Source: Halomonas sp. Bachu 37 (lineage in GTDB: Bacteria; Pseudomonadota; Gammaproteobacteria; Pseudomonadales; Halomonadaceae). Taken from it: a stretch of 64,000 nt of DNA. The notes under the pieces are model-generated. The model saw only the letters and a program-made list of their open reading frames with translations. It did no database searches and had not been told where the DNA came from. The DNA lies in contig NZ_CP137552.1 in assembly GCF_039691755.1 (NCBI RefSeq), positions 930,001 through 994,000 on the forward strand. The letters are read 5' to 3'. Both the position numbers and the translations under genes were made by a program. This document shows positions 1-64,000 of the stretch, piece by piece (the stretch's first letter is position 1; the number at the start of each line of letters is the position of its first letter).

Positions 1-903
1 GCTAACGAACGAAAAGCAGACCCACCCAGGACACCACAAGCTAGCGGGAGTGGGAATACTATTGTGGCTTCCTTGATCGGCTGGGGCTCATCATCGCGGC
101 GCTCAGCCTTGCTGGCCTTAACGCACCCACACCGTACTGACGGATAACTGGATGCAGTTGCGAAGAAAGCCGGGACAGAGGCCTACAAGCCACACATCTT
201 CGATGTCGTCTGTTACCGGCACGGGACCAGACCCGCACCGATGCCCATGGCCCAGGTTACCTATCCCTCGCCTTCGTCGTCCCTGGGGTCTTCCTGAGCC
301 CATAGATCACCTACCTGGGTCACGCTCAACGCATGCAGTTCATAGGCGTTGAGGCAAATCCCCTTGCCGGACTCATAGTTCCTGCACAGTCGGCTCAGGA
401 CATCATGCGCTGCGCCCTGAAGGTCCCTTGCCAACGATTCCTCGGTGACGCGTCAAGCGAGCGCTTTTCGCCTACCCATACTTTGTTCCTCTTCGTCTGG
501 CTATCAGTCATCTGCTCTTACCCGCCTGTCCGGCGGCGAGCCTCTCTTAAGCGACTATAAGGGACGACCAAGGTGAAGCAAGGTGGCAGCCGGCCTATGG
601 GCCAGGTCGTGGCAGGTACTGCGGGTCGAGCCTGCATATTTTTTACAGGAAATGGATCCACAGTCGGCTCAGGACATTGCTGCAGTGCGCCGGAAGGAAA
701 CCGTCGATCCGCTCGGCAAATAACCGACGTTGAGTCACTGCCTTGCTGCTCAGGGCTTTGCGGATGAAGTAGGCGCACGCACCCCACCGACTGAAGGCAG
801 GCCCATGGGTGCACATGAGTATTGTTGACTGGAGTGGACGGACACGGAGCGCGGTTTGTCCGGGTGAGGCCCTGGCTAGTAGGTCAACGAAGCTTGGACA
901 CGC
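1..903. other. No supportable gene; decayed accessory DNA
   Basis: I find no open frame with convincing codon use, ribosome binding site or recognisable motif here. Short overlapping frames occur on both strands and none resembles a known family. The stretch carries one 19-bp direct repeat (listed separately). It probably is degenerated mobile or accessory DNA, in line with the many broken genes that follow. Confidence 0.5.
385..677. repeat. 19-bp direct repeat pair
   Basis: CACAGTCGGCTCAGGACAT occurs at 385-403 and again at 659-677, and similarity continues loosely for another dozen bases on the right (TGCGCC / AGTGCGCC). The copies are 274 bp apart. This is either a trace of duplication or recombination in the decayed left end or two relics of one element. 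Confidence 0.6.
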
Positions 904-1245
904 GTGACGATCATCAATCAGGGCGGGGAAGCCTTTCACGAGGCGGAGATATGGCCGTGTCTCACCGCCCCGGAAGAGGCCGGCGTCGCCAAGCCACTGT
1001 ACCGTGGCAGTGGCAAGTCGCTGACCGATGAAGAGCGCACCGCCTGGGTGGCAAAGCTGGAGGAAGGCGATGCCGTGGGGATCTTTCGGCGGGGCGATCT
1101 GCAGGCGCGCACCCGAGTAGCCCGTCGGGCCCCGACCGGGCGAATCATCACTGAGTCCCGACAGACCTTCGGCAGGTTCGGCAGCCTGATGTATCCGCAG
1201 GATGATGATATCTACCTGGGCCCACTCCCCGACCAGGAGGCCTAG
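904..1245 (+). CDS. Hypothetical protein, 113 aa
   Basis: An open frame starts at a GTG and encodes a soluble, mildly acidic protein of 113 residues. No domain is recognised. The middle is rich in charged residues (residues 35-65, with a DEERTAW segment) and the C-terminus is acidic (DDDIYLGPLPDQEA). No strong Shine-Dalgarno sequence precedes the start, so the true start could lie elsewhere. It lies 151 bp upstream of another small plus-strand gene. Coding status is moderately supported by length and composition only. Confidence 0.4.
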   Translation: MTIINQGGEAFHEAEIWPCLTAPEEAGVAKPLYRGSGKSLTDEERTAWVAKLEEGDAVGIFRRGDLQARTRVARRAPTGRIITESRQTFGRFGSLMYPQDDDIYLGPLPDQEA

Positions 1246-1396
1246 ACCATGCTGCGATGGCGGTTGTGACGATAGAGGTGCGAGCAAGATGTCTCGACGG
1301 CCGCGGGGTCACGATCGCCATGGCTGGCCACTCTGGCGGGCATTCCGCTTAGGGGTGACAATGGGTTATCACCGTCACCGTCACCCAGGAGAGAGC

Positions 1397-1717
1397 ATGG
1401 CGAAGCTGTTGGAACAAGAACAAGGGTATGTCGATGCCGCCAGAGGGGCGCTTTTGGAGCAACTGCCACACGTCGGCACGCTGGCGTATGTCGCGTTTGT
1501 GGTGTGGCTCCCCGATAGCGACGAGTTCCTGTGCCAGATACAGTCGGGAAAGGACGCCACTGCCTACAAATGGGTGATGGGCCGGCCGGAGCTGGCCAGA
1601 CGCTTCCCACGGCTCAAGCGGGCCCGGGCCATTGCCGACGAGAAGGAAGGCGCAACGGTAGCCATCCTGTTCGAGACAGACCGCCAGTTCATGGTGAGCG
1701 CGATCGAGGCTGACTAG
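1397..1717 (+). CDS. Hypothetical protein, 106 aa
   Basis: The start ATG is preceded by CAGGAGAGAGC, a good ribosome binding site, which selects it over in-frame codons further upstream. The product is a small soluble protein: an N-terminal helix, a hydrophobic strand (GTLAYVAFVVWLP), a segment DEFLCQIQSGKDATAYKWVMG, and a C-terminal strand-rich end (GATVAILFETDRQFMVSAI). I do not recognise the family. It is convergent with the helicase gene that ends at 1840. Confidence 0.6.
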   Translation: MAKLLEQEQGYVDAARGALLEQLPHVGTLAYVAFVVWLPDSDEFLCQIQSGKDATAYKWVMGRPELARRFPRLKRARAIADEKEGATVAILFETDRQFMVSAIEAD

Positions 1718-1839
1718 CACGGGTTGGCCTGAGCAAGCTCGGGCCAGCACCTCGTTCCAGCGTTCCGCTCACTGCGGAGAAAGCAGGCTTTGAGGTTGAG
1801 CGACCCCGACCGTGTCGACAGTCACTTGTTTGCGTTGCC

Positions 1840-3885
1840 CTAGACTTTAAGGCGCTGAAGATCCCTTAGATACCATTGGTGAAATTTGCTGAAGTCTGAC
1901 TTCTGCTTTACTTCTACCGAGTTGTTATAGATCGCATCACTGGTAAGCGCACAGGCCGTCCATCCAGCCTCATAGACAAAGCGTAAAGCAGTAGTCGTTT
2001 TTTTAGGCGTGGAGTCCCAGGCATTCTTGAGCCAAATTGCCAGCCCTTCATCGGCTGGAACCATCAGATTAAGTTGGCGCTTGGCACGGGTGATTCCAAC
2101 ATAGAACAGCCGGCGCTCTTCCTCGGTTCCGTCTTTTACCATTGGCTCTTTTACCGGCGAGCGTGATCCTAAAGTGGCACCAGGGTAACCGCATGGAAAA
2201 TCTTTTTCATGCAGCCCGATCACCGCAACATTGTCCCACTCCAGGCCTTTACAGCCATGAAGGGTGGAAAGAACAAAAGGCTCACAATCATCATTGCGGC
2301 GACCAGAGTTCAATATCAGGTTCAGAAACGTCCCAGCATTTACCTTGCTCGATTTAAGCAGTTTCTCAATTTTCTCTATACCGCGATACTTATCGTTCGA
2401 ATTCCTACGAGTTACTCCTGCTGATCCAACCCCAGTAAAATAGCCTGCTTTCTCAAGAATATAAAATATGCCAATAGCCAGCGCATCCTCATTATCTTTT
2501 TGTCGAACAGAAGTGAGTTTTTCGAATCGCTCTTTCTGATAGTGAGAACCGACACAAATCCCCCCTAAGACAGCCCACAGGTCAGTATTAGCTGTCATCA
2601 GGCCATTGAGAGCCTCTTTACGTTGCCCTTTCTTCCACTGGAATCCTCCCCCATCCAAGAAACCAGAGATCAGTGACTGCTTCTCTGGGTGGTTTTCTAG
2701 CCGCCCCAAGTTACCGTAGACGCACATCAATGCGCCAACTACTAACAACCCGACTTCAGCCCGTTTGTAGAGCGATGATGCCCCCTGGTCAAGATAACGA
2801 AATGGCAACCCACAAAGGCGTAACACCATTTCTGCTTCCGCTAGGCTCGCCTTAGTGCGCGACAGAATAGCCTGCGTTCCGCTCGCTTCCGACATCTGCG
2901 ACAACACCGCAGGTAAACTATTATCGGAATATATCCTTACATTTGTCTTGGGGGTGCTTGGATGGCTGATACAGAGCTTGGAAAGCTTCGTAGAGTTACG
3001 CCGGATCACCGAATTCGACATTAAGGAGAGCGTGTGACCAAAGCGGAAAGTGCAAGATAAATGATACACTTTTGCATTCTTGAAGTGCTTTTCAAATAAA
3101 CCGCCGATAAAATCAGGCCGAGCCCCACGCCATTCATAGATACACTGATTGATATCGCCAACCGCCATTACTGACGTATCCTCTTTGGCGAGCGAGCGAA
3201 TCATCTCATGTTGAATTAGGTTAACGTCTTGGTATTCATCGACGATGATGTGTTTAAAGTTCATACCGAGATATTGATTGCCACGAAGTAATAAACCAGC
3301 TTCGATCAAGCAATCATCAAAAGTGCGTAAATCATATTCCTCAAGAAGATCACAATACCTTTTGTAAGCACGTATATGCTCTGGTTTACTCTTGCTAAAG
3401 GTTGGGTCTGAAGCCGCTTCATCCGGGGTTACTGCCTCTGCACGGCAACGAGTTATAAATAACTCGAATTCTTCGATTTCATCAGAAGGGATAAAATTCT
3501 GCTTGTGATCAGCTCCTTCTCGGTAGGACTGCCTGACAATCTGCGCGTAACGATAGTCGTCTGATGAGACCAACTCTTTTTTCTTTAAAATTTGCTGGTG
3601 TTCGGCGTTGCTGACCAACTTTAAAGCTAGGCTATGGAATGTACGGACTTCCGGGATCGCATTGGACTTTAATACCACCCTTAGTTTTGCAGCAAAGGTC
3701 TGACTGACTGACTTATTGTACATCAGGATCAAGATAGAGCGGGGATCGATCCCGGACTTTACCAGCCGCTCAACGCGTTTTACCAACGTGATTGTCTTGC
3801 CGCTACCAGGAACAGCCATGACCAGTGCATTGCCATTCTCATGGCTAACAATGCGTTTCTGTTCCCATGTCAGACTTTTCTTCAT
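1840..3885 (-). CDS. UvrD/Rep-family superfamily 1 DNA helicase
   Basis: The 681-residue protein carries a full set of SF1A helicase motifs: Walker A AVPGSGKT (about 24-31), motif Ia TFHSLA (82-87), Walker B DEYQD (216-220), motif III GDINQCIYEWRGA (243-255), motif V TLHGCKGLEWDNV and motif VI EEERRLFYVGITRAKR in the last third. It should use ATP to move 3'-5' on single-stranded DNA. It is shorter and more diverged than housekeeping UvrD or Rep. Its ATG overlaps the stop codon of the upstream CoiA-like gene (ATGA), so the two are translationally coupled. The region is visibly more AT-rich than its neighbours, which suggests transfer as a unit. The function in defence or DNA processing is inferred from the partner. 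Confidence 0.9.
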   Translation of the reverse strand: MKKSLTWEQKRIVSHENGNALVMAVPGSGKTITLVKRVERLVKSGIDPRSILILMYNKSVSQTFAAKLRVVLKSNAIPEVRTFHSLALKLVSNAEHQQILKKKELVSSDDYRYAQIVRQSYREGADHKQNFIPSDEIEEFELFITRCRAEAVTPDEAASDPTFSKSKPEHIRAYKRYCDLLEEYDLRTFDDCLIEAGLLLRGNQYLGMNFKHIIVDEYQDVNLIQHEMIRSLAKEDTSVMAVGDINQCIYEWRGARPDFIGGLFEKHFKNAKVYHLSCTFRFGHTLSLMSNSVIRRNSTKLSKLCISHPSTPKTNVRIYSDNSLPAVLSQMSEASGTQAILSRTKASLAEAEMVLRLCGLPFRYLDQGASSLYKRAEVGLLVVGALMCVYGNLGRLENHPEKQSLISGFLDGGGFQWKKGQRKEALNGLMTANTDLWAVLGGICVGSHYQKERFEKLTSVRQKDNEDALAIGIFYILEKAGYFTGVGSAGVTRRNSNDKYRGIEKIEKLLKSSKVNAGTFLNLILNSGRRNDDCEPFVLSTLHGCKGLEWDNVAVIGLHEKDFPCGYPGATLGSRSPVKEPMVKDGTEEERRLFYVGITRAKRQLNLMVPADEGLAIWLKNAWDSTPKKTTTALRFVYEAGWTACALTSDAIYNNSVEVKQKSDFSKFHQWYLRDLQRLKV

Positions 3886-4868
3886 ATGTCAGCTTCGTAG
3901 TTGGCGCACTGGCGAGCCTCGGTATAGGGAACCCGCTTGGCCTTGGTGCTGCATTGCACGTAACCATTATGCCATTGAGAGGCTTGAGTGCACATAAGGC
4001 AATTAGGAAATCGAGAGAGTGGATCTGCATGACGTAGAAAAGCGAGTAAGCGATCATTGACCTCGGCCAAGCCTAACGCTTTTGGCCATGTGTTGACTCG
4101 TGAATTGGAGGTGAGATCTACGTCAGCGAGTTTAACCATTTGCTCGCAAATTCGACCAGAACTGCTCAAGCTCCAGACAGACATATCAGCGTCACCAGCC
4201 GAGCAGGTGCCTATGCAATCATTCACTTTTCTTGACGGTGGACGCCAATTATATGCACTAAGGCGTTCATCATTGACTGAGTATGAATCGCTAAGCAGTA
4301 TTTGAATATCTGTTGCGGATCGAATCTTAAATTCCAGAATGGGAATGCCAGAATCAATCTTCTCTTGAGTACAGGGGTGAGTAACAAAAATCTCTACATA
4401 GCAGTGTCTATTTCCGAGTGAATCACTAAGCATAATATCCGGCTGCATCCCTGTGCGGCTATCGCGTTTCTCCAATTCTGCTTGGTCAAAGAGCCGCAGT
4501 AAGTTATAAGATGCAGGCACGGTTTTCTGGCACTGCATACTCCTGTCGCCAAGCAACTCTAAACGAGGCCCCTCACAGCAAATGGTTCTCTCAAGCACTA
4601 GCTTAATTGGCGATGCGCGTTTGAGAGCCTGCGTGTAATGGTAGAAGAAAGCCTCTTTGGCACACTTGTGAAGGTACGTTTCAAGGGCGCAGCAATCTTC
4701 AAAGTGACGGAAATGCTTAGCCTTAATTTCGCCTAATATCGCACTTAAGGGGCTTTTGCAGCCTGGGCAGGTGTAAGCAGACGAGCGCTGGGCATCTCTT
4801 ATGTGCGTGAGAACGCCCTGGTCATCCAGAGCGTAAGCGTACTGTATTGAGCTGTCTTGTATTGCCAT
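3882..4868 (-). CDS. CoiA-like zinc-finger nuclease
   Basis: This 328-residue protein has the layout of the competence CoiA-like family. An N-terminal zinc finger has CPGC at 34-37 followed by KHFRHFEDCC (51-60). An LHKCAKE helix (66-72) comes next. The nuclease core has QPDI with Asp144 and VEIFVTH with Glu159, which fits a PD-(D/E)XK active site in which the usual lysine is replaced. A second cysteine cluster lies at the C-terminus (C290, C293, C306, C321), probably a zinc ribbon. The sequence following the core (EKIDSGIPILEF) matches the family pattern. It is the first gene of a two-gene operon with the UvrD-type helicase. No strong ribosome binding site is visible. The domain calls come from motif reading, and the cleavage activity is inferred. 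Confidence 0.78.
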   Translation of the reverse strand: MAIQDSSIQYAYALDDQGVLTHIRDAQRSSAYTCPGCKSPLSAILGEIKAKHFRHFEDCCALETYLHKCAKEAFFYHYTQALKRASPIKLVLERTICCEGPRLELLGDRSMQCQKTVPASYNLLRLFDQAELEKRDSRTGMQPDIMLSDSLGNRHCYVEIFVTHPCTQEKIDSGIPILEFKIRSATDIQILLSDSYSVNDERLSAYNWRPPSRKVNDCIGTCSAGDADMSVWSLSSSGRICEQMVKLADVDLTSNSRVNTWPKALGLAEVNDRLLAFLRHADPLSRFPNCLMCTQASQWHNGYVQCSTKAKRVPYTEARQCANYEADI

Positions 4869-5055
4869 TACAGAGTAATACCCTAAACCTCCCCTAAAGA
4901 ACAGACCTCAAGGCCGGCAAGGGTGAGGTGAGTGCCGAGTGGTGGGAAAGCATTTGAGCCTTTCCTCGATCGTGCCCATCATAGGACTGAGGGACACAAG
5001 GGGGCGCCTTGATCGTCAACGGCTACCGGTTGGGATGAATCCCCTTATGCCAGAT

Positions 5056-5399
5056 TCACAGATCGGCGTGGACGTGACAGATACTGCCCTGCAGGTAGGC
5101 CCAGTCATTGGGTGAGCCCACCGCATGTCCGTTGTCGACGATGTTCCGGCACCGCTTGCCATTTTCGCGAATCGTGGCGCACTGCACGTTATAGCCCGTG
5201 TCATGCCAAGCCAGGTACTCAGCTCGTGTAATGCGGTAATGCTTGGCGAGATAGCCCGCCGGGTCAGCGCAGTAGCGGGGCACATCCTCGGCCGGCAACC
5301 ACACACTAATCTCCCCGGAGGGGCCGGGATGAGCGATGGCAAAGCGGATGTCCTCTCGACCATTTGTGCAAGGCTTGGCGTATCAGCTGCAGTATCCAT
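5056..5399 (-). pseudogene. Cys/His small protein, frameshifted (paralogue of 11017-11409)
   Basis: The ATG at 5399 has a strong ribosome binding site (AAAAGGAGATTC). The reading frame must change once, near 5350, to continue into the conserved part. In the downstream frame the protein reads DIRFAIAHPGPSGEISVWLPAEDVP, then a conserved block: ADPAGYLAKHYRITRAEYLAW, CATIRENGKRCRN, and GSICHVHADL. The same order of features is found in the intact 130-residue paralogue at 11017-11409. The Cys and His residues suggest a metal-binding knuckle. Either a one-base indel killed the gene or the assembly has an error. No known family recognised. Confidence 0.6.
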
Positions 5400-5449
5400 G
5401 AATCTCCTTTTCTCTTGTCGTCCAGTACGGACGGTCGGCATCGGATGGC

Positions 5450-5752
5450 CTACTCCTGCGACGCTTTAGGCGCAATCTGAATGGCCCCTTCGGAGACCAG
5501 GGACTGATACACCACGTGCAGCAGCGCTCGGTGATCTTCGGACGATTCATCGAAATCAGCTTGCTCATAGGCCGTGAGCGTGTCCCACCAGTCGAAGAAC
5601 GCTTGAAAACTGGTGAAGCAAAGCACCTCGCCATCGAGCCCTTCAATCACCGCTGCCCGCATGGCGTCATAGCTGGGCGCTTCCACGCCGGCACTGAAAA
5701 GCGCCTGGGTATACAGGGAGGCGAAATCCTGGGTGAGCGGTTGCTGTGTCAT
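5450..5752 (-). CDS. Hypothetical protein, 100 aa
   Basis: The start ATG follows GAGAGGAACACGAC, a convincing ribosome binding site. The protein is small, acidic and helical, with an aromatic segment CFTSFQAFFDWWDTL (about 45-59) followed by an acidic stretch (EQADFDESSEDHR). No family is recognised. It lies in a run of minus-strand small genes, 31 bp downstream of the gene ending at 5784 and 50 bp upstream of the broken Cys/His gene. Confidence 0.6.
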   Translation of the reverse strand: MTQQPLTQDFASLYTQALFSAGVEAPSYDAMRAAVIEGLDGEVLCFTSFQAFFDWWDTLTAYEQADFDESSEDHRALLHVVYQSLVSEGAIQIAPKASQE

Positions 5753-5783
5753 GTCGTGTTCCTCTCAATAGGGACCGCCCCGA

Positions 5784-6113
5784 TCAGTGGGCGGCGTTAC
5801 GTGTCGCGACGACATGGGAGGCCTCGATAAGCACATTGCGTTCCTCGGCGGAAATGGCACATACCTCTTCCAGGCGAGCCTCGGTGAACAGGGCAGGGAA
5901 GCGGTGGGTGAACGCCTTGTCCGCTGGCCGATGGCAATCGGCTGCCTGGTGGCGCTTCACATGGGTCATACGGATGGTCACCACTTCGCGTTCGATACGA
6001 TCACAGAGGCCGATGACCTGTTCGTACGCCTGTCCAAAGGCGTGAGCGGTACATACAATGTCCCCGGGGGCAATGCCCGTGGTATGGCTACCTGCCTGCT
6101 CGTGGATTGTCAT
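5784..6113 (-). CDS. Hypothetical protein, 109 aa
   Basis: The ATG at 6113 follows GGGAGAAAGCGCGCA. The product has a strand-rich N-terminal half (GIAPGDIVCTAHAFGQAYEQ, then DRIEREVVTIRMTHVKRHQ) and a helical C-terminal half with several cysteines. No family recognised. The frame is open upstream to a GTG at 6437, so it may instead be the C-terminal part of a 217-residue protein that begins with a membrane segment. Confidence 0.55.
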   Translation of the reverse strand: MTIHEQAGSHTTGIAPGDIVCTAHAFGQAYEQVIGLCDRIEREVVTIRMTHVKRHQAADCHRPADKAFTHRFPALFTEARLEEVCAISAEERNVLIEASHVVATRNAAH

Positions 6114-6437
6114 TGCGCGCTTTCTCCCGTGGTGTCGTCTGTAGTGTGAACTTGGCATCCCGTATATGGGGTGGCGATAACACGATGGTACGACAACTCG
6201 GCGGGCCAGCAACTTAGCAAAAGACCCGCCCGCCGAAGGCGGAGTAGAGGGGCTGGATTGAGGTAATACAGGGGTCGAGAGCAGACAGGAGAGGGGGCAG
6301 TCCCAATGCACCCGGGCATATCGGTAGGCCAGCGCCAACCCGCTGGACAGAGGCAGTAGCCACAGCGGGCTCACCGGAGGAGCCGGGGTGTACAACGCGA
6401 TGGGAACTACCATCAGCCACAGACGGCGAAATGTCAC
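6114..6437 (-). other. In-frame upstream extension encoding a membrane segment
   Basis: The frame of the gene at 5784-6113 stays open back to GTG at 6437, which overlaps the stop of the preceding membrane-protein gene as GTGA. The extension reads as a hydrophobic segment (LWLMVVPIALYT, then LWLLPLSSGLALAYRYA) followed by a Ser/Pro- and Arg-rich stretch that does not look well conserved. It may be a separate small membrane gene that has lost its stop, or a real N-terminus. Confidence 0.4.
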
Positions 6438-6616
6438 CCTCGCATCCTGGGAAAGCGGCAGTAGATTCCCATCAGGAGTAACGTCAAAGTAGCCGGGGCA
6501 ATGACCGAAAGGGTTTGCGGCGTGAAGTCGAATACGCCTTGCACTATCACGATGAACGCCAGACCGTTACAGGCGGCCTGGCCCCAACGCGTTTTCACAT
6601 AATGATCAATCTTCAT
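6434..6616 (-). CDS. Small membrane protein, 60 aa
   Basis: The ATG at 6616 lies inside the end of the preceding gene (overlap 11 bp). The protein has a charged N-terminus (MKIDHYVKTRWGQ) and two hydrophobic segments (ACNGLAFIVIVQGVFDF and VIAPATLTLLLMGIYC). Its stop overlaps a downstream GTG as GTGA. This chain of overlaps suggests a compact membrane-protein operon. Function unknown. Confidence 0.55.
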   Translation of the reverse strand: MKIDHYVKTRWGQAACNGLAFIVIVQGVFDFTPQTLSVIAPATLTLLLMGIYCRFPRMRG

Positions 6617-6911
6617 TGGCGAACAACCACCACTGTATCGCGCCCATGCCGCCAATAAAGTAAATGATCACGAAGAACCAACAGCCCATTGAGGAGGCTT
6701 CCTTTTCAAAGCCGAGCACGTCAAAGATCATGTAGCTGTGACTGATCATTAGCCCAAGCGCGACCGCTATCCCCAACGGGTAGCGCACCCACCAGCGCAG
6801 CGATTTACGTGGGGCCCGTAATATGGGCTGTCCGGAGGCGACCAGGAGCAACAGTGGTGACTGCAGCATGACATTGGCGATATCGTGATCATAGAAGAGA
6901 CCGATAGGCAT
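6606..6911 (-). CDS. Membrane protein, 101 aa, three predicted TM segments
   Basis: Hydrophobic segments fall at about residues 13-31 (VMLQSPLLLLVASGQPIL), 44-66 (YPLGIAVALGLMISHSYMIF) and 76-97 (GCWFFVIIYFIGGMGAIQWW). The ATG lies 3 bp after the point where homology of the broken yhcG gene stops, so this gene abuts a deletion or recombination junction. It overlaps the next gene by 11 bp. No family recognised. Confidence 0.55.
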   Translation of the reverse strand: MPIGLFYDHDIANVMLQSPLLLLVASGQPILRAPRKSLRWWVRYPLGIAVALGLMISHSYMIFDVLGFEKEASSMGCWFFVIIYFIGGMGAIQWWLFANED

Positions 6912-6913
6912 CT

Positions 6914-7650
6914 CGTCGGGTTGTCGTCAGCGCCCCGGTGATGCTGGTCATAGAGACGGATGTAGGAGTCCATCTGGCCGACATCCTGGTGCGTGAGCTT
7001 GCCGAGCTTGAGGTCGATGAGCACGAAACACTTAAGGACGAAATTATAGAACACGAGATCCAGGTAGAAGTCCTCGCCGTCGATACTGATGCGCTGCTGA
7101 CGTCCGACGAAGGCGAAACCTTTTCCCAGCTCCAAGAGGAATCCCTGCAGATTGTCGATCAGCCCGCGCTCCAGGTCGGCTTCGAGATAGCGTTCCCCCG
7201 GCAGGTCGAGAAAGTCGAGGATGTACGGATCGCGAAGGTAGTCTCGTGTCGGGGTCTGTAGTGGCTGGGTTTGCTCCTGTGCCTCCTCGCGCACCGCAGC
7301 CTTGTGCAGGCTGCTGAGCAAGCGTTCGTAGTAGAGAACCTCGATCTGTCAGGCCAGAGCACGTACGCTCCAGTGTTGCTCGGCTGCCTCACGCATGTAC
7401 CAGTTTCGGGCAGCGTCTCCCTCAACCTGTAGCAATGTGCGGTAATGGGACCAGCTCAATACGGTACACACTGTGTTCCAAATTGGAAAAGCGAGATAGA
7501 AGGCCCGTATGTTGCGAAGATTACGGGCATCGAAACCGCGGCCATAGTCCACGGTCAACCTGTCAGCGAGCTGCTCGATCTGGCGCTTCCCGTAGGCTGC
7601 CCGGGCCGCGCCTTGCTGTTCGTGTTCGACAATGAGGCGACCAACATGCC
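6914..7650 (-). pseudogene. yhcG: yhcG/DUF1016-type PD-(D/E)XK nuclease remnant
   Basis: The N-terminal part matches the DUF1016 helical domain (HVGRLIVEHEQQG, VDYGRGFDARNLRNIRAFY, VLSWSHYRTLL, HWSVRALA). The C-terminal part matches the nuclease domain (PYILDFLDLPG, FAFVGRQQRI, FYLDLVFYN, CFVLIDLKLGKLTHQDVGQMD, with the D-(14)-D-x-K type core). Three lesions are visible: the 5' end is missing and fused to an ASCH gene near 7650; an in-frame TGA at 7349-7351 separates WSVRALA from QIEVLYYERLLSS; and homology stops after RGADDNPT at 6914, so the last segment is lost. Intact homologues act as DNA or RNA nucleases in mobile and defence settings. Confidence 0.85.
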
Positions 7651-7811
7651 TCACGCTTGGGATAACCCTTGGTGAGCTCGATACGATCGTAGACGCGGCC
7701 TTCGAGCCGCTTACGCCAGTAGGGCGTAGTGAGGCGAAACTCCTCCGGCTTGTTACCGGCCTTGATGGCATCGAAGTATTCCGCCTTGAGTGGCAGCGTC
7801 AGGGTAGCCAT
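7651..7811 (-). pseudogene. ASCH-domain-like protein, 5' fragment
   Basis: The ATG at 7811 begins MATLTLPLKAEYFDAIKAG, followed by KPEEFRLTTPYWRKRLEGR and IELTKGYPKRE. This is the N-terminal half of a small phage and plasmid protein family related to ASCH domains. Homology ends at about 7650, where the frame runs into the 5'-truncated yhcG remnant. One deletion therefore seems to have fused the two genes. Confidence 0.65.
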
Positions 7812-7818
7812 CGTCGCT

Positions 7819-8061
7819 TCACACCCGATCGAAGGCAAAGTGTTCTCGCAGCTTCCGCCCCTCGCCAGTAGCCACCCAATAAGGAGGACGAGACTCCCGC
7901 TCGGCCAGTCCGAGCCGGACAAGGACCGTCATGGTGTCGAGGTTGCACACCCGTTCCCCATTGATCTCGACGGCCGAGCCATGGGACAGGCGAGCGGCCC
8001 ATCCTTGGCTAAGCCAGCGCATCACACGCTGTTGTGCTGGGCTTAAAGCTGTTGTGGTCAT
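7819..8061 (-). CDS. Hypothetical protein, possible winged-helix, 80 aa
   Basis: The protein starts MTTTALSPAQQRVMRWL and continues with GSAVEINGERVCNLDTMTVLVRLGLAERE and a short basic C-terminus. The pattern of helix, short strands and a helix (DTMTVLVRLGL) followed by a hairpin ending in VATGEGRKL resembles winged-helix domains, but this is a weak structural guess. It stops 7 bp before the ATG of the ASCH fragment, so both were one operon. Confidence 0.6.
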   Translation of the reverse strand: MTTTALSPAQQRVMRWLSQGWAARLSHGSAVEINGERVCNLDTMTVLVRLGLAERESRPPYWVATGEGRKLREHFAFDRV

Positions 8062-8072
8062 GCCGTCATCAC

Positions 8073-8404
8073 TTATTCGTTATCGGGGGCCTTGGCCAGG
8101 GCGTACCAGGAGGTACGCAGGTAGTCGTGAGTCTTCGGTCAGAGCACCATACCGAGGGTCCCCCGGCGTTCGGCACTCGCTCGATGTTCAGCGAGCATCT
8201 CCTCTGATCACGGTACCCTGCCACGCACCTCGATCTCTTCGATAGGCGCTCGACAGCCGCATACGCCGCTGCCCGTAACATGGGTGGCTTCTGATCGAGT
8301 GCACCAGCGTAGCGGGTTTCCCGTGGCTCGTTGGCGCCAATTTCAGCGATTAGTTCGGCTATCAGCTGGGCTTCTGGATCGTCACTGGCAACCGGAGCCG
8401 GTTC
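8073..8404 (-). pseudogene. Degraded small gene with in-frame TGA
   Basis: Directly after the stop of the gene at 8405-8725 the same frame remains coding-like (SDDPEAQLIAELIAEIGANE, then RAAAYAAVERLSKR). It then loses frame near 8235. In another frame, an ATG at 8198 leads through AERRGTLGMVL, an in-frame TGA at 8139-8141, and THDYLRTSWYALAKAPDNE to a TAA at 8073. The end has the look of a real C-terminus. I read this as one or two small genes in decay. Confidence 0.45.
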
Positions 8405-8725
8405 TTACGGGCAGATCCATCCAGACACACGGAAGTGGCTACCTCGGTAGGTGAAGAGCGCACCGATATCCGGCGCCAGCATGCGCTGCTGAGACGCCTG
8501 ACTGGGTGGCGTAGGCGCTTCGGGGAGCTTTACTGCGATATCCCCAGGATGGATCTGTGTCTCTTCACACGACCAGTGATCACCCACCCAATCATCGACA
8601 ATCCAATCAATACCGTCACCCGGGACCCGACGAACCAGTCTGACGATCGAGCCATCGTGAAGGCGGAATACCTGCATCGACTCCAGCAGGTGACGGTTGC
8701 GGTACCAGTCGTCGAGATTGTCCAT
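8405..8725 (-). CDS. Hypothetical protein, 106 aa
   Basis: The ATG at 8725 has AAGGGG upstream. The protein begins MDNLDDWYRNRHLL and contains VFRLHDGSIVRLVRRV, IDWIVDDWVGDHWSCEE and, near the end, LFTYRGSHFRVSGWICP. The repeated strands with Trp and Asp suggest a small beta-rich domain, perhaps an SH3-like or TUDOR-like barrel, but no family can be named. The frame continues as a decayed stretch after the TAA. Confidence 0.6.
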   Translation of the reverse strand: MDNLDDWYRNRHLLESMQVFRLHDGSIVRLVRRVPGDGIDWIVDDWVGDHWSCEETQIHPGDIAVKLPEAPTPPSQASQQRMLAPDIGALFTYRGSHFRVSGWICP

Positions 8726-8833
8726 GGTCGTACCCCTTGCGGCGCGATGAATTAACTGGAAATGAGCATACAACAAAACGCCTGCGATCCAAGCGCCGGC
8801 GGACATTGGGAGGATCGACAGGGCGTGGTGGGA

Positions 8834-9484
8834 TTACCGGCCGGGGCGAGGCTCGGCAGCCAGCCGCTCGGCCGGGTATTGCCGAAGAAACTCGGCGCTT
8901 TGAGCGTCGGTTGCGGACAGCCACTCCTCGACCTGTGCCTGCGGGAGAATGACGACCATCCGCCGTTCGGCCCCGGGACGATGAAAGTGCTGCATCAAGG
9001 GATGATCGTCGGCATTGACCGTCAACATGCTGTAGCTATGCACGGTATCGCCTGCCGGCGAGCGCCAGCGCTCCCATAACCCGGCAATGCTCAGGAGTTC
9101 TCCATCTCGTCGCGTGATGCGTGTGGGAACCGCACGGCCGCTGCGCCAGTCGGGTTCGTAGATGGAGAGCGCCGGGATGATGCAATGTCGGGCCTCGCGC
9201 CAGGCGCCACGAAAGGAGGGCTTGATTGAAGCCGTCTCACTGCGAGCGTTATAGGTCTTCCTGGCCAGCTTTTCATCCTTCGCCCACGGAGGCAGCAGAC
9301 CGAATCGGCCGACGAGAGCGTCCAGGTGGGGCGCGTCTTCGTCGTCTGGGTCAGCATCCTGCGCCTGGCGAATGAAGGGGCCGGTGTAGCCTGGCCAAAG
9401 ATCGTGGGTCACGGGCTCGCTCGGCGCCACGTCGTAGGCTGCCCTCAAGGCATCCATGCTGGGGGCTTCGTAGTGACTGCACAT
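8834..9484 (-). CDS. SRAP-domain protein (YedK/HMCES-like)
   Basis: This family crosslinks its N-terminal cysteine to abasic sites in single-stranded DNA and shields them. The 216-residue product starts MCSHYE, so Cys2 becomes the N-terminal residue after Met removal. It also has FGLLPPWAKD (61-70), KTYNARSETA (76-85, Asn79), CIIPALSIYEPDW (101-113, Glu110 in place of the usual YEW) and TVNADDHPL with HFHRPGAERRMVVIL (155-180). The start at 9484 is fixed by the need for Cys2. Length fits the family. It is a single gene, common on mobile elements. Confidence 0.9.
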   Translation of the reverse strand: MCSHYEAPSMDALRAAYDVAPSEPVTHDLWPGYTGPFIRQAQDADPDDEDAPHLDALVGRFGLLPPWAKDEKLARKTYNARSETASIKPSFRGAWREARHCIIPALSIYEPDWRSGRAVPTRITRRDGELLSIAGLWERWRSPAGDTVHSYSMLTVNADDHPLMQHFHRPGAERRMVVILPQAQVEEWLSATDAQSAEFLRQYPAERLAAEPRPGR

Positions 9485-9698
9485 AGGGCTACCTCGGACT
9501 ATGACTATGCCATCACTATAGCGCGAGGGTCGGTACGGGACCGGGGCACTTTTCGGGCGCCACCTCGTAGACCTCTGCCGGGCCAGTTCCGATCTCTTCG
9601 TTCGCGTTGACTTCAATGAGGCATTAACTGGGGCTTCGGTCGGCTCTCGACAGGCTGGACTGTCGGTCTCACTGGGGAAATTCTAGGTGCAGGCGCGC

Positions 9699-9740
9699 TT
9701 TAACTAAAAATCCATTTTTTCTGTTGTGAGTTTAGTTAAA
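9699..9740. promoter_or_regulatory. Perfect 10-bp inverted repeat upstream of the nucleotidyltransferase-fold gene
   Basis: TTTAACTAAA (9699-9708) and TTTAGTTAAA (9731-9740) are exact reverse complements, spaced 22 bp, in an AT-rich stretch that ends 28 bp before the ATG at 9769. It looks like an operator overlapping the promoter. The centre-to-centre spacing of 32 bp is about three helix turns, which fits a dimeric or paired repressor. The regulator is unknown. Confidence 0.6.
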
Positions 9741-9768
9741 ATAGCTCCAGCAACCTTGAGGGCATGCC

Positions 9769-10782
9769 ATGAGCTACATCCCCCTACAACTGGAACAGGC
9801 AAGAGTGGCCACCAACACTCGTCAACTCTTCGAGGCCCTTGAAGATCTTCGGGCCCAGGCACAGAGCGTGGCGGGCTCCATGCACTGGAAGCAGATCAAT
9901 GGCCAGGAGTATCTCTATCGAGCCTACTCGCATGGCAAGAATCGCTCCTTGGGTCCACGATCGCCAAAGACGGAAGCCGTGAAAGCGGCTTTTGAGGAAA
10001 ACAAGCAACGATACAAGACCCGTGAACAGTCTCTCAAGGAGCAAATCAGCCTCCATGCGGCGTATGTGCGGGCTAACCGGTTGAATCGCTTTCCGCTGAC
10101 GGCGGCTCGCGTCATCCGATCGTTACAGCGTGAAGGGATTCCCTTTCGCATCGTGGGCACCAATGCGCTGTGCGTCTACGAGGCACGGGCAGGCGTGCTT
10201 ATCGAGCCCGAGCACTTGGCTACCGCGGATATCGACGTACTGATGGATGTCAGGCAGGGTATGCGCATCGTGGCCCAGTCCAAGCCTTCAGGGCTGCTGT
10301 CGTTGCTCCAACGTAGCGACAGGAGCTTTCGACGCCTCTCGGATGCAAGCTTTTCATTCTGTGCGGCCAATGATGCCGGCTATCGAGTTGACTTCATCAC
10401 CCAGGGGGGAGGCGACGAACTGCAGTTGAACGAGTTTGAGCGCCAGCTGGAGGCAGAGGATCTGACGCCAGTGACGATTGCCTCGCTGAAATGGCTGGTT
10501 GCCTCGCCACGCTTTACCGCTGTGGTGTTCGATGAGAAAGGCATGCCGCTACGTATTCCCACCGTCGATCCCCGGGCATACGTGCTGCACAAGCTGTATG
10601 TCAGTCAGCGCGCCGATCGTGATCCGGTCAAGCGTCACAGGGACGCAGCTCAGGCACAGTTGATGGCGACGATTCTGCATCGCGAGCTGCGCGAGTTACC
10701 CTCCACCCGAGCCGTGATCAGGGCGTTCCCTCACGTCGTTCGTAAGGCGGCTGGCAATGAGCTGGATGAATTCGACCTGTAG
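9769..10782 (+). CDS. GSU2403-family nucleotidyltransferase-fold protein
   Basis: The 337-residue protein has an N-terminal helical region (1-110) with a motif WKQINGQEYLYRAYS and SLGPRSPKTE. A nucleotidyltransferase-like core follows: FRIVGTNALCVYEARAG (about 124-140), TADIDVLMD (151-159, the DxD metal motif), and YRVDFIT (206-212, third acidic residue). The C-terminal part has RAYVLHKLYVSQR. The pattern matches the GSU2403 group, related in fold to AbiEii-type toxins. It stands alone with its own operator-like repeat. Substrate unknown; a defence or toxin role would be inference. Confidence 0.75.
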   Translation: MSYIPLQLEQARVATNTRQLFEALEDLRAQAQSVAGSMHWKQINGQEYLYRAYSHGKNRSLGPRSPKTEAVKAAFEENKQRYKTREQSLKEQISLHAAYVRANRLNRFPLTAARVIRSLQREGIPFRIVGTNALCVYEARAGVLIEPEHLATADIDVLMDVRQGMRIVAQSKPSGLLSLLQRSDRSFRRLSDASFSFCAANDAGYRVDFITQGGGDELQLNEFERQLEAEDLTPVTIASLKWLVASPRFTAVVFDEKGMPLRIPTVDPRAYVLHKLYVSQRADRDPVKRHRDAAQAQLMATILHRELRELPSTRAVIRAFPHVVRKAAGNELDEFDL

Positions 10783-10851
10783 CGACGCCATCATCCTTGC
10801 GCTGGGTGATACCGGACACTACGCCGCACCGAGCCCAGGCAGCCTAATGGC

Positions 10852-10925
10852 TCAGAGCGATCGTAGGCTCTTCATGCCGAACTCGTAATGGGCCACCCCA
10901 GACGGTGCCAGCCGTCGCCACAGGA
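10852..10925 (-). pseudogene. C-terminal relic of a paralogue of the gene at 15968-16333
   Basis: Read on the minus strand with one frameshift, the stretch gives GDGWHRLG then VAHYEFGMKSLRSL and a stop. The intact gene at 15968-16333 has DDGWHRLGVAHYEYGARDLRAL at its end. Only this tail survives here. It shows that the family was duplicated inside the island. Confidence 0.55.
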
Positions 10926-11016
10926 TACGCCAGGCAGAGCGCTTGCTCAGATTATCGATGCAGCAAGCGAGTGCTTTTTCAGCAGAAGAAGGAGGCTCAC
11001 CGCCTCTCGAAGCCGC

Positions 11017-11409
11017 TCATCCGCCACCATGGATGGGGCAGTAGCCGCCCTGCATCGCGACCCACTCCTTCGGGCCATTCGAGGGGGTGCTGCCGCGCAC
11101 CGGGTTGCGGCACGACTGGCCCTTGGCGGTCTGCGCCGAACAGGTGACGTCCCGATGGCCTTCGGCCGCGATCCAGGCCTGCAGTTGATCTCGCGTCACG
11201 CGATGGCAGCGAGCCGAGTACCCGAGGGGATCTTGCAGGTACGAAAGCAACTCTTCCGCATCCAGCTCCAGTGACCAGCACAGGCCGTAGGGCGATTGAG
11301 GAAGCAGCAGAAACGAGATGCCAGCGGCCTCGATCTGCTCAATAACGGCATGAGCGTCCTGGGCGGATACGCCCCGAAAGGGGCTTGATGGATCAATTTC
11401 CTGGGTCAT
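11017..11409 (-). CDS. Cys/His small protein, 130 aa (paralogue of 5056-5399)
   Basis: The protein has an N-terminal helical half (SAQDAHAVIEQIEAAGISFLLL), then LELDAEELLSYLQDPLGYSARCHRVTRDQLQAW and a C-terminal motif CSAQTAKGQSCRN, WVAMQGGYCPIHGGG. The three cysteines plus the CPIH pair suggest a metal-binding knuckle. The frameshifted gene at 5056-5399 shares the motif order DPxGY, HRxTRxxxxAW, C-(7)-CRN, W-x(4-5)-GxxCxxH. No named family recognised. Confidence 0.65.
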   Translation of the reverse strand: MTQEIDPSSPFRGVSAQDAHAVIEQIEAAGISFLLLPQSPYGLCWSLELDAEELLSYLQDPLGYSARCHRVTRDQLQAWIAAEGHRDVTCSAQTAKGQSCRNPVRGSTPSNGPKEWVAMQGGYCPIHGGG

Positions 11410-11474
11410 GCGATGCCCCCTTGGGCGTCACGCAGGCAGGGGGGCTTCGTCGGGCTCGGCCTTTCCCTGCCTGC

Positions 11475-11570
11475 TTACAACACCACCGCCAGGGCATAGC
11501 CGAGCGCGGCGCCCGCGGGGGCAGTGTACATGCAATACGTCAGAACAAGGCTGTAGTTGATACGAGGCAT
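11475..11570 (-). CDS. Tiny membrane protein, 31 aa
   Basis: An ATG with a good ribosome binding site (GGAGAACTGTC) starts a 31-residue product with MPRINYSLVLTYCMYTAP and a glycine/alanine-rich end AGAALGYALAVVL. It is mostly hydrophobic, likely one membrane helix. Small size makes the call tentative. Confidence 0.4.
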   Translation of the reverse strand: MPRINYSLVLTYCMYTAPAGAALGYALAVVL

Positions 11571-11610
11571 GACAGTTCTCCAGAGGTTTTTAAATAGTCT
11601 ACCTGACCGG

Positions 11611-11651
11611 CAGAAACAATGTTTTAGCAGAAACAATGTTTTAGCAGAAAC
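11611..11651. repeat. 17-bp tandem repeat, 2.4 copies
   Basis: CAGAAACAATGTTTTAG is present twice in tandem followed by CAGAAAC. The unit contains a partial palindrome (AAACA...TGTTT). It lies 41 bp upstream of the tiny membrane-protein gene on the minus strand and may be a binding site array or a replication-slippage product. Confidence 0.7.
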
Positions 11652-11892
11652 GCTGCCGGTAGCAAGGAGCAAGGGGAGGGAGTTACATCTTTCTCACAAT
11701 CCTTATGCTAGCAGTCAGCTCTAAGCGACGCTGCGAGCCGGGTGTGGCACTATTCGCTCCGGGCTCGGATACCACGTCGCTGCCTGCTCAGCGCATGCAG
11801 GTCGGCCACGAACTCAGGTATAGGCGTCCAACTATCAAGGGCCCTCATATCAACCGGTCTGAGAGGCTCAAGGTGTAAACGGAGAAAGGGAT

Positions 11893-12442
11893 ATGTTCGG
11901 AAGAATTGTGCTCGTGGCGTTGGTGATCAGCGTTATTTACCGGGGTACGTATAATTTTTCACAAGACTGGCTATTTTATATCCAGTATGTCTCCTACATC
12001 TTAGCCACCTTGATTTTTAGGTGCCGTGATCAAATTCATAAGAGGTTACTGTATCAGCGCACCTGCGCCTGGACACTACCCCAGCGGGGCGTTCAGGAAC
12101 TATACGGCGATCGAAGATTTCGTTGTAAGGGCTCGTCAATTTCTCACCCCGGCAAAGGCCCTTTTATTCAGTGCCGTGGCTTTTGGCATTTGCTTGGCGG
12201 TGGACCCAATGAACCCATTCGAGGCATTTCTCTCCCCCATTAAGTATGGAACGATGCCGGAAAGGCCCGCCGAGATTGGGTTCCACGTACTGATCGTTCT
12301 CTTTTTCATGCCCTGGCTGCTCGGCGGATTGCAAGAATCCGTCATTGGCATCCTTGATACCGTTACTGGGAAGCTGTCCCACGTACGGTATAGGCTGATC
12401 GTGGACAATTATGGCCCTGAATATCTCACCTCGATCGTGTAG
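11893..12442 (+). pseudogene. Membrane protein with single frameshift in a T5 run
   Basis: An ATG with GGAGAAAGGGAT upstream starts MFGRIVLVALVISVIY, FYIQYVSYILATLIF, a frame that soon loses quality. One base less in the T run near 12013-12017 joins it to the downstream frame (GAVIKFIRGY, FLTPAKALLFSAVAFGICLAVDP, FHVLIVLFFMPWLLGGLQESVIG) and gives a continuous protein of about 182 residues with four hydrophobic segments. The C-terminus (RYRLIVDNYGPEY) is soluble. It is either a recent pseudogene, a sequencing error or a phase-variable gene. Family unknown. Confidence 0.6.
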
Positions 12443-12499
12443 GCACAAGCGCCAGCAAGACCACGCGATCAAGGCCGATGACAGGGTGGTACGTCTAGC

Positions 12500-12844
12500 A
12501 TGACCGAGCCCGCCCGTGAGACATTAATCCAGCTGACCCGTGACCTGGATACGGCCCCGGTGGAATGTGACGGCATGGCCCGGCTGGTGACCACGCGCTT
12601 GACTAAGGCCGGGATTCCCCACCAGGTGGAAGCGGGGCGCTTGGACACGCCTAATGGCCCCATTGCGCCTCACTTCTGGGTCCGTTGCGGACCGTGGGTG
12701 ATCGATTACCGAGTACGGCTCTGGGTGGGCGAGGGGGATGGCGTTCCGCATGGCGTGGTCGGCCAGGGTGATTGGCAGTACCTCGGTGAGCCTGTGGCCA
12801 TGCCGGCACTGCCTGACGCGATCTTTGACCTTCTTCGTTGCTGA
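12500..12844 (+). CDS. Hypothetical protein, 114 aa
   Basis: The protein begins with a helical segment (ETLIQLTRDLDTAPVECDGMARLVTTRLTKAG) followed by a beta-rich half with PHFWVRCGPWVIDYRVRLWV and a PHGVVGQGDWQYLGEP motif. The HFWxxxGxWxIDYR pattern resembles papain-like or transglutaminase-like folds in which His and Asp lie on such strands, but the cysteine position is not certain. No name assigned. It ends 7 bp inside a downstream fragment. Confidence 0.6.
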   Translation: MTEPARETLIQLTRDLDTAPVECDGMARLVTTRLTKAGIPHQVEAGRLDTPNGPIAPHFWVRCGPWVIDYRVRLWVGEGDGVPHGVVGQGDWQYLGEPVAMPALPDAIFDLLRC

Positions 12845-13107
12845 CTGTCTCCGATGTCGATTCTCCGCAGGCGCAGGTGTATGAGATCCTGACCGGATCA
12901 GAGCACCTCACGGCCTCGTTTACCGGTCGGAAACTGACAGTCAAAGCAATTGACCGCTGGCAGCGCCAGACGCACCTGGTCGTCCGGGCTCAAGATGACG
13001 CAGGACTATGGTCCGCGCCGGCCAGTGTGATGATCGAGGTGGTCGAATCCCTGAATTCGCAGATCGGAAACGGGGGCGCACGCATGGTGTTCAAGTACGG
13101 CTTCTAG
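12838..13107 (+). pseudogene. Fragment with cadherin/Ig-like repeat character
   Basis: A frame opening at a TTG within the end of the preceding gene encodes TVSDVDSPQAQVYEILTG, LTASFTGRKLTVKAI, HLVVRAQDDAGLWSAPASV. This alternation is typical of cadherin-like or VCBS-type modules of bacterial surface adhesins, which are normally parts of very large proteins. No start with a ribosome binding site is visible. It probably is a residual piece of a deleted adhesin gene. Confidence 0.4.
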
Positions 13108-13214
13108 GGGCTATCCACTCGCCTTGAAGGACATTGATCCTCTTATCGCCCGTCCACCGTGCCGGGCTTTTTGATGCGTGACTCATGCTTTTGTCTTGCC
13201 GGGCAGCAGCGCCC

Positions 13215-14528
13215 TTAGCCGGTCTCGACCGTGACGTCAGCAGACCTATGCGCGTCCCACGGGGCAGACGGTGAGTGCTCTGCCATGAAGCGCCGGTAAT
13301 GCTCGGCGAGCAATGCCTGGGAGGCGGGTATCCTACCAGTAGTCATCCGCTTGCCGGCGAGCGCCTGGTAGGTGGGATCGTCTGACAGCGATGGTGCGAT
13401 GGCCAGGGTCAGGGTGTCAGGATGGATAGAGACACGAAAGCGATCGAACAGGCGGTGGATGTCGACCCGCAGGCACAGGCCGTTGGCCGTGTGGTTCGAG
13501 TGCGGCCCGGTATAGGGGCTGATATGCGCGGCTTCCAGGATGACACTTTCCCGGCAACCACTGAGACAGCAGCGCCCCCCATAGTTGGCCAGCACGTCCA
13601 GACGAAACTCAGGCTGACCTTCCCGGACCACGGTTTCATGTTGGCGACGCGTGCGCCGATCGGTACGCAGGGCCTCGACACTCGGCGGGGGCGGACTGGG
13701 TACCGCGATGCGCTCCGGCGAAGGAGGGCCTTCGCTCACATCCCGATCGGGCAGCTCGTCGACCAGCTTGAGTATCTCGCTGTGCCGCATCAGTGCCTGC
13801 CAGCCAGTGTCGACAGCAATTCCCTGCCGGGCGCGCAGAAGCGCCAGCGCACCACAGGCCGCTTCCAGGCTGGCAAAGCTCTCCGGGCGACGCTCCCAGG
13901 CATCCTTGAGCTCATCTTCACTCAACTCGTACAGGTCCTGGCGCGTCAGCGCGGGGAAGGAGAGATCACTATCGTCGGGAACCGACGCTGGAGCTGGAGC
14001 TGGGACGGGGAGGGGAGCGTCCTCCAGCGGGACATCAGGCGCTGGCGCTTTGGCCTCAGGCTCAACATTTGGCACCAGCGACTGGATCTCCTTCCGGTCC
14101 ATATAGGAGAGCCACCCCTGGTAGGTCTCGACAATACCGGTAGCGACCTCGATGATGGCCAGCACTTCGGCCGCGGCTTCGCGGGAGCCGCAGAGCTGCT
14201 CTCGGTGCTCCCAGATGAGATGAACCTCATCGAGCGTCAGCTCGGCAATGTCATCGGGCTCGTAGACCCAGAGATACCCCAGGGGCGGGTAGGTCCTGAG
14301 CACGGGCTCGGGCTCGGGGGCGTCGTCGCTGACCAGGTAGATAGGCGACAAGGCGCGGTGCGTCTGCAGCACGCTGAGCTCATGGTGTTCGAGCATGCCG
14401 GTAAGGTCTATGCCGTAGGCGTAATCAGGTACGACGGGCTTGCCTCTTGCCGGCATCCAAGAGGGCCCTTTGAGAGGGTAGACGTTTCTCTTGGCTTTGC
14501 GCTTTCCGCGGTTATGTTGGGACGGCAT
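13215..14528 (-). CDS. HNH endonuclease domain protein
   Basis: The C-terminal 140 residues form an HNH module of the HNH_2 type: FRLDVLANYGGRCCLSGCRESVILEAAHISPY, then NGLCLRVDIHRLFDRF and a following SIHPDTLTLAIAPSL. The N-terminal 290 residues are low-complexity, acidic and proline-rich with two similar helical repeats (ELTLDEVHLIWEHREQLCGSREAAAEVLAII and ELSEDELKDAWERRPESFASLEAACGALALL). The repeats suggest a duplicated recognition or protein-binding segment. The start is uncertain: ATG at 14528, or TTG at 14546; neither has a clear ribosome binding site. HNH proteins of this type are often restriction or defence nucleases. Confidence 0.75.
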   Translation of the reverse strand: MPSQHNRGKRKAKRNVYPLKGPSWMPARGKPVVPDYAYGIDLTGMLEHHELSVLQTHRALSPIYLVSDDAPEPEPVLRTYPPLGYLWVYEPDDIAELTLDEVHLIWEHREQLCGSREAAAEVLAIIEVATGIVETYQGWLSYMDRKEIQSLVPNVEPEAKAPAPDVPLEDAPLPVPAPAPASVPDDSDLSFPALTRQDLYELSEDELKDAWERRPESFASLEAACGALALLRARQGIAVDTGWQALMRHSEILKLVDELPDRDVSEGPPSPERIAVPSPPPPSVEALRTDRRTRRQHETVVREGQPEFRLDVLANYGGRCCLSGCRESVILEAAHISPYTGPHSNHTANGLCLRVDIHRLFDRFRVSIHPDTLTLAIAPSLSDDPTYQALAGKRMTTGRIPASQALLAEHYRRFMAEHSPSAPWDAHRSADVTVETG

Positions 14529-14549
14529 GGTCGCTTGAGTGCTCAACGT

Positions 14550-14936
14550 TCAGGGATGGGTTACAGGTGTGCTCAGCTGATGACGCGCCAGGCACATTCG
14601 ACCGAACGCTTCCTCTTCCAGGATGCGTTCAATCGCCGCTACTGGAATCGGGGCATGACTGACATGCTCCCACTCCAGGTGACGCTCCAGCGTGCAGGCG
14701 TCTGGCTGAAGTTCAAGGATCACCAGCTCGCACGCTACCCCTGTTTCTTCCTCGTGCTCTTCATAGGCCTCCCCCAGCCAGTTGAGCAGGGCATTTTTAC
14801 ACGCCTCGGCAGAAGGAAAGAGGTAGACCGCAGGTATCGTTTCTCCCAGCTCCTTTGAAAATCGCCCAATCATGGGCATCAGGCCATGTGCCTGGATGCT
14901 TGGCAGGTTTTCCTTGAGGGTGACGTGATAGTACAT
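14550..14936 (-). CDS. Uncharacterised protein, ADP-ribosyltransferase-like N-terminus
   Basis: The 128-residue product begins MYYHVTLKENLPSIQAHGLMP, a pattern (YH-x-T-x(3)-NLxSIxxxGL) shared by DarT-like and other ADP-ribosyltransferase-fold proteins. It continues with IPAVYLFPSAEACKNALLNWL and an acidic helix (EAYEEHEEETG), then CELVILEL. The typical C-terminal catalytic Glu cannot be assigned. The gene sits just upstream of the HNH gene on the same strand (about 21 bp). Fold inferred, function unknown. Confidence 0.55.
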   Translation of the reverse strand: MYYHVTLKENLPSIQAHGLMPMIGRFSKELGETIPAVYLFPSAEACKNALLNWLGEAYEEHEEETGVACELVILELQPDACTLERHLEWEHVSHAPIPVAAIERILEEEAFGRMCLARHQLSTPVTHP

Positions 14937-15442
14937 GGCGATACCTGAGTGGCGTGACTGGCCGTCTTCGCAGACTGCAGGCGTGACGGCATGTGGGTAA
15001 GGCCATCCTATCACCGGACATCAGACATCAAAGCGCGGATATAAAAGGGATCAGCATGACCTGTCATGTCCGGCATCAGCCTATGATCACCTTGAGCCAA
15101 GATGCCGATCAGGGATGGCGATATCTAATCCACGAGTGAAAAAATCGAAAAAAAGGGGTTGCTGAAAACGGCAAGCATGTAAATATACGCTCCATGAAGA
15201 CGAGGCGGCCAGGCCCCTCGACACTCAACCAGTTAATGCAGCCCGGCCCCGGGGTGAATCGGGGCGGCCCAGCCGACGGTGGCCTGTAACACCGGCAAGA
15301 GATCACTGAGTCCAGGTATCCTCAAACGGTACCGCCTCCGCTCGGGGGGTCTCTAAAATCCAAAAGCCCTCGTGGTCGAGCCTGTCTCCCGCGAGGGCTT
15401 TTTCTTTACCAGTCTTCGGCAATGGAAGCAGAACTTGTTCGG
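14937..15442. other. Gene-free stretch with a terminator
   Basis: No convincing gene is present between the ART-like gene and the gene ending at 15443. A strong terminator-like palindrome lies at 15362-15403. A short AT-rich stretch at 15130-15160 and dyad CATGACCTGTCATG at 15054-15067 could belong to a promoter for the minus-strand genes. Confidence 0.5.
15362..15408. terminator. Bidirectional intrinsic terminator
   Basis: AAAAGCCCTCG (15362-15372) pairs with CGAGGGCTTTTT (15392-15403), followed by TCTTT. The 11-bp stem has U-tracts on both strands, so it can end transcripts from either side. Confidence 0.8.
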
Positions 15443-15940
15443 TTATTTCCGTTTCGTGCTCCGGGGATTAGGGTAATTTCCCCTCAAAAAGGCTTGAAGA
15501 CAGGCATCGTCGAGATACCGATCAACCGCCGTCAGCCAAAGTGGCCGCTGCATCTCGGCCTTCAGGTCCTCCTTGATGGCGGCACGGCCCGGCCGTATCG
15601 GTTGGGGTTTTATGGTCCGTTGACGGCAGGCACGCACAGCTTTGTGCTCTGAGATATCCGGATTTTCAGGCGTTCCCTGAGTCTCCACCGCCGGTGTTAC
15701 GACAACCGGAGGCTCGTCCTCTTCGTGGGCTTGGGATTGCTGAGCCCTGGCCGGCTGCGACATCAACTCGGACTGGCGCTTTATGACGTCCTTGAGCACG
15801 CCACCGAGTGCCTGAGGATTGTCGCCCAGGCGCTTTCCGAGTTGATTAAGCGCAGGAAAACGATTTTCCCTGACGACATCTCGGATAGCGTCATGTAATG
15901 GCGCATGGGGCAAGTCCTTCTGTTCCCTGTTTTTGGTCAC
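15443..15940 (-). CDS. Hypothetical protein, 165 aa
   Basis: The protein has a helical N-terminal domain (MTKNREQKDLPHAPLHDAIRD, FPALNQLGKRLGDNPQALG), a Gln/Glu/Pro-rich linker (about 65-105) and a basic C-terminal part with RPLWLTAVDRYLDDACLQAFLRGNY. No family recognised. It follows the gene at 15968 by 27 bp and is probably in the same operon. Confidence 0.55.
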   Translation of the reverse strand: MTKNREQKDLPHAPLHDAIRDVVRENRFPALNQLGKRLGDNPQALGGVLKDVIKRQSELMSQPARAQQSQAHEEDEPPVVVTPAVETQGTPENPDISEHKAVRACRQRTIKPQPIRPGRAAIKEDLKAEMQRPLWLTAVDRYLDDACLQAFLRGNYPNPRSTKRK

Positions 15941-15967
15941 GACAACGTCCTCTCGACAAGCGATCGA

Positions 15968-16333
15968 TCAATCGCCACCCATGCTGGGCAGCCCAATGGC
16001 ACACAGCGCCCGCAGGTCACGGGCACCATATTCATAGTGAGCCACGCCCAGCCGGTGCCAGCCGTCGTCGAGCAATAGCTTGCCCTCGTACAGAAAGCAC
16101 AGCAGCGGTGACTCCTGAAGCGCGGGCGCTATGCCGCCGGCGTCCTTCACCCAGTCGTGAACGGACTGGTAGCGCAGCGTATTATCCCGGTGATCACTCG
16201 GCAGCGCGGAAAGAAACGACGAGCGATCAACAGCCAGCTCAAAGGCTTCGATGGGCACCAGACACTCACGCCACTCCAGCTCCAGATCCTCAGGCTCAAA
16301 TACCGCCGCGGCGTCATCGGAGCGTTTGAACAC
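15968..16333 (-). CDS. Hypothetical protein with DGWHR motif
   Basis: The start is a GTG at 16333 without a clear ribosome binding site. It is 27 bp downstream of the DUF3268 gene in the same frame after its stop. The 121-residue product ends in LLCFLYEGKLLLDDGWHRLGVAHYEYG. The DG-x-HR pattern after a short strand is reminiscent of ParB/Srx-fold proteins, where a similar motif binds nucleotide. That is a guess based on one motif. A relic of a second copy is found at 10852-10925. Confidence 0.55.
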   Translation of the reverse strand: MFKRSDDAAAVFEPEDLELEWRECLVPIEAFELAVDRSSFLSALPSDHRDNTLRYQSVHDWVKDAGGIAPALQESPLLCFLYEGKLLLDDGWHRLGVAHYEYGARDLRALCAIGLPSMGGD

Positions 16334-16360
16334 ATTCGCAACGGGGGTGCCGGCCTCGAA

Positions 16361-16837
16361 CTATACCGGTGTACGCGCAACCGGGTCCGGCGCCGGGTTG
16401 AAGTAGGCGATGTAGAGCTCGCGTGCGACCTTGCCTGCCTTCTCGCACATCTCGCTATCGAACCAGCCGAAGTGGCATTCGCTGACCGGGATACCCAGCC
16501 GATCAGCCAGCGCCTGATAGGCCTCGCGGCGCGTCATCCTACCGGTTTCGTACAGGGGCGTGAAACGGGCCTTGCTGTGCTTGCGGGCTTCGCGAATGGC
16601 ATCGGTGACCAGAGTGCCCAGCGGGATGTCGGTTTTCGGATGTATACCGACCCGGGCCTCGCAACCGGTACATAGGTAGAACCAAGGCCAGGAGCCGTAG
16701 TCCTGACCGTAGACCTCACGGTGCGACGCAACGTCTACCGGGGATTGGCAATGCGGACAGACCACCGGTGGTGGCAACGGATCAGTGACGCGGGAAATCG
16801 CCCTGGGGCATGGAGATTGCGGAGTAATGTCGGACAT
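16361..16837 (-). CDS. DUF3268-type zinc-finger protein
   Basis: The 158-residue protein has an N-terminal zinc finger CPHCQSPV (27-34) paired with CTGCEARVG (56-64), with YGSWPWFYLC between. It continues with the family signature GTLVTDAIREARKHSKARFTPLY and a C-terminal part ALADRLGIPVSECHFGWFDSEMCEKAGKV. This layout fits DUF3268 (zinc-finger-containing domain), a family common on phages and integrative elements and usually of unknown role. It is the first gene of a run of minus-strand genes down to 15443. Confidence 0.8.
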   Translation of the reverse strand: MSDITPQSPCPRAISRVTDPLPPPVVCPHCQSPVDVASHREVYGQDYGSWPWFYLCTGCEARVGIHPKTDIPLGTLVTDAIREARKHSKARFTPLYETGRMTRREAYQALADRLGIPVSECHFGWFDSEMCEKAGKVARELYIAYFNPAPDPVARTPV

Positions 16838-16922
16838 TTTTGTGTCTCGTTATTCGTTATAGAGCGATGCTAGCACTAAAGTATCGAGATAAAAGAGCGC
16901 TAATACAGGCTGAAAGCGGGCT

Positions 16923-16950
16923 ACAAACCCCCACGCAGTGAGGGTTTTTG
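16923..16950. terminator. Terminator-like hairpin
   Basis: AAACCCCCAC and GTGAGGGTTTTT form an imperfect stem around GCA, with a T-run on the plus strand. It lies between the DUF3268 gene and the RCC1 fragment. Its owner is unclear. Confidence 0.4.
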
Positions 16951-16955
16951 GACGA

Positions 16956-17154
16956 TCACTGTCCGGGCCGGACAGCGGTAGGCATGAGGCGCTGATCTAT
17001 GCGCCCATCACCTAACTTGCCTGAACCATTCCTGCCCCAGAGCCAGGCCTGGCCATGCGCGGCTCCAGCGGTGTGGTATGCGCCAGCGCCCATGACTGGC
17101 ACCCCATCATTGAGACCCTCCACCTTCACTGGCGCATGCCTATTCACGGTAGTG
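16956..17154 (-). pseudogene. RCC1-repeat fragment
   Basis: The minus strand encodes VMGAGAYHTAGAAHGQAWLWG followed by RNGSGKLGDGRIDQRLMPTAV, one clear RCC1-type beta-propeller blade plus the start of another. The 5' side is cut by the IS3 fragment at about 17150. RCC1 proteins need about seven blades, so this is the tail of a destroyed gene. Confidence 0.65.
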
Positions 17155-17570
17155 CCGTCATCTCGTCTCGGTAGGTGCGGTTGAAACGTTCGACATAGGA
17201 GTTCTGGGTCGGTGTTCCGGGCTTGATAAATTCCAGCATGATGCCCTGTTCTTCAGCCCAGCTCGCAAGCGCGAGAGAGATGAACTCCGGGCCGTTATCC
17301 ATCCGTAGCTTTGTGGGATAGCCGCGCCAAGTGCTGATGCGTTCCAGTACACGGATCAACCGCGGCGCTGGCAGGTTCAGGTCAATCTCGATGGCTTCCC
17401 GGTTAAAGTCATCCACCACATTGAAGGTCCGGAACCGACGGGCGCAGAACAGGCTGTCGCTCATAAAGTCGATAGACCAGCAACGGTTAGCCGATGCCGG
17501 CACGGCCAAGGGCTCGGGGTTGCGGCTCGGTAGTCGCCTCTTTCTCCGCCCGTTTGCGCTAGTGTAAGCC
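17147..17570 (-). mobile_element. IS3-family orfB (DDE transposase) fragment
   Basis: The frame reads RNPEPLAVPASANRCWSIDF, DFNREAIEIDLNLP, LRMDNGPEFISLALASWA and NSYVERFNRTYRDEM. It contains the three acidic catalytic positions of an IS407-type IS3 transposase (D in WSIDF, D in MDNGPEF, E in YVERFN). The N-terminal part before RRKRRLPSRN and the C-terminal end after YRDE are missing. It is truncated on both sides and inactive. Confidence 0.85.
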
Positions 17571-17851
17571 GGAGAACTCTAATTGCGAATGCCGCTATTT
17601 TAGGGGAGGGTTACAATGGTTTGTCCTTTATCAATATGGAATGTGGTTATTCCAGTTCTAATCGTATGGCTTCGGATAGGCATAACAAAATGCGCAGCGC
17701 ACGCACACAAACAACATGGTTTAAGGTTGAGTGGTACATAGCATGTCCTATGATGGCGCTCTAATTCGTAAATTTGATTAATTTGCCAAGCTTGCTGGTC
17801 GTAACCTTCATGCTACCGTACTTGTGTCTATTTTAATAAGGATAGGTAGCA

Positions 17852-19207
17852 ATGAAAAAGAAAAATGAGAAGCTAACTACCAAGAATCTTGAAAAGCTTT
17901 CAAAGTTATTGAAACGCGGAGAAGAAGCTTGGGACCTTGATATTTCTGGATATCATGTGCGCGCTGGTAGCCGTGGGCTGGCGCTTCGCTTTTCATACTA
18001 TAATGAGATTGGTAAAAGGCGCGTTCTTTCGTTCGGCAGGTATGGAGAACTAACGGCAGCAGAAGCGCGTGAGTTTGCACGTGAATCCGCAGCGCTTGTC
18101 GCCAGGGGAGGAGATCCGCGTCAATTGATTGAAAACTCCAAAGCGGAGGTTAGGCGAAACGAAGAAAGTACAGTAGGAGCATACCTGCAATCCGCTTATC
18201 ATTATCATCAGTCACGTATGCAAGATGGTAAGGGGACTTTGGGTCGAATCCGTAGGGATTTTACTTGCTGGATGGATCGCCCCATGGCGTCGCTGACTCG
18301 GTTCGATGTGGAAGAATGGCAGACATATCAAGAAAAGCTAGATGATAAAAAGGAGCAGGCTAGAATTGAAGCTATCTCTAAAGGTGAGGAACCTAAAAAG
18401 GGGAAGAGGTCTTTTAAAACGCTGAAAAAGTCTTATGATTCGATTCATGCTATGCTTGAGCATGCTGCCTCCCGCAGCATAATCGAAAACAATCCGCTGA
18501 AAGGTGTCAAGCTTCAGCCCTACTCGCTTCCTGATACTGAGGAGAGGGTTACTGAATCGCGTAGGCATCTAAGAGGTGATGAAACTGAACGGCTATTTAA
18601 AGGCTTGCAATTATATAACGAAAAATTAAAAAAAGAACGTAGGAATAGTAGAGCGCATGGTAAGAAGTATCTCCCTGATCTTGATCTGGTGAGGTTTTCT
18701 AGCCATCATGTGCCATTCATACTCTTTATGTATTATACAGGGTTTCGTCAAGGCGATATTTTTGAACTGCGCTGGGAGCATTTGGACTTTGAAAACCAAC
18801 TGATAAGGAAAGTCATTTCCAAAACAAAAAGGCATCACCCAGCTCCAATGGCGTTTCCTATGTCGTCAGAGCTCATGCGGGTGTTGGGTGACTGGTATGA
18901 TCAGCGTGGTGGTCCTGTTACCGGCCTGGTTTTCCCTTCCCCAGTGACTGGCAGGATGCTGACTAACAAGGCGATGGATAAATCTTGGGCTGCCGTTAAG
19001 GATTTAGGTGGCCTACCAAAAAGTCTGCATATGTATAGCTTGCGACATAACTTTGCTAGTCAATTAGTTATGTCAGGGGTTGATCTCCTGACTGTTTCTA
19101 AGTTGATGGCGCATACCAATATCGAAACTACGGTTAAGTATTACTCTCATCTTAATCCTGGTCATACAAGAAACGCCGTAGAAAAAATGGCAAAATTTTC
19201 CTCGTGA
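17852..19207 (+). CDS. Tyrosine recombinase / integrase
   Basis: This 451-residue phage-type integrase has an N-terminal DUF4102-like domain (ISGYHVRAGSRGLALRFSYYN, LSFGRYGELTAAEAREFA), a SAM-like core-binding domain (about 105-220) and a catalytic domain. The catalytic domain has YTGFRQGDIFELRW (first Arg), MYSLRHNFAS (second Arg at about 398, with Tyr where the box II His usually stands), LMAHTNIETTVKYYSHL (His about 421, Tyr about 430). The ribosome binding site is AAGGATAGGT. The gene is AT-richer than most neighbours. It probably mobilised at least part of the island. Confidence 0.9.
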   Translation: MKKKNEKLTTKNLEKLSKLLKRGEEAWDLDISGYHVRAGSRGLALRFSYYNEIGKRRVLSFGRYGELTAAEAREFARESAALVARGGDPRQLIENSKAEVRRNEESTVGAYLQSAYHYHQSRMQDGKGTLGRIRRDFTCWMDRPMASLTRFDVEEWQTYQEKLDDKKEQARIEAISKGEEPKKGKRSFKTLKKSYDSIHAMLEHAASRSIIENNPLKGVKLQPYSLPDTEERVTESRRHLRGDETERLFKGLQLYNEKLKKERRNSRAHGKKYLPDLDLVRFSSHHVPFILFMYYTGFRQGDIFELRWEHLDFENQLIRKVISKTKRHHPAPMAFPMSSELMRVLGDWYDQRGGPVTGLVFPSPVTGRMLTNKAMDKSWAAVKDLGGLPKSLHMYSLRHNFASQLVMSGVDLLTVSKLMAHTNIETTVKYYSHLNPGHTRNAVEKMAKFSS

Positions 19208-19524
19208 CTGCCTAGTTGCGCATTTACGCTTTTCGCCAACGATAAAATTATTCACTTACTTGAACTGATTGCGCCTGGCCAGTCATGGTTTTCTACAGTT
19301 ATAAAAGAAGGAATTTAAATAGGCTGGCCTCGACGTAGACCTATTGGTGGGGCTATCTTTCATACTTCATCCAGGTAATCGGCTTTGATTGGTTATGCCA
19401 AGAAGATGAGCGATGTCTATCAGATAATTTGGATTACGAGGTGAAGTTTTTTTGTGTATGGCTAAAATTTCATTAAAAATTAAATATTTATTGAGACCAT
19501 GGGGAACATGCCAATGAGAGAGAA
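19208..19524. other. AT-rich intergenic stretch
   Basis: No gene seen. The region between the integrase and the next insertion sequence is AT-rich and would be the usual place for an attachment site, but I cannot identify a core repeat. Confidence 0.5.
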
Positions 19525-19552
19525 TGTAATGACCCCCTGGTTTTTGCTCACC

Positions 19553-20368
19553 TCAAGCGACAAGTGCCGGGTGCGCTTTGGGTGCCACATAGCCCAGTGA
19601 CTGATGTGGCCGCTCTTCGTTGTAATACCGAATCCAGCGACCGATGACGGCTCTTGCCTGGCCTAATGACTCGAAGCGATGAAGTCAGATGCACTCTTCC
19701 TTCAATGAGCGGAAGAAGCGTTCCACGAGGCCATTTTGCTCTGGTGTGTACGGCGTCGTTAACTCCTGGCTCAGGCCATACGCCTTCACCGTCGCCGTGT
19801 AGTGCCGGCTGCTGAAAACGAGCCCGTTATCCGAGCGTAGCGCTAGAGGCTGATGTACCCGCCCCAGAGCGCCGAGTCGATGGATCAGGGCCTCTTCCAG
19901 GGCGGCTTCCGCCGTCTTGCTGCTGCCATTGTCCGATAATCGCCAACCAAGGATCTCCCGCGTGCAGCAGTCAATAATGACTGCCAGTCTGGCTCGACGA
20001 TCCTTGCCGCACCAGACATGAGTGAGATCCGTGGCCCAGCGCTCATCAGGCTGCGTGGTCACAGATGGCAAGCTCTTGGCACGAGGCCGAAACCCTTGGG
20101 GCCGCTTGCGCACCTGCCAGCCCTTGAACTGCAGGATGCGCTGTACGGGCTTGCGGTTCTCACCCAGCACACAGGCCAATCGTGGGTAACCATACGTGGG
20201 GAAGCGTTCCAGGGTCAGCTTTACCCGTGCTTACAGCGCTGTATTGATCATGCGCTGACGTCTCCTGGGCCGGTAATAAACGCTCCGTCTGGGGACGCTT
20301 AGCCAACGACAGAGGTTAGCTAGCGATACCGAATGGCCCTCGTTGGCCAATTCCGCCTGCAGCGACAT
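19553..20368 (-). pseudogene. IS3-family orfB transposase, two in-frame stops
   Basis: From ATG 20368 the frame reads LQAELANEGHSVSLANLCRW, then YYRPRRRQRMINTAL, a TAA at 20231-20233, ARVKLTLERFPTYGYPRLA, the rve core ([39 protein letters not shown]), a TGA at 19685-19687, and the C-terminus LHRFESLGQARAVIGRWIRYYNEERPHQSLGY. Catalytic D, D and E are in place, but two nonsense mutations prevent a full product. The TGA most likely replaces a Trp codon. Confidence 0.85.
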
Positions 20369-20679
20369 TACGAGTTGTCGTCCTCGTCGAGCAGGCGGCG
20401 CCACTTTTTTGATGCATAAATCTGCAGATGAGTTTCGCCCAGCGCCTCCCTGGTCTCGCGCAGTTCGGACTCGTACTGTTCACGGATATCCTTGGGGCGG
20501 GCCTTGAAGCCGTTCTCCATACTACGCTGGGCTTCCTCGATCCAGCCCTCGACTTCGGAAACCGTCAAGTCGTGCTGCCGGGCCACCTCAGCTACGATGG
20601 TCTTGCCTTTGAAAATATCCATGACTACGGCGGATTTGCGCTTGGCGGTACAGCGCTTGATTGATTGTTCTTCGCTCAT
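20368..20679 (-). CDS. IS3-family orfA, helix-turn-helix protein
   Basis: The ATG at 20679 follows GGAGGACAAA. The 103-residue protein has a helix-turn-helix (SAVVMDIFKGKTIVAEVARQHDLTVSEVEGWIEEA) followed by a charged coiled region (REQYESELRETREALGETHLQ), typical for orfA of this group. Its TAA overlaps the orfB ATG by one base. It is intact while orfB is broken. Confidence 0.85.
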   Translation of the reverse strand: MSEEQSIKRCTAKRKSAVVMDIFKGKTIVAEVARQHDLTVSEVEGWIEEAQRSMENGFKARPKDIREQYESELRETREALGETHLQIYASKKWRRLLDEDDNS

Positions 20680-20857
20680 TTTGTCCTCCTGGTTGCTGCA
20701 CGATAGCCTGTGCAACTTTGGAGGGGGTCACTTCAAGAATACTTCGTTATCGAGTTTCCACTTTGGGGCCGTTGAGGCCTACGGAGGCAAGCATCACTAT
20801 AATAAGTATAGGGATGCATGTGTAATATTTATAATTCCTGATTTTCCCCTGGCTAGT

Positions 20858-21166
20858 TTATATAGAATGACTGTTGTTTGAAGAAAACTTGATATGAACT
20901 GTACTATGCCCCGAAGGGCTGTCTTCAAGCCAACATAGGATGTCACTGAGGCGGTATCGTATCATGCGCCCTCGTCGGACGAATATTGGTGCTCGCCGGC
21001 CGCCAAGTAATCCGGTAACACGGCTTTTTCGGGCAGTAGCCGGTGAGAAGGTAATCAAGTGGGGAAATACGGCTTTTTCGGGCAGTTCAATGAGCTCTGA
21101 GCATACCCCTTGTTTGTATAGATGTAGTGAATTTTGCAAAATGGTTAAGTAGTCATCGTTTGGCAT
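20858..21166 (-). CDS. Small helix-turn-helix, excisionase/AlpA-like protein
   Basis: The 102-residue protein has FSPATARKSRVTGLLGGRRAPIFVRRGRMIRYRLSDILCWLED in its middle. The segment from RVTG through WLED follows the pattern of MerR-type HTH_17 excisionases and AlpA-like regulators. The N-terminus is hydrophilic and not recognised. It may be the directionality factor or a regulator of the integrase 1.6 kb away, from which an insertion sequence now separates it. Confidence 0.6.
   Translation of the reverse strand: MPNDDYLTILQNSLHLYKQGVCSELIELPEKAVFPHLITFSPATARKSRVTGLLGGRRAPIFVRRGRMIRYRLSDILCWLEDSPSGHSTVHIKFSSNNSHSI
21020..21086. repeat. 18-bp direct repeat inside the HTH gene
   Basis: ACGGCTTTTTCGGGCAGT occurs at 21020-21037 and 21069-21086, 49 bp apart. 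The spacing is not a multiple of three, so the repeats are read in different frames. A DNA-level role, such as a binding site, or a slippage origin is more likely than a protein repeat. Confidence 0.75.
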
Positions 21167-21522
21167 GTCGGGATTATCTTGGCTTAATTTTCGGACATCA
21201 TAGTGCCTTTTTTGTGTGCTAGGAGCTTTGAAATTAAAGAAATTGGGCGTTTAGACGAAGATGTAACAGATAAATTTTTTTGAGATTGGAATCGGATTGC
21301 TACTATCAGATACTGTTAATAACGGTATGGTGATCTTGCCCAGCAGCAATGGCTATCCTGATAAGACACTTATCGAGACGCGGGGTCCATGGCAAGGCAA
21401 ACTCTTCGGTGAAAGAGGCACGTGCCGTTATATCGAGACCTAACAAGATGTGATCCTCACATGATGGTGTCTGCATCAATGCAGCCGCCCGAGAACTCGA
21501 TATTCGTCTTCTCCAGACTAGA
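21167..21522. other. Gene-free stretch next to IS630 relic
   Basis: No convincing gene. The right half may be part of the IS630-like element beyond its transposase; no clean end could be found. Confidence 0.4.
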
Positions 21523-22386
21523 TCAGCAACTACACATCTGGAACCGACCGAGATACAGGCCGGCCAGAGCTGGGGAATTACCACCACCGGGCTCTGTAGG
21601 CTTACCGATCTCACCCATTAGTTTCAAATGAACGGGAGAAGCTTTCATCAGTTTCCTGACATGATCATGACGTCGCTTTATCCACGATGTCGTGCGTTTA
21701 AGCCATTGCCCCAAGCCCAGCGCATCCTTGAACGTCAAGGTCGCCCGTTTGCGTTTTATCCAGCTCCATAAGGACTCCGTTGGATTCAGCACAGGCACAT
21801 AAGGCGGCAGCGGCTCCAGACTCAGGCGTGCCTGAACGTCCGGTTGGCGCAGCCACTCACGAACCTCTCGGCAGCGATGAACCGGGGCGTTGTCCCAGAT
21901 GATTCGCAGCTTGCCGCGCCAGTACCGGAGCAGTGTTTTCAGGAAGGTAACGATGGTAGCCCCGGTAACGGTTCCCGGCGCCCAACTGAAATAGGATCGT
22001 CCCTGAAGTGACACGGCACCAATCACCATGTGGAGAGGCGATTGCCCCCGCTTCCCTTTGACAACTGGGGTCCTGCCCACGGAGAAAATGTCTCCCGGTG
22101 ATGCGAGCAGAGGTGGAAGCTCGACTCATCCACGAAGATCAGGGTTTCTTCCTGTCTCCGGGCCTGTTTTTAATTCCGGCCAGATCACGTCTCGCCAGTG
22201 TTCGGTAGCGGCTTCGTCGCGGCAGATATCCTGTCGTCTGGGCTTCTGCCAGGACCATCCACACTGCTTCAGGAGCCGCCCCATGTGTGTCTGGCTATAC
22301 CGAACGTCCGTCAGCCGAGCGACCGAGTCGACAATACGCTGTATCGTCCAGCGCTGATCCTCATAGCCAAAGGAGTTATCGTCAAA
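21523..22386 (-). pseudogene. IS630-family transposase, frameshifted
   Basis: Pieces in three frames make one transposase: YEDQRWTIQRIVDSVARLTDVR, HMGRLLKQCGWSWQKPRRQD, HWRDVIWPELK; then EETLIFVDESSFHL; then GRTPVVKGKRGQSPLHMVIG, LRIIWDNAPVHRCREVREWL and LPPYVPVLNPTESLWSWIKR. The DDE residues are in VDES, WDNAPVH and NPTESLW. At least two frameshifts (near 22165 and 22080) and a changed C-terminus after GEIGKPTEPGGG make it inactive. The 5' end abuts an IS256 fragment. Confidence 0.85.
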
Positions 22387-22876
22387 TCTGGTGGATGGCG
22401 GTCAGGCCGCATTCCTGTCTGACTGATCAGTTACCTGCTCTCCGTCCTGGAACTTGACGTTGCTGACGACCAACTCCAGCTTCTGGAAGTGCTTGATGCG
22501 TCTCCAACGTTTCTGGGCGCTCTGGAGCAGCTTGAAGACCTTCGCCAGGGTCGTCGCCCGGGAACCGCAGTTTCGGCTGCGCTTAGTCCGTAGCCGGACC
22601 GTGGCGAAGGTCGACTCAATCGGGTTGGTGGGTACGGATATGCAGCCAATACTCTGCCGGATAGTCGTAGAACGCCGGCAACTCGTCCCGATTCTTGGCC
22701 AGACACTCCATCGCCTTGGGGTACTTGGCCTCGAAGCGCTTCAGCGTACGTTCAAGGCCTTGTGCGCCTCTTCGCATGTCTCGGCCAGCCAGATGTCATG
22801 GAGTTGGCTGACAGTCCCTTGGACTAGTCACCCAGCAGCGCCGCCAGAGCCTCCTGGTAGTCGTCGATGGATGCGA
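22387..22876 (-). mobile_element. IS256-family fragment with internal deletion
   Basis: The stretch 22400-22830 is nearly the same as the C-terminal coding part and left end of the intact IS256 at 26921-28286. The sequence then jumps to [12 protein letters not shown], which in the intact copy lies about 0.5 kb further upstream. So the copy lost the central part of its transposase. It cuts into the IS630 remnant on the left. Confidence 0.8.
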
Positions 22877-23244
22877 CGTAAGCCGGTGCTCGCAAAATGC
22901 GCCACGGATGAGCCGGATGGCTCCCCGCCAGGTCATCGCGCCAGAGGCGTGTACGTGGCGATGTGCACCACTTCGAAGTTGTCCTAGCCCTCGCGATCCA
23001 GGATGGCCTGGCCTGCTCCATAGAGATGCGGCTCGGCCACATAGAGCCAGTGCTGGGTCTTTGGCTTCTACGGCAGCACGAATACCGATGCGTTATGCCG
23101 GGCCTGCGCCGAAGAAAACGTCCTCTGCAAACACTGCGGAGGCGATCTAGAGATGCGGGTCAGACGTACCCACTGGCCAGTGCCCAAGACTTGATGTGTC
23201 GCGGGACGCCCATACCCGATCAACCTATATCGCGCTTGTCTGAG
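22877..23244. other. Decayed stretch, no gene
   Basis: Coding-like pieces on the minus strand (AEPHLYGAGQAILDREG, stop, DNFEVVHIATYTPLAR, stop) suggest a destroyed gene next to the IS256 fragment. I cannot identify it. Confidence 0.4.
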
Positions 23245-23958
23245 TTATCTCAGTTGCTTGACATGAAATATATCGAGGCCCTGATCTGTCTCCCATAGTT
23301 CCGCCAAGTACTGAGCCCTATCCCCACGGCGTCGAATCATTTTTAATCGATTCTCATAATCGCTAACGCCGGCTGCCCAGTCTGTCAGCTCAGATACGAC
23401 GGAATACCTGACATGCAGGATGGGGACGTTATAGCGATTGGTCGATGCCTCTATCTCCAAAATGTTTTCCACCACCGGAACGATATAACGGAAGTAGTTC
23501 ATGGCATTCGACTCATCTACGAAGACTTTCTCCCTGCCAAACGAAGTGAGCTCGTAGTGATACACATAGGGAGACTTTTCGGTCTGCTTCACAAGGCCCT
23601 TCTCAACGGCAATTCCCATATAGGGGCTGGAAGAACAGCGGCGCTCGATTCGCTGATACTCTGCGGAACCCAGAACAGTATCGCGACCCTCATCGGACCT
23701 CGGCGGTGCTTGTTTGCAGATAATGCCCTCGTCACTCGCAAGTTGGTCACTCCGTATCGACAGGGCTAACTGCTGCGAAGGCTTGGGCTCTAGTTTGGTG
23801 AAGTAGGTATTGATCGCCTCGATAACGTGTTGCTCATCGTACGGCTCAGACGCGACCCCAGGGGAGCTGAACACAATGCAGAAGCCAAGAGCCAAGCCAA
23901 GGGCAAGGGAGAATTGACCGGCATGGCCCGAGGGGCGTTTTTGCTGACAAGTATCCAT
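23245..23958 (-). CDS. Exported protein of unknown function, 237 aa
   Basis: The N-terminus has a basic start, a hydrophobic core (FSLALGLALGFCIVFSSPG) and a likely signal peptidase site after GVA-SEP, so the protein is periplasmic or secreted. The mature part has EQHVIEAINTYFTKLEP, IICKQAPP, RRCSSSPYMGIAVEKGLV and a strand-rich C-terminal half (YHYELTSFGREKVFVDES, ILHVRYSVVSELTDWA). The GIAVEKGLVKQ segment looks like a winged-helix-type wing but this is uncertain. It lies 41 bp downstream of an interrupted lipoprotein gene and was probably co-transcribed. Confidence 0.7.
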   Translation of the reverse strand: MDTCQQKRPSGHAGQFSLALGLALGFCIVFSSPGVASEPYDEQHVIEAINTYFTKLEPKPSQQLALSIRSDQLASDEGIICKQAPPRSDEGRDTVLGSAEYQRIERRCSSSPYMGIAVEKGLVKQTEKSPYVYHYELTSFGREKVFVDESNAMNYFRYIVPVVENILEIEASTNRYNVPILHVRYSVVSELTDWAAGVSDYENRLKMIRRRGDRAQYLAELWETDQGLDIFHVKQLR

Positions 23959-25331
23959 AAGTCACACACTCTAAATGAGTCGAAGAAGACGAATAAGGTT
24001 CACCAGGTGTTGACCCACTTTCCGTTCGTGTACAGCATCATTACATGCACTTCTTTTCGGTCATGTTGCGACGTATCATGGTAGGGCTTGGCCCACTCAT
24101 AAGGCTGACCCAATAAGGCCACTGACGTTCCGTAGGCGGGGAGACCAACAGGATTCAGCTCTACCACTGCCTGACTTAGTGAATCCATATCGATGGCATA
24201 TGTGCCGATGGACAGAACCCCATTTCCAGACAATTGGGAGCTTAAATCTTCCTCAATGGCATAGTGCACCTCGCCTGCCCTGGGAACGCTACGCGTCACA
24301 TGGCCATTATCCACCATGCGTTCCAGCTGTTCGATAATGGTGTTGTTGCAGTCGTACTCCAGCGTTGTTTCCCGCCCCATCAGATCGGTATCATAGCCAG
24401 CAGAACATACTCTTTTGCCCGCGTCCTGAAGCGGCGTTCGGAAAGTCATGTTGGCCAGCCGATTCGCATCTGCTAACACGACGGAAAGCTCGTCCGCGCT
24501 AGGCGGGTCAGGCTTTTGTACTTTGCTGTTGAGTCTCGCAATACTGGCTTCGCCCAATTCCTCAAAGTCCGTGGCGGTCAGATTGCCGATGCCGTTGACC
24601 TCTGATAATTTCCACTCGGCCATATTAGGCGCCGGGGTCCAGCCATCATCCGTTCGCAGAAACGGCACTTCGGACGTGTACGATTCCAGGGCAAGGTTAA
24701 TCCAGAAAGTCGATGCCTGATCTAGATCAAACAGGCTCCCTCCACCGGCTGCAACCGCCACAGTGTGAAAGGCAGATTGCATGAACGTGTTCGAAAATGG
24801 CTGAGACGCTGGATTGCGACCGGCATCGTGAATGTGCTCGGACATTAGAGCCGACCAGCCGCGAATGGCTTGGACATCGGCGTCGTCTAACCAAGGCGCA
24901 AACTCCGCCTTGAAACTAACCGTCGCCACTGTTTTCCCAGACTGGCTCTGTTCGGTGGGCTCCGTAAAGCCGACAATATCATCCACCGTCAAGCTACCTA
25001 TTACGATGGTAATGTTTCCTTCCATGTCTTCTCTGATAAAGTCATTGCTGTCTTCTATCACAGAATATACCAACATGAGATCTTCGGTATCACTGCGTTT
25101 TAGCCTTCCCTTGTTCGCGAGGGTCTGGAGAATGGCATAGTCATGACTGGGCTCCCTTGCATTAATGATCAGCTCATTGGCTCTCATTTGGGTGCTATGC
25201 AGAGGAAGTGCCAGGGTGAAATTCTCCTGGGCGTCTTCTTGAATGAAGTCGCTCAAGGACTCTTGCAGCATGGATTCATTGGGTCCGTCATCACCACATG
25301 CGGCAAGCATCAATATGTAGTGGCACAGTGA

Positions 25332-26563
<1,232 letters not shown>

Positions 26564-26614
26564 CCACTACAATATCCAGGGAAGCATCCATAGTCGGGGA
26601 AGTCGCTTGACCAT

Positions 26615-26920
26615 AATAGCTCCGATGTTGCTCTGATCACGTTAGATTATTTTAAGAGACTATGGCGCAACTCAAGGAGGACAACAAGCAACATATTGCA
26701 CCGTGAGAGTGATCGGTTGAAGCTGATGTGAGAATTTGCCTTAATTTCATCATTTTATTATTTTATTGCACTTAGTTTCCTGAAAAAAATAACACAATAC
26801 ATAGAACACATTATTAAATGTATGCTCAAAAGGACTTGGGCGCTTAAGGAGTAACTCTATTCTAAAGAAATGGTTTGCAAGCCATCAAGTACCTAGATTC
26901 TGTATTGTACGAGCAATGTA
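26615..26920. other. AT-rich intergenic stretch
   Basis: No gene seen. It precedes the interrupted lipoprotein gene and probably holds that operon's promoter, but I cannot place it. Confidence 0.4.
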
Positions 26921-28286
26921 GTAAAACTGATGGATGGCCGTCAGGCGGCAGTCCTGTCTGACTGATCAGTTACCTGCTCTCCGTCCTGGAACTTGACGTT
27001 GCTGACGACCAGTTCCAATTTCTGAAAATGCTTGATGCGTCTCCAGCGTTTCTGGGCGCTCTGAAGCAGCTTGAAGACCATCGTCAGGGTCGTCGCTCGG
27101 GAGCCGCAGTTCCGGCTGCGCTTGGTCCTTAGGCGGACCGTGGCGAAGGCCGACTCGATCGGGTTGGTGGTGCGGATGTGCACCCAGTGCTCTGCCGGGT
27201 AGTCGTAGAACGCCAGCAGTTCGTCCCGATCCTTGGCCAAGCACGCCATCGCCTTGGGGTACTTGGCCTCGAAGCGTTTCAGGGTGCGCTCGAAGGCCTT
27301 GTGCGCCTCGTCGCGGGTCTCGGCCATCCAGATGTCATGGAGGTCGGCCTTGACCTTGGGCTGAACGGATTTCGGCAATTTGTTCAGTACATTAGCCGTC
27401 TTGTGGACCCAGCAGCGTTGATGGTCGGTTTCGGGGTGAATCTTGCTCAGCGCCGCCCAGAACCCCATGGCGCCGTCGCCTACTGCCAGCTTGGGAGCCT
27501 GAGTTAGGCCGCGTTCTCGCAGGCCCATCAGCAGCGTCTTCCCGCTATCCGCCGACTCGCGGAAGCCGTCCTCGACGGCCACCAGTTCCTTGCGGCCCTG
27601 CTCGGTGACGCCGATGATCACCAGCAGGCACAGGCGGTCATCCATGCGGACATGGCTGTAGATGCCGTCGGCCCACCAGTAGACGTAGCGTCGGTCTGAC
27701 AGATCCCGCTGCCGCCAGTCGGTATGCTCGGCCTCCCATTGCTTCTTGAGCCGAGACACCGTGTTGGCCGAGAGCCCCTTGGCCTGTTCGCCCAGCAGTG
27801 CCGCCAGGGCCTCCTGGTAGTCGCCGGTGGAGATCCCCTTCAGGTAGAGCCAGGGGATCAGTTCCTCGATGCTACGGGCCCGCTTCAGGTAGGGCGGCAG
27901 CAGGCTGTTGTTGAAGCGAGCGCCACCGCCGCTGCGGTCACGCACCTTGGGTACCTGCACGCTGACATCCCCGACCCCAGTCTGGACAGTCCGCTCGGGC
28001 AGGTAACCGTTGCGGACCACGGCTTGGCGGCCATCATCGAGCCGTTGGTCGGCAGTCTGCGCCAGGAAAGCGGCCAGTTCAGCCTCGACGGCCTTGGCGA
28101 TCAGGTCACGGGCGCCTTGGCGCAGCAGCTCGTGCAGCGGGTTAGCGACCTGGGGTTCTGGTTGTGAAAGAGCCCGGAGGGTAGAATCGTTCATGGCGTA
28201 TCCACTCATGTTGATTGGGATCTTGGTCGTGATCAATCAACAGGATACGCCACCCTTCCTACCTCCACCCGTACACCAGAAATCAC
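26921..28286 (-). mobile_element. Intact IS256-family insertion sequence
   Basis: Related ends are CTGATGGATGG at about 26928 and, on the complement of the right end, CTGGTGTACGG ending about 28286. One uninterrupted transposase fills the element. No clear target duplication was recognised at the flanks. The deleted copy at 22387-22876 is a close relative. Confidence 0.85.
26941..28194 (-). CDS. IS256-family (mutator-type) transposase
   Basis: The 417-residue protein begins [13 protein letters not shown] and contains the DDE positions in [15 protein letters not shown] (first Asp), [14 protein letters not shown] (second Asp) and [15 protein letters not shown] (Glu). The IS256 signature [14 protein letters not shown] is present. 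In-frame starts exist further upstream (ATG at 28209, TTG at 28236). No stop or frameshift is seen, so it may be active. Confidence 0.93.
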
Positions 28287-28541
28287 TATAGCCCTAGCCA
28301 AAGCCATCAGGTCCCAACGCCTCCAGTAGTCAGCACCTGAGACATCTTCTCATCAGGCAGCGATGTTGGCCGCCCGGAGCGGGGCTGTGTCTTCAGGACT
28401 TTCTCGCCACCTTGCCGGGCCCGTGCTTGCCCGCGCCACCATCGAGCCGGTGGTCGTGCTGGGCGCCCTGCATGCCAGCGCGGCGGTCAAGGCCACCCTG
28501 GCAGATCGAATTCACTGAATCATTGCATAGAGATATTGACG

Positions 28542-29864
28542 ATGATCGACGCCACCATGACGAAGCGAATGGAAGAAGCGACGCGGCTGACCCGCGCCTG
28601 GAAGCTGCACGAGGCCATGGCCGTCCTGCAGGGTGCGATGTCCGTGGGAAGGATGGAACGAGGGGTGAGGAGACGCCGGGTAAACCGTACCGCAAAGGCA
28701 ATATCTACTGCCAGGTCGTCGACGAGGAGATGGCAGCGTCAAGGCCAGCATCTGCTGAGTCGATATCTGACCGGACAGGTGAATCGACAGCGCGAGCGAC
28801 GCCTTTTCCGCGTTTGGCCAGGCTTGACAATCGTCCACAGGGGTTTCCCGAACGGCGATAGTGGGGTGCCTGCAGCATGGCGCGACAAGTGGCTCAGGTT
28901 TCGAGGCGCCGGAGCGCAGCCCGAGCATGCACGGGCATCACCGAGGAGGTACTGCCCGGCACGTTCACGGCCGGCCGCTTTACCAACCGGACCGGCGCGC
29001 GATTACAAGCTGTACATCCCCAGCGGACATCACGGTCAGGGGCTGCCACTGGTGGTATGCTGCATGGCTGCACGCAGAATCTTGATGACTTCGCTGCCGG
29101 AACCAACATGAACCGACTGGCCGAAGAGCAGCTGTGTTGCGTGTTCTATCCGGCCCAGCCGATGACCGCCAACAGCTCGAAGTGCTGGAACTGGTTCAAG
29201 GCCGAAGACCAGCAACGTGAGGGTATTGAGCCAGCTATCCTTGCCTGTTTGACCCGTCAGATCATCTACACGCACGGGCTCGATGCGAGCCGGGTCTATG
29301 TCGCCGGCCTCTCGGCAGGCGGGGCCATGGCGACGACCCTGGTAAATGACCTATCCGGATCTGTTTGCGACGGTGGGCGTGCACTCCGGGCTGCCCCACG
29401 GTGTGGCCCAGAGCTTCCCCCGATGCCCTAGGGGCGATGCAGGGCGGCACGGGTCCCTTGGGAGGCGGTGTTGCAGCGCGAGAATCCAGGTGGGCGTCGG
29501 AAGTGCCAGCCATCATCTTTCATGGAGATCGCGACACGACCGTGCACCCCAGCAATGCGGATCGCGTTGTCGCCCAGTAGCCGCCACGCGTAAAAAGGGC
29601 GAAACGGCGAGCGAGCGTCAGGGCAACGCCAGGGTCACGGTGGAGGAGGGGCAGGTAACCAATGGCCATGCCTATACGCGTACCTCGCATCATGATGCGA
29701 AGGGCGAGCTGCGTCTGGAGCAATGGCGGATACACGGCGCGGGCCACGCCTGGGCGGGAGGAAGCGCGAGGAGAAGCTATACCGACCCCAGGGGCCCCGA
29801 CGCCGCGAAGTAAATGCTGCGCTTCTTCTATCGGCATCGGCAGGGCGAGCGTGGCGCGAGCTAA
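28542..29864 (+). pseudogene. PHB depolymerase (esterase family), multiply frameshifted
   Basis: The parts give a polyhydroxybutyrate depolymerase: EEATRLTRAWKLHEAMAVLQG, then DYKLYIPSGHHGQGLPLVV, MLHGCTQNLDDFAAGTNMNR, SSKCWNWFKAEDQQREG, VYVAGLSAGGAMATTLV (the GLSAG nucleophile box, usual G-x-S-x-G), YPDLFATVGVHSGLPHG, VPAIIFHGDRDTTVHPSNAD (Asp loop) and GAGHAWAGGSA (His). These lie in three frames with at least four shifts (near 28690, 29060, 29350 and 29575) and a nonsense codon before MLRFFYRHRQ. The enzyme would have hydrolysed PHB oligomers or polymer outside the storage granule. It is now dead. Confidence 0.88.
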
Positions 29865-30093
29865 GGCATCACGGACTCGCCAATTGCAGCGGGCCCATGG
29901 CGACCATCATCGAAGATATCCACTGGTATCGACTAGATGGCCAAGCTTGATATACCGTTATCTCCAATTTTACAATTTCTCCTAATAAAAAATATTTCGC
30001 TTCACCTTGGATACCTGCTGCGAAGGTCAGAAACCAAGCTCCAGACCGCTGGAACCTATTTGGAACCTAGAATTTCTGTTTGCCAGTGAAACG

Positions 30094-30133
30094 AAAAACC
30101 GCCACCCGGCATGATCCGTAAGTGGCGGTTTTT
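30094..30133 (-). terminator. Intrinsic terminator of the tRNA gene
   Basis: AAAAACCGCCAC (30094-30105) pairs with GTGGCGGTTTTT (30122-30133). The 12-bp stem with a T-run on the minus strand lies 11 bp past the tRNA end. Confidence 0.85.
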
Positions 30134-30144
30134 CTTGCTATATT

Positions 30145-30221
30145 TGGTCGGAGCGACAGGATTCGAACCTGCGACCTTTGCAACCCCATTGCAACGCGCT
30201 ACCAAGCTGCGCCACGCTCCG
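30145..30221 (-). tRNA. tRNA-Pro (GGG)
   Basis: The minus strand folds into a full cloverleaf: acceptor CGGAGCG/CGCTCCG, D-stem GCGC/GCGC, anticodon stem TTGCA/TGCAA with loop ATGGGGT (anticodon GGG), T-stem GCAGG/CCTGT around TTCGAAT, and an encoded CCA. The 77-nt gene separates the accessory region on its left, that is past its 3' end, from core genes on its right. This is the classical position for island integration. Confidence 0.97.
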
Positions 30222-30389
30222 TTTCGTCATCCAGCGCTTTGCTTGAAGACGGTGCGTATACTAGCGTTTTGCGCGGCAAATGAAAAGAGGTTTTTGCGCT
30301 TCGTTTTCAATATGTTGCCCGCTTGGCTTTACGCTGATGTTGCGCTTGATGTCAATAGGCTCTCGTCACCTCGCTTGTTTGTTGTTGCG

Positions 30390-30749
30390 CTATATTTCTT
30401 CCCAAAGAGACCGCCGGAAATCCTGGGTGAGTTCAGTGACTCTTTCGAGGCGCTCCATGTGTGCTTCGGTCAGCGATTGCACAACCTCCTGATAGCATTC
30501 GGTAACCTCAGCGGCTGAGGTGTTGCCTTGATGATTCCAGAAGCATTGGCTGATCTTTTCACTGCTTTCCATGAGGGCTTGCATGAATTGCGCTTCCATT
30601 TGCATGGTCTGGGCCAGGTTCTCCATCCAAACCAGTTGCATGCGGGTAAGAGGCAGTGTGCTTTGCAACCACTGTTGACTCCACCAGGCGGCGATTGGCT
30701 GGGTAGTGGAGAAGGCAGGGCTCAATGTTGTTACTTTGGGTGTGGCCAC
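30390..30749 (-). CDS. Small helical protein, possibly phasin-like
   Basis: A GTG start with an ideal ribosome binding site (AAGGAGGCAAACC) begins a 119-residue protein. It is almost entirely helical: AWWSQQWLQSTLPLTRMQLVWMENLAQTMQMEAQFMQALMES, then YQEVVQSLTEAHMERLERVTELTQDFRRS. The amphipathic helices and size fit phasins, which coat polyhydroxyalkanoate granules, but no diagnostic motif is present. Function is a guess. Confidence 0.55.
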   Translation of the reverse strand: MATPKVTTLSPAFSTTQPIAAWWSQQWLQSTLPLTRMQLVWMENLAQTMQMEAQFMQALMESSEKISQCFWNHQGNTSAAEVTECYQEVVQSLTEAHMERLERVTELTQDFRRSLWEEI

Positions 30750-30980
30750 GGTTTGCCTCCTTCTGTTGGCAGAGTTTTGATAGGGCTTTTGACAGAGTTC
30801 GTTGAAAGATTTGTAGATAGAACTCAAGAGGGGAATTGGCTTTTCTTTCAGTATAGTCAAGGCTAAAGGTTGGCGGAGTGGCGTGTCAGCACTATTTTGA
30901 TTTTGATCAAAGTCCTTGAACAACGGCCTGAGCCAAGAGCCTTTTCGCTTGATGGTTAAAATGATGCAGGGGGTGGCTAC

Positions 30981-31157
30981 ATGTGGGCAGTCGTGAAATC
31001 GGTATTGGCGGCTTTTCTGGGAGTGCAGAATGATCGGCAACGGCAAGTGGATTTCAGTTCCACGAGTCCATGGAGCTTTATCCTGGTGGCGATAGTGCTG
31101 GCTGCGTTGATGGTGATGGGGCTGATCTGGCTGGCGAATGCCATGGCAAGTCACTAG
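30981..31157 (+). CDS. DUF2970 small membrane protein
   Basis: The 58-residue protein MWAVVKSVLAAFLGVQ followed by SPWSFILVAIVLAALMVMGLIWL matches the DUF2970 pattern: a short amphipathic N-terminal part, a Gln/Asp/Arg-rich link and one membrane helix. It lies just before the cytochrome oxidase operon, as in many gammaproteobacteria, and may be linked to it. Confidence 0.75.
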   Translation: MWAVVKSVLAAFLGVQNDRQRQVDFSSTSPWSFILVAIVLAALMVMGLIWLANAMASH

Positions 31158-31304
31158 CGTTGACTACCGGGCGATGGCTTGACGTGACGAATCATCAATC
31201 TTACCTATACTGCAATTAACGTTTCCCTGATGTAATTGTTTTGAGGCATATCAACAAGAACAGAGTGCCGATAAGCAAGAACAACAATAATAGTGGAGGT
31301 GCTC

Positions 31305-32420
31305 ATGCGGGCACGAGGGCAATGGGTAATCGGTAGCGGTTGCCTATTAGGTGCGTTGTCGGCGCAGGCCAATGGTTGGAACATGCCTGTTGGGGTAACC
31401 GACGTGAGCCGCGATATCCATGGATTGCATATGACGATCTTCTGGATTTGTGTGGTGATCGGAGTCGTTGTCTTCGGGGTAATGTTCTACTCCCTGTTTC
31501 GTTATCGTCGCTCCAAGGGCGCCAAGGCGGCCAATTTCCATGAGCACACATCGATCGAAGTGCTCTGGACAGCGATTCCCCTATTGATCCTGGTGGGTAT
31601 GGCAGTACCGGCCACTGCCACGCTGAAGCAAATGTATGACCCTTCCGAAGCCGACCTCGATGTGATGATCACCGGCCAGCAGTGGCGCTGGCGTTACGAA
31701 TATCTAGGCGAGGATGTCTCGTTCATTTCCAACCTGGGCACAGCAAGTGCCCAAATCAGCGGCGAGGAGGATTTCGGCGAGCACTACCTGCTCGAAGTCG
31801 ATAATCCCTTGGTGCTTCCAATCAACCGCAAGGTTCGATTCCTGATGACCTCCGATGATGTCATTCACTCCTGGTGGGTGCCGGAGCTTGCTGTCAAGCA
31901 GGATACGATTCCAGGGTTCATCAATGAAAATTGGGTGCGTATCAACGAGCCCGGTATCTATCGGGGACAGTGCGCCGAGTTGTGCGGGAAAGACCATGCG
32001 TTCATGCCCATTGTGGTGCATGCCGTGGAAGAGCAGGAGTTCGATGATTGGATGGTTCAGCGGCGGGAGGAGGCAGAGCAAGAAGCCTCGAGCGTAGATC
32101 GTGACTGGACAATGGATGAATTGATGGTGCGCGGGGAACAGGTCTATCAATCCATTTGTGCTTCCTGTCACCAGAGTGAAGGTCAAGGAGCGCTACCCAC
32201 CTTCCCGGCGCTGGACGGCAACGTGCAACTGAACGGTGACCGCGACTGGCACTTGTCGACGGTATTGAATGGTGTCTCGGGTACGGCCATGCCGGCATTC
32301 CGGTCCACTCTCAACCCCGTGGAAATCGCTGCGGTAGTGACCTATACACGTAATTCCTGGAGTAACGATACCGGGGATGTCGTGCAGCCTGCAGAAGTGG
32401 TTGAGGAACTGACCCAATAA
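31305..32420 (+). CDS. ctaC: Cytochrome c oxidase subunit II with fused cytochrome c
   Basis: This subunit takes electrons from cytochrome c and passes them through CuA to subunit I. The 371-residue protein has a signal peptide (1-22), TM helices at about 42-64 and 86-104, and a CuA domain with ligands His188, Cys223, Glu225, Cys227, His231 and Met234. A C-terminal heme c domain follows (CASCH at 285-289, axial Met329). The ATG at 31305 has GTGGAGGTGCTC upstream. First gene of ctaC-ctaD-ctaG-ctaE. Confidence 0.96.
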   Translation: MRARGQWVIGSGCLLGALSAQANGWNMPVGVTDVSRDIHGLHMTIFWICVVIGVVVFGVMFYSLFRYRRSKGAKAANFHEHTSIEVLWTAIPLLILVGMAVPATATLKQMYDPSEADLDVMITGQQWRWRYEYLGEDVSFISNLGTASAQISGEEDFGEHYLLEVDNPLVLPINRKVRFLMTSDDVIHSWWVPELAVKQDTIPGFINENWVRINEPGIYRGQCAELCGKDHAFMPIVVHAVEEQEFDDWMVQRREEAEQEASSVDRDWTMDELMVRGEQVYQSICASCHQSEGQGALPTFPALDGNVQLNGDRDWHLSTVLNGVSGTAMPAFRSTLNPVEIAAVVTYTRNSWSNDTGDVVQPAEVVEELTQ

Positions 32421-32458
32421 GTGCTTGCCGACAACAATAAAATGACAGGAGACACCAT

Positions 32459-34105
32459 ATGGCGCCTCAGACACCTCCTCGCTACCCGCTGGAACAGAGT
32501 GTGGCTTCGGGAACCGCCACCACGGTCAATGACCATGGCGATACTCACCATCCGGCTCCCGGGGGGATTCTTCGCTGGTTGTTGACCACCAACCACAAGG
32601 AAATCGGCTCTCTCTATCTGATTTTCTCGCTGACGATGTTCTTCATCGGCGGGATATTCGCGCTGGTGGTAAGGGCCGAGTTGTTCCAGCCCGGCTTGCA
32701 ACTCGTGCAACCCGAGTTCTTCAACCAGATGACAACCATGCACGGCTTGATCATGGTCTTCGCCGCGGTGATGCCGGCGTTCACCGGCTTGGCCAACTGG
32801 ATGATTCCTCTGCAGATCGGGGCGCCCGACATGGCGCTACCGCGACTCAACAATTTCAGTTTCTGGTTATTGCCGGTGGCCTTCACCTTGCTACTCTCCA
32901 CCCTGTTCATGCCGGGCGGTGGGCCAAATTTCGGCTGGACCTTCTATGCACCGCTTTCCACAAACTATGCGCCGCCATCCACGACCTTCTTTATCCTGTC
33001 ATTACATATCGCGGGTATCAGTTCCATCCTTGGCGCCATCAATATCATCGCTACCATCTTGAACATGCGGGCGCCGGGTATGCGGTTGATGGACATGCCG
33101 TTATTCGTGTGGACATGGTTGATTACCGCTTTCCTGCTGATTGCGGTAATGCCGGTACTGGCCGGGGTGATCACCATGATGCTGATGGACATCAATTTCG
33201 GCTCCAGTTTCTTTGATGCCGCCGGCGGCGGTGATCCCGTGCTGTTCCAGCATCTGTTCTGGTTCTTTGGCCACCCCGAGGTCTATATCATGATCTTGCC
33301 GGCCTTCGGGATCGTCTCGGCCATTATTCCCACCTTCGCGCGCAAGCCGCTCTTCGGTTATGCATCGATGGTCTACGCGACCGCGGCGATAGCCATTCTG
33401 TCGTTTCTCGTCTGGGCGCACCATATGTTCGTGGTGGGCTTGCCGCTGGCGGCGGAACTGTTCTTCATGTACTCCACCATGCTGATCGCTGTACCCACAG
33501 GGGTGAAGGTGTTCAACTGGGTGACTACCTTGTTTCGGGGGTCGATCACTTTCGAGCCTCCCATGCTGTTTGCCCTGGCCTTCGTCGTGCTGTTCACCAT
33601 CGGCGGTTTCTCGGGGTTGATGCTGGCGATTTCTCCCGCCGATTTTCAGTATCACGATACCTACTTCGTTGTGGCGCATTTCCATTATGTGCTGGTGCCC
33701 GGTGCAGTGTTCTCGATCATGGCGGGGGTCTACTACTGGCTGCCCAAGTGGACGGGGCATTATCCTCATGAACGCCTGGCCCAGTGGCATTTCTGGCTTT
33801 CGGTAATCGGGGTCAATCTAACGTTCTTCCCCATGCACTTCTCGGGTCTGGCCGGCATGCCGCGGCGGATACCGGACTATGCCCTGCAATTCGCTGACTT
33901 CAATCTGCTGTCCAGCCTGGGGGCGTTTCTCTTCGGGGCGTCACAGCTGCTTTTCGTGCTGGTAGTGGTGCTGTGTGTGCGGGGGGGCGTGAAGGCGCCG
34001 GCCAAGGCGTGGGACGGTGCGGAAGATCTGGAGTGGAGCGTTCCCAGCCCCGCGCCGCTGCATACCTTCGACACACCGCCGGTTTTCCAGCGCTCGTCAC
34101 ATTGA
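32459..34105 (+). CDS. ctaD: Cytochrome c oxidase subunit I
   Basis: This catalytic subunit reduces O2 to water and pumps protons. The 548-residue protein has about 12 membrane helices and the typical motifs: [11 protein letters not shown] (heme a ligand), [17 protein letters not shown] (CuB and the cross-linked His-Tyr), VWAHHMF (CuB histidines) and [11 protein letters not shown] (heme a and a3 ligands). The start follows CAGGAGACACCAT. Directly downstream of ctaC. Confidence 0.97.
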
Positions 34106-34135
34106 GCAGTGAGTCCAGGCGGCAGGAGGTGCGAA

Positions 34136-34723
34136 ATGGATCAGCAGCGCGAAACGGCACAGGCCCTTGCAATCAGGCGGACGGTATGGCGCAGCATGGC
34201 GGCACTGGCGGGGATGTTTGCCTTCGCCTTTGCTCTGGTGCCGCTGTACGACGTGTTTTGTCAGATCACCGGGCTCAATGGGAAGGTGGATAACACCGCC
34301 CAGGCGATTGTCCACGAAAGCGTCGATGAGTCCCGTTATGTCACTGTGCAGTTCATTACCCGCGGCAGTTCGGGGCTGCCCTGGGAGATGAAGGTCGAAA
34401 CGCGGCAAGTCAGCGTTCATCCCGGCCAGACATCGGAAATAAACTTTACCTTCCAGAATCATAGCCCCGCCATGAGCACAGGCCGGGCGGTCCCGAGTGT
34501 GTCGCCATCCAGCGCGTCGCGTCATCTACGCAAGATCAGCTGCTTCTGCTTCGCGGAGCAGCAGCTGGCGGGGGGAGAGAAGCTCGAGATACCGCTGGTT
34601 TTCCAGCTTTCCCGGGATCTGCCCGACGATATCCGCACTATTACGCTGGTCTACACCCTCTACCCCGTACACGAAGAAGTCATGGCCGATCGACGTGCGC
34701 AGCGCGCAGGAGGAAGGATATGA
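34136..34723 (+). CDS. ctaG: Cytochrome c oxidase assembly protein, CuB insertion
   Basis: CtaG/Cox11 anchors in the membrane and delivers copper to the CuB site. The 195-residue protein has one N-terminal TM helix (VWRSMAALAGMFAFAFALVPLYDVFC), the GLNGK segment, and a periplasmic beta domain with the copper-binding CFCF (KISCFCFAEQ) and the LPDDIRTITLVYTLY end. ATG 34136 is chosen for GGCAGGAGGTGCGAA. Its stop overlaps the ctaE start (ATGA). Confidence 0.95.
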   Translation: MDQQRETAQALAIRRTVWRSMAALAGMFAFAFALVPLYDVFCQITGLNGKVDNTAQAIVHESVDESRYVTVQFITRGSSGLPWEMKVETRQVSVHPGQTSEINFTFQNHSPAMSTGRAVPSVSPSSASRHLRKISCFCFAEQQLAGGEKLEIPLVFQLSRDLPDDIRTITLVYTLYPVHEEVMADRRAQRAGGRI

Positions 34724-35580
34724 GCAGTGGTAGCTATTATGTACCTGCGACGAGCCGCTGGCCGGTATTGGGCTCGTTAGCCCTTGGCGTGATGATGCTG
34801 GGAACGGGCCTGCAGCTCGTCTACAGCAAAGGCATGTTCATCATGCTGGTCGGTCTGGTCGGGGTAATTGCCGTCATGACGCTATGGTTTCGGGACGTCG
34901 TGTCCGAATCACGCAGGGGGCTTTATGACGAGCAGATGGATCGTTCATTCCGCTGGGGAATGGCATGGTTCATCTTTTCGGAAGTGATGTTCTTCGCCGC
35001 GTTCTTCGGCGCCCTGTTCTATGTCCGCATGTTTGCCGTACCCTGGCTGGGAGGAGAAGGGGCGAAAGGCGTTTCGGCCTTGCTATGGCCTGAATTCGTT
35101 CCTCAATGGCCACTGCTGAACCCTCCCGACTCCTCGGTAATCGGCCCGAGAGATGTCTTCAGCCCCTGGCAGTTGCCCTTGGTCAATACGCTGATCCTGG
35201 TTTCCTCCAGCATCACCTTGACCGTGGCCCACGAAGCATTGAAGGAAAACTATCGCCGGACGTGCCGCAATTGGCTGGCCGTCACCGTATTGCTGGGGAT
35301 CTGTTTCATCATTATCCAGGGTGTCGAATACTTTGAAGCCTTTACGCACTACGGCATTACCCTGGAGGCGGGCATCTTCGGCGGGACTTTCTTTATTCTG
35401 ACGGGCTTTCATGGCCTGCATGTCATTATCGGTACGTTGATTCTGGCCGTCATGCTGGCGCGTGTATACAAGGGACATTTCAAACGAGAAGAGCATTTTG
35501 GCTTCGAGGCAGCCTGTTGGTACTGGCATTTCGTCGATGTCGTCTGGGTAGGACTATTCATCTTCGTCTATGTGTTGTAG
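34720..35580 (+). CDS. ctaE: Cytochrome c oxidase subunit III
   Basis: The 286-residue protein has seven hydrophobic helices and subunit III motifs: WFIFSEVMFFAAFFGALFY, SSSITLTVAHEALK, TFFILTGFHGLHVIIGT and the C-terminal HFGFEAACWYWHFVDVVW. It is last in the structural part of the operon and translationally coupled to ctaG. Confidence 0.97.
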   Translation: MSSGSYYVPATSRWPVLGSLALGVMMLGTGLQLVYSKGMFIMLVGLVGVIAVMTLWFRDVVSESRRGLYDEQMDRSFRWGMAWFIFSEVMFFAAFFGALFYVRMFAVPWLGGEGAKGVSALLWPEFVPQWPLLNPPDSSVIGPRDVFSPWQLPLVNTLILVSSSITLTVAHEALKENYRRTCRNWLAVTVLLGICFIIIQGVEYFEAFTHYGITLEAGIFGGTFFILTGFHGLHVIIGTLILAVMLARVYKGHFKREEHFGFEAACWYWHFVDVVWVGLFIFVYVL

Positions 35581-35600
35581 CGCAATGCATACCGCAACGC

Positions 35601-35792
35601 TTAGCCCAAATCACCGAACCAGAAGCCATAGATGAGAAGAGCAATCAGCAGACAGCCCAGCGATATTCGCCACTTGAGCGAGACCAGCAGTCGCCGTGAG
35701 GCCTGGTCGTCGCGTAGCAGGAAGTTGGCTCCTGCCACCAAGCTGACGAGCATGGCGACAAATACAAGAGCGATAAGTACTTTGAGCCACAT
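35601..35792 (-). CDS. DUF2909 twin-TM protein
   Basis: The 63-residue protein has two membrane helices (VLIALVFVAMLVSLVAGANFLL and ISLGCLLIALLIYGFWF) joined by a basic loop, fitting DUF2909. Its ribosome binding site is AGGAATTCTCC. It is opposite to the cox genes, and its ATG overlaps the ATG of the SURF1 gene within CATG. Confidence 0.85.
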   Translation of the reverse strand: MWLKVLIALVFVAMLVSLVAGANFLLRDDQASRRLLVSLKWRISLGCLLIALLIYGFWFGDLG

Positions 35793-36516
35793 GGAGAATT
35801 CCTCGCAAGGTGCGGTTCAGGTCCGGCGTGATCGCTGGCGCTTGATCGGCTGGTACGGATTCTGGATGGTGTTGGTGATACTGGGTATCGCTCTGGGACT
35901 ATGGCAGTGGGAACGGGCCGCTGACAAGCAGGCATTGCTTGAACAGCGCCAGACGGCTCCAGTAATGCTCAACCCTGCCGAGCCACCCGTGCCGGGAGCC
36001 AAGGTGACGCTTACCGGACACTATCTGGCAGAGCACACACGCTTTCTGGACAACCGAACCTTGAACGGTCGCTTGGGAGTGGCGGCATTGACCCCACTGA
36101 AAGATTCCAAAGGGCGCATGTGGCTGGTGGAACGTGGCTTTCTGCCAACCGGACCAAGCCGGGATACGCCCAATGTGGAAACTCCAAGCGACCAGGTGGA
36201 AGTGACGGGTGAGTGGCAGGCGGCGGGCGATCAGGGGCTATTACTGGGTCCCAATAGCGAAGGGCTACGCCTACAGCAGATCCAACTGCAAGAATGGGCG
36301 GAGGTAGGGGAGTTCGCTTATTCGGGGTGGTTGCATCTTGAAGCCGGAGAGGGCGCACTGGAGCCTTGGTGGGAAGCCAACGTCATGCCTCCTTCGCGGC
36401 ACCTGGGGTACGCTGTCCAGTGGTGGGGGCTGGCGTTAGCGGCTTTCGTCGTCATGATGCTGGGTGCGCGTCGCTTGCGATACGATAATCAGCAATGGAA
36501 TGGAGGCAGTACATGA
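35791..36516 (+). CDS. SURF1-family cytochrome oxidase biogenesis protein
   Basis: SURF1 assists heme a insertion into subunit I. The 241-residue protein has two TM helices (WYGFWMVLVILGIALGLWQW near the start, YAVQWWGLALAAFVVMMLG near the end) around a periplasmic domain with GHYLAEHTRFLDNR and the VNRG-like VERGFLP. Identified by GLWQWERAADKQALL and HLGYAVQWWGLA. The proposed ATG has no clear ribosome binding site and overlaps a divergent start. Confidence 0.88.
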   Translation: MENSSQGAVQVRRDRWRLIGWYGFWMVLVILGIALGLWQWERAADKQALLEQRQTAPVMLNPAEPPVPGAKVTLTGHYLAEHTRFLDNRTLNGRLGVAALTPLKDSKGRMWLVERGFLPTGPSRDTPNVETPSDQVEVTGEWQAAGDQGLLLGPNSEGLRLQQIQLQEWAEVGEFAYSGWLHLEAGEGALEPWWEANVMPPSRHLGYAVQWWGLALAAFVVMMLGARRLRYDNQQWNGGST

Positions 36517-37025
36517 ATCGAGTCGCTCGCCAGAAGCTCAAGCTCCTGTGTCTGATTGCGGTGTTTGCCTTACCCATGCTCGTGGCTTGGGTGATGGTGA
36601 CGTGGAATATCGGTATCCCCCAGCAACGCACCGCTCATGGCGAGCTCGACCCGGCCATTCCGTACTTGCATCAGTGGCCACTTGAGCGGGCTTGGGTGAA
36701 TTCTGAGGTTGAAACCGCAACCTGGATGCTGGCGTTCGATTGCGAACGGGAGTGTGCTGCCCAGGCAGACGAATGGTGGCGGGTCCATCGGGCCTTGGGC
36801 AAGGAGGCACCACGGATCAGTCGGTTGCGTATCGGTGGTGAGATTCCTCTGTTGCCAGGTGAGGAAAGCCGTTCCTGGCGTGAGCGCCCTGCCTGGGCAA
36901 GCCCGGGAGGAAGTTGGATACTCGACCCCCGAGGCCGGCCGGTCTTGGCCTTTGCCGCTGGCACACCGGCAAAGGCAGTATTGGAGGACATCAATCACCT
37001 TCTGCGGATGAACCCCAAGTATTAA
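36513..37025 (+). CDS. Membrane-anchored cox-cluster protein of unknown function
   Basis: The ATG follows GGAGGCAGTAC and overlaps the SURF1 stop (ATGA). The 170-residue protein has one N-terminal TM helix (LLCLIAVFALPMLVAWVMV) and a periplasmic part with WMLAFDCERECAAQADEWW, where CERECAA could bind metal or form a disulfide, and a C-terminal SWILDPRGRPVLAF. The last motif resembles the thioredoxin-like fold of SCO1-type proteins. Location between SURF1 and ctaA suggests a role in oxidase assembly. Confidence 0.75.
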   Translation: MNRVARQKLKLLCLIAVFALPMLVAWVMVTWNIGIPQQRTAHGELDPAIPYLHQWPLERAWVNSEVETATWMLAFDCERECAAQADEWWRVHRALGKEAPRISRLRIGGEIPLLPGEESRSWRERPAWASPGGSWILDPRGRPVLAFAAGTPAKAVLEDINHLLRMNPKY

Positions 37026-37056
37026 AGTAAGCGCAAGTCGTTATCACGTGTAATCA

Positions 37057-38145
37057 ATGTCTACAAGAATTAGGGAGTACGATGCGATGGCGCCTGGTTC
37101 ACGCCGCTTGACATGGTTGTTGCGATTGTCCCTTGTGGGAACCGTTTTCACCGCCTTGGTAATGCTGGTGGGGGCCTGGACACGTCTTGTCGATGCCGGC
37201 CTCGGCTGCCCCGATTGGCCCGGCTGCTATGGTCAGTTGGTGGTTCCGGGCAGTGACAATGCCTCCCTGGCGTATCCTGACTCGCCACTGGAACCCGTCA
37301 AGGCCTGGGTGGAAATGGTGCATCGCTATATCGCCAGTCTGCTTGGGCTCCTGGTGATCGGAATCGTCCTGCTGGGACGGCAATCAAGGCGCGATTCGGG
37401 TTATCCGTGGAAGCTATCCCTGGCGTTGCTCGGGGTGATTATCCTGCAAGGTGCGTTTGGCGCTTTTACCGTCACGCTGAGGCTCTGGCCACAGGTGGTG
37501 ACGCTGCATTTGCTGGGAGGGTTGTCGGTACTTTCGCTCTTTCTCTGGTTGCACCTGCGGTTGAAGCGCTACGCATCCGGCGGAGATGGCTCGCCACGGC
37601 GTCCCAGCGTCGGGTGGGGACTTGCCGCGCTTGTCCTGGTTCTGCAATTGGCTCTGGGTGGTTGGGTAACGAGCAATTATGCTGGGCTCGCCTGCCAAGG
37701 TTTTCCCACCTGCAATTCCGAGTGGTTACCTGCGATGGACTGGAGTGAAGGTTTCCATCTAACCCAGACCGTGGGTCCTAATTATTTGCACGGTAAATTG
37801 CACGCAGAGGCCCGCACCACCATTCATTTCACTCACCGATTGGTGGCGCTAGTGCTAGGTGTGGTCCTGCTGGGGCTGGTACTGCGATATCGACAATCTC
37901 GAGTGCTACGTCCCTATTTGGCGTCGGTGCTGTTGGTTTATGCTGCTCAGGCCGCGATTGGCATTGCCAACGTTTTGCTTTGGCTGCCTTTATGGTTAGC
38001 CTTACTGCACACCGCCGGCGCCATGCTGTTGGCTATCAGCCTGTTGCTGGCGTTCTGGCGATGGCGATACGAGGAAGCCCCAAACAGTGTGCCGAACAAG
38101 CATGGCTTACCACAAGGCATTTCCCATGAAGCCATACAGGGGTAG
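37057..38145 (+). CDS. ctaA: Heme A synthase
   Basis: COX15/CtaA converts heme O to heme A. The 362-residue protein has eight membrane helices and family motifs: LVDAGLGCPDWPGCYGQL, HRYIASLLGLLVIG, ACQGFPTCN and a second His pair in TTIHFTHRLVALVLG. The two Cys pairs are as in the family. Start at 37057 is weakly supported; ATG 37087 with GGGAG upstream is an alternative. Confidence 0.94.
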   Translation: MSTRIREYDAMAPGSRRLTWLLRLSLVGTVFTALVMLVGAWTRLVDAGLGCPDWPGCYGQLVVPGSDNASLAYPDSPLEPVKAWVEMVHRYIASLLGLLVIGIVLLGRQSRRDSGYPWKLSLALLGVIILQGAFGAFTVTLRLWPQVVTLHLLGGLSVLSLFLWLHLRLKRYASGGDGSPRRPSVGWGLAALVLVLQLALGGWVTSNYAGLACQGFPTCNSEWLPAMDWSEGFHLTQTVGPNYLHGKLHAEARTTIHFTHRLVALVLGVVLLGLVLRYRQSRVLRPYLASVLLVYAAQAAIGIANVLLWLPLWLALLHTAGAMLLAISLLLAFWRWRYEEAPNSVPNKHGLPQGISHEAIQG

Positions 38146-38229
38146 CAATTAGCCTTGCCTAATAATATTTTGTGACTATATTTCAGGGTTTTAACATAAG
38201 GCCAAGTATTCAGGGGAAGGAGACGGCCC

Positions 38230-39153
38230 ATGCGTAATGCAGTGATAACGCAGCAACAGTCCACGCCATTGTTCTGCAGTTGGAGCTGGCGTGACTTGCT
38301 GGGGCTATGCAAGCTTCGTGTAGTGGCAGTCATGCTGGTTTGCTCCCTGGTGGGGATGGCTCTCGCCACTAGCGGCATTCCCGATCCTGTAAAAGTGATA
38401 TTCGGCTTGGCGGGCATCGGGCTGGTCGCCAGTGGGGCGGCGGCATTCAATCATGTGGTCGACCGTCGCCTGGATGCCTTGATGGCCCGTACCGCAAAAC
38501 GACCGGTTGCCAGTAGAAGGTTGCCGGTAGGCATCGCTCTGGCCTGGGCGAGCCTGCTTTCGCTTGCGGGTGTGTCATTGCTGGCTTGGCAGGTCAATGC
38601 ACTGACGGCCATTCTCACCTTCGCTTCTTTGGTGGGTTATGCCTTGATTTATACGGCGTTTCTCAAGCGAACTACGCCGCAGAACATAGTCATCGGTGGA
38701 GTGGCGGGTGCCGCTCCTCCGCTTCTGGGGTGGACGGCGATTACCGGTCAAGTAGGGGCGGATGCCGTGCTGCTGGTACTGATCATCTTTGCCTGGACTC
38801 CGCCTCATTTCTGGGCTCTGGCCATTCACAAATGCGATGACTATGCTCGCGCTGGTATTCCCATGCTGCCGGTAACTCACGGAATAGCCTTTACGCGGCT
38901 CCAAGTGTGGCTCTATGGCTGGCTGACGGTAGGAGCGACATTGCTGCCTTTCGTCATCGGAATGAGTGGGGCGATATATCTGGTGGGGGTGATGTTGCTT
39001 AATATCCGTTTCATGTATTGGAACTGGAAAGTGTGGCGAGGCCATGATCCTCAAGCCCCGCTGGCTGCCTTCTGGTTCTCGATTCGGTACTTGCTGGGCG
39101 TATTCGGGGTACTCTTACTGGATCACTATGCCGCTTCATGGAGCTGGTATTGA
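38230..39153 (+). CDS. ctaB: Protoheme IX farnesyltransferase (heme O synthase)
   Basis: It adds a farnesyl group to heme b, the step before ctaA. The 307-residue UbiA-type protein has nine hydrophobic helices and the prenyl-binding NHVVDRRLDALMARTAKRP (about 77-95) plus AWTPPHFWALAIHKCDDYARAGIPMLP. Ribosome binding site AAGGAGACGGCCC. Confidence 0.96.
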   Translation: MRNAVITQQQSTPLFCSWSWRDLLGLCKLRVVAVMLVCSLVGMALATSGIPDPVKVIFGLAGIGLVASGAAAFNHVVDRRLDALMARTAKRPVASRRLPVGIALAWASLLSLAGVSLLAWQVNALTAILTFASLVGYALIYTAFLKRTTPQNIVIGGVAGAAPPLLGWTAITGQVGADAVLLVLIIFAWTPPHFWALAIHKCDDYARAGIPMLPVTHGIAFTRLQVWLYGWLTVGATLLPFVIGMSGAIYLVGVMLLNIRFMYWNWKVWRGHDPQAPLAAFWFSIRYLLGVFGVLLLDHYAASWSWY

Positions 39154-39262
39154 TCAAAAGTTCAGCGTTAGGCGCGGTATCGTTTACCTCCCTTGGGCGG
39201 GGATGCTGTGGGGTGTAGAATTATCCTTTAATGATTCCATGCACGGACTCCCGAGGTAATTC

Positions 39263-39739
39263 ATGAATACGCTGGGCGCGGTTATCCTGTTAGGGATAGG
39301 ATTGGTCGTTGTGGCGGGGTTGGCTGCCTATGCGCTTAACTTGCGCAAGGAAGTTAGCAGGCGTGAACGTCAGCGTGAGGCAGAGGAGCGCAGGGCGCGT
39401 GAAAATAGCCTGGAAAACCTGGACCTGGTGGTGGCGGCTATGCTACAGCATCAAGTCGACATCACCGAAGGAGCCTGGCGCTGCAAGGTGCTGCTGGAAA
39501 TAATCGATGCGGAACTGGCAAAAGAAACGGCTTTTCAAGCCTTCGGTGAAATGTATGCTCGAACCCGGCATCTCAAGACCCATTCAGCACGGCAGGAACT
39601 CACCCCTAGAGAGCGCATGAAACAAGACAAGGAGCGCCTTGCCATCGAAGGCGAGATGCGCGCAGAGGTTATGGCCGCCGCTGCAGCAGTAATGGAATGG
39701 CGTGGCCAGCGGCAGGATTTGGCTCGAGAAGCCCGTTAA
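39263..39739 (+). CDS. DUF2489 family protein
   Basis: The 158-residue protein has an N-terminal TM helix (AVILLGIGLVVVAGLAAYAL) and a long charged helical region (KEVSRRERQREAEERRARE), then LVVAAMLQHQVDITEGAWRCKVLLE, which is characteristic for DUF2489. Role unknown. Confidence 0.8.
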   Translation: MNTLGAVILLGIGLVVVAGLAAYALNLRKEVSRRERQREAEERRARENSLENLDLVVAAMLQHQVDITEGAWRCKVLLEIIDAELAKETAFQAFGEMYARTRHLKTHSARQELTPRERMKQDKERLAIEGEMRAEVMAAAAAVMEWRGQRQDLAREAR

Positions 39740-39778
39740 ATTTCTGTAGAGTAGAAATTGTCGTAAGCGGTCGCTTTT

Positions 39779-39808
39779 TTTACTGCTTACAAATATGTTT
39801 GCTATGCT
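39779..39808 (+). promoter_or_regulatory. Putative sigma70 promoter of the OmpA-like gene
   Basis: TTTACT at 39779 and TATGCT at 39803 are separated by 18 bp and lie about 220 bp upstream of the OmpA-like gene. The long leader in between could affect translation. Only a motif match. Confidence 0.4.
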
Positions 39809-40030
39809 ACGTAGCGTAGGCGTTTTCTCTAGTTATCAACTAGTTTGGGCGCCGAGGGATGAAAATCTCAAGAGAAAACAATTCTTGTTTGAGTCATTAC
39901 TTCCCTTGGAATAAGTGAGTTGAAAAAAATGAAAGAGTTCCTGATGAATGGACTCGATCATCAAAAGGCACTGGATGGCCCTGACTCTCCTGTCGGTCAT
40001 GTCAGCATTAATATCAAGAAGGAGTCTTGC

Positions 40031-40903
40031 ATGAAAAAATCAACGACTGGCTTATTGCTTGGTTCTGCTCTGGTTGTAGGTCTTTCGGGCTGCGCATCCT
40101 CGGCACAACAGTCTTCTCAAGGATCGGCAGGCGCAAGCAGCGATCGCAGCTGGTACCAGCATCCGGCCGTCTGCGGCCTGGCGGGAAGTGTGATCGGCGG
40201 TAGCCTCGGCTATGCCACCAGCGGTCAATCCGATGAAGAGCGCAACACGGCGGTAGGCGCTACCGCAGGCGCTGCAATCGGGGGCCTGCTGTGTGCCGAT
40301 CGTACACCCGAGCCGGTAGAAGCGCAGTGCCCCAGCTACGGTGAAGTGCCGGCGGGTGTTGCCGTCGATGCCGAAGGCTGCCCGCTCGATTCCGACAATG
40401 ATGGCGTGCCGGACTATCGCGACCAGTGCCCCGGTACCCCGGCAGGTGTGGAAGTGAATGCCCAAGGCTGCCCGCTGGATTCCGATAACGACGGCGTGCC
40501 GGACTACCGTGATCAGTGCCCCAACACGCCTGCAGGCGCGGAAGTCAACGCCCTGGGTTGTGAAGAAGGTGTCGTGCTGGAAAACGTGAATTTCGAATTC
40601 GATTCTGCCCAGTTGACGCTTAATGCACGTGAAGTACTTGATGATGTCGCTGAGCGCCTGGCTAACAATCCCGGTGTACGTGTACGTATCGAAGGGCACA
40701 CCGACGCCGTGGGTTCCGATCAGTACAACAAGGACCTGTCGCAGCGTCGTGCCGAGTCTGTGGTGAGCTATATGGCTCAGCGTGGTATCAGCTCGGATCG
40801 CATGATGGCGGTCGGTTATGGTGAAGAGCAACCAATTGCCACCAACGAGACCGATGCGGGCCGTGCACAGAATCGTCGTGTTGAACTCGACGAATGGAAC
40901 TAA
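40031..40903 (+). CDS. OmpA-family lipoprotein with thrombospondin type 3 repeats
   Basis: The ATG has AGAAGGAGTCTTGC upstream. The lipoprotein signal ends LVVGLSGC-ASS. A glycine-zipper segment follows (LAGSVIGGSLGYATSG, AVGATAGAAIGGLLC), then two Ca2+-binding type 3 repeats with DSDNDGVPDYRDQCP (30-residue period, also nearly repeated in DNA), and an OmpA C-terminal peptidoglycan-binding domain (VNFEFDSAQLT, VRIEGHTDAVGSDQYNKDLSQRRAESV, QNRRVEL). It anchors the outer membrane to the cell wall. In-frame codons from 39920 are not used because of the signal peptide. Confidence 0.93.
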   Translation: MKKSTTGLLLGSALVVGLSGCASSAQQSSQGSAGASSDRSWYQHPAVCGLAGSVIGGSLGYATSGQSDEERNTAVGATAGAAIGGLLCADRTPEPVEAQCPSYGEVPAGVAVDAEGCPLDSDNDGVPDYRDQCPGTPAGVEVNAQGCPLDSDNDGVPDYRDQCPNTPAGAEVNALGCEEGVVLENVNFEFDSAQLTLNAREVLDDVAERLANNPGVRVRIEGHTDAVGSDQYNKDLSQRRAESVVSYMAQRGISSDRMMAVGYGEEQPIATNETDAGRAQNRRVELDEWN

Positions 40904-40950
40904 AGCAATACCGCGTTTAGCCTGGTGATTTGCCAGGTGTGACGTATCAA

Positions 40951-40977
40951 CGGGAGGCCATGGGCCTCCCGTTTCAT
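40951..40977 (+). terminator. Terminator after the OmpA-like gene
   Basis: CGGGAGGCC and GGCCTCCCG form a perfect stem around AT, followed by TTTCATT, 48 bp past the stop codon. Confidence 0.75.
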
Positions 40978-41150
40978 TGTTGAAGCAGGCCAGCAGAAAG
41001 GCTCAGGGGTTGGTCGTATAGTTGACTCTTCTGCCTTTCGTTCAGTTCTGCTAGGCTAGCCGCCTCATGTAGTTCTCGACTTACCCTGACCATTGATAGC
41101 GAAATGTGATCCTTGGTATGGATCACCACTGCGCTCAAGGAATTATCTGA

Positions 41151-43073
41151 ATGCCCATCGTGACACTGCCTGACGGCAGCCAAAGAACATTCGAAGAACC
41201 GCTTTCCATCATGCAACTTGCGCATTCCATTGGCCCTGGTTTGGCCAAGGCCTGCGTGGCGGGCAAGATAGATGGCACCTTGGTGGATGCGGCGGATATC
41301 ATCGAGCATGACTCCGAGATCGCTATTATTACTGCACGTGATGAAGAGGGGCTGGAAATCATTCGTCACTCGTGCGCGCACTTGCTGGGGCACGCGGTCA
41401 AGCAGTTGTTCCCCGAAGCGAAAATGGCCATTGGCCCTGTCATTGACGACGGCTTTTACTACGATATTGATTTTGGTCGCTCCATTTCCTCAGAGGAACT
41501 GGAAACGATCGAGAAGCGCATGAAGTTGTTGATCGAGCGGGAATACGAAGTAATCCGCGAATATGTCGATCGGGACAAGGCCATGCTCACTTTCCTGCAC
41601 CGAGATGAGCCGTACAAGCAGGAAATTGTGCGCGAGCTTCCCGATGGCGCCACGATCCGGCTTTATCACCATGAAGAGTACACCGACATGTGCCGGGGGC
41701 CTCATGTGCCCAATACTCGTCATCTGAAGGCGTTCAAGCTGACCAAGCTGGCCGGCGCCTACTGGCGCGGCGATGCAGCGAACACCATGCTTACCCGGGT
41801 ATACGGTACCGCCTGGGGTGACAAGAAGCAGCTCAAGGCTTACCTGCAGCGTCTGGAAGAAGCGGAAAAGCGCGACCACCGTAAACTGGCACGCAAGATG
41901 GATCTCTTCCATCTGCAGGAAGAAGCGCCGGGGATGGTGTTCTGGCATCCCAATGGCTGGACGATGTACCAAGCGCTTGAACAGTACATGCGCCGGGTGC
42001 AGATCGAACATGGTTATCAGGAAATCCGCACACCTCAGGTGGTCGATCTTTCCTTGTGGAAGAAATCGGGTCACTGGGGCCATTACAGTGAACTGATGTT
42101 CACCACCGAGTCGGAAAAGCGTGAATACGCCGTCAAGCCCATGAATTGCCCGTGCCATGTGCAGGTGTTCAATCAAGGCTTGAAAAGCTACCGTGACTTG
42201 CCGCTACGCCTGGCCGAATTCGGTAGCTGTCATCGCAATGAACCTTCGGGCTCGTTGCATGGTCTGATGCGAGTTCGTGGATTTACGCAGGACGACGCTC
42301 ATATCTTCTGTACCGAGGGCCAGATCCAGAAGGAAGCGGAAGCCTTTATCGCCTTGACGCTGCAAGTCTACAAGGAACTGGGGTTCGAAGAAGTCGAGCT
42401 CAAGCTATCCACTCGCCCTGAAGACTTTCTCGGTGAGGCGGAGCTGTGGGATCGCGCCGAGCAAGGGCTGGAGGCTGCGCTTGATTCCACGGGGCTTGAG
42501 TGGGAGCTTCAGCCGGGCGAAGGGGCCTTTTATGGGCCTAAAATCGAATTTGCTTTGCGGGATTGTCTCAATCGTGTCTGGCAGTGTGGTACTCTACAAC
42601 TCGATTTCAACTTGCCGGGCAGGTTGGGAGCTCAGTTTGTCGATGAAGATGGCAGCCGAAAGATGCCGGTTATGCTGCACCGAGCGATTCTAGGCTCCTT
42701 CGAGCGCTTCCTGGGTATACTGATTGAGCACTATGCGGGAGCCATGCCACTATGGCTCGCTCCGCAGCAAGCCGTGGTCATGACGATTACCGATGCCCAG
42801 CGAGATTATGCTCTTGCGTTAGAGCAACGCTTGCAGAAAAATGGGTTACGGGTCAAGGCGGACTTGAGGAACGAGAAGATCGGCTTTAAAATCCGTGAAC
42901 ATACGTTGCAAAAAGTTCCCTATCTTCTGGTGGTAGGAGATAAGGAAGTCGATGCTGACTCAGTGGCCGTGCGTACGCGCACCGGCGAAAATCTCGGCAC
43001 AATGACGATTGATGAGTTTGTTCAACGCATTGATGCAGAACGAGCTGCTCTAACAACATCGTCAATTGCCTAA
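41151..43073 (+). CDS. thrS: Threonyl-tRNA synthetase
   Basis: The enzyme charges tRNA-Thr. The 640-residue protein has an N-terminal TGS domain (1-62), the editing domain with [16 protein letters not shown] (about 72-90) and [11 protein letters not shown], and a class II core with the zinc Cys in [10 protein letters not shown], motif 2 [15 protein letters not shown] and motif 3 [19 protein letters not shown]. The C-terminal anticodon-binding domain follows. It heads the translation operon to ihfA. Ribosome binding site AAGGAATTATCTGA. Confidence 0.98.
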
Positions 43074-43085
43074 GGAGACGGAACG

Positions 43086-43625
43086 ATCAAGCGAAGCAAC
43101 CAGCGTGGGCGTCCCCAAGAAAAACGCCCCCCAATGAACGAGCGAATTACCGACGAAGAAGTCCGCCTGATCGATAGCGACGGCGAACAGCTAGGCATTG
43201 TAGCGACCAGCGAAGCGCTGGAACGTGCCGAGAGCGCCGGTATGGATCTTGTGCAGATTTCCAACGCCGATCCAATTGTTTGCAAGATCATGGATTACGG
43301 CAAATTCGTCTTCGAGCAGAAGAAGCAGAAAGCTGCTCAGAAGAAGAAGCAGAAGCAAATCCAGGTCAAGGAAGTCAAATTCCGGCCTGGCACCGATGAA
43401 GGCGATTATCAGGTCAAGCTTAAAAACCTGACGCGCTTTCTTGAAGGTGGTGACAAAGGCAAGGTCACGTTGCGCTTTCGAGGTCGTGAAATGGCACACC
43501 AGGATATCGGCCGTCGGCTGATGGAACGGATTGCCTCCGACCTGGAAGAGATCGGTGCGGTGGAATCCTTCCCCAAGATGGAAGGCCGCCAGATGGTCAT
43601 GATTCTTGCCCCCAAGAAGAAGTGA
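43086..43625 (+). CDS. infC: Translation initiation factor IF-3, AUC start
   Basis: IF-3 checks start-codon pairing on the 30S subunit. The ATC at 43086 has AAGGAGACGGAACG upstream, which overlaps the thrS stop. It leads in frame through [21 protein letters not shown] into the IF-3 N domain. The first ATG (43134) lacks a ribosome binding site. The N domain ([31 protein letters not shown]), lysine-rich linker and C domain ([27 protein letters not shown]) are complete, 179 residues. Rare starts allow IF-3 to repress its own mRNA, as known in E. coli (AUU). Confidence 0.95.
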
Positions 43626-43708
43626 TTCAGCGGCGTTTTCAACGGACCTCCGCCATGGCGGGGGTCGGCCCTGGGTTTTCTTAAAAAATCTCGAGCGGAG
43701 ATATTCTC

Positions 43709-43903
43709 ATGCCGAAAATCAAGAGTAACAGCGGCGCTGCGAAGCGTTTCAAGAAGACAGCGAACGGCTTCAAGCACAAGCAGTCTTTCCGTAGCCACAT
43801 TCTGACCAAGAAATCGACCAAGCGTAAGCGTCAGTTGCGCGGTATGAAGCAGATCCACGGTGCCGACAAGGCGCTGATCCAGCGCATGCTGCCGAATCTG
43901 TAA
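43709..43903 (+). CDS. rpmI: 50S ribosomal protein L35
   Basis: The 64-residue basic protein [17 protein letters not shown] ... [16 protein letters not shown] is typical L35. Ribosome binding site GCGGAGATATTCTC. Between infC and rplT as in other gammaproteobacteria, where L20 represses this mRNA. Confidence 0.98.
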
Positions 43904-43966
43904 CGCAACGTTATCGTTTTCACTGAAATCCAGATCGGGTTTCAGCCCTAAAGTCAGGAGTGTGTT

Positions 43967-44320
43967 ATGACCCGTGTCAAGCGTGGCGTTGTCGCCCGTC
44001 GTCGTCACAAGAAGATTCTCAAGCAGGCCAAGGGTTACTACGGTGCACGTTCGCGTGTTTTCCGCGTAGCCAAGCAGGCTGTTATCAAGGCCGGCCAGTA
44101 TGCTTACCGTGACCGCCGCAACCGCAAGCGCCAGTTCCGTGCGCTGTGGATCCAGCGTATCAATGCTGGTGCGCGCCTGAACGGCATGTCCTACAGCCGT
44201 TTCGTTGGTGGTTTGAAGAAAGCCGGCATCGAGATCGACCGTAAGGTTCTGGCTGACCTGGCAGTGCACGAGAAAGCGGCTTTTGCTGCTATCGTGGAAA
44301 AAGCCAAGGCTGCCCAGTAA
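43967..44320 (+). CDS. rplT: 50S ribosomal protein L20
   Basis: The 117-residue protein with [21 protein letters not shown] and [21 protein letters not shown] is L20, which nucleates large-subunit assembly and, in relatives, represses infC-rpmI-rplT. A strong terminator follows 75 bp downstream. Confidence 0.98.
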
Positions 44321-44394
44321 GGCATAGTTGCTCGGGCACGGTGTGCCGGAGCGATTACAAGTGATATGCCGTGGTCATCTCAAATGACCCATCC

Positions 44395-44428
44395 AGGGGA
44401 AGAGCAGCCGCTCTTCCCCTGTTTTTTT
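44395..44428 (+). terminator. Intrinsic terminator between rplT and pheS
   Basis: AGGGGAAGAG (44395-44404) pairs with CTCTTCCCCT (44411-44420), followed by GTTTTTTT. No Phe-rich leader peptide is visible upstream, so a pheM-like attenuator is not supported. Confidence 0.85.
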
Positions 44429-44491
44429 GTCGTTTATTTGTCATTTTACTTTGCCACCCCTTCGTCGGTCGTTGAACTGGGGATCGCTTAA

Positions 44492-45526
<1,035 letters not shown>

Positions 45527-45552
45527 GCCCGCGGTAGAACACAGGAATCCTC

Positions 45553-47934
45553 ATGAAATTTTCTGAACAATGGCTGCGTGACTGGGTGTCACCGCAGCTG
45601 GAAACTCAAGCCTTGGCGGATCAGATCACCATGGCCGGTCTTGAAATCGATGCCGTGGAGCCGGTCGCGGCTGCGTTCAGTGGCGTCGTGGTAGCGCAAG
45701 TCCTGACCAAGACGCAGCATCCCGACGCCGACAAGCTCAACGTCTGCAGCGTCGACGATGGCAGTGGTGAACCCGTCCAGGTGGTATGCGGTGCGCCTAA
45801 TGTGGACGCCGGCCAACGAGTCGCCTTCGTGCGCGTGGGCGGCGTGCTGCCGGGTGATTTCAAGATCAAGAAAGCCAAACTGCGTGGTGTGGAGTCACGT
45901 GGGATGATCTGTTCGGCTTCGGAGCTGGGCCTGGAGGAAGAAACTTCCGAAGGCATCCTGGTTCTGCCCCAAAGCGCCCCCGTAGGCGAGGATTTCCGCC
46001 GTTTCATGGGGCTGGACGACTATACGCTGGAAGTCGACTTGACTCCTAATCGCGGCGATTGCCTGAGCATCAAGGGCATGGCCCGTGAAGTAGGAGTGCT
46101 CAATCAACTGGACATCAACGAACCGGATACCGGCTCGGTCCCGGCCGTGCATGAGGATATCTTTCCGGCCCGTGTGGAAGAGCCGTCTCGTTGCCCTCGG
46201 TATATCGGCCGCTTGATACGCAATGTAAACGCGACCGCCGCAACTCCGTTGTGGATGGTCGAGCGCCTGCGTCGTAGCGGTGTGCGCTCCATAGACGCCG
46301 TCGTGGATGTCACCAATTACGTCATGCTCGAACTTGGCCAGCCGCTGCATGCCTTTGACCGCGCCCAACTTACCGGCAGCATGATCATTCGCCTGGCCCA
46401 AGAGGGAGAAAAGCTTACCCTTCTGGATGGCCAGGAAATCGCACTGCAGGCGCAAACTCTAGTCATCGCCGACGAGAGTGGCCCGCTGGCCATGGCCGGC
46501 ATCATGGGTGGGGAAAACTCGGGGGTAAGCGCCTCGACCGATACGATTTTCCTGGAATCGGCGTTTTTTACACCGCTGGCGGTGGCAGGGCAAGCTCGCT
46601 CCTATGGTCTCCATACGGATGCTTCGCATCGCTTTGAACGCGGTGTCGACCCACAACTGGCCCCGGTTGCTATCGAGCGGGCAACCCGCTTGTTGCTGGA
46701 TATTTGCGGCGGTGAGCCCGGCCCTCTGGTCGAAGCGGGTAACAGTGATGAGCTGCCGCAGGCAGCACACATCACCTTGCGCGCCGGACGTTTACAGCAG
46801 GCGTTACACAAGGCTCTGCCGACCGAGGAAGTGACCGACATACTCGAGCGCCTGGGATTGCAGGTGACAGAAGGGCAAAGCCGGTGGGATGTGCTTACGC
46901 CCAGCTGGCGTTTCGATCTGGCCATCGAAGAGGACCTCATCGAGGAAGTCGCACGTATCCATGGCTACAATAATCTACCCGTCCGTCGCCCTGCGGCGCG
47001 CCTGGCGCTGCACTCCGCCGATGAAGCCCGCTTGAGCCTCGCACAATTGCGCAGGCAAATGGTCGCCCGGGGTTATCAAGAAGCCGTGACCTACAGTTTC
47101 GTTGCTCCTGAGCTCCAGCAGGTGCTTCTGCCTGAGGCGGTATCTCCTAGATTGGCCAACCCGATTTCAGCGGATCTTTCGGTCATGCGGGCGAGTCTTT
47201 TTCCCGGCCTGATCCGGGCCATGGAACATAACCTCAATCGCCAGCAGACACGTATTCGCTTGTTCGAAAGCGGCCTGGTGTTCAATGGTGAGCTGGATGA
47301 ACTTTCCCAGGTGCCGATGTTGGGGGCGCTGGTGTGCGGTGCTCGTGAAGCCGAAGGATGGGCGGGTGGCCGTGAAAACGTTGACTTCTATGATTTGAAA
47401 GGCGATCTGGAGAGTCTGCTGGCACTGGGTGGGGCGGCGCATGAGTGGCGCTTTGAACCCGGTGACCACTCAGCCTTGCACCCGGGACAGTGCGCTAAGA
47501 TCCTCTATCGTGGAAGCGAGGCCGGTTGGATCGGTACCTTGCATCCGCAAGTGAGAGCCAAGCTGGGCTTGAAAGCGGAGGCGGTACTCTTCGAGGTTCG
47601 CCTGGATGCCCTGAGTGAAGGGCGGGTACCCGCTTTCGAGCCGTTATCGCGTTATCCCGAAGTTCGACGCGATCTGGCGTTTCTGGTCGAAGAGGGGGTG
47701 CCGGTTCAACAGCTTCTGGACGAAGTCGGTTCTCGTGCGGGTGACTGGCTCAAGGAAGCGAAGCTGTTTGACGTCTATGCCGGTAAAGGGGTGGCGCAAG
47801 GGTTCAAGAGTATCGCCCTGGGCTTGACCTGGCAGCATCCATCGCGCACGCTTAATGATGATGAAATCAACCAGTTGGTTGATAATATTGTGACTCATGT
47901 GTGTGCTGAGCTGGATGCGCAGTTACGTAGTTGA
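45553..47934 (+). CDS. pheT: Phenylalanyl-tRNA synthetase beta subunit
   Basis: The 793-residue protein has an N-terminal tRNA-binding OB domain (40-150), the B3/B4 editing domain (about 210-390), the B5 domain and the catalytic-like core, and a C-terminal anticodon-binding FDX-ACB domain (SRYPEVRRDLAFLVEEGVPVQQ). Follows pheS by 26 bp. Confidence 0.98.
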   Translation: MKFSEQWLRDWVSPQLETQALADQITMAGLEIDAVEPVAAAFSGVVVAQVLTKTQHPDADKLNVCSVDDGSGEPVQVVCGAPNVDAGQRVAFVRVGGVLPGDFKIKKAKLRGVESRGMICSASELGLEEETSEGILVLPQSAPVGEDFRRFMGLDDYTLEVDLTPNRGDCLSIKGMAREVGVLNQLDINEPDTGSVPAVHEDIFPARVEEPSRCPRYIGRLIRNVNATAATPLWMVERLRRSGVRSIDAVVDVTNYVMLELGQPLHAFDRAQLTGSMIIRLAQEGEKLTLLDGQEIALQAQTLVIADESGPLAMAGIMGGENSGVSASTDTIFLESAFFTPLAVAGQARSYGLHTDASHRFERGVDPQLAPVAIERATRLLLDICGGEPGPLVEAGNSDELPQAAHITLRAGRLQQALHKALPTEEVTDILERLGLQVTEGQSRWDVLTPSWRFDLAIEEDLIEEVARIHGYNNLPVRRPAARLALHSADEARLSLAQLRRQMVARGYQEAVTYSFVAPELQQVLLPEAVSPRLANPISADLSVMRASLFPGLIRAMEHNLNRQQTRIRLFESGLVFNGELDELSQVPMLGALVCGAREAEGWAGGRENVDFYDLKGDLESLLALGGAAHEWRFEPGDHSALHPGQCAKILYRGSEAGWIGTLHPQVRAKLGLKAEAVLFEVRLDALSEGRVPAFEPLSRYPEVRRDLAFLVEEGVPVQQLLDEVGSRAGDWLKEAKLFDVYAGKGVAQGFKSIALGLTWQHPSRTLNDDEINQLVDNIVTHVCAELDAQLRS

Positions 47935-48038
47935 CCCGGTAACCGAGACCGTAGGCGACAGGCAAAGGCGATGCACGACGACATGTCCTTGACGACATCG
48001 ATCTTGGCGATGCGTTCGCTGCAAGGAGGGTGGCTATA

Positions 48039-48335
48039 ATGGGTGCGTTGACCAAAGCGGAACTGGCGGAACATCTACATAACGAATTGGATTTGTCCAA
48101 GCGTGAGGCCAAAGCCATGGTCGAGGCCTTTTTCGAGGAAATACGGGCCTGCTTGCGCGAGAACGAACAGGTGAAGCTTTCTGGTTTCGGTAATTTCGAT
48201 CTGCGGGACAAGCGTGAACGTCCTGGTAGAAACCCGAAAACGGGAGAGGAAATCCCGATTTCCGCCCGACGTGTCGTCACTTTCCGTCCGGGACAGAAGC
48301 TCAAGCATCAGGTCGAGCGATACACATCTTCATGA
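48039..48335 (+). CDS. ihfA: Integration host factor subunit alpha
   Basis: IHF bends DNA sharply and helps recombination, transcription and IS or integrase action. The 98-residue HU-fold protein has [29 protein letters not shown] and the arm [44 protein letters not shown] 48039 has AAGGAGGGTGGCTATA upstream; a GTG at 48030 lies too near the ribosome binding site. Confidence 0.97.
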
Positions 48336-48415
48336 AGCGGTCTGGTCTTGGTGGAGATACGCCGTATCGCCTTGGCAAGGTTCGAATAGTCGGCCTCAGA
48401 ACGATGTGAAACTGT

Positions 48416-48445
48416 AGGTGCCGTCCCATGGGCGGCACCTTTTTG
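48416..48445. terminator. Terminator between ihfA and the DUF2788 gene
   Basis: AGGTGCCG (48416-48423) pairs with CGGCACCT (48433-48440), followed by TTTTTGC on the plus strand. It ends the thrS-ihfA operon. Confidence 0.8.
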
Positions 48446-48462
48446 CTGGCTTGCGTCTTGCG

Positions 48463-48672
48463 TTAAATGCCGCCACCGCGCTCGAGCCACCAGGTGATAA
48501 CGACCTTGAAGACGTAACCCAGCATACCGGCACCCAGCACGATGAACAGCATGATGGTGCCAAAGCGACCGGCATCGGATTTCTTGGCCAGATCCCAGAT
48601 GATGAAACACATGAACAGCATTAACCCCCCGATCATGAGGGGCGTAATCCAAGCTTCGAAGGTTTGCTGCAT
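48463..48672 (-). CDS. DUF2788 family membrane protein
   Basis: The 69-residue protein has two TM helices (ITPLMIGGLMLFMCFIIWDLA and TIMLFIVLGAGMLGYVFKVVI) linked by KKSDAGRFG, which is the DUF2788 pattern. ATG 48672 follows CAGGAGTCGTC. Function unknown. Confidence 0.85.
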   Translation of the reverse strand: MQQTFEAWITPLMIGGLMLFMCFIIWDLAKKSDAGRFGTIMLFIVLGAGMLGYVFKVVITWWLERGGGI

Positions 48673-48895
48673 GACGACTCCTGTGGTTGCGTTTCCCTTT
48701 TCCTCCGGCCACTGTCCGTGCTGAAGGTCTTGTTTAATTCCATTTATTATTGCACTACGGCATCCCGCCTTGTTGCGATAGCGGGTGGTTTGATGAGTAA
48801 CCATCGACGCTCATGTTAATATTTGAGCAAATTCATCAGGTATTTGTCGACCATAGTGTCGTCAGTGTGACAAATTGACAGGGAATATTTTTACT

Positions 48896-49360
48896 ATGGC
48901 CAAACTGAATATTTTCGTCGGCACCATGTACGGCGGTGCTCTAGACGTGGCGGAGCAGGTAAAGCCCCTTTTTGAAGAAGTAGGATATGAGGTGGATATC
49001 ATCGAGCAGCCCAAACTGGAAGATCTTGCCGAGAGTGAGGCGGAGCTCTGCTTATTCTGTGTTTCCACCACAGGAAGCGGCGATTTTCCGGGTAATTTCG
49101 TTCCCTTCATTCGCGCCTTGCATGACCAGAGTCCATCACTGAGCTCGGTCCGCTACGGCTTGATCGCCCTGGGAGACAGCTCCTACGGAGAGACTTTCTG
49201 CGGTTCGGGAAGAGAGCTGGATAGACTCCTGGAGGAGCATGGCGCCACCCGTCTGGGTGAACGACTGGAGATCGATGCCATGGAAACCTTCATGGCGGAT
49301 GACGCGGCGGTGCCCTGGGTAGAGGAATGGATCGATGATCAACAACTGAAGGTCGACTGA
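48896..49360 (+). CDS. MioC-like flavodoxin
   Basis: The 154-residue protein binds FMN. It has the phosphate loop in VGTMYGGALDVAEQV (a TxxxT-like position altered to TMYGG), the segment VSTTGSGDFPGN, and SVRYGLIALGDSSYGETFCGSGRELDRLLEEHGA. This fits the MioC subgroup, which has roles in biotin synthase activity. ATG 48896 is used; a TTG at 48875 is possible. Confidence 0.88.
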   Translation: MAKLNIFVGTMYGGALDVAEQVKPLFEEVGYEVDIIEQPKLEDLAESEAELCLFCVSTTGSGDFPGNFVPFIRALHDQSPSLSSVRYGLIALGDSSYGETFCGSGRELDRLLEEHGATRLGERLEIDAMETFMADDAAVPWVEEWIDDQQLKVD

Positions 49361-49361
49361 G

Positions 49362-49733
49362 ATGCAGCAGTCCATCCCTACGCCGGAGCGCTTCAGTATA
49401 CTGGCTGGTTTAAGTGTCGTGATTGTGGCCACCGTGCCGCGCTACATAGCGGCAGGCCATGATACCCAGCTATCATTGATTCTCATGGCCCTGGCTGTCG
49501 TGGCTACCATGACGCTCTTCCAGTGGCGTTTATTGTCACGTGAAGCCAGAGGCCGGCTGCCCGGGCTGCTCAAGCGACTGGTGGTGCTTTTGATAGTGGG
49601 AGTAGGGGTAATGACCGCCTGGCATGCCGTGGTCAGCGACTGGTTCAGTTGGCAGTTGCTGCTATCCCACGGCACGACTCTGGGGCTATTGCTGCATGCG
49701 CTCGGGCTGTGGTGGGCAGCCGAGAGCAGCTGA
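49362..49733 (+). CDS. Membrane protein, 123 aa
   Basis: The ATG follows the flavodoxin stop by 1 bp. Four hydrophobic segments: FSILAGLSVVIVATVPRYIAA, LSLILMALAVVATMTLFQW, LVVLLIVGVGVMTAWHAVV and LSHGTTLGLLLHALGLWWAA. No family is known. It overlaps the end of the convergent CBS-GGDEF-EAL gene by 48 bp. Confidence 0.65.
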   Translation: MQQSIPTPERFSILAGLSVVIVATVPRYIAAGHDTQLSLILMALAVVATMTLFQWRLLSREARGRLPGLLKRLVVLLIVGVGVMTAWHAVVSDWFSWQLLLSHGTTLGLLLHALGLWWAAESS

Positions 49734-52256
49734 TGGCGTATTCTCACGCTTACTGAGCCAGCGCTGCGTAAAGAAATCCGCGCTGACGGGTTTGCCATGC
49801 AAGAATCCCTGTATCAAATCCACTTGATGATCGCCCAGAAGTTGCCATTGCTGCTCGGTTTCGACTCCCTCGGCCACCACCTTGAGTCCCAGCTCCCTGC
49901 CCAGGCCGGCTACTGCCGCGACTATCGCACTGCTGCCGCGCTTATCACCTCCCAATGTTTTGACGAAACTTCGGTCTATCTTGAGGGTATTGACCGGTAA
50001 ATCCTGCAGATAGCTGAGCGATGAGTAACCGGTGCCGAAATCGTCGATTGCGATGTGACAGCCGATGTCGCGTAAACGCTCCAGTACTTCTATTCCCTGG
50101 GCTTTCTTGTTGAGCAGGGTGCTTTCGGTCAATTCGAAACTGACCAGATGAGGTGGCAGATCATGCGCTTTCAACTTGGTGACGATCTGCTCGGTCAAGT
50201 CTTCCTGCCAGAATTGCCGTGCCGACAGGTTGATGGCGATGGGTACGGGGTCGAGTCCCTGGGCTATCCAGGCCTGCAATTGGTTGAACACCAGATCGAT
50301 GATGTGATTGCCGAGGGGGACGATCAGGCCGGAGCGCTCGGCCAGGGGGATAAAATTGGCGGGTGAGATGACGCCCTGGGTAGGGTGGTGCCAGCGTAGC
50401 AGGGCTTCCGCAGAAACGAGGCTGCCGTCCTGGCTACTCAACAAAGGTTGGTAGACCATTTCCAACCCTTGCCCGCTTTCCACTGTATTGCGTAGATCAG
50501 TCTCGAGTGAAAGATGATTTCGAGCTTGTATGTCCATTTCGGGACGATAGAGGCGATAGGTGTTTCGCCCCTCCTGCTTGGCTCGGTACATTGCCGCGTC
50601 GGCGCACTGCACCAGACTTTCCGCATGTTCTCCATCGGCCGGGTATAGGCTGATGCCGAGACTGCAACCGATGCGAAAATCGTAGTTCTGGATGGAAAAC
50701 GGGGCACTGACGGTCTCGATAAGGCGTTGAGCAACAAGCGCGACTTCTTCGAATTCCGTGATGCCGGGCAGTAGGGCGATGAACTCATCACCGCCAAGAC
50801 GCGCCAGCGTATCGTCTTCGCGCAGTTTTTCACGCATGCGTTCGGACACCTGAAGCAACAGCTCGTCGCCGAGCGCATGGCCGAGGGTATCGTTGACCTG
50901 CTTGAAGTGGTCAAGGTCGATGAACACGACCGCCAGCTGTTCGGCATAACGGTGCGCGTGGCGAATCGCCAGGGAAATGCGATCGTCGAGCAGGCGTCGA
51001 TTGGGCAGGCGGGTCAGTGGGTCGTAGTAGGCCAAGTGGCGGATCTGCTCCTCATTCTCCCGCATATGGGTAATGTCGGTGAACAAGCCCGCGTAGTGCT
51101 GGGTTTCACCTTGGTCGTCGGTAATCGCGGTAATGGTGAGCAGTTCGAGATAGAGTTCGCCGGATTTGCGTCGGTTCCAGACCTCGCCGCGCCAGTAGCC
51201 GTGTTCTTTCAGGGCTTCCCACATGCTGTGGTAGAACGCTTCGTCCTGGCGGCCCGAGGCGAGTACCGTAGGCTTTCGGCCGGCAATCTCCTCCAAGGTA
51301 TAACCAGTCATCTGGGTGAAGGCGGGATTGACGAATTCGATCCGAGTCTGTGCATCGGTAATGATGATGCCCTCGAGAGAGGAGTCGATCACGCGTTCGG
51401 CCAACTGCAGATTCTGCCGAGACTGGGCCAGGGCCTGGTCACGCTGTTCAAGCGCGTCGCGCAAGTCCTTGAGATAGAGATGCTCGGCCCCGGCAAGCAT
51501 TTCGCGAAAACCCAGCAGTCCGGCGATACGCTTGTCGTGGCCTATTACCGCCAGGTGGCGAATGCGGTTGTCGATCAGAAGGTCGCGTGCATGGATCAAT
51601 GGATCGCTTTCCTGCACCGTGAGCAAGGGCTGGCTGGCAAGTTCCGCCATGGGAGTATCGCCGGGGTGCTGGGCGATGAAGCGAACCAGGTCGCGTTCGG
51701 TGATGATGCCGAGGACATCCTGCTCATCGGTGCCGGCGCCGCACAAGATAATGGCAGCATCCTGGCGTTGGCGGCGCATCGTCTTCGCGGCCTCTCCCAA
51801 TAGCAGGTTCCCCGAAAGGACGAGAGGCGTGGCACGCATGGCATTGTGAACTTCACGTAAGCGCAGGTAGGGTTCCAGCCCCTGGTTCAGGGCGATGTCG
51901 GTTTGCGACAATATCCCCAGCCCCGTGCCGCGCTCGTCTACCACCAGCAGATGTCGATAGCCTTGTGTCTGAAGCTGCATCGCGGCTTCGCCAAGTGATG
52001 CCTGTGCAGAAATAGTCGATACCGGGTGGCTCATGACTTCGGAAATGGGGATGCGCATGGCGTGGATATCGCTGAAATCCACCATCAAGGCATCGTGTTC
52101 CGTCCAGATGCCTATCGCTCGCTCATCCTCCATGACCACGATCGAACTGCAGTGGCGGGTGGCCATGCGTCTTGCTGCGTCACAAAGGGGAGTATCGGGA
52201 GAACAATGCAATATGCCCGCCTGCATCAGGCGGGATATGGGAAGATCCTGGCTCAT
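49686..52256 (-). CDS. CBS-PAS-GGDEF-EAL c-di-GMP signalling protein
   Basis: The about 856-residue protein starts with two CBS pairs (about 5-120 and 140-265), which often bind adenine nucleotides. A short coiled coil and a PAS domain (about 285-405: VIDSSLEGIIITDAQTRIEFVNPAFTQMTGY) follow. Next is a GGDEF domain with intact LARLGGDEFIALL and an EAL domain with AEALLRW, INLSARQF, FELTES, IDDFGTGYSSL, LKIDRSFV and AEGVET. Both active sites look intact, so it may make and break c-di-GMP depending on nucleotide and PAS signals. Start ATG 52256 or TTG 52271. No signal peptide or TM. Confidence 0.93.
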   Translation of the reverse strand: MSQDLPISRLMQAGILHCSPDTPLCDAARRMATRHCSSIVVMEDERAIGIWTEHDALMVDFSDIHAMRIPISEVMSHPVSTISAQASLGEAAMQLQTQGYRHLLVVDERGTGLGILSQTDIALNQGLEPYLRLREVHNAMRATPLVLSGNLLLGEAAKTMRRQRQDAAIILCGAGTDEQDVLGIITERDLVRFIAQHPGDTPMAELASQPLLTVQESDPLIHARDLLIDNRIRHLAVIGHDKRIAGLLGFREMLAGAEHLYLKDLRDALEQRDQALAQSRQNLQLAERVIDSSLEGIIITDAQTRIEFVNPAFTQMTGYTLEEIAGRKPTVLASGRQDEAFYHSMWEALKEHGYWRGEVWNRRKSGELYLELLTITAITDDQGETQHYAGLFTDITHMRENEEQIRHLAYYDPLTRLPNRRLLDDRISLAIRHAHRYAEQLAVVFIDLDHFKQVNDTLGHALGDELLLQVSERMREKLREDDTLARLGGDEFIALLPGITEFEEVALVAQRLIETVSAPFSIQNYDFRIGCSLGISLYPADGEHAESLVQCADAAMYRAKQEGRNTYRLYRPEMDIQARNHLSLETDLRNTVESGQGLEMVYQPLLSSQDGSLVSAEALLRWHHPTQGVISPANFIPLAERSGLIVPLGNHIIDLVFNQLQAWIAQGLDPVPIAINLSARQFWQEDLTEQIVTKLKAHDLPPHLVSFELTESTLLNKKAQGIEVLERLRDIGCHIAIDDFGTGYSSLSYLQDLPVNTLKIDRSFVKTLGGDKRGSSAIVAAVAGLGRELGLKVVAEGVETEQQWQLLGDHQVDLIQGFLHGKPVSADFFTQRWLSKRENTPSAALGCPPQPERMQQ

Positions 52257-52271
52257 GTCTGCGTTCAACAA

Positions 52272-52716
52272 CCTCTTCAGAGGCTACCTTGAGATGATGA
52301 TAAGTAAGGATGGCCAGAGTAACGTAGTGGCTCGCGGCTTGTTGTGATGAAACGTTACCAAGGAGGGGGAGTATGACCGGGATCAGATTCCTGGCCGTTT
52401 GCGCTGCATTACACTTGGTCCATCGCGATATTTTAACCGCCCATTAGATGATCCGTTGTCTTCGAGATGGCTTTGATAGTGTATGGTTGGAAATACTTTT
52501 TTTGATTATTTAAACAGGATATTCAGCTGTATTAAAAACGGTAATCTGGTGGTATTTTTTAACTATAAACACACTCTTGGGTTGTGAGGCGATTGGCCCA
52601 GCGGCGCTTTGTCTAGTTAAGAGCTTTGTCATGTAAAAACTGTGGCTAGTCAAGTCTTTGTCTAGTCAAAACTGTTTCTAGTAAAAACTATTTTTAGTAA
52701 AAACAAGGGAAGCGAA
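52272..52716. other. Intergenic region between divergent genes, with repeats
   Basis: No gene seen. The stretch lies between the CBS-GGDEF-EAL gene (minus) and the FAD oxidoreductase gene (plus). It is AT-rich from 52480 and holds a degenerate tandem repeat array at 52608-52704. Confidence 0.6.
52608..52704. repeat. Degenerate tandem array of TTTGTCTAGTCAAAACTG-like units
   Basis: Six related units follow each other: TTTGTCTAGTTAAGAGC, TTTGTCATGTAAAAACTG, GGCTAGTCAAGTC, TTTGTCTAGTCAAAACTG, TTTCTAGTAAAAACTA and TTTTTAGTAAAAAC. The common core is CTAGT(C/A)AAAAC. The array ends 12 bp before the FAD oxidoreductase ATG and covers its likely promoter and leader. Confidence 0.75.
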
Positions 52717-54003
52717 ATGTCGCATCAGCAGATAGTGGTGTTGGGGGCGGGCATGGTGGGTGTCAGTATAGCCTGGCATCTTGCCAAGCGTGGTCATGAT
52801 GTGTCGCTGGTGGATCGTCGTCCCCCAGGCCGCGAAACGTCTTTCGGCAATGCCGGTATCATCCAGCGCGAAGCGGTTCGACCCTATCCCTTCCCGCGTG
52901 ACATGAAAACCTTGCTGAGCGTTCTGCCCAATCGTCGCGTAGATATACGCTACCGGCCGGGCGGCATGATGCAGTCAGCTTCGCCACTCTTGCGCTATTG
53001 GCAAAATTCGGCGCCTAAGGTCTACCAGCGTATCGTTCCCGAGTACGCCTCGTTGATCCAGCTGTCTCTGCAGGAGCATGGGCCAATGATAGAGGACGCC
53101 CAGGCTGAGAAACTGATACGCCGGGATGGCTGGCTGGAACTTTACCGCACACCGAAAAAGCTCGAGCAGCGCTTACGTGAAGCGGAAGAGGGTCGGGAGC
53201 GATTCGACGTCCAGTTTCGGCATCTTGATCGTCTGGAACTGGCACTCAAGGAACCCAACCTGAGTGATGCCATCGTGGGGGCGGTCCATTGGCTGGACTC
53301 GTGGACGGTGGCGGACCCCGGCGCGCTGGTCGAGGCCTATGCTCGCGCTTTCGAAACCCGTGGTGGGCGGATTGTACAGGCCGATATTGAATCCGTGACG
53401 AAAGAGAGAGGGCGTTGGCGGGTCACTACCAAGCCCGTGTCGTCGGATTCGTCTTCTTCGGAGTCAACACAGTCGGTTTGCCTTGAGGCGGACCAGGTCG
53501 TGGTGGCGCTGGGGCCATGGGCCGGCGATTGGCTGAAGGGGTTAGGTTACGATTTCCCGGTTTTCGTCAAGCGTGGTTACCACATGCATTACGCAACTCA
53601 GAAAGCCGCCCATCTGAATCACTGGGTAATGGATGCGGAAGTCGGTTATCTGCTGGCACCGATGCAGGCGGGGATCCGATTGACCACCGGAGCGGAACTG
53701 GACCGGATAACGGCTCCACCTCATGAAAGTCAGCTTGAGGCTGCTGAAAAGGAAGCTCGCAAGCTCTTCCCGCTGGGCGCGCGGCGTGACTCGGTGGCCT
53801 GGAAGGGTGCGCGTCCTTGCCTGCCGGACATGAAACCGGTGATTGGTCCGGCGCCTGGGCATGAGGGATTGTGGTTGGCTTTCGGCCATGGACACCAGGG
53901 GTTTACGCTAGGTCCCGCGACCGGGCGGTTGATGGCGGAGATGATGGCAGGGGAGACGCCTGCGGTGAATATGGCTCCCTTTCGTGCCGATCGGTTTCGC
54001 TAG
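52717..54003 (+). CDS. FAD-dependent oxidoreductase, D-amino acid dehydrogenase-like
   Basis: The 428-residue DAO-fold protein begins with the dinucleotide-binding motif VVLGAGMVGVSIAWHLAKRGHDVSLVD (7-33). It also has GRETSFGNAGIIQ, WTVADPGALVEAYARAFE, VVVALGPWAGDWL and the C-terminal FAD contact GLWLAFGHGHQGFTLGPATGRLMAEM. The substrate is probably a D-amino or other amino acid. It lacks a partner gene, and the Ser/Glu-rich insert SSDSSSSESTQS near 245 is unusual. Confidence 0.88.
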   Translation: MSHQQIVVLGAGMVGVSIAWHLAKRGHDVSLVDRRPPGRETSFGNAGIIQREAVRPYPFPRDMKTLLSVLPNRRVDIRYRPGGMMQSASPLLRYWQNSAPKVYQRIVPEYASLIQLSLQEHGPMIEDAQAEKLIRRDGWLELYRTPKKLEQRLREAEEGRERFDVQFRHLDRLELALKEPNLSDAIVGAVHWLDSWTVADPGALVEAYARAFETRGGRIVQADIESVTKERGRWRVTTKPVSSDSSSSESTQSVCLEADQVVVALGPWAGDWLKGLGYDFPVFVKRGYHMHYATQKAAHLNHWVMDAEVGYLLAPMQAGIRLTTGAELDRITAPPHESQLEAAEKEARKLFPLGARRDSVAWKGARPCLPDMKPVIGPAPGHEGLWLAFGHGHQGFTLGPATGRLMAEMMAGETPAVNMAPFRADRFR

Positions 54004-54045
54004 CGATTCAACCTGCCACATCGAAACGGCAGGATCGAGCGCAGC

Positions 54046-56139
54046 TCAGTCCTGCCCTCTAGCTAACCGGCGTAGCTGGAAACCATCCGTTCGATCAGAT
54101 GTGCTGAACTGGGTTAGTACTTCATCCAGCGGCATGGGCTTGCCGATGAAGAAGCCCTGCGCCTGGTCACATCCCATATCCTGCAGCAATTGATACTGTT
54201 CCCGGGTTTCCACGCCCTCGGCAATGACGCGCAAATTCATCGCATGTGCCATCTGGATGATCCCGCTCACCAATAGGCGCTGGCTTTCGCGATGGTCGAT
54301 ATGCTGAATGGCGCTGCGGTCGATCTTGAGTGTGTCCAGTGGCAACAGGCTGGCATACGTGAGCGATGAAATACCCGCGCCGAAGTCATCCAGGGCGATT
54401 TTAATGCCCAGTTCCCGGGCCTCCTGGAGCAGACCGCAGGCCAGATCCAGTTCATGGAATTCGGTGGATTCCAGCACTTCGATCGACAGTTTCAGCTCAT
54501 CGCTGGCATAGCGCTGGAAAGCCCCCTGAAGCGATTTGAGAAATGTGCCCGACTCGATCTGATCCTGGGAAACGTTGATATCCACGATGATATCGAATCC
54601 CAGCCGATGCAATTTCGCCGACGCCTCGGCGGAGGCCTCGACCAACCATTCTCCGAAAGGCAGACTCAAAGGAGAGTGGGTGATGATATCGATGAAGTGC
54701 ATCGGCGCCAGCATTCCCTCCTTGGGGTGTTGCCAGCGGGACAGGGCTTCGACGCCGACAATCTGGTTGGTATGTAGATCGACGATAGGCTGAAAGTGCA
54801 AGCGTAGCTCTCCGCCACGCAGGGCGTTGCCGATTCGCGTCTGGGCATCCTGGGCCTGGCCGTGTTCGAGATGGTTGGCGATGGCAATGCGATTCTTGCC
54901 CTTGCCCTTGGCCTTGTACATGGCCTTGTCGGCAGCTTCCGTCAACCCTTCCGGGCTGATACGCAAATCGGTGGTGAAAGCCACGCCCAACGAAGCCGAT
55001 AGCTGAGTCGGCGCACCCGAAGACAATACAATCGGAAGCGTGACCTGGTCGAGTATCTTGCGGGCCACCTTGTGGGCCTTGTCGATACTGCCGATTCCCG
55101 TGAGAGCAATGACGAATTCATCCCCGCCGAAGCGAGACACCAGGTCGGTGGAGCGAGTGACCTGGCGTAGGCGGTGCCCGATTTCCACCAGCACTTCGTC
55201 ACCGGCGGCATGGCCGTGCTCGTCGTTGACCGGCTTGAAGTCATCCATGTCGAGAAAGATCACGGCCATGCCCGTGGAACTGTACTGTTGATCGCGTAAC
55301 CTTTCGCGCAACATGGTAGAAAAGTGTTCGCGATTGAAGAGACCTGTCAGGGCATCCAGGTTGGCCATGCGTTCTAGCCGGGCCTGGTTGAGCCGCCTGC
55401 TGGTAATATCGCGAAATACCCCGATGTAGTGGCTGACATCGCCTTGATCGTCGTGGATGGCGGAAATTGTGGTGTGCTCGATCAGCTGGCTGCCATCCTT
55501 GCGTGTGTTCCAGATATCACCATTCCAGTAGCCGTGTTTGGCCACGGCATCGAACATGTCGAGGTAGAACTGCTCATCATGCTTGCCCGAGGAGAGCAGG
55601 CTGGGTTTCTGGCCTACAGCCTCTTCCCGGGTATAGCCGGTCAGGTGGGTAAAGGCAGGATTGGTATCCATGATGATCTTGGCCGCATCGGTCACCATGA
55701 TACCGTCGTGAGTATTGTCGAACGCGGCTTTGGCTAGTTCCATGCGTTGCTGATCGTGCTTGAGCTGAGTCACGTCACGCTGGGTGGCGATAATATAGGC
55801 GTGTCCGTCAAGGCCGCCGGTGAAGGGTGTGAGAGTCAGCTCGTTCCAGAAGCTTGTGCCATCCTTGCGATAATTCTTCAAGGTCAACGTGACGGTGCGT
55901 TTTCCTTCAATGGCTTCGTGCATCAGTGCAAGTTCATGTTGATGAACATCGCCAGCCTGCAGGATTCGACAATTTCTTCCCAATACCTCGTCTCGACGAT
56001 AACCGGTCAGTGCTTCAAAAGCCTGATTGACGAAAATCAACGGTTGGTCAGGGGCTTGGGCATCGGCAATGGCTAGCGGCAAACGCAGCACGTCGAGCAG
56101 TGCAGTTTGATAGTCAGGCAGGCTATGCAGGGGGGCCAC
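54046..56139 (-). CDS. LOV-PAS-GGDEF-EAL protein, putative blue-light c-di-GMP regulator
   Basis: The first sensor domain has the LOV signature: GRNCRILQ with adduct-forming Cys57, NYRKDGTSFWN (Asn89, Asn99) and IATQRDVT (Gln120), with the canonical 32-residue spacing from Cys to the first Asn. A PAS domain follows (about 130-250). Then comes GGDEF with intact SRFGGDEFVIAL, and EAL with VEALSRW, DINVSQ, SIEVLEST, ALDDFGAG, LKIDRS and AEGVET. All catalytic positions are present. Start GTG 56139 has GGAGAGATCC upstream; GTG 56151 is the alternative. Blue light sensing and switching between cyclase and phosphodiesterase are inferred. Confidence 0.9.
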   Translation of the reverse strand: MAPLHSLPDYQTALLDVLRLPLAIADAQAPDQPLIFVNQAFEALTGYRRDEVLGRNCRILQAGDVHQHELALMHEAIEGKRTVTLTLKNYRKDGTSFWNELTLTPFTGGLDGHAYIIATQRDVTQLKHDQQRMELAKAAFDNTHDGIMVTDAAKIIMDTNPAFTHLTGYTREEAVGQKPSLLSSGKHDEQFYLDMFDAVAKHGYWNGDIWNTRKDGSQLIEHTTISAIHDDQGDVSHYIGVFRDITSRRLNQARLERMANLDALTGLFNREHFSTMLRERLRDQQYSSTGMAVIFLDMDDFKPVNDEHGHAAGDEVLVEIGHRLRQVTRSTDLVSRFGGDEFVIALTGIGSIDKAHKVARKILDQVTLPIVLSSGAPTQLSASLGVAFTTDLRISPEGLTEAADKAMYKAKGKGKNRIAIANHLEHGQAQDAQTRIGNALRGGELRLHFQPIVDLHTNQIVGVEALSRWQHPKEGMLAPMHFIDIITHSPLSLPFGEWLVEASAEASAKLHRLGFDIIVDINVSQDQIESGTFLKSLQGAFQRYASDELKLSIEVLESTEFHELDLACGLLQEARELGIKIALDDFGAGISSLTYASLLPLDTLKIDRSAIQHIDHRESQRLLVSGIIQMAHAMNLRVIAEGVETREQYQLLQDMGCDQAQGFFIGKPMPLDEVLTQFSTSDRTDGFQLRRLARGQD

Positions 56140-56421
56140 GGATCTCTCCACCGGTTATTAGATGCTATGTATATTGTGAGAGTTGTATCGGTGCCCGCGT
56201 ATGTGGCTTATGCGACGGATGAACCGCTGACGTCGGAAAACTTCGCTATGTAGCTACATGAGCTAGATGCTTGTCGCTTGCCATGAGATCACGGGGGCGG
56301 GCTATTCTAGCAAACTATGGACCTGGTAATAGTGGCTTAATTCAATCACGGTAGGTAGTTTGGCCTGCCCAGAAAGCCCTGCTATGCTTCCTTGACACTC
56401 ACATGCATCAGGGGAAGCCAT

Positions 56422-56625
56422 ATGGATGCTCCCATCAGCAATGCAGTAAGCTCGGCGCTTTACATGAATCAGGCCCAAACGGCACAACAAGCGCAGATGC
56501 AAGTATTCGAGCAAGCCATGGATAGCCAGGAACGCCAAGTCGCGGCGCCAGGCGAATCCAGCAGCGCTGAGCCTCAGTTGGCCCAGGAGGGTAGTGTCGG
56601 GACCCAGATCAATACCTACGCCTGA
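56422..56625 (+). CDS. YjfB-like putative motility protein
   Basis: The 67-residue protein MDAPISNAVSSALYMNQAQ then QAQMQVFEQAMDSQERQ fits the small YjfB family (putative motility protein). It is polar, helical and low in hydrophobic residues. ATG follows GGGGAAGCCAT. Confidence 0.7.
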   Translation: MDAPISNAVSSALYMNQAQTAQQAQMQVFEQAMDSQERQVAAPGESSSAEPQLAQEGSVGTQINTYA

Positions 56626-56654
56626 TTAACGTTTTACTGATCCATTTATCTCGA

Positions 56655-56683
56655 CGCCGGTACCTGACCGGCGTTTTTGTTTT
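56655..56683 (+). terminator. Terminator after the YjfB-like gene
   Basis: CGCCGGT (56655-56661) pairs with ACCGGCG (56667-56673), followed by TTTTTGTTTT. Confidence 0.8.
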
Positions 56684-56778
56684 CGGCATTCGGGTAACCT
56701 GGGGCGGCATGGTAATATTGGCGTATCTGCCTTTCTCTCGGCACCTATCATCCCTTTCAGACCAGGATTAGCTGTTGC

Positions 56779-58368
56779 ATGCAAGACTCCAAGATTGCTC
56801 TTGAGGCGTCGCTTCGGCGTACCTTCGCTATTATTTCCCACCCCGACGCGGGCAAGACCACCATTACCGAAAAAATGCTGCTGTTCGGCAACGCCATACA
56901 GCTGGCGGGCTCGGTGAAGAGCAAGCGTGACGACCGCCATGCCACTTCGGACTGGATGAAAATGGAGCAGGAGCGGGGGATCTCGGTCACTACGTCGGTG
57001 ATGCAGTTTCCCTATGGCGGGCGCATCGTCAATCTGCTCGATACCCCAGGACACGAGGACTTTTCCGAAGATACCTATCGCACCTTGACGGCCGTGGATT
57101 CGGCATTGATGGTCATCGATGGCGCCAAGGGTGTCGAGGCCCGTACCATCAAGCTGATGGAGGTATGTCGCCTGAGGACGACGCCGATACTGACCTTCGT
57201 CAACAAGATGGATCGCGAGACCCGGGACCCCGTCGAGGTAATGGACGAGGTCGAGAAGGTACTCAATATCCAGTGTGCCCCGATGACGTGGCCGATCGGC
57301 ATGGGCCGCGCGTTCAAGGGCGTCTATCACCTCTACAATGACGTGATCCACCTGTACACCCAGGGCCAGGGGAGCCGTATTCCCGACGACCGCCGTATCG
57401 AAGGGTTGCACAGTGCCGAAGTCGACGAGGTGCTGGGCGAGGACCAGGCCGAGGAGCTACGCATGGAGGTCGAGCTGGTGCGTGGCGCTTCCCATGAGTT
57501 CGATCTGGAAGCCTACCGGCGAGGCGAGTTGACCCCGGTCTACTTCGGCACGGCGATGGGCAACTTCGGTGTGCGCGAAATGCTCGATGGTTTCGTCGAG
57601 TATGCGCCACCGCCGCAGCCGCATGATACCGACCTGCGTGCCGTCGAGCCTGACGATGGTCGCTTTACCGGGTTTGTGTTCAAGATCCAGGCCAACATGG
57701 ACCCCAACCATCGCGACCGCATCGCCTTCCTGCGGGTCTGCTCGGGCAAGTACGAAAAGAACATGAAGATGCGCCATGTGCGTATCAAGAAGGACGTCAA
57801 GATTGCCGACGCCCTGACGTTCATGGCGTCGGATCGTTCCCAGGTGGAAGAGGCGTGGAGCGGTGACATCATCGGACTGCACAACCACGGTACCATCCAG
57901 ATCGGTGATACCTTCACCGTGGGCGAGGACATGCGTTTTACCGGCATTCCCCACTTCGCTCCCGAGCTGTTCAAGCGGGTTCGGCTGAAAGACCCCCTCA
58001 AGATGAAAGCCCTGCAAAAAGGGTTACAACAACTCTCGGAGGAGGGCGCCACTCAGGTTTTCATGCCGCTGGATAACAACGACTTGATTCTGGGGGCGGT
58101 CGGTACGCTGCAGTTCGATGTGGTCGCCCACCGGCTCAAGGAGGAGTACAAGGTTGACTGCCTCTACGAAGGGGTGAACGTGCAGACCGCGCGCTGGGTA
58201 TATTGTGAAGATGCCAAGATGCTGGAGGAATTCAAGCGCAAGGCAAGCACCAACCTCGCCATTGATGGCGGAGGATACTTGACCTACATTGCACCTACTC
58301 GAGTCAATTTGCAGATGACTCAGGAACGCTGGCCGGAGGTGCGCTTCCAGCCAACTCGCGAACACTAA
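56779..58368 (+). CDS. prfC: Peptide chain release factor 3
   Basis: RF3 is the GTPase that removes RF1 and RF2 from the ribosome after termination. The 529-residue protein has G1 SHPDAGKTT (19-27), G2 in [10 protein letters not shown]3 [10 protein letters not shown]4 [10 protein letters not shown] and the following domains II and III with [19 protein letters not shown]. Length is normal. Confidence 0.97.
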
Positions 58369-58385
58369 ATCAGGCACGGATAGCC

Positions 58386-59153
58386 ATGTTGGTCGACGCC
58401 CATTGCCACCTGGATTTTGCCCAGTTCGATGATGACCGCCAAGCGATGTTCGCCCGAGCCGAGGAGGCCGGGGTAGTCCATTTCATCGTGCCGGGTACGA
58501 CCCGTGCTGGTTGGCCCTCGGTGCTGCGAATGAGCGAAAGAAATGCGGTGAGTGTGGGCCTTGGCTTGCATCCCTGCTTCATGAATGAGCATCGTGAGGA
58601 GGATCTTGAAACTCTCGAATCTATGCTTGATGAACACGCCCACTTGGTAGCCTTGGGCGAGTGCGGTATCGATGCTCGTTTCAGCGAAACGCTCGATGAC
58701 CAGTGGCATTTCTTTGACGCGCAGTTACGTTTGGCCAAGTCACGCAAACTCCCCGTGGTGATCCATTGCGTTCATGCCGATGACAAGGTGTCGAAACGCC
58801 TGAAGCAGCTCGACCTGCCGGCGGGAGGGCTTATTCATGCCTTCACCGGCTCTCCGGAGCAAGCCGAAAAGTTTATCGAGCTGGGCTACAAGGTTGGGCT
58901 GGGTGGCTCCGTGACCTACGAGAGGGCACAACGAGTACGGCGCATGGTGGCTACCCTTCCCGATGATGGCTATGTATTGGAAACGGATAGTCCCGACATG
59001 CCTCTGTGTGGCTATCAGGGGCAGCGTAACGAGCCCGCACGTATAGCGCAGGTCGCGGCTGTTGTGGCAGAGCTGCGTCATCAATCGGTCGAGCAGGTCG
59101 CGGCCGATAGTACGGCCAACGCCAAGCGTTTATTCCGTCTCGAAGAGCTGTAA
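58386..59153 (+). CDS. TatD-family metal-dependent hydrolase
   Basis: The 255-residue TIM-barrel protein has DAHCHLDFAQF (4-14), GLGLHPCF, LVALGECGIDARF, VIHCVHADDK, LIHAFTGSPEQAEKFIELGY and LETDSPDMPL. These are the metal-binding positions of TatD nucleases and deacylases. It lies 17 bp after prfC. Its 3' end, including the stop codon, is part of a tandem repeat. Confidence 0.92.
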   Translation: MLVDAHCHLDFAQFDDDRQAMFARAEEAGVVHFIVPGTTRAGWPSVLRMSERNAVSVGLGLHPCFMNEHREEDLETLESMLDEHAHLVALGECGIDARFSETLDDQWHFFDAQLRLAKSRKLPVVIHCVHADDKVSKRLKQLDLPAGGLIHAFTGSPEQAEKFIELGYKVGLGGSVTYERAQRVRRMVATLPDDGYVLETDSPDMPLCGYQGQRNEPARIAQVAAVVAELRHQSVEQVAADSTANAKRLFRLEEL

Positions 59154-59217
59154 TTTCGAAGAGCTGTAATTTCGAAGAACTAAATCTCGAAGAACGATAA
59201 GTCTTGAAGACCTATAA
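59138..59217. repeat. 16-bp tandem repeat containing the tatD stop codon
   Basis: Units: TCTCGAAGAGCTGTAA (59138), TTTCGAAGAGCTGTAA (59154), TTTCGAAGAACTAAA (59170), TCTCGAAGAACGATAA (59185) and GTCTTGAAGACCTATAA (59201). The first unit is the end of the TatD gene (RLEEL-stop); the last overlaps the convergent ygfZ stop. The decrease in similarity suggests stepwise duplication toward ygfZ. Confidence 0.88.
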
Positions 59218-60222
59218 ACCTTGCACCAGGCTTTCGGGGTCCACGCGCTCAATAGCATAGGGCAGGGGAAGCAATTCCACAGCACTATTCCCAACCGTCA
59301 GCGCGGCCGGCGTTTCACTCGCTTGGATGGTTTCGCTTGCCTGGGTGGATAGCACCGCGAGAATGTCCGTCGCGCCTTGCGGATAGGCAACGGCAGCGAC
59401 GACTTCCCCCACTGCTTTACCTTCGTCATTGCAGACGATAGCGCCGATCTCGGGCAATGATTCTGCCATGACCCGAGCTCGGGCCAGGCGTTTTTTCACC
59501 TGACCACGAAAGTGAGCCCTGGCAACGACTTCCTGTCCGGTATAACAGCCTTTCTTGAAACTGATACCGCCCAAAGCCTCCCAGTTGAACATTTGCGGCA
59601 GGAAGCGATCCTGCTGGTCGGCGGTCAGCCACGCCAGTCCGCTCTGTATATCCATGGCCTGCCACGAAGCGGGATCTGAAAGAGGCGTGGCGATGCCGGC
59701 AGGTGTCAACGCTCGCTTGTCTCCACTGCAGAGCACCCAACGTGGCTCTTCGCCGGGATGGCGCACTAGCTGGGTTCGTTGATCGTTGGAATTAGCTTGG
59801 TGCCAGCTGGCGCCAGGTAGCTCCATGCCATAGTGCTCGGCAACCTCTCGACCTAGCGCCTCGCCCACGATACCCATCAGAATCAGATCGTCCTGGACCT
59901 TCAATTCGGCTTGATAAAAAGGGGCAAATTTTTCCAGGTGCCGGTGCAGGCTCGCTAAAAGGTCTCGAGACAGCATCAAGCGGTAATGCTCCGCTGAAAC
60001 TTGCCACAATTGAGCGTTGGCGAGCATGCGTCCCTTGGCGGTGCAGAAACAGGTAAGCGGAGCGAAGCCACCCTTGGCCAACCCTACCTGGGCACTGGTC
60101 TGTCCTTGAAGCAAGGTTTCCGCTCCTTTTCCCTTTACCTCCAGTATTCCCAGATGCGACAACGGCACGATGGCGGCTTCGCCGGGGTCACGGAAAGCGG
60201 TTACCTGCTTCTCAAGGGACAT
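59212..60222 (-). CDS. ygfZ: tRNA-modifying protein YgfZ (folate-binding)
   Basis: YgfZ/IbaG-type folate-dependent proteins help Fe-S enzymes such as MiaB. The 336-residue GcvT-like protein has the hallmark KKGCYTGQEVVARAHFRGQVKKRLARA near 235-260. It also has a folate-binding N-terminal part (HLGILEVKGKGAETLLQGQTS, LTCFCTAKGRM). ATG 60222 follows AAAGGAGTGATTGC. Convergent with tatD. Confidence 0.93.
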   Translation of the reverse strand: MSLEKQVTAFRDPGEAAIVPLSHLGILEVKGKGAETLLQGQTSAQVGLAKGGFAPLTCFCTAKGRMLANAQLWQVSAEHYRLMLSRDLLASLHRHLEKFAPFYQAELKVQDDLILMGIVGEALGREVAEHYGMELPGASWHQANSNDQRTQLVRHPGEEPRWVLCSGDKRALTPAGIATPLSDPASWQAMDIQSGLAWLTADQQDRFLPQMFNWEALGGISFKKGCYTGQEVVARAHFRGQVKKRLARARVMAESLPEIGAIVCNDEGKAVGEVVAAVAYPQGATDILAVLSTQASETIQASETPAALTVGNSAVELLPLPYAIERVDPESLVQGL

Positions 60223-60362
60223 GCAATCACTCCTTTTTGCCTGGCGCATCCTGGCTAATGATGGCTCTAATATGGGCGAGGGCGCTGAATTGCAAGGGAG
60301 GTTCGCCATGCTAGACTTCTGCGCTAGTCTCTATTCTCTTCACGTTTCCCTCAGGAGCCATC

Positions 60363-60560
60363 ATGGCACAACAATCATTGACCTTTAAGGGCGTCACCAA
60401 TACCGAACAAGTTAATCGCATTACCACCGCTTTGATGATGCTTGATGGTGTGGAGAGTGCCGAAGTCGGACGCCACGGCGCAGAGGTAGAAGGTAAGGCG
60501 CACCACCAGGAACTCGTCAAGGCAGTCGAGTCGTTGAAAATGGGAATCGAGGTCAAATAA
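60363..60560 (+). CDS. HMA-like domain protein without the metal motif
   Basis: The 65-residue protein has the ferredoxin-like pattern of heavy-metal-associated domains (SLTFKGVTNTEQVNRITTAL, DGVESAEVGRHGAEVEG, LVKAVESLKMGIEV). The usual CxxC is replaced by TNTEQ, so it cannot bind copper in the normal way. Its stop overlaps the OsmC start (TAATG). Confidence 0.75.
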   Translation: MAQQSLTFKGVTNTEQVNRITTALMMLDGVESAEVGRHGAEVEGKAHHQELVKAVESLKMGIEVK

Positions 60561-60967
60561 TGCGTAAAGCAATCGAAGTGATCAGCGAAAGAAACCGTAT
60601 CTTCCGTCAGCGAGTGGAACTTGATGGGATGGAAGACCTCTATGTGGATGTACCCAAGGCTTTCGGCGGTGAAGAAAGCGCCCCGGATCCCCATGATTAC
60701 TTCGATATCGCCCTGGGCGCTTGCAAGGCCATTACGGTGCAGATGTATGCCAAGCGCAAGCAGTGGCCGTTGGAAGGGATTCGAGTCAAGGTAATCCGCG
60801 ATGATTCACAGGAAGCCAAGGGAACCTACAAGCTTGATGTCGAACTCGAGTTGATAGGAATCGAGGATCCAGAACAGCGCGAAAGGCTGCACGACATCAG
60901 CCACCGTTGCCCCATCCAGCGCTTGATGACTCAAGCGACGGTGGAAGTCGAAACTCGGCTGGCCTAG
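60560..60967 (+). CDS. OsmC-family protein
   Basis: OsmC/Ohr proteins reduce organic hydroperoxides with two cysteines. The 135-residue protein has [30 protein letters not shown] (first Cys about 54) and [13 protein letters not shown] (second Cys about 117). Translationally coupled to the HMA-like gene, which suggests the two act together. Confidence 0.9.
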
Positions 60968-60970
60968 TAT

Positions 60971-63050
60971 TTATACCGTTATCTTTCAGAGGAGCTCAAA
61001 TGAGCAAAGCGTTTCGCCTGCAATCGAAGTATCAACCTGCCGGTGATCAGCCCACGGCTATCGCTGGGCTGGTCAATGGACTGGAAGCGGGGCTTGCGCA
61101 TCAGACACTGCTGGGGGTAACGGGATCGGGCAAGACCTTCACCATGGCCAATATCGTCGAGCGCTTGCAGCGACCGACCATCGTCATGGCACCCAACAAG
61201 ACGCTGGCCGCTCAGCTTTACGGCGAGTTCAAGTCATTCTTCCCCGACAACGCCGTGGAATACTTCGTTTCCTACTATGATTACTACCAGCCGGAGGCCT
61301 ACGTCCCTTCCTCGGATACGTTCATAGAAAAGGATGCCTCGATCAACGATCACATCGAGCAGATGCGGCTTTCAGCCACCAAGGCGTTACTCGAACGTCG
61401 TGATGCCTTGATCGTGGTGTCGGTTTCCGCCATTTACGGCTTGGGTGATCCCGATCAGTACCTCAAGATGCGTCTGCATTTCACTCGGGGCGAGCTGATC
61501 GACCAGCGTGCCTTTCTGCGCCGTCTGGCGGAGCTGCAGTACACACGCAACGACATGGACTTCCGCCGCGGTACCTATCGAGTGCGGGGCGATGTGATCG
61601 ATATCTTTCCGGCGGATGCCGAGGAAGAGGCGGTACGGGTCGAGCTGTTCGATGACGAAATCGACTCCATTCGTCTATTCGATCCGCTCACCGGCGACGT
61701 GCGCGGCCAAGTTCCGCGCATGACGATCTATCCCAAGTCTCACTACGTGACGCCGCGGGAGACGATCCTTGGCGCCATCGATAGGATCAAGGCGGAGCTT
61801 GTCGAGCGGCTCGACTGGATGCGCAAGCACGACAAGCTGGTGGAAGCCCAGCGTCTGGAGCAGCGAACCCTTTATGACATCGAGATGATGCTAGAGCTGG
61901 GCTACTGCAATGGTATCGAGAACTACTCCCGCTATCTCTCGGGGCGGGCGCCGGGCGAGCCGCCGCCCACGTTCTTCGATTATCTGCCGGACGATGCTCT
62001 GCTGTTCATCGACGAATCCCACGTCAGCGTCCCTCAGGTGGGTGGGATGTACAAGGGCGACCGCTCGCGCAAGGAAACATTGGTGGAGTACGGTTTTCGC
62101 CTGCCCTCGGCGCTGGATAACCGCCCCATGAAGTTCGAGGAGTGGGAGTCTATCTCCCCTCAGACCATCTTCGTTTCCGCTACTCCCGGCAAGTACGAGG
62201 CTGAACACGCCGGACAGGTAGTGGAACAGGTGGTAAGGCCGACCGGGTTGCTGGACCCCGAGATCGAAGTGCGACCCGCGAGTACCCAGGTGGATGATCT
62301 GCTTTCGGAAATACGCCTGCGCACGCAAGTGGGAGCGCGCGTGCTGGTGACGACTCTGACCAAGCGCATGGCGGAAGATCTCACCGAGTATCTGGATGAA
62401 CACGATATACGGGTGCGTTACCTGCACTCCGATATCGATACTGTCGAGCGCGTCGAGATCATCCGCGACCTGCGTTTGGGCAAGTTCGATGTCCTGGTCG
62501 GTATCAACTTGTTGCGGGAAGGCTTGGATATCCCCGAGGTTTCGTTGGTAGCCATTCTAGACGCCGACAAGGAAGGCTTCCTGCGTGCCGAGCGCTCGTT
62601 GATTCAGACCGTCGGTCGCGCTGCGCGTAACGCCAACGGCAAGGCGATCCTGTATGGCGACAGGGTGACCGATTCGATGCGGCGAGCCATGGATGAAACC
62701 GAACGCCGGCGTAACAAGCAGATTGCCCATAACCTCGAGCACGGCATAACGCCAACCACGGTGACTCGTTCCGTGGCGGATATTCTGGAAGCTGCCCAGG
62801 CGCCGGGGAGAAAGAATAGTCGTCGCGGCAATGAGCGAAAGGTCGCGGAAAAGACAGCCAACTACGATGTCGCGAGCATGAGTAGCGCCGAACTGGGCAC
62901 GGCTATCGGCAAGCTGGAGGACGCCATGTTCGAAGCGGCCCAGAACCTCGAGTTCGAAGAAGCGGCGCGCTTGCGGGATCAGTTGCACCGCATGAAAGAG
63001 CGACAGCTGGTGCTGGGATAAGGGTCATCGTTTACTTATACCGTTATCTT
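60971..63050. repeat. 15-bp direct repeat flanking uvrB
   Basis: TTATACCGTTATCTT is found at 60971-60985, directly before uvrB, and at 63036-63050, directly after it. The core TATACCGTTATCT also appears at 29951-29963 near the island end. Confidence 0.8.
61000..63021 (+). CDS. uvrB: Excinuclease ABC subunit B
   Basis: UvrB verifies DNA damage within UvrABC. The 673-residue protein has Walker A GVTGSGKT (about 37-44), the beta-hairpin [12 protein letters not shown], Walker B LLFIDESH, helicase motif [13 protein letters not shown] and the C-terminal UvrC-binding UVR domain ([27 protein letters not shown]). ATG 61000 has AGAGGAGCTCAA upstream. Confidence 0.98.
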
Positions 63051-63190
63051 GTTGTCATTTACCACCAAAGAGAAAGCTTGAAATCAGATGCTCACTGCCG
63101 GGAAGGGTCCGTTACGGTATAATCTTGCCACGCTGATCTAGCGTCAGAACCGAATCAGCGCATAAGACGATAACCGAGGAGCTCTTGTCC

Positions 63191-64000
63191 ATGACCGTGA
63201 TTCGCCAGGACGACCTGATTCAGAGCGTGGCCGACGCCCTGCAATACATTTCCTATTACCATCCCAAGGATTTCATCGAGGCGATGGCGGCCGCCTACGA
63301 GCGCGAAGAGAATCCGGCGGCCAAGGATGCTATCGCCCAGATATTGATCAATTCACGCATGTGCGCCACCGGGCATCGGCCGATCTGTCAGGATACCGGT
63401 ATTGTCACGGTCTTCGTTCATGTCGGCATGAATGTGCGTTGGGAAACCGACATGAGTCTGGACGACATGATCAATGAAGGCGTCCGTCGCGCTTATCAGT
63501 TACCCGACAATATTCTGCGCGCTTCCGTGCTGGCGGACCCGGACGGTGCACGGCGCAATACCAAGGACAATACACCCGCCATCATCCACCATAAGCTGGT
63601 GCCTGGGGATACGGTGGAGGTTCATGTGGCCGCTAAAGGCGGTGGCAGTGAGGCGAAGTCTAAGTTCGCCATGCTCAATCCTTCCGATAGCGTGGTCGAC
63701 TGGGTGATGGAGCAATTGCCTAAAATGGGGGCAGGGTGGTGCCCGCCGGGAATGCTCGGTATCGGTATTGGCGGTACCGCGGAAAAAGCCATGGAACTGG
63801 CCAAGGAAGCTCTCCTGGAGCCGATCGATATTCAGGACTTGCAGGCTCGTGGGGCGAGCAACCGCGCCGAGGAACTGCGCCTGGAGATTTTCGACAAGGT
63901 CAACAAAAGCGGTATCGGTGCACAGGGTCTGGGAGGCTTGACCACGGTACTGGATATCAAGGTCAAGGATTATCCCACGCACGCAGCCAACAAGCCGGTA
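63191..64000 (+). CDS. Class I fumarate hydratase, N-terminal part
   Basis: The Fe-S fumarase converts fumarate and malate in the TCA cycle. The 270 residues before the window end include CATGHRPICQDTGIVTVF (Cys near 57 and 65), KDNTPAIIHHKLVPGD, KGGGSEAKSKFAMLNPSDS and MGAGWCPPGMLGIGIGGTAEKAM (third Fe-S Cys). ATG follows CGAGGAGCTCTTGTCC. Truncated by the window end. Confidence 0.93.
   Translation, partial: MTVIRQDDLIQSVADALQYISYYHPKDFIEAMAAAYEREENPAAKDAIAQILINSRMCATGHRPICQDTGIVTVFVHVGMNVRWETDMSLDDMINEGVRRAYQLPDNILRASVLADPDGARRNTKDNTPAIIHHKLVPGDTVEVHVAAKGGGSEAKSKFAMLNPSDSVVDWVMEQLPKMGAGWCPPGMLGIGIGGTAEKAMELAKEALLEPIDIQDLQARGASNRAEELRLEIFDKVNKSGIGAQGLGGLTTVLDIKVKDYPTHAANKPV

Follow-up and report, generated by a model that had tools for sequence, protein, structure and literature searches.

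The window analyzed here is a 64-kb (64,000-nucleotide) stretch of the Halomonas sp. Bachu 37 genome (NZ_CP137552.1, positions 930,001 to 994,000), and on its minus strand it carries a gene for a putative nuclease followed directly by a gene for a UvrD-type helicase. A preliminary description had reported the two as overlapping open reading frames richer in AT than their neighbors, and this is what we find: they share 4 bp, and their GC content is 47.2% versus 56.5% in the rest of the window, with none of 610 stepped 3,029-bp windows equally low. The same 4-bp overlap occurs in 13 of the 14 relatives whose gene layout was mapped (hereafter, loci are cited by L numbers), the exception being L015, which has a longer nuclease frame. 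The features of the pair, in window coordinates, are as follows:

3882-4868, minus strand: CoiA_N / PD-(D/E)XK-like nuclease gene, 328 aa
1840-3885, minus strand: UvrD-type SF1 helicase gene, 681 aa, directly downstream of the nuclease gene
3882-3885, minus strand: 4-bp ATGA overlap of nuclease stop and helicase start
4689-4769, minus strand: first Cys/His cluster of the nuclease, C34-C60 (C34, C37, H52, H55 and C60 invariant)
4236-4688, minus strand: restriction-endonuclease-like core, residues 61-211 (fold from a predicted model)
4437-4439, minus strand: D144, the aspartate of the PD motif, the same in all 34 aligned rows
4392-4394, minus strand: E159, invariant, with no canonical lysine two residues further
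4359-4361, minus strand: K170, invariant, candidate migrated catalytic lysine
3906-4001, minus strand: second Cys cluster, C290, C293, C306 and C321, each at least 90% conserved
3793-3816, minus strand: helicase motif I (Walker A), AVPGSGKT
3226-3243, minus strand: helicase motif II, VDEYQD
2080-2124, minus strand: helicase motif VI region, EEERRLFYVGITRAK

The nuclease and the helicase

The nuclease matches a single Pfam domain, CoiA_N, barely over threshold (27.1 versus a cut-off of 26.3 bits). The 328-aa protein matches no CoiA nuclease model in Pfam at E up to 10 and has no NCBIfam match at E up to 1. Conservation was read from an alignment of 34 rows, comprising the window copy and 33 of 66 relatives, in which E179 is invariant alongside the residues listed above and the lysine position expected in an E-X-K motif is occupied by F, C, Y or H. 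Judged by sequence, K170 may be the catalytic lysine in a migrated position. The model of the core resembles restriction-endonuclease folds and has the core fold of the PD-(D/E)XK superfamily, a statement that rests on a second structural comparison; plain Foldseek of the core against the PDB gives nothing at E ≤ 0.001, and a PDB sequence search with the nuclease returns only chance-level triosephosphate isomerase rows. A nuclease core failing to fold as PD-(D/E)XK would have counted against the preliminary idea; the suggested modeling of the core instead yields a restriction-endonuclease-like structure, though plain Foldseek finds no relative of it at that limit and the canonical lysine is missing.

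The helicase matches UvrD-helicase (PF00580, 155 bits) and UvrD_C (PF13361, 69.9 bits), and the SF1 motifs attributed to it are in place. Among 15 aligned helicases, 202 of 681 positions are invariant. Its profile matches are to Rep (7.2e-47), PRK11773 (3e-46) and PcrA (3.5e-46), and among the PADLOC models to GajB (5.6e-48) and RTasHel (2.2e-48); residues 201-292 are matched by solved GajB.

Association of the two genes

We retrieved 18 genome loci with the nuclease query alone, and in 16 of them (L007-L022) the helicase lies directly downstream on the same strand. The hosts are Pseudomonas, enterobacteria, Aeromonas, Motilimonas, Zhongshania, Marinobacter, Rheinheimera and Alkalimonas, and in L009 and L011 the helicase ends at residue 558, close to the contig end. 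The two loci that have no helicase (L023, L024) are distant, partial nuclease matches with 27-30% identity, so the adjacency of homologues, proposed as a check on the initial idea, is confirmed. Three further loci (L002-L004) hold weak nuclease relatives (33-38% over parts) with no helicase match within the 3.2-3.5 kb examined. The annotated plasmid copies that we read also have the two genes adjacent, and no close relative with a readable neighborhood has one gene without the other.

The same agreement appears in a collection of 72,556 plasmid records, compared as totals rather than record by record: with an E limit of 1e-3 the nuclease query hits 806 records, 793 of them at 60-80% identity, and with an E limit of 1e-60 the helicase query hits 796, of which 795 fall in that identity range. 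The two genes have equal totals in Enterobacter (258), Salmonella (225), Escherichia (177) and Klebsiella (67). By eye, and among the 120 of 611 helicase clusters listed, at least 20 of the 66 nuclease clusters (the window's own excluded) share an equal-sized longest contig with a helicase cluster.

Protein distance matrices for the nuclease and the helicase correlate at r = 0.98 over 14 pairs (the window, L005-L008, L013-L015, L017, L019-L022 and L025), a value reached by none of 5,000 permutations; this is a sign of co-transfer, not of interaction. Left out of the matrices were L018, a near-duplicate of L017, the frameshifted L016, and L009-L012, L026 and L027, which are outside the set of mapped loci. 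In six comparisons dN/dS ranges from 0.09 to 0.21 for the nuclease and from 0.12 to 0.31 for the helicase, and both genes are under purifying selection. Damaged copies also occur: L016 (Pseudomonas asuensis) carries its frameshift, IS26 lies within the helicase gene of L027, and IS100 has inserted into that of L031.

Distribution and genomic neighborhood

In E. coli, the pair is found in 117 of 5,426 complete genomes (115 covering at least 80% of the query), and 122 of its 123 places are plasmid-borne, the sole chromosomal copy being L031. Plasmid R478 (NC_005211.1) has it at 83841-86863. A class-wide search of 369 genomes gave one positive, the window's own; among 97 related genomes, 60 of them from the same genus besides the window's, four match and only the window's own does so at full length. 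A search of 50,697 phage records returned no match. IMG/VR holds one relative at 31% (L035), with no neighboring UvrD gene, and one helicase match (L039) that itself matches IncHI2-type plasmid DNA at 97-99%.

The stretch around the window copy is specific to the strain and contains an integrase and transposases. The copy had been placed among nuclease, HNH and nucleotidyltransferase genes, which is loosely put: a truncated YhcG_C nuclease gene 1.9 kb away, NTP_transf_8 at 4.9 kb and HNH_2 at 8.3 kb. Seven neighbors scanned in the window gave no Dru hit, and the surroundings of this copy are only weakly defense-like. Across 81 further genomes from the genus, the flank at 4880-6500 has no counterpart and that at 600-1835 has a single 49-bp match at 78%, so that no empty site can be demonstrated for the window copy. 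A 16/19 inverted repeat (1691-1709 and 4964-4982) surrounds the pair, and none of 60 random flank pairs equals it; its outer flanks carry no duplication, so we stop short of calling it an end of an element. Nor is an island targeted to a tRNA gene supported: the 104 kb examined contain no repeat, of 15 nt or longer, of the tRNA-Pro 3' end (30145). A promoter and terminator scan found fewer sites than in its shuffles.

Some other copies keep more telling company. We scanned their neighbors as open reading frames picked by hand, without a matched control (three sets of 10, a set of 9 together with one distant relative, and a set of 5). The two most divergent copies, L021 (Rheinheimera) and L022 (Alkalimonas), lie on non-plasmid contigs beside restriction and Septu genes: reading outward from the pair, HsdR, HsdS, PtuA, PtuB and HsdM in L021 (nearest gene 261 bp off), and a type IV restriction gene, HsdR, HsdM, HsdS and PtuA in L022 (nearest gene 398 bp off). 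Because the two loci share no DNA match of at least 150 bp outside the pair and its edge, these associations look independent. In L017 (Zhongshania), TniQ- and TniB-like genes and an rve/Mu-type gene (rve below cut-off) follow from 3.4 kb downstream; on the upstream side, about 8 kb away, is a gene for an Mrr nuclease. Elsewhere we find an ORC-CDC6-like ATPase and a calcineurin-like gene near the pair (L018), a Fic gene just upstream of it (L014), a weak dynamin-like match (L020), a Y-family polymerase (L007), and a relaxase and a transposase (L013). Among the few open reading frames scanned there, no clear defense neighbor was seen in L008 and L016 (conjugation, partition) or in L015 and L019 (metabolism, signaling). 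The distance between terD and the pair is about 4-10 kb in L027 and L005.

A transposon vehicle on plasmids

An ISKpn25-like transposon of the ISL3 family carries the pair on IncHI1, IncHI2, IncC and Pseudomonas plasmids. Very different plasmids have in common a sharp-edged stretch of 4.1 kb, about 99% identical among L010, L025 and L026, whose ends are inverted repeats (GGCTATTTGCA..CT.AGGTTGGA). Both ends are present in L005, L006, L010, L012, L025, L026 and L027, and the left end only in L009 and L011. Every complete copy is bracketed by a perfect 8-bp repeat, and five distinct duplications are seen:

GAAAAATT: L005, with L031 at the same site
CATTAAAC: L006
TATGTTTA: L010, L012 and L027
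AAAAAAAG: L025
CAATAAAG: L026

In plasmid pMAK1, the pair is inserted between trhN and trhI; R27 (NC_002305.1) and pKP14812-MCR-1 have an empty version of this site, where the target occurs just once. The pair moves as a unit on plasmids.

The fullest copy, on the IncC plasmid of L006, is an 11.4-kb element that holds the pair, an ISL3 transposase, hsdR, hsdS and hsdM between its ends. In the four shorter units tested (L005, L010, L025 and L026; 4.1-4.4 kb), HsdM residues 1-70 persist as a remnant in one or two reading frames, and the 4.1-kb units have no recognizable transposase gene. An ISKpn25 element without the pair is found in pKp11-42 (L029): 8.2 kb, with hsdM, hsdS, hsdR and an ISL3 transposase, similar ends and an 8-bp duplication, CATTTTTT. 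In L030, the two 8-bp flanks differ at one of eight bases. The simplest account is that the pair joined a restriction-carrying transposon of the ISKpn25 type, and that an internally deleted, transposase-less version then spread.

No such pair of ends is present at 13 other loci tested, each holding a complete or partial copy (L007, L008, L013-L022 and the window). The best match to a transposon end in the 64 kb of the window has 7 mismatches in 21 scored positions, and the window copy is accompanied by no ISL3 transposase, HsdM or HsdR match.

Relation to known systems

Gabija consists of GajA, an ATPase-TOPRIM (OLD) nuclease, and GajB, a UvrD-type helicase. The present pair resembles it in combining a nuclease with a UvrD-type helicase that GajB models match at 5.6e-48. 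It differs in that the nuclease is CoiA_N/PD-(D/E)XK-like, with no GajA match in PADLOC, in that the helicase resembles Rep, UvrD, PcrA and the PADLOC model RTasHel no less closely than GajB, and in that the helicase has 681 aa versus 493-499 aa in solved GajB chains. The comparison with Gabija made at the outset thus holds as an analogy, the nuclease showing no relation to GajA: the pair would work like Gabija yet is not Gabija, because GajA is absent.

CoiA (COG4469/PF06054) is a competence nuclease. Our nuclease shares its CoiA_N domain, but the match is marginal and confined to the N-terminal domain; unlike CoiA, it has an additional C-terminal four-Cys cluster, no conserved lysine or glutamine at the E-X-Q/K position, and a helicase partner. 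CoiA has been predicted to be a PD-(D/E)XK nuclease (PMC1189080; PMC1913061), and the combination of a UvrD helicase with a nuclease is described for Gabija in PMC10952713. The same source lists Helicase+DUF2290 (Rousset et al. 2022) as a UvrD-type helicase with a partner gene; our nuclease has no DUF2290 match in Pfam at E up to 10.

Vassallo et al. 2022 reported a CoiA domain in one of 21 defense systems from an experimental selection in E. coli (PMC9519451), a text in which "UvrD" occurs 0 times. At E up to 1, the only PADLOC models that match the present nuclease are those of DruB. These Druantia matches are weak and at the DruB N-terminus (5.3e-5 and 0.0027), and no Dru model is among the best 25 of 55 PADLOC matches of the helicase. 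As for the vehicle, the plasmid copies share end sequences, 8-bp duplications and the HsdM remnant with ISKpn25 (ISL3 family, hsdRSM), given as 8,154 bp in PMC8796155, whereas ISKpn25 itself has no pair and the window copy does not have its ends. Our searches of the open-licence PubMed Central literature yielded neither a description of the nuclease-helicase pair nor a phage or plasmid challenge of it.

Discussion

The pair is probably a two-gene defense system, since it travels between plasmids and chromosomes and is sometimes found beside known anti-virus genes. Beyond the pairing, selection, mobility and company that we observe, we consider it likely that the two genes form a horizontally mobile defense cassette, the helicase acting on DNA that is invading or being replicated and the nuclease cutting it. 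The DNA of an invading phage or plasmid would offer ends, gaps or replication intermediates on which the SF1A helicase loads; the helicase would translocate and deliver or activate the zinc-cluster PD-(D/E)XK-like nuclease, which would then cut the unwound DNA. Such a system would be functionally split between helicase and nuclease as Gabija is, with a CoiA-type nuclease replacing the OLD/TOPRIM one. The suggestion of a defense module gains from the conserved pair, its adjacency and the restriction-endonuclease-like core, and draws little from the window's own neighborhood; defense is better supported by the relatives (the transposon with type I restriction-modification, and the restriction-modification and Septu neighbors).

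Instead of phage, the target might be competing plasmids or DNA in conjugative transfer, which would make the pair an instrument of inter-plasmid competition. We regard this as possible but not favored: the plasmid-borne E. coli copies (122 of 123 places) and the empty phage search speak for it, but nothing plasmid-specific is seen in the sequence and chromosome-type copies adjoin ordinary restriction-modification and Septu genes. Because it overlaps the defense-cassette reading, the probabilities that we attach to the readings do not sum to one.

An accessory of repair, recombination or plasmid transfer, processing the carrier's own DNA in an AddAB-like manner during conjugation or replication, seems unlikely. 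The SF1A family is common to repair helicases, 673 of the 806 plasmid records are conjugative, and in pMAK1 the insertion lies between trhN and trhI. However, such a role is weakened because that transfer-region site is empty in R27 (as in pKP14812) and the distribution is patchy (1 of 369 genomes of the class), and copies adjoining restriction-modification and Septu genes lie on non-plasmid contigs. That the pair belongs to the transposition machinery of its carrier, as the clean ends, 8-bp duplications and missing transposase gene of the 4.1-kb units might suggest, is very improbable, because ISKpn25 has moved without the pair (L029), the L006 element has its own ISL3 transposase and many copies lie outside such elements.

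Returning to defense, we lean towards the more specific view that this is an undescribed anti-phage or anti-plasmid system whose only components are the UvrD-type helicase and the zinc-cluster nuclease of CoiA type. ISKpn25-like transposons would spread it, in one case along with type I restriction, and it is present on the reference plasmid R478 and about 800 sequenced plasmids. The ter operon is said in PMC8123226 to be implicated in phage inhibition, and the pair may add to the inhibition ascribed to neighboring ter genes.

New here is the pair as a passenger of an ISKpn25-like transposon, with matching ends, five 8-bp duplications and an empty site in R27. We thus describe a putatively defensive helicase-nuclease pair whose nuclease is unusual and whose transposon vehicle is documented. 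If it is protective, a compact nuclease-helicase architecture would be added to the known defense systems, the CoiA domain would acquire a defined partner and a function other than competence, and an ISL3-family transposon would be seen to ferry two defense-type cargoes between large plasmids.

Genes and repeats around the pair

In the window, the AT-rich pair lies between two inverted repeats of 19 nt that are identical at 16 of 19 positions, a match that none of 60 random flank pairs reached; no target duplication was found at these repeats. The neighbouring YhcG_C gene lacks its N-terminal part, since the match to PADLOC profile PDC-S02 begins inside the profile. Farther along, the region left of the tRNA-Pro gene is rich in mobile elements (integrase, DDE_3 fragment and Mutator-family transposase).

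Repeats, neighbouring genes and mobile-element genes in the window
1691-1709 and 4964-4982, inverted repeats on either side of the pair
6767-7321, minus strand, truncated YhcG_C (DUF1016) nuclease gene (PDC-S02, 1.1e-58)
8834-9616, minus strand, gene for an SRAP-type peptidase (distance to the pair, 4 kb)
17852-19207, plus strand, tyrosine integrase
21523-22080, minus strand, DDE_3 transposase fragment
26941-28236, minus strand, Mutator-family transposase
30145-30221, tRNA-Pro

On the P. aeruginosa plasmid L026, too, the pair has a gene for an SOS response-associated peptidase in its vicinity (1802-2347).

Related loci and probable mobile units

On the IncC plasmid L006 (NZ_CP133339.1), an ISL3-family element of 11.4 kb (11672-23088), bounded by ISKpn25-like ends with an 8-bp duplication, carries two cargoes, both of defence type: one is the CoiA-UvrD pair, the other a type I RM system. 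A distinct unit of ~3.3 kb is common to the Pseudomonas loci L007 (P. luteola), L008 (P. duriflava) and L016 (P. asuensis), where its two ends are similar to one another (CGRCCMATAGCTGCC) and no clear target duplication was seen.

Among relatives in IMG/VR, contig L035 encodes a CoiA_N protein of 359 aa (9998-11077) with a similar Cys pattern at its C-terminus; no UvrD gene adjoins it, and its neighbours, both identified by eye, are GIY-YIG nuclease-like and PAPS reductase-like genes. L039 (IMGVR_UViG_2724678986_000024) is an entry of the viral collection; over long parts of its length it is a 97-99% match to DNA of IncHI2-type plasmids.

In Zhongshania aquimaris (L017), the same 21 kb that hold the pair also contain TniQ-, TniB- and rve/Mu-type genes (16390-20751) and an Mrr restriction nuclease gene (1107-1931), a gene content that suggests carriage of the pair by a Tn7/Tn5053-like element.
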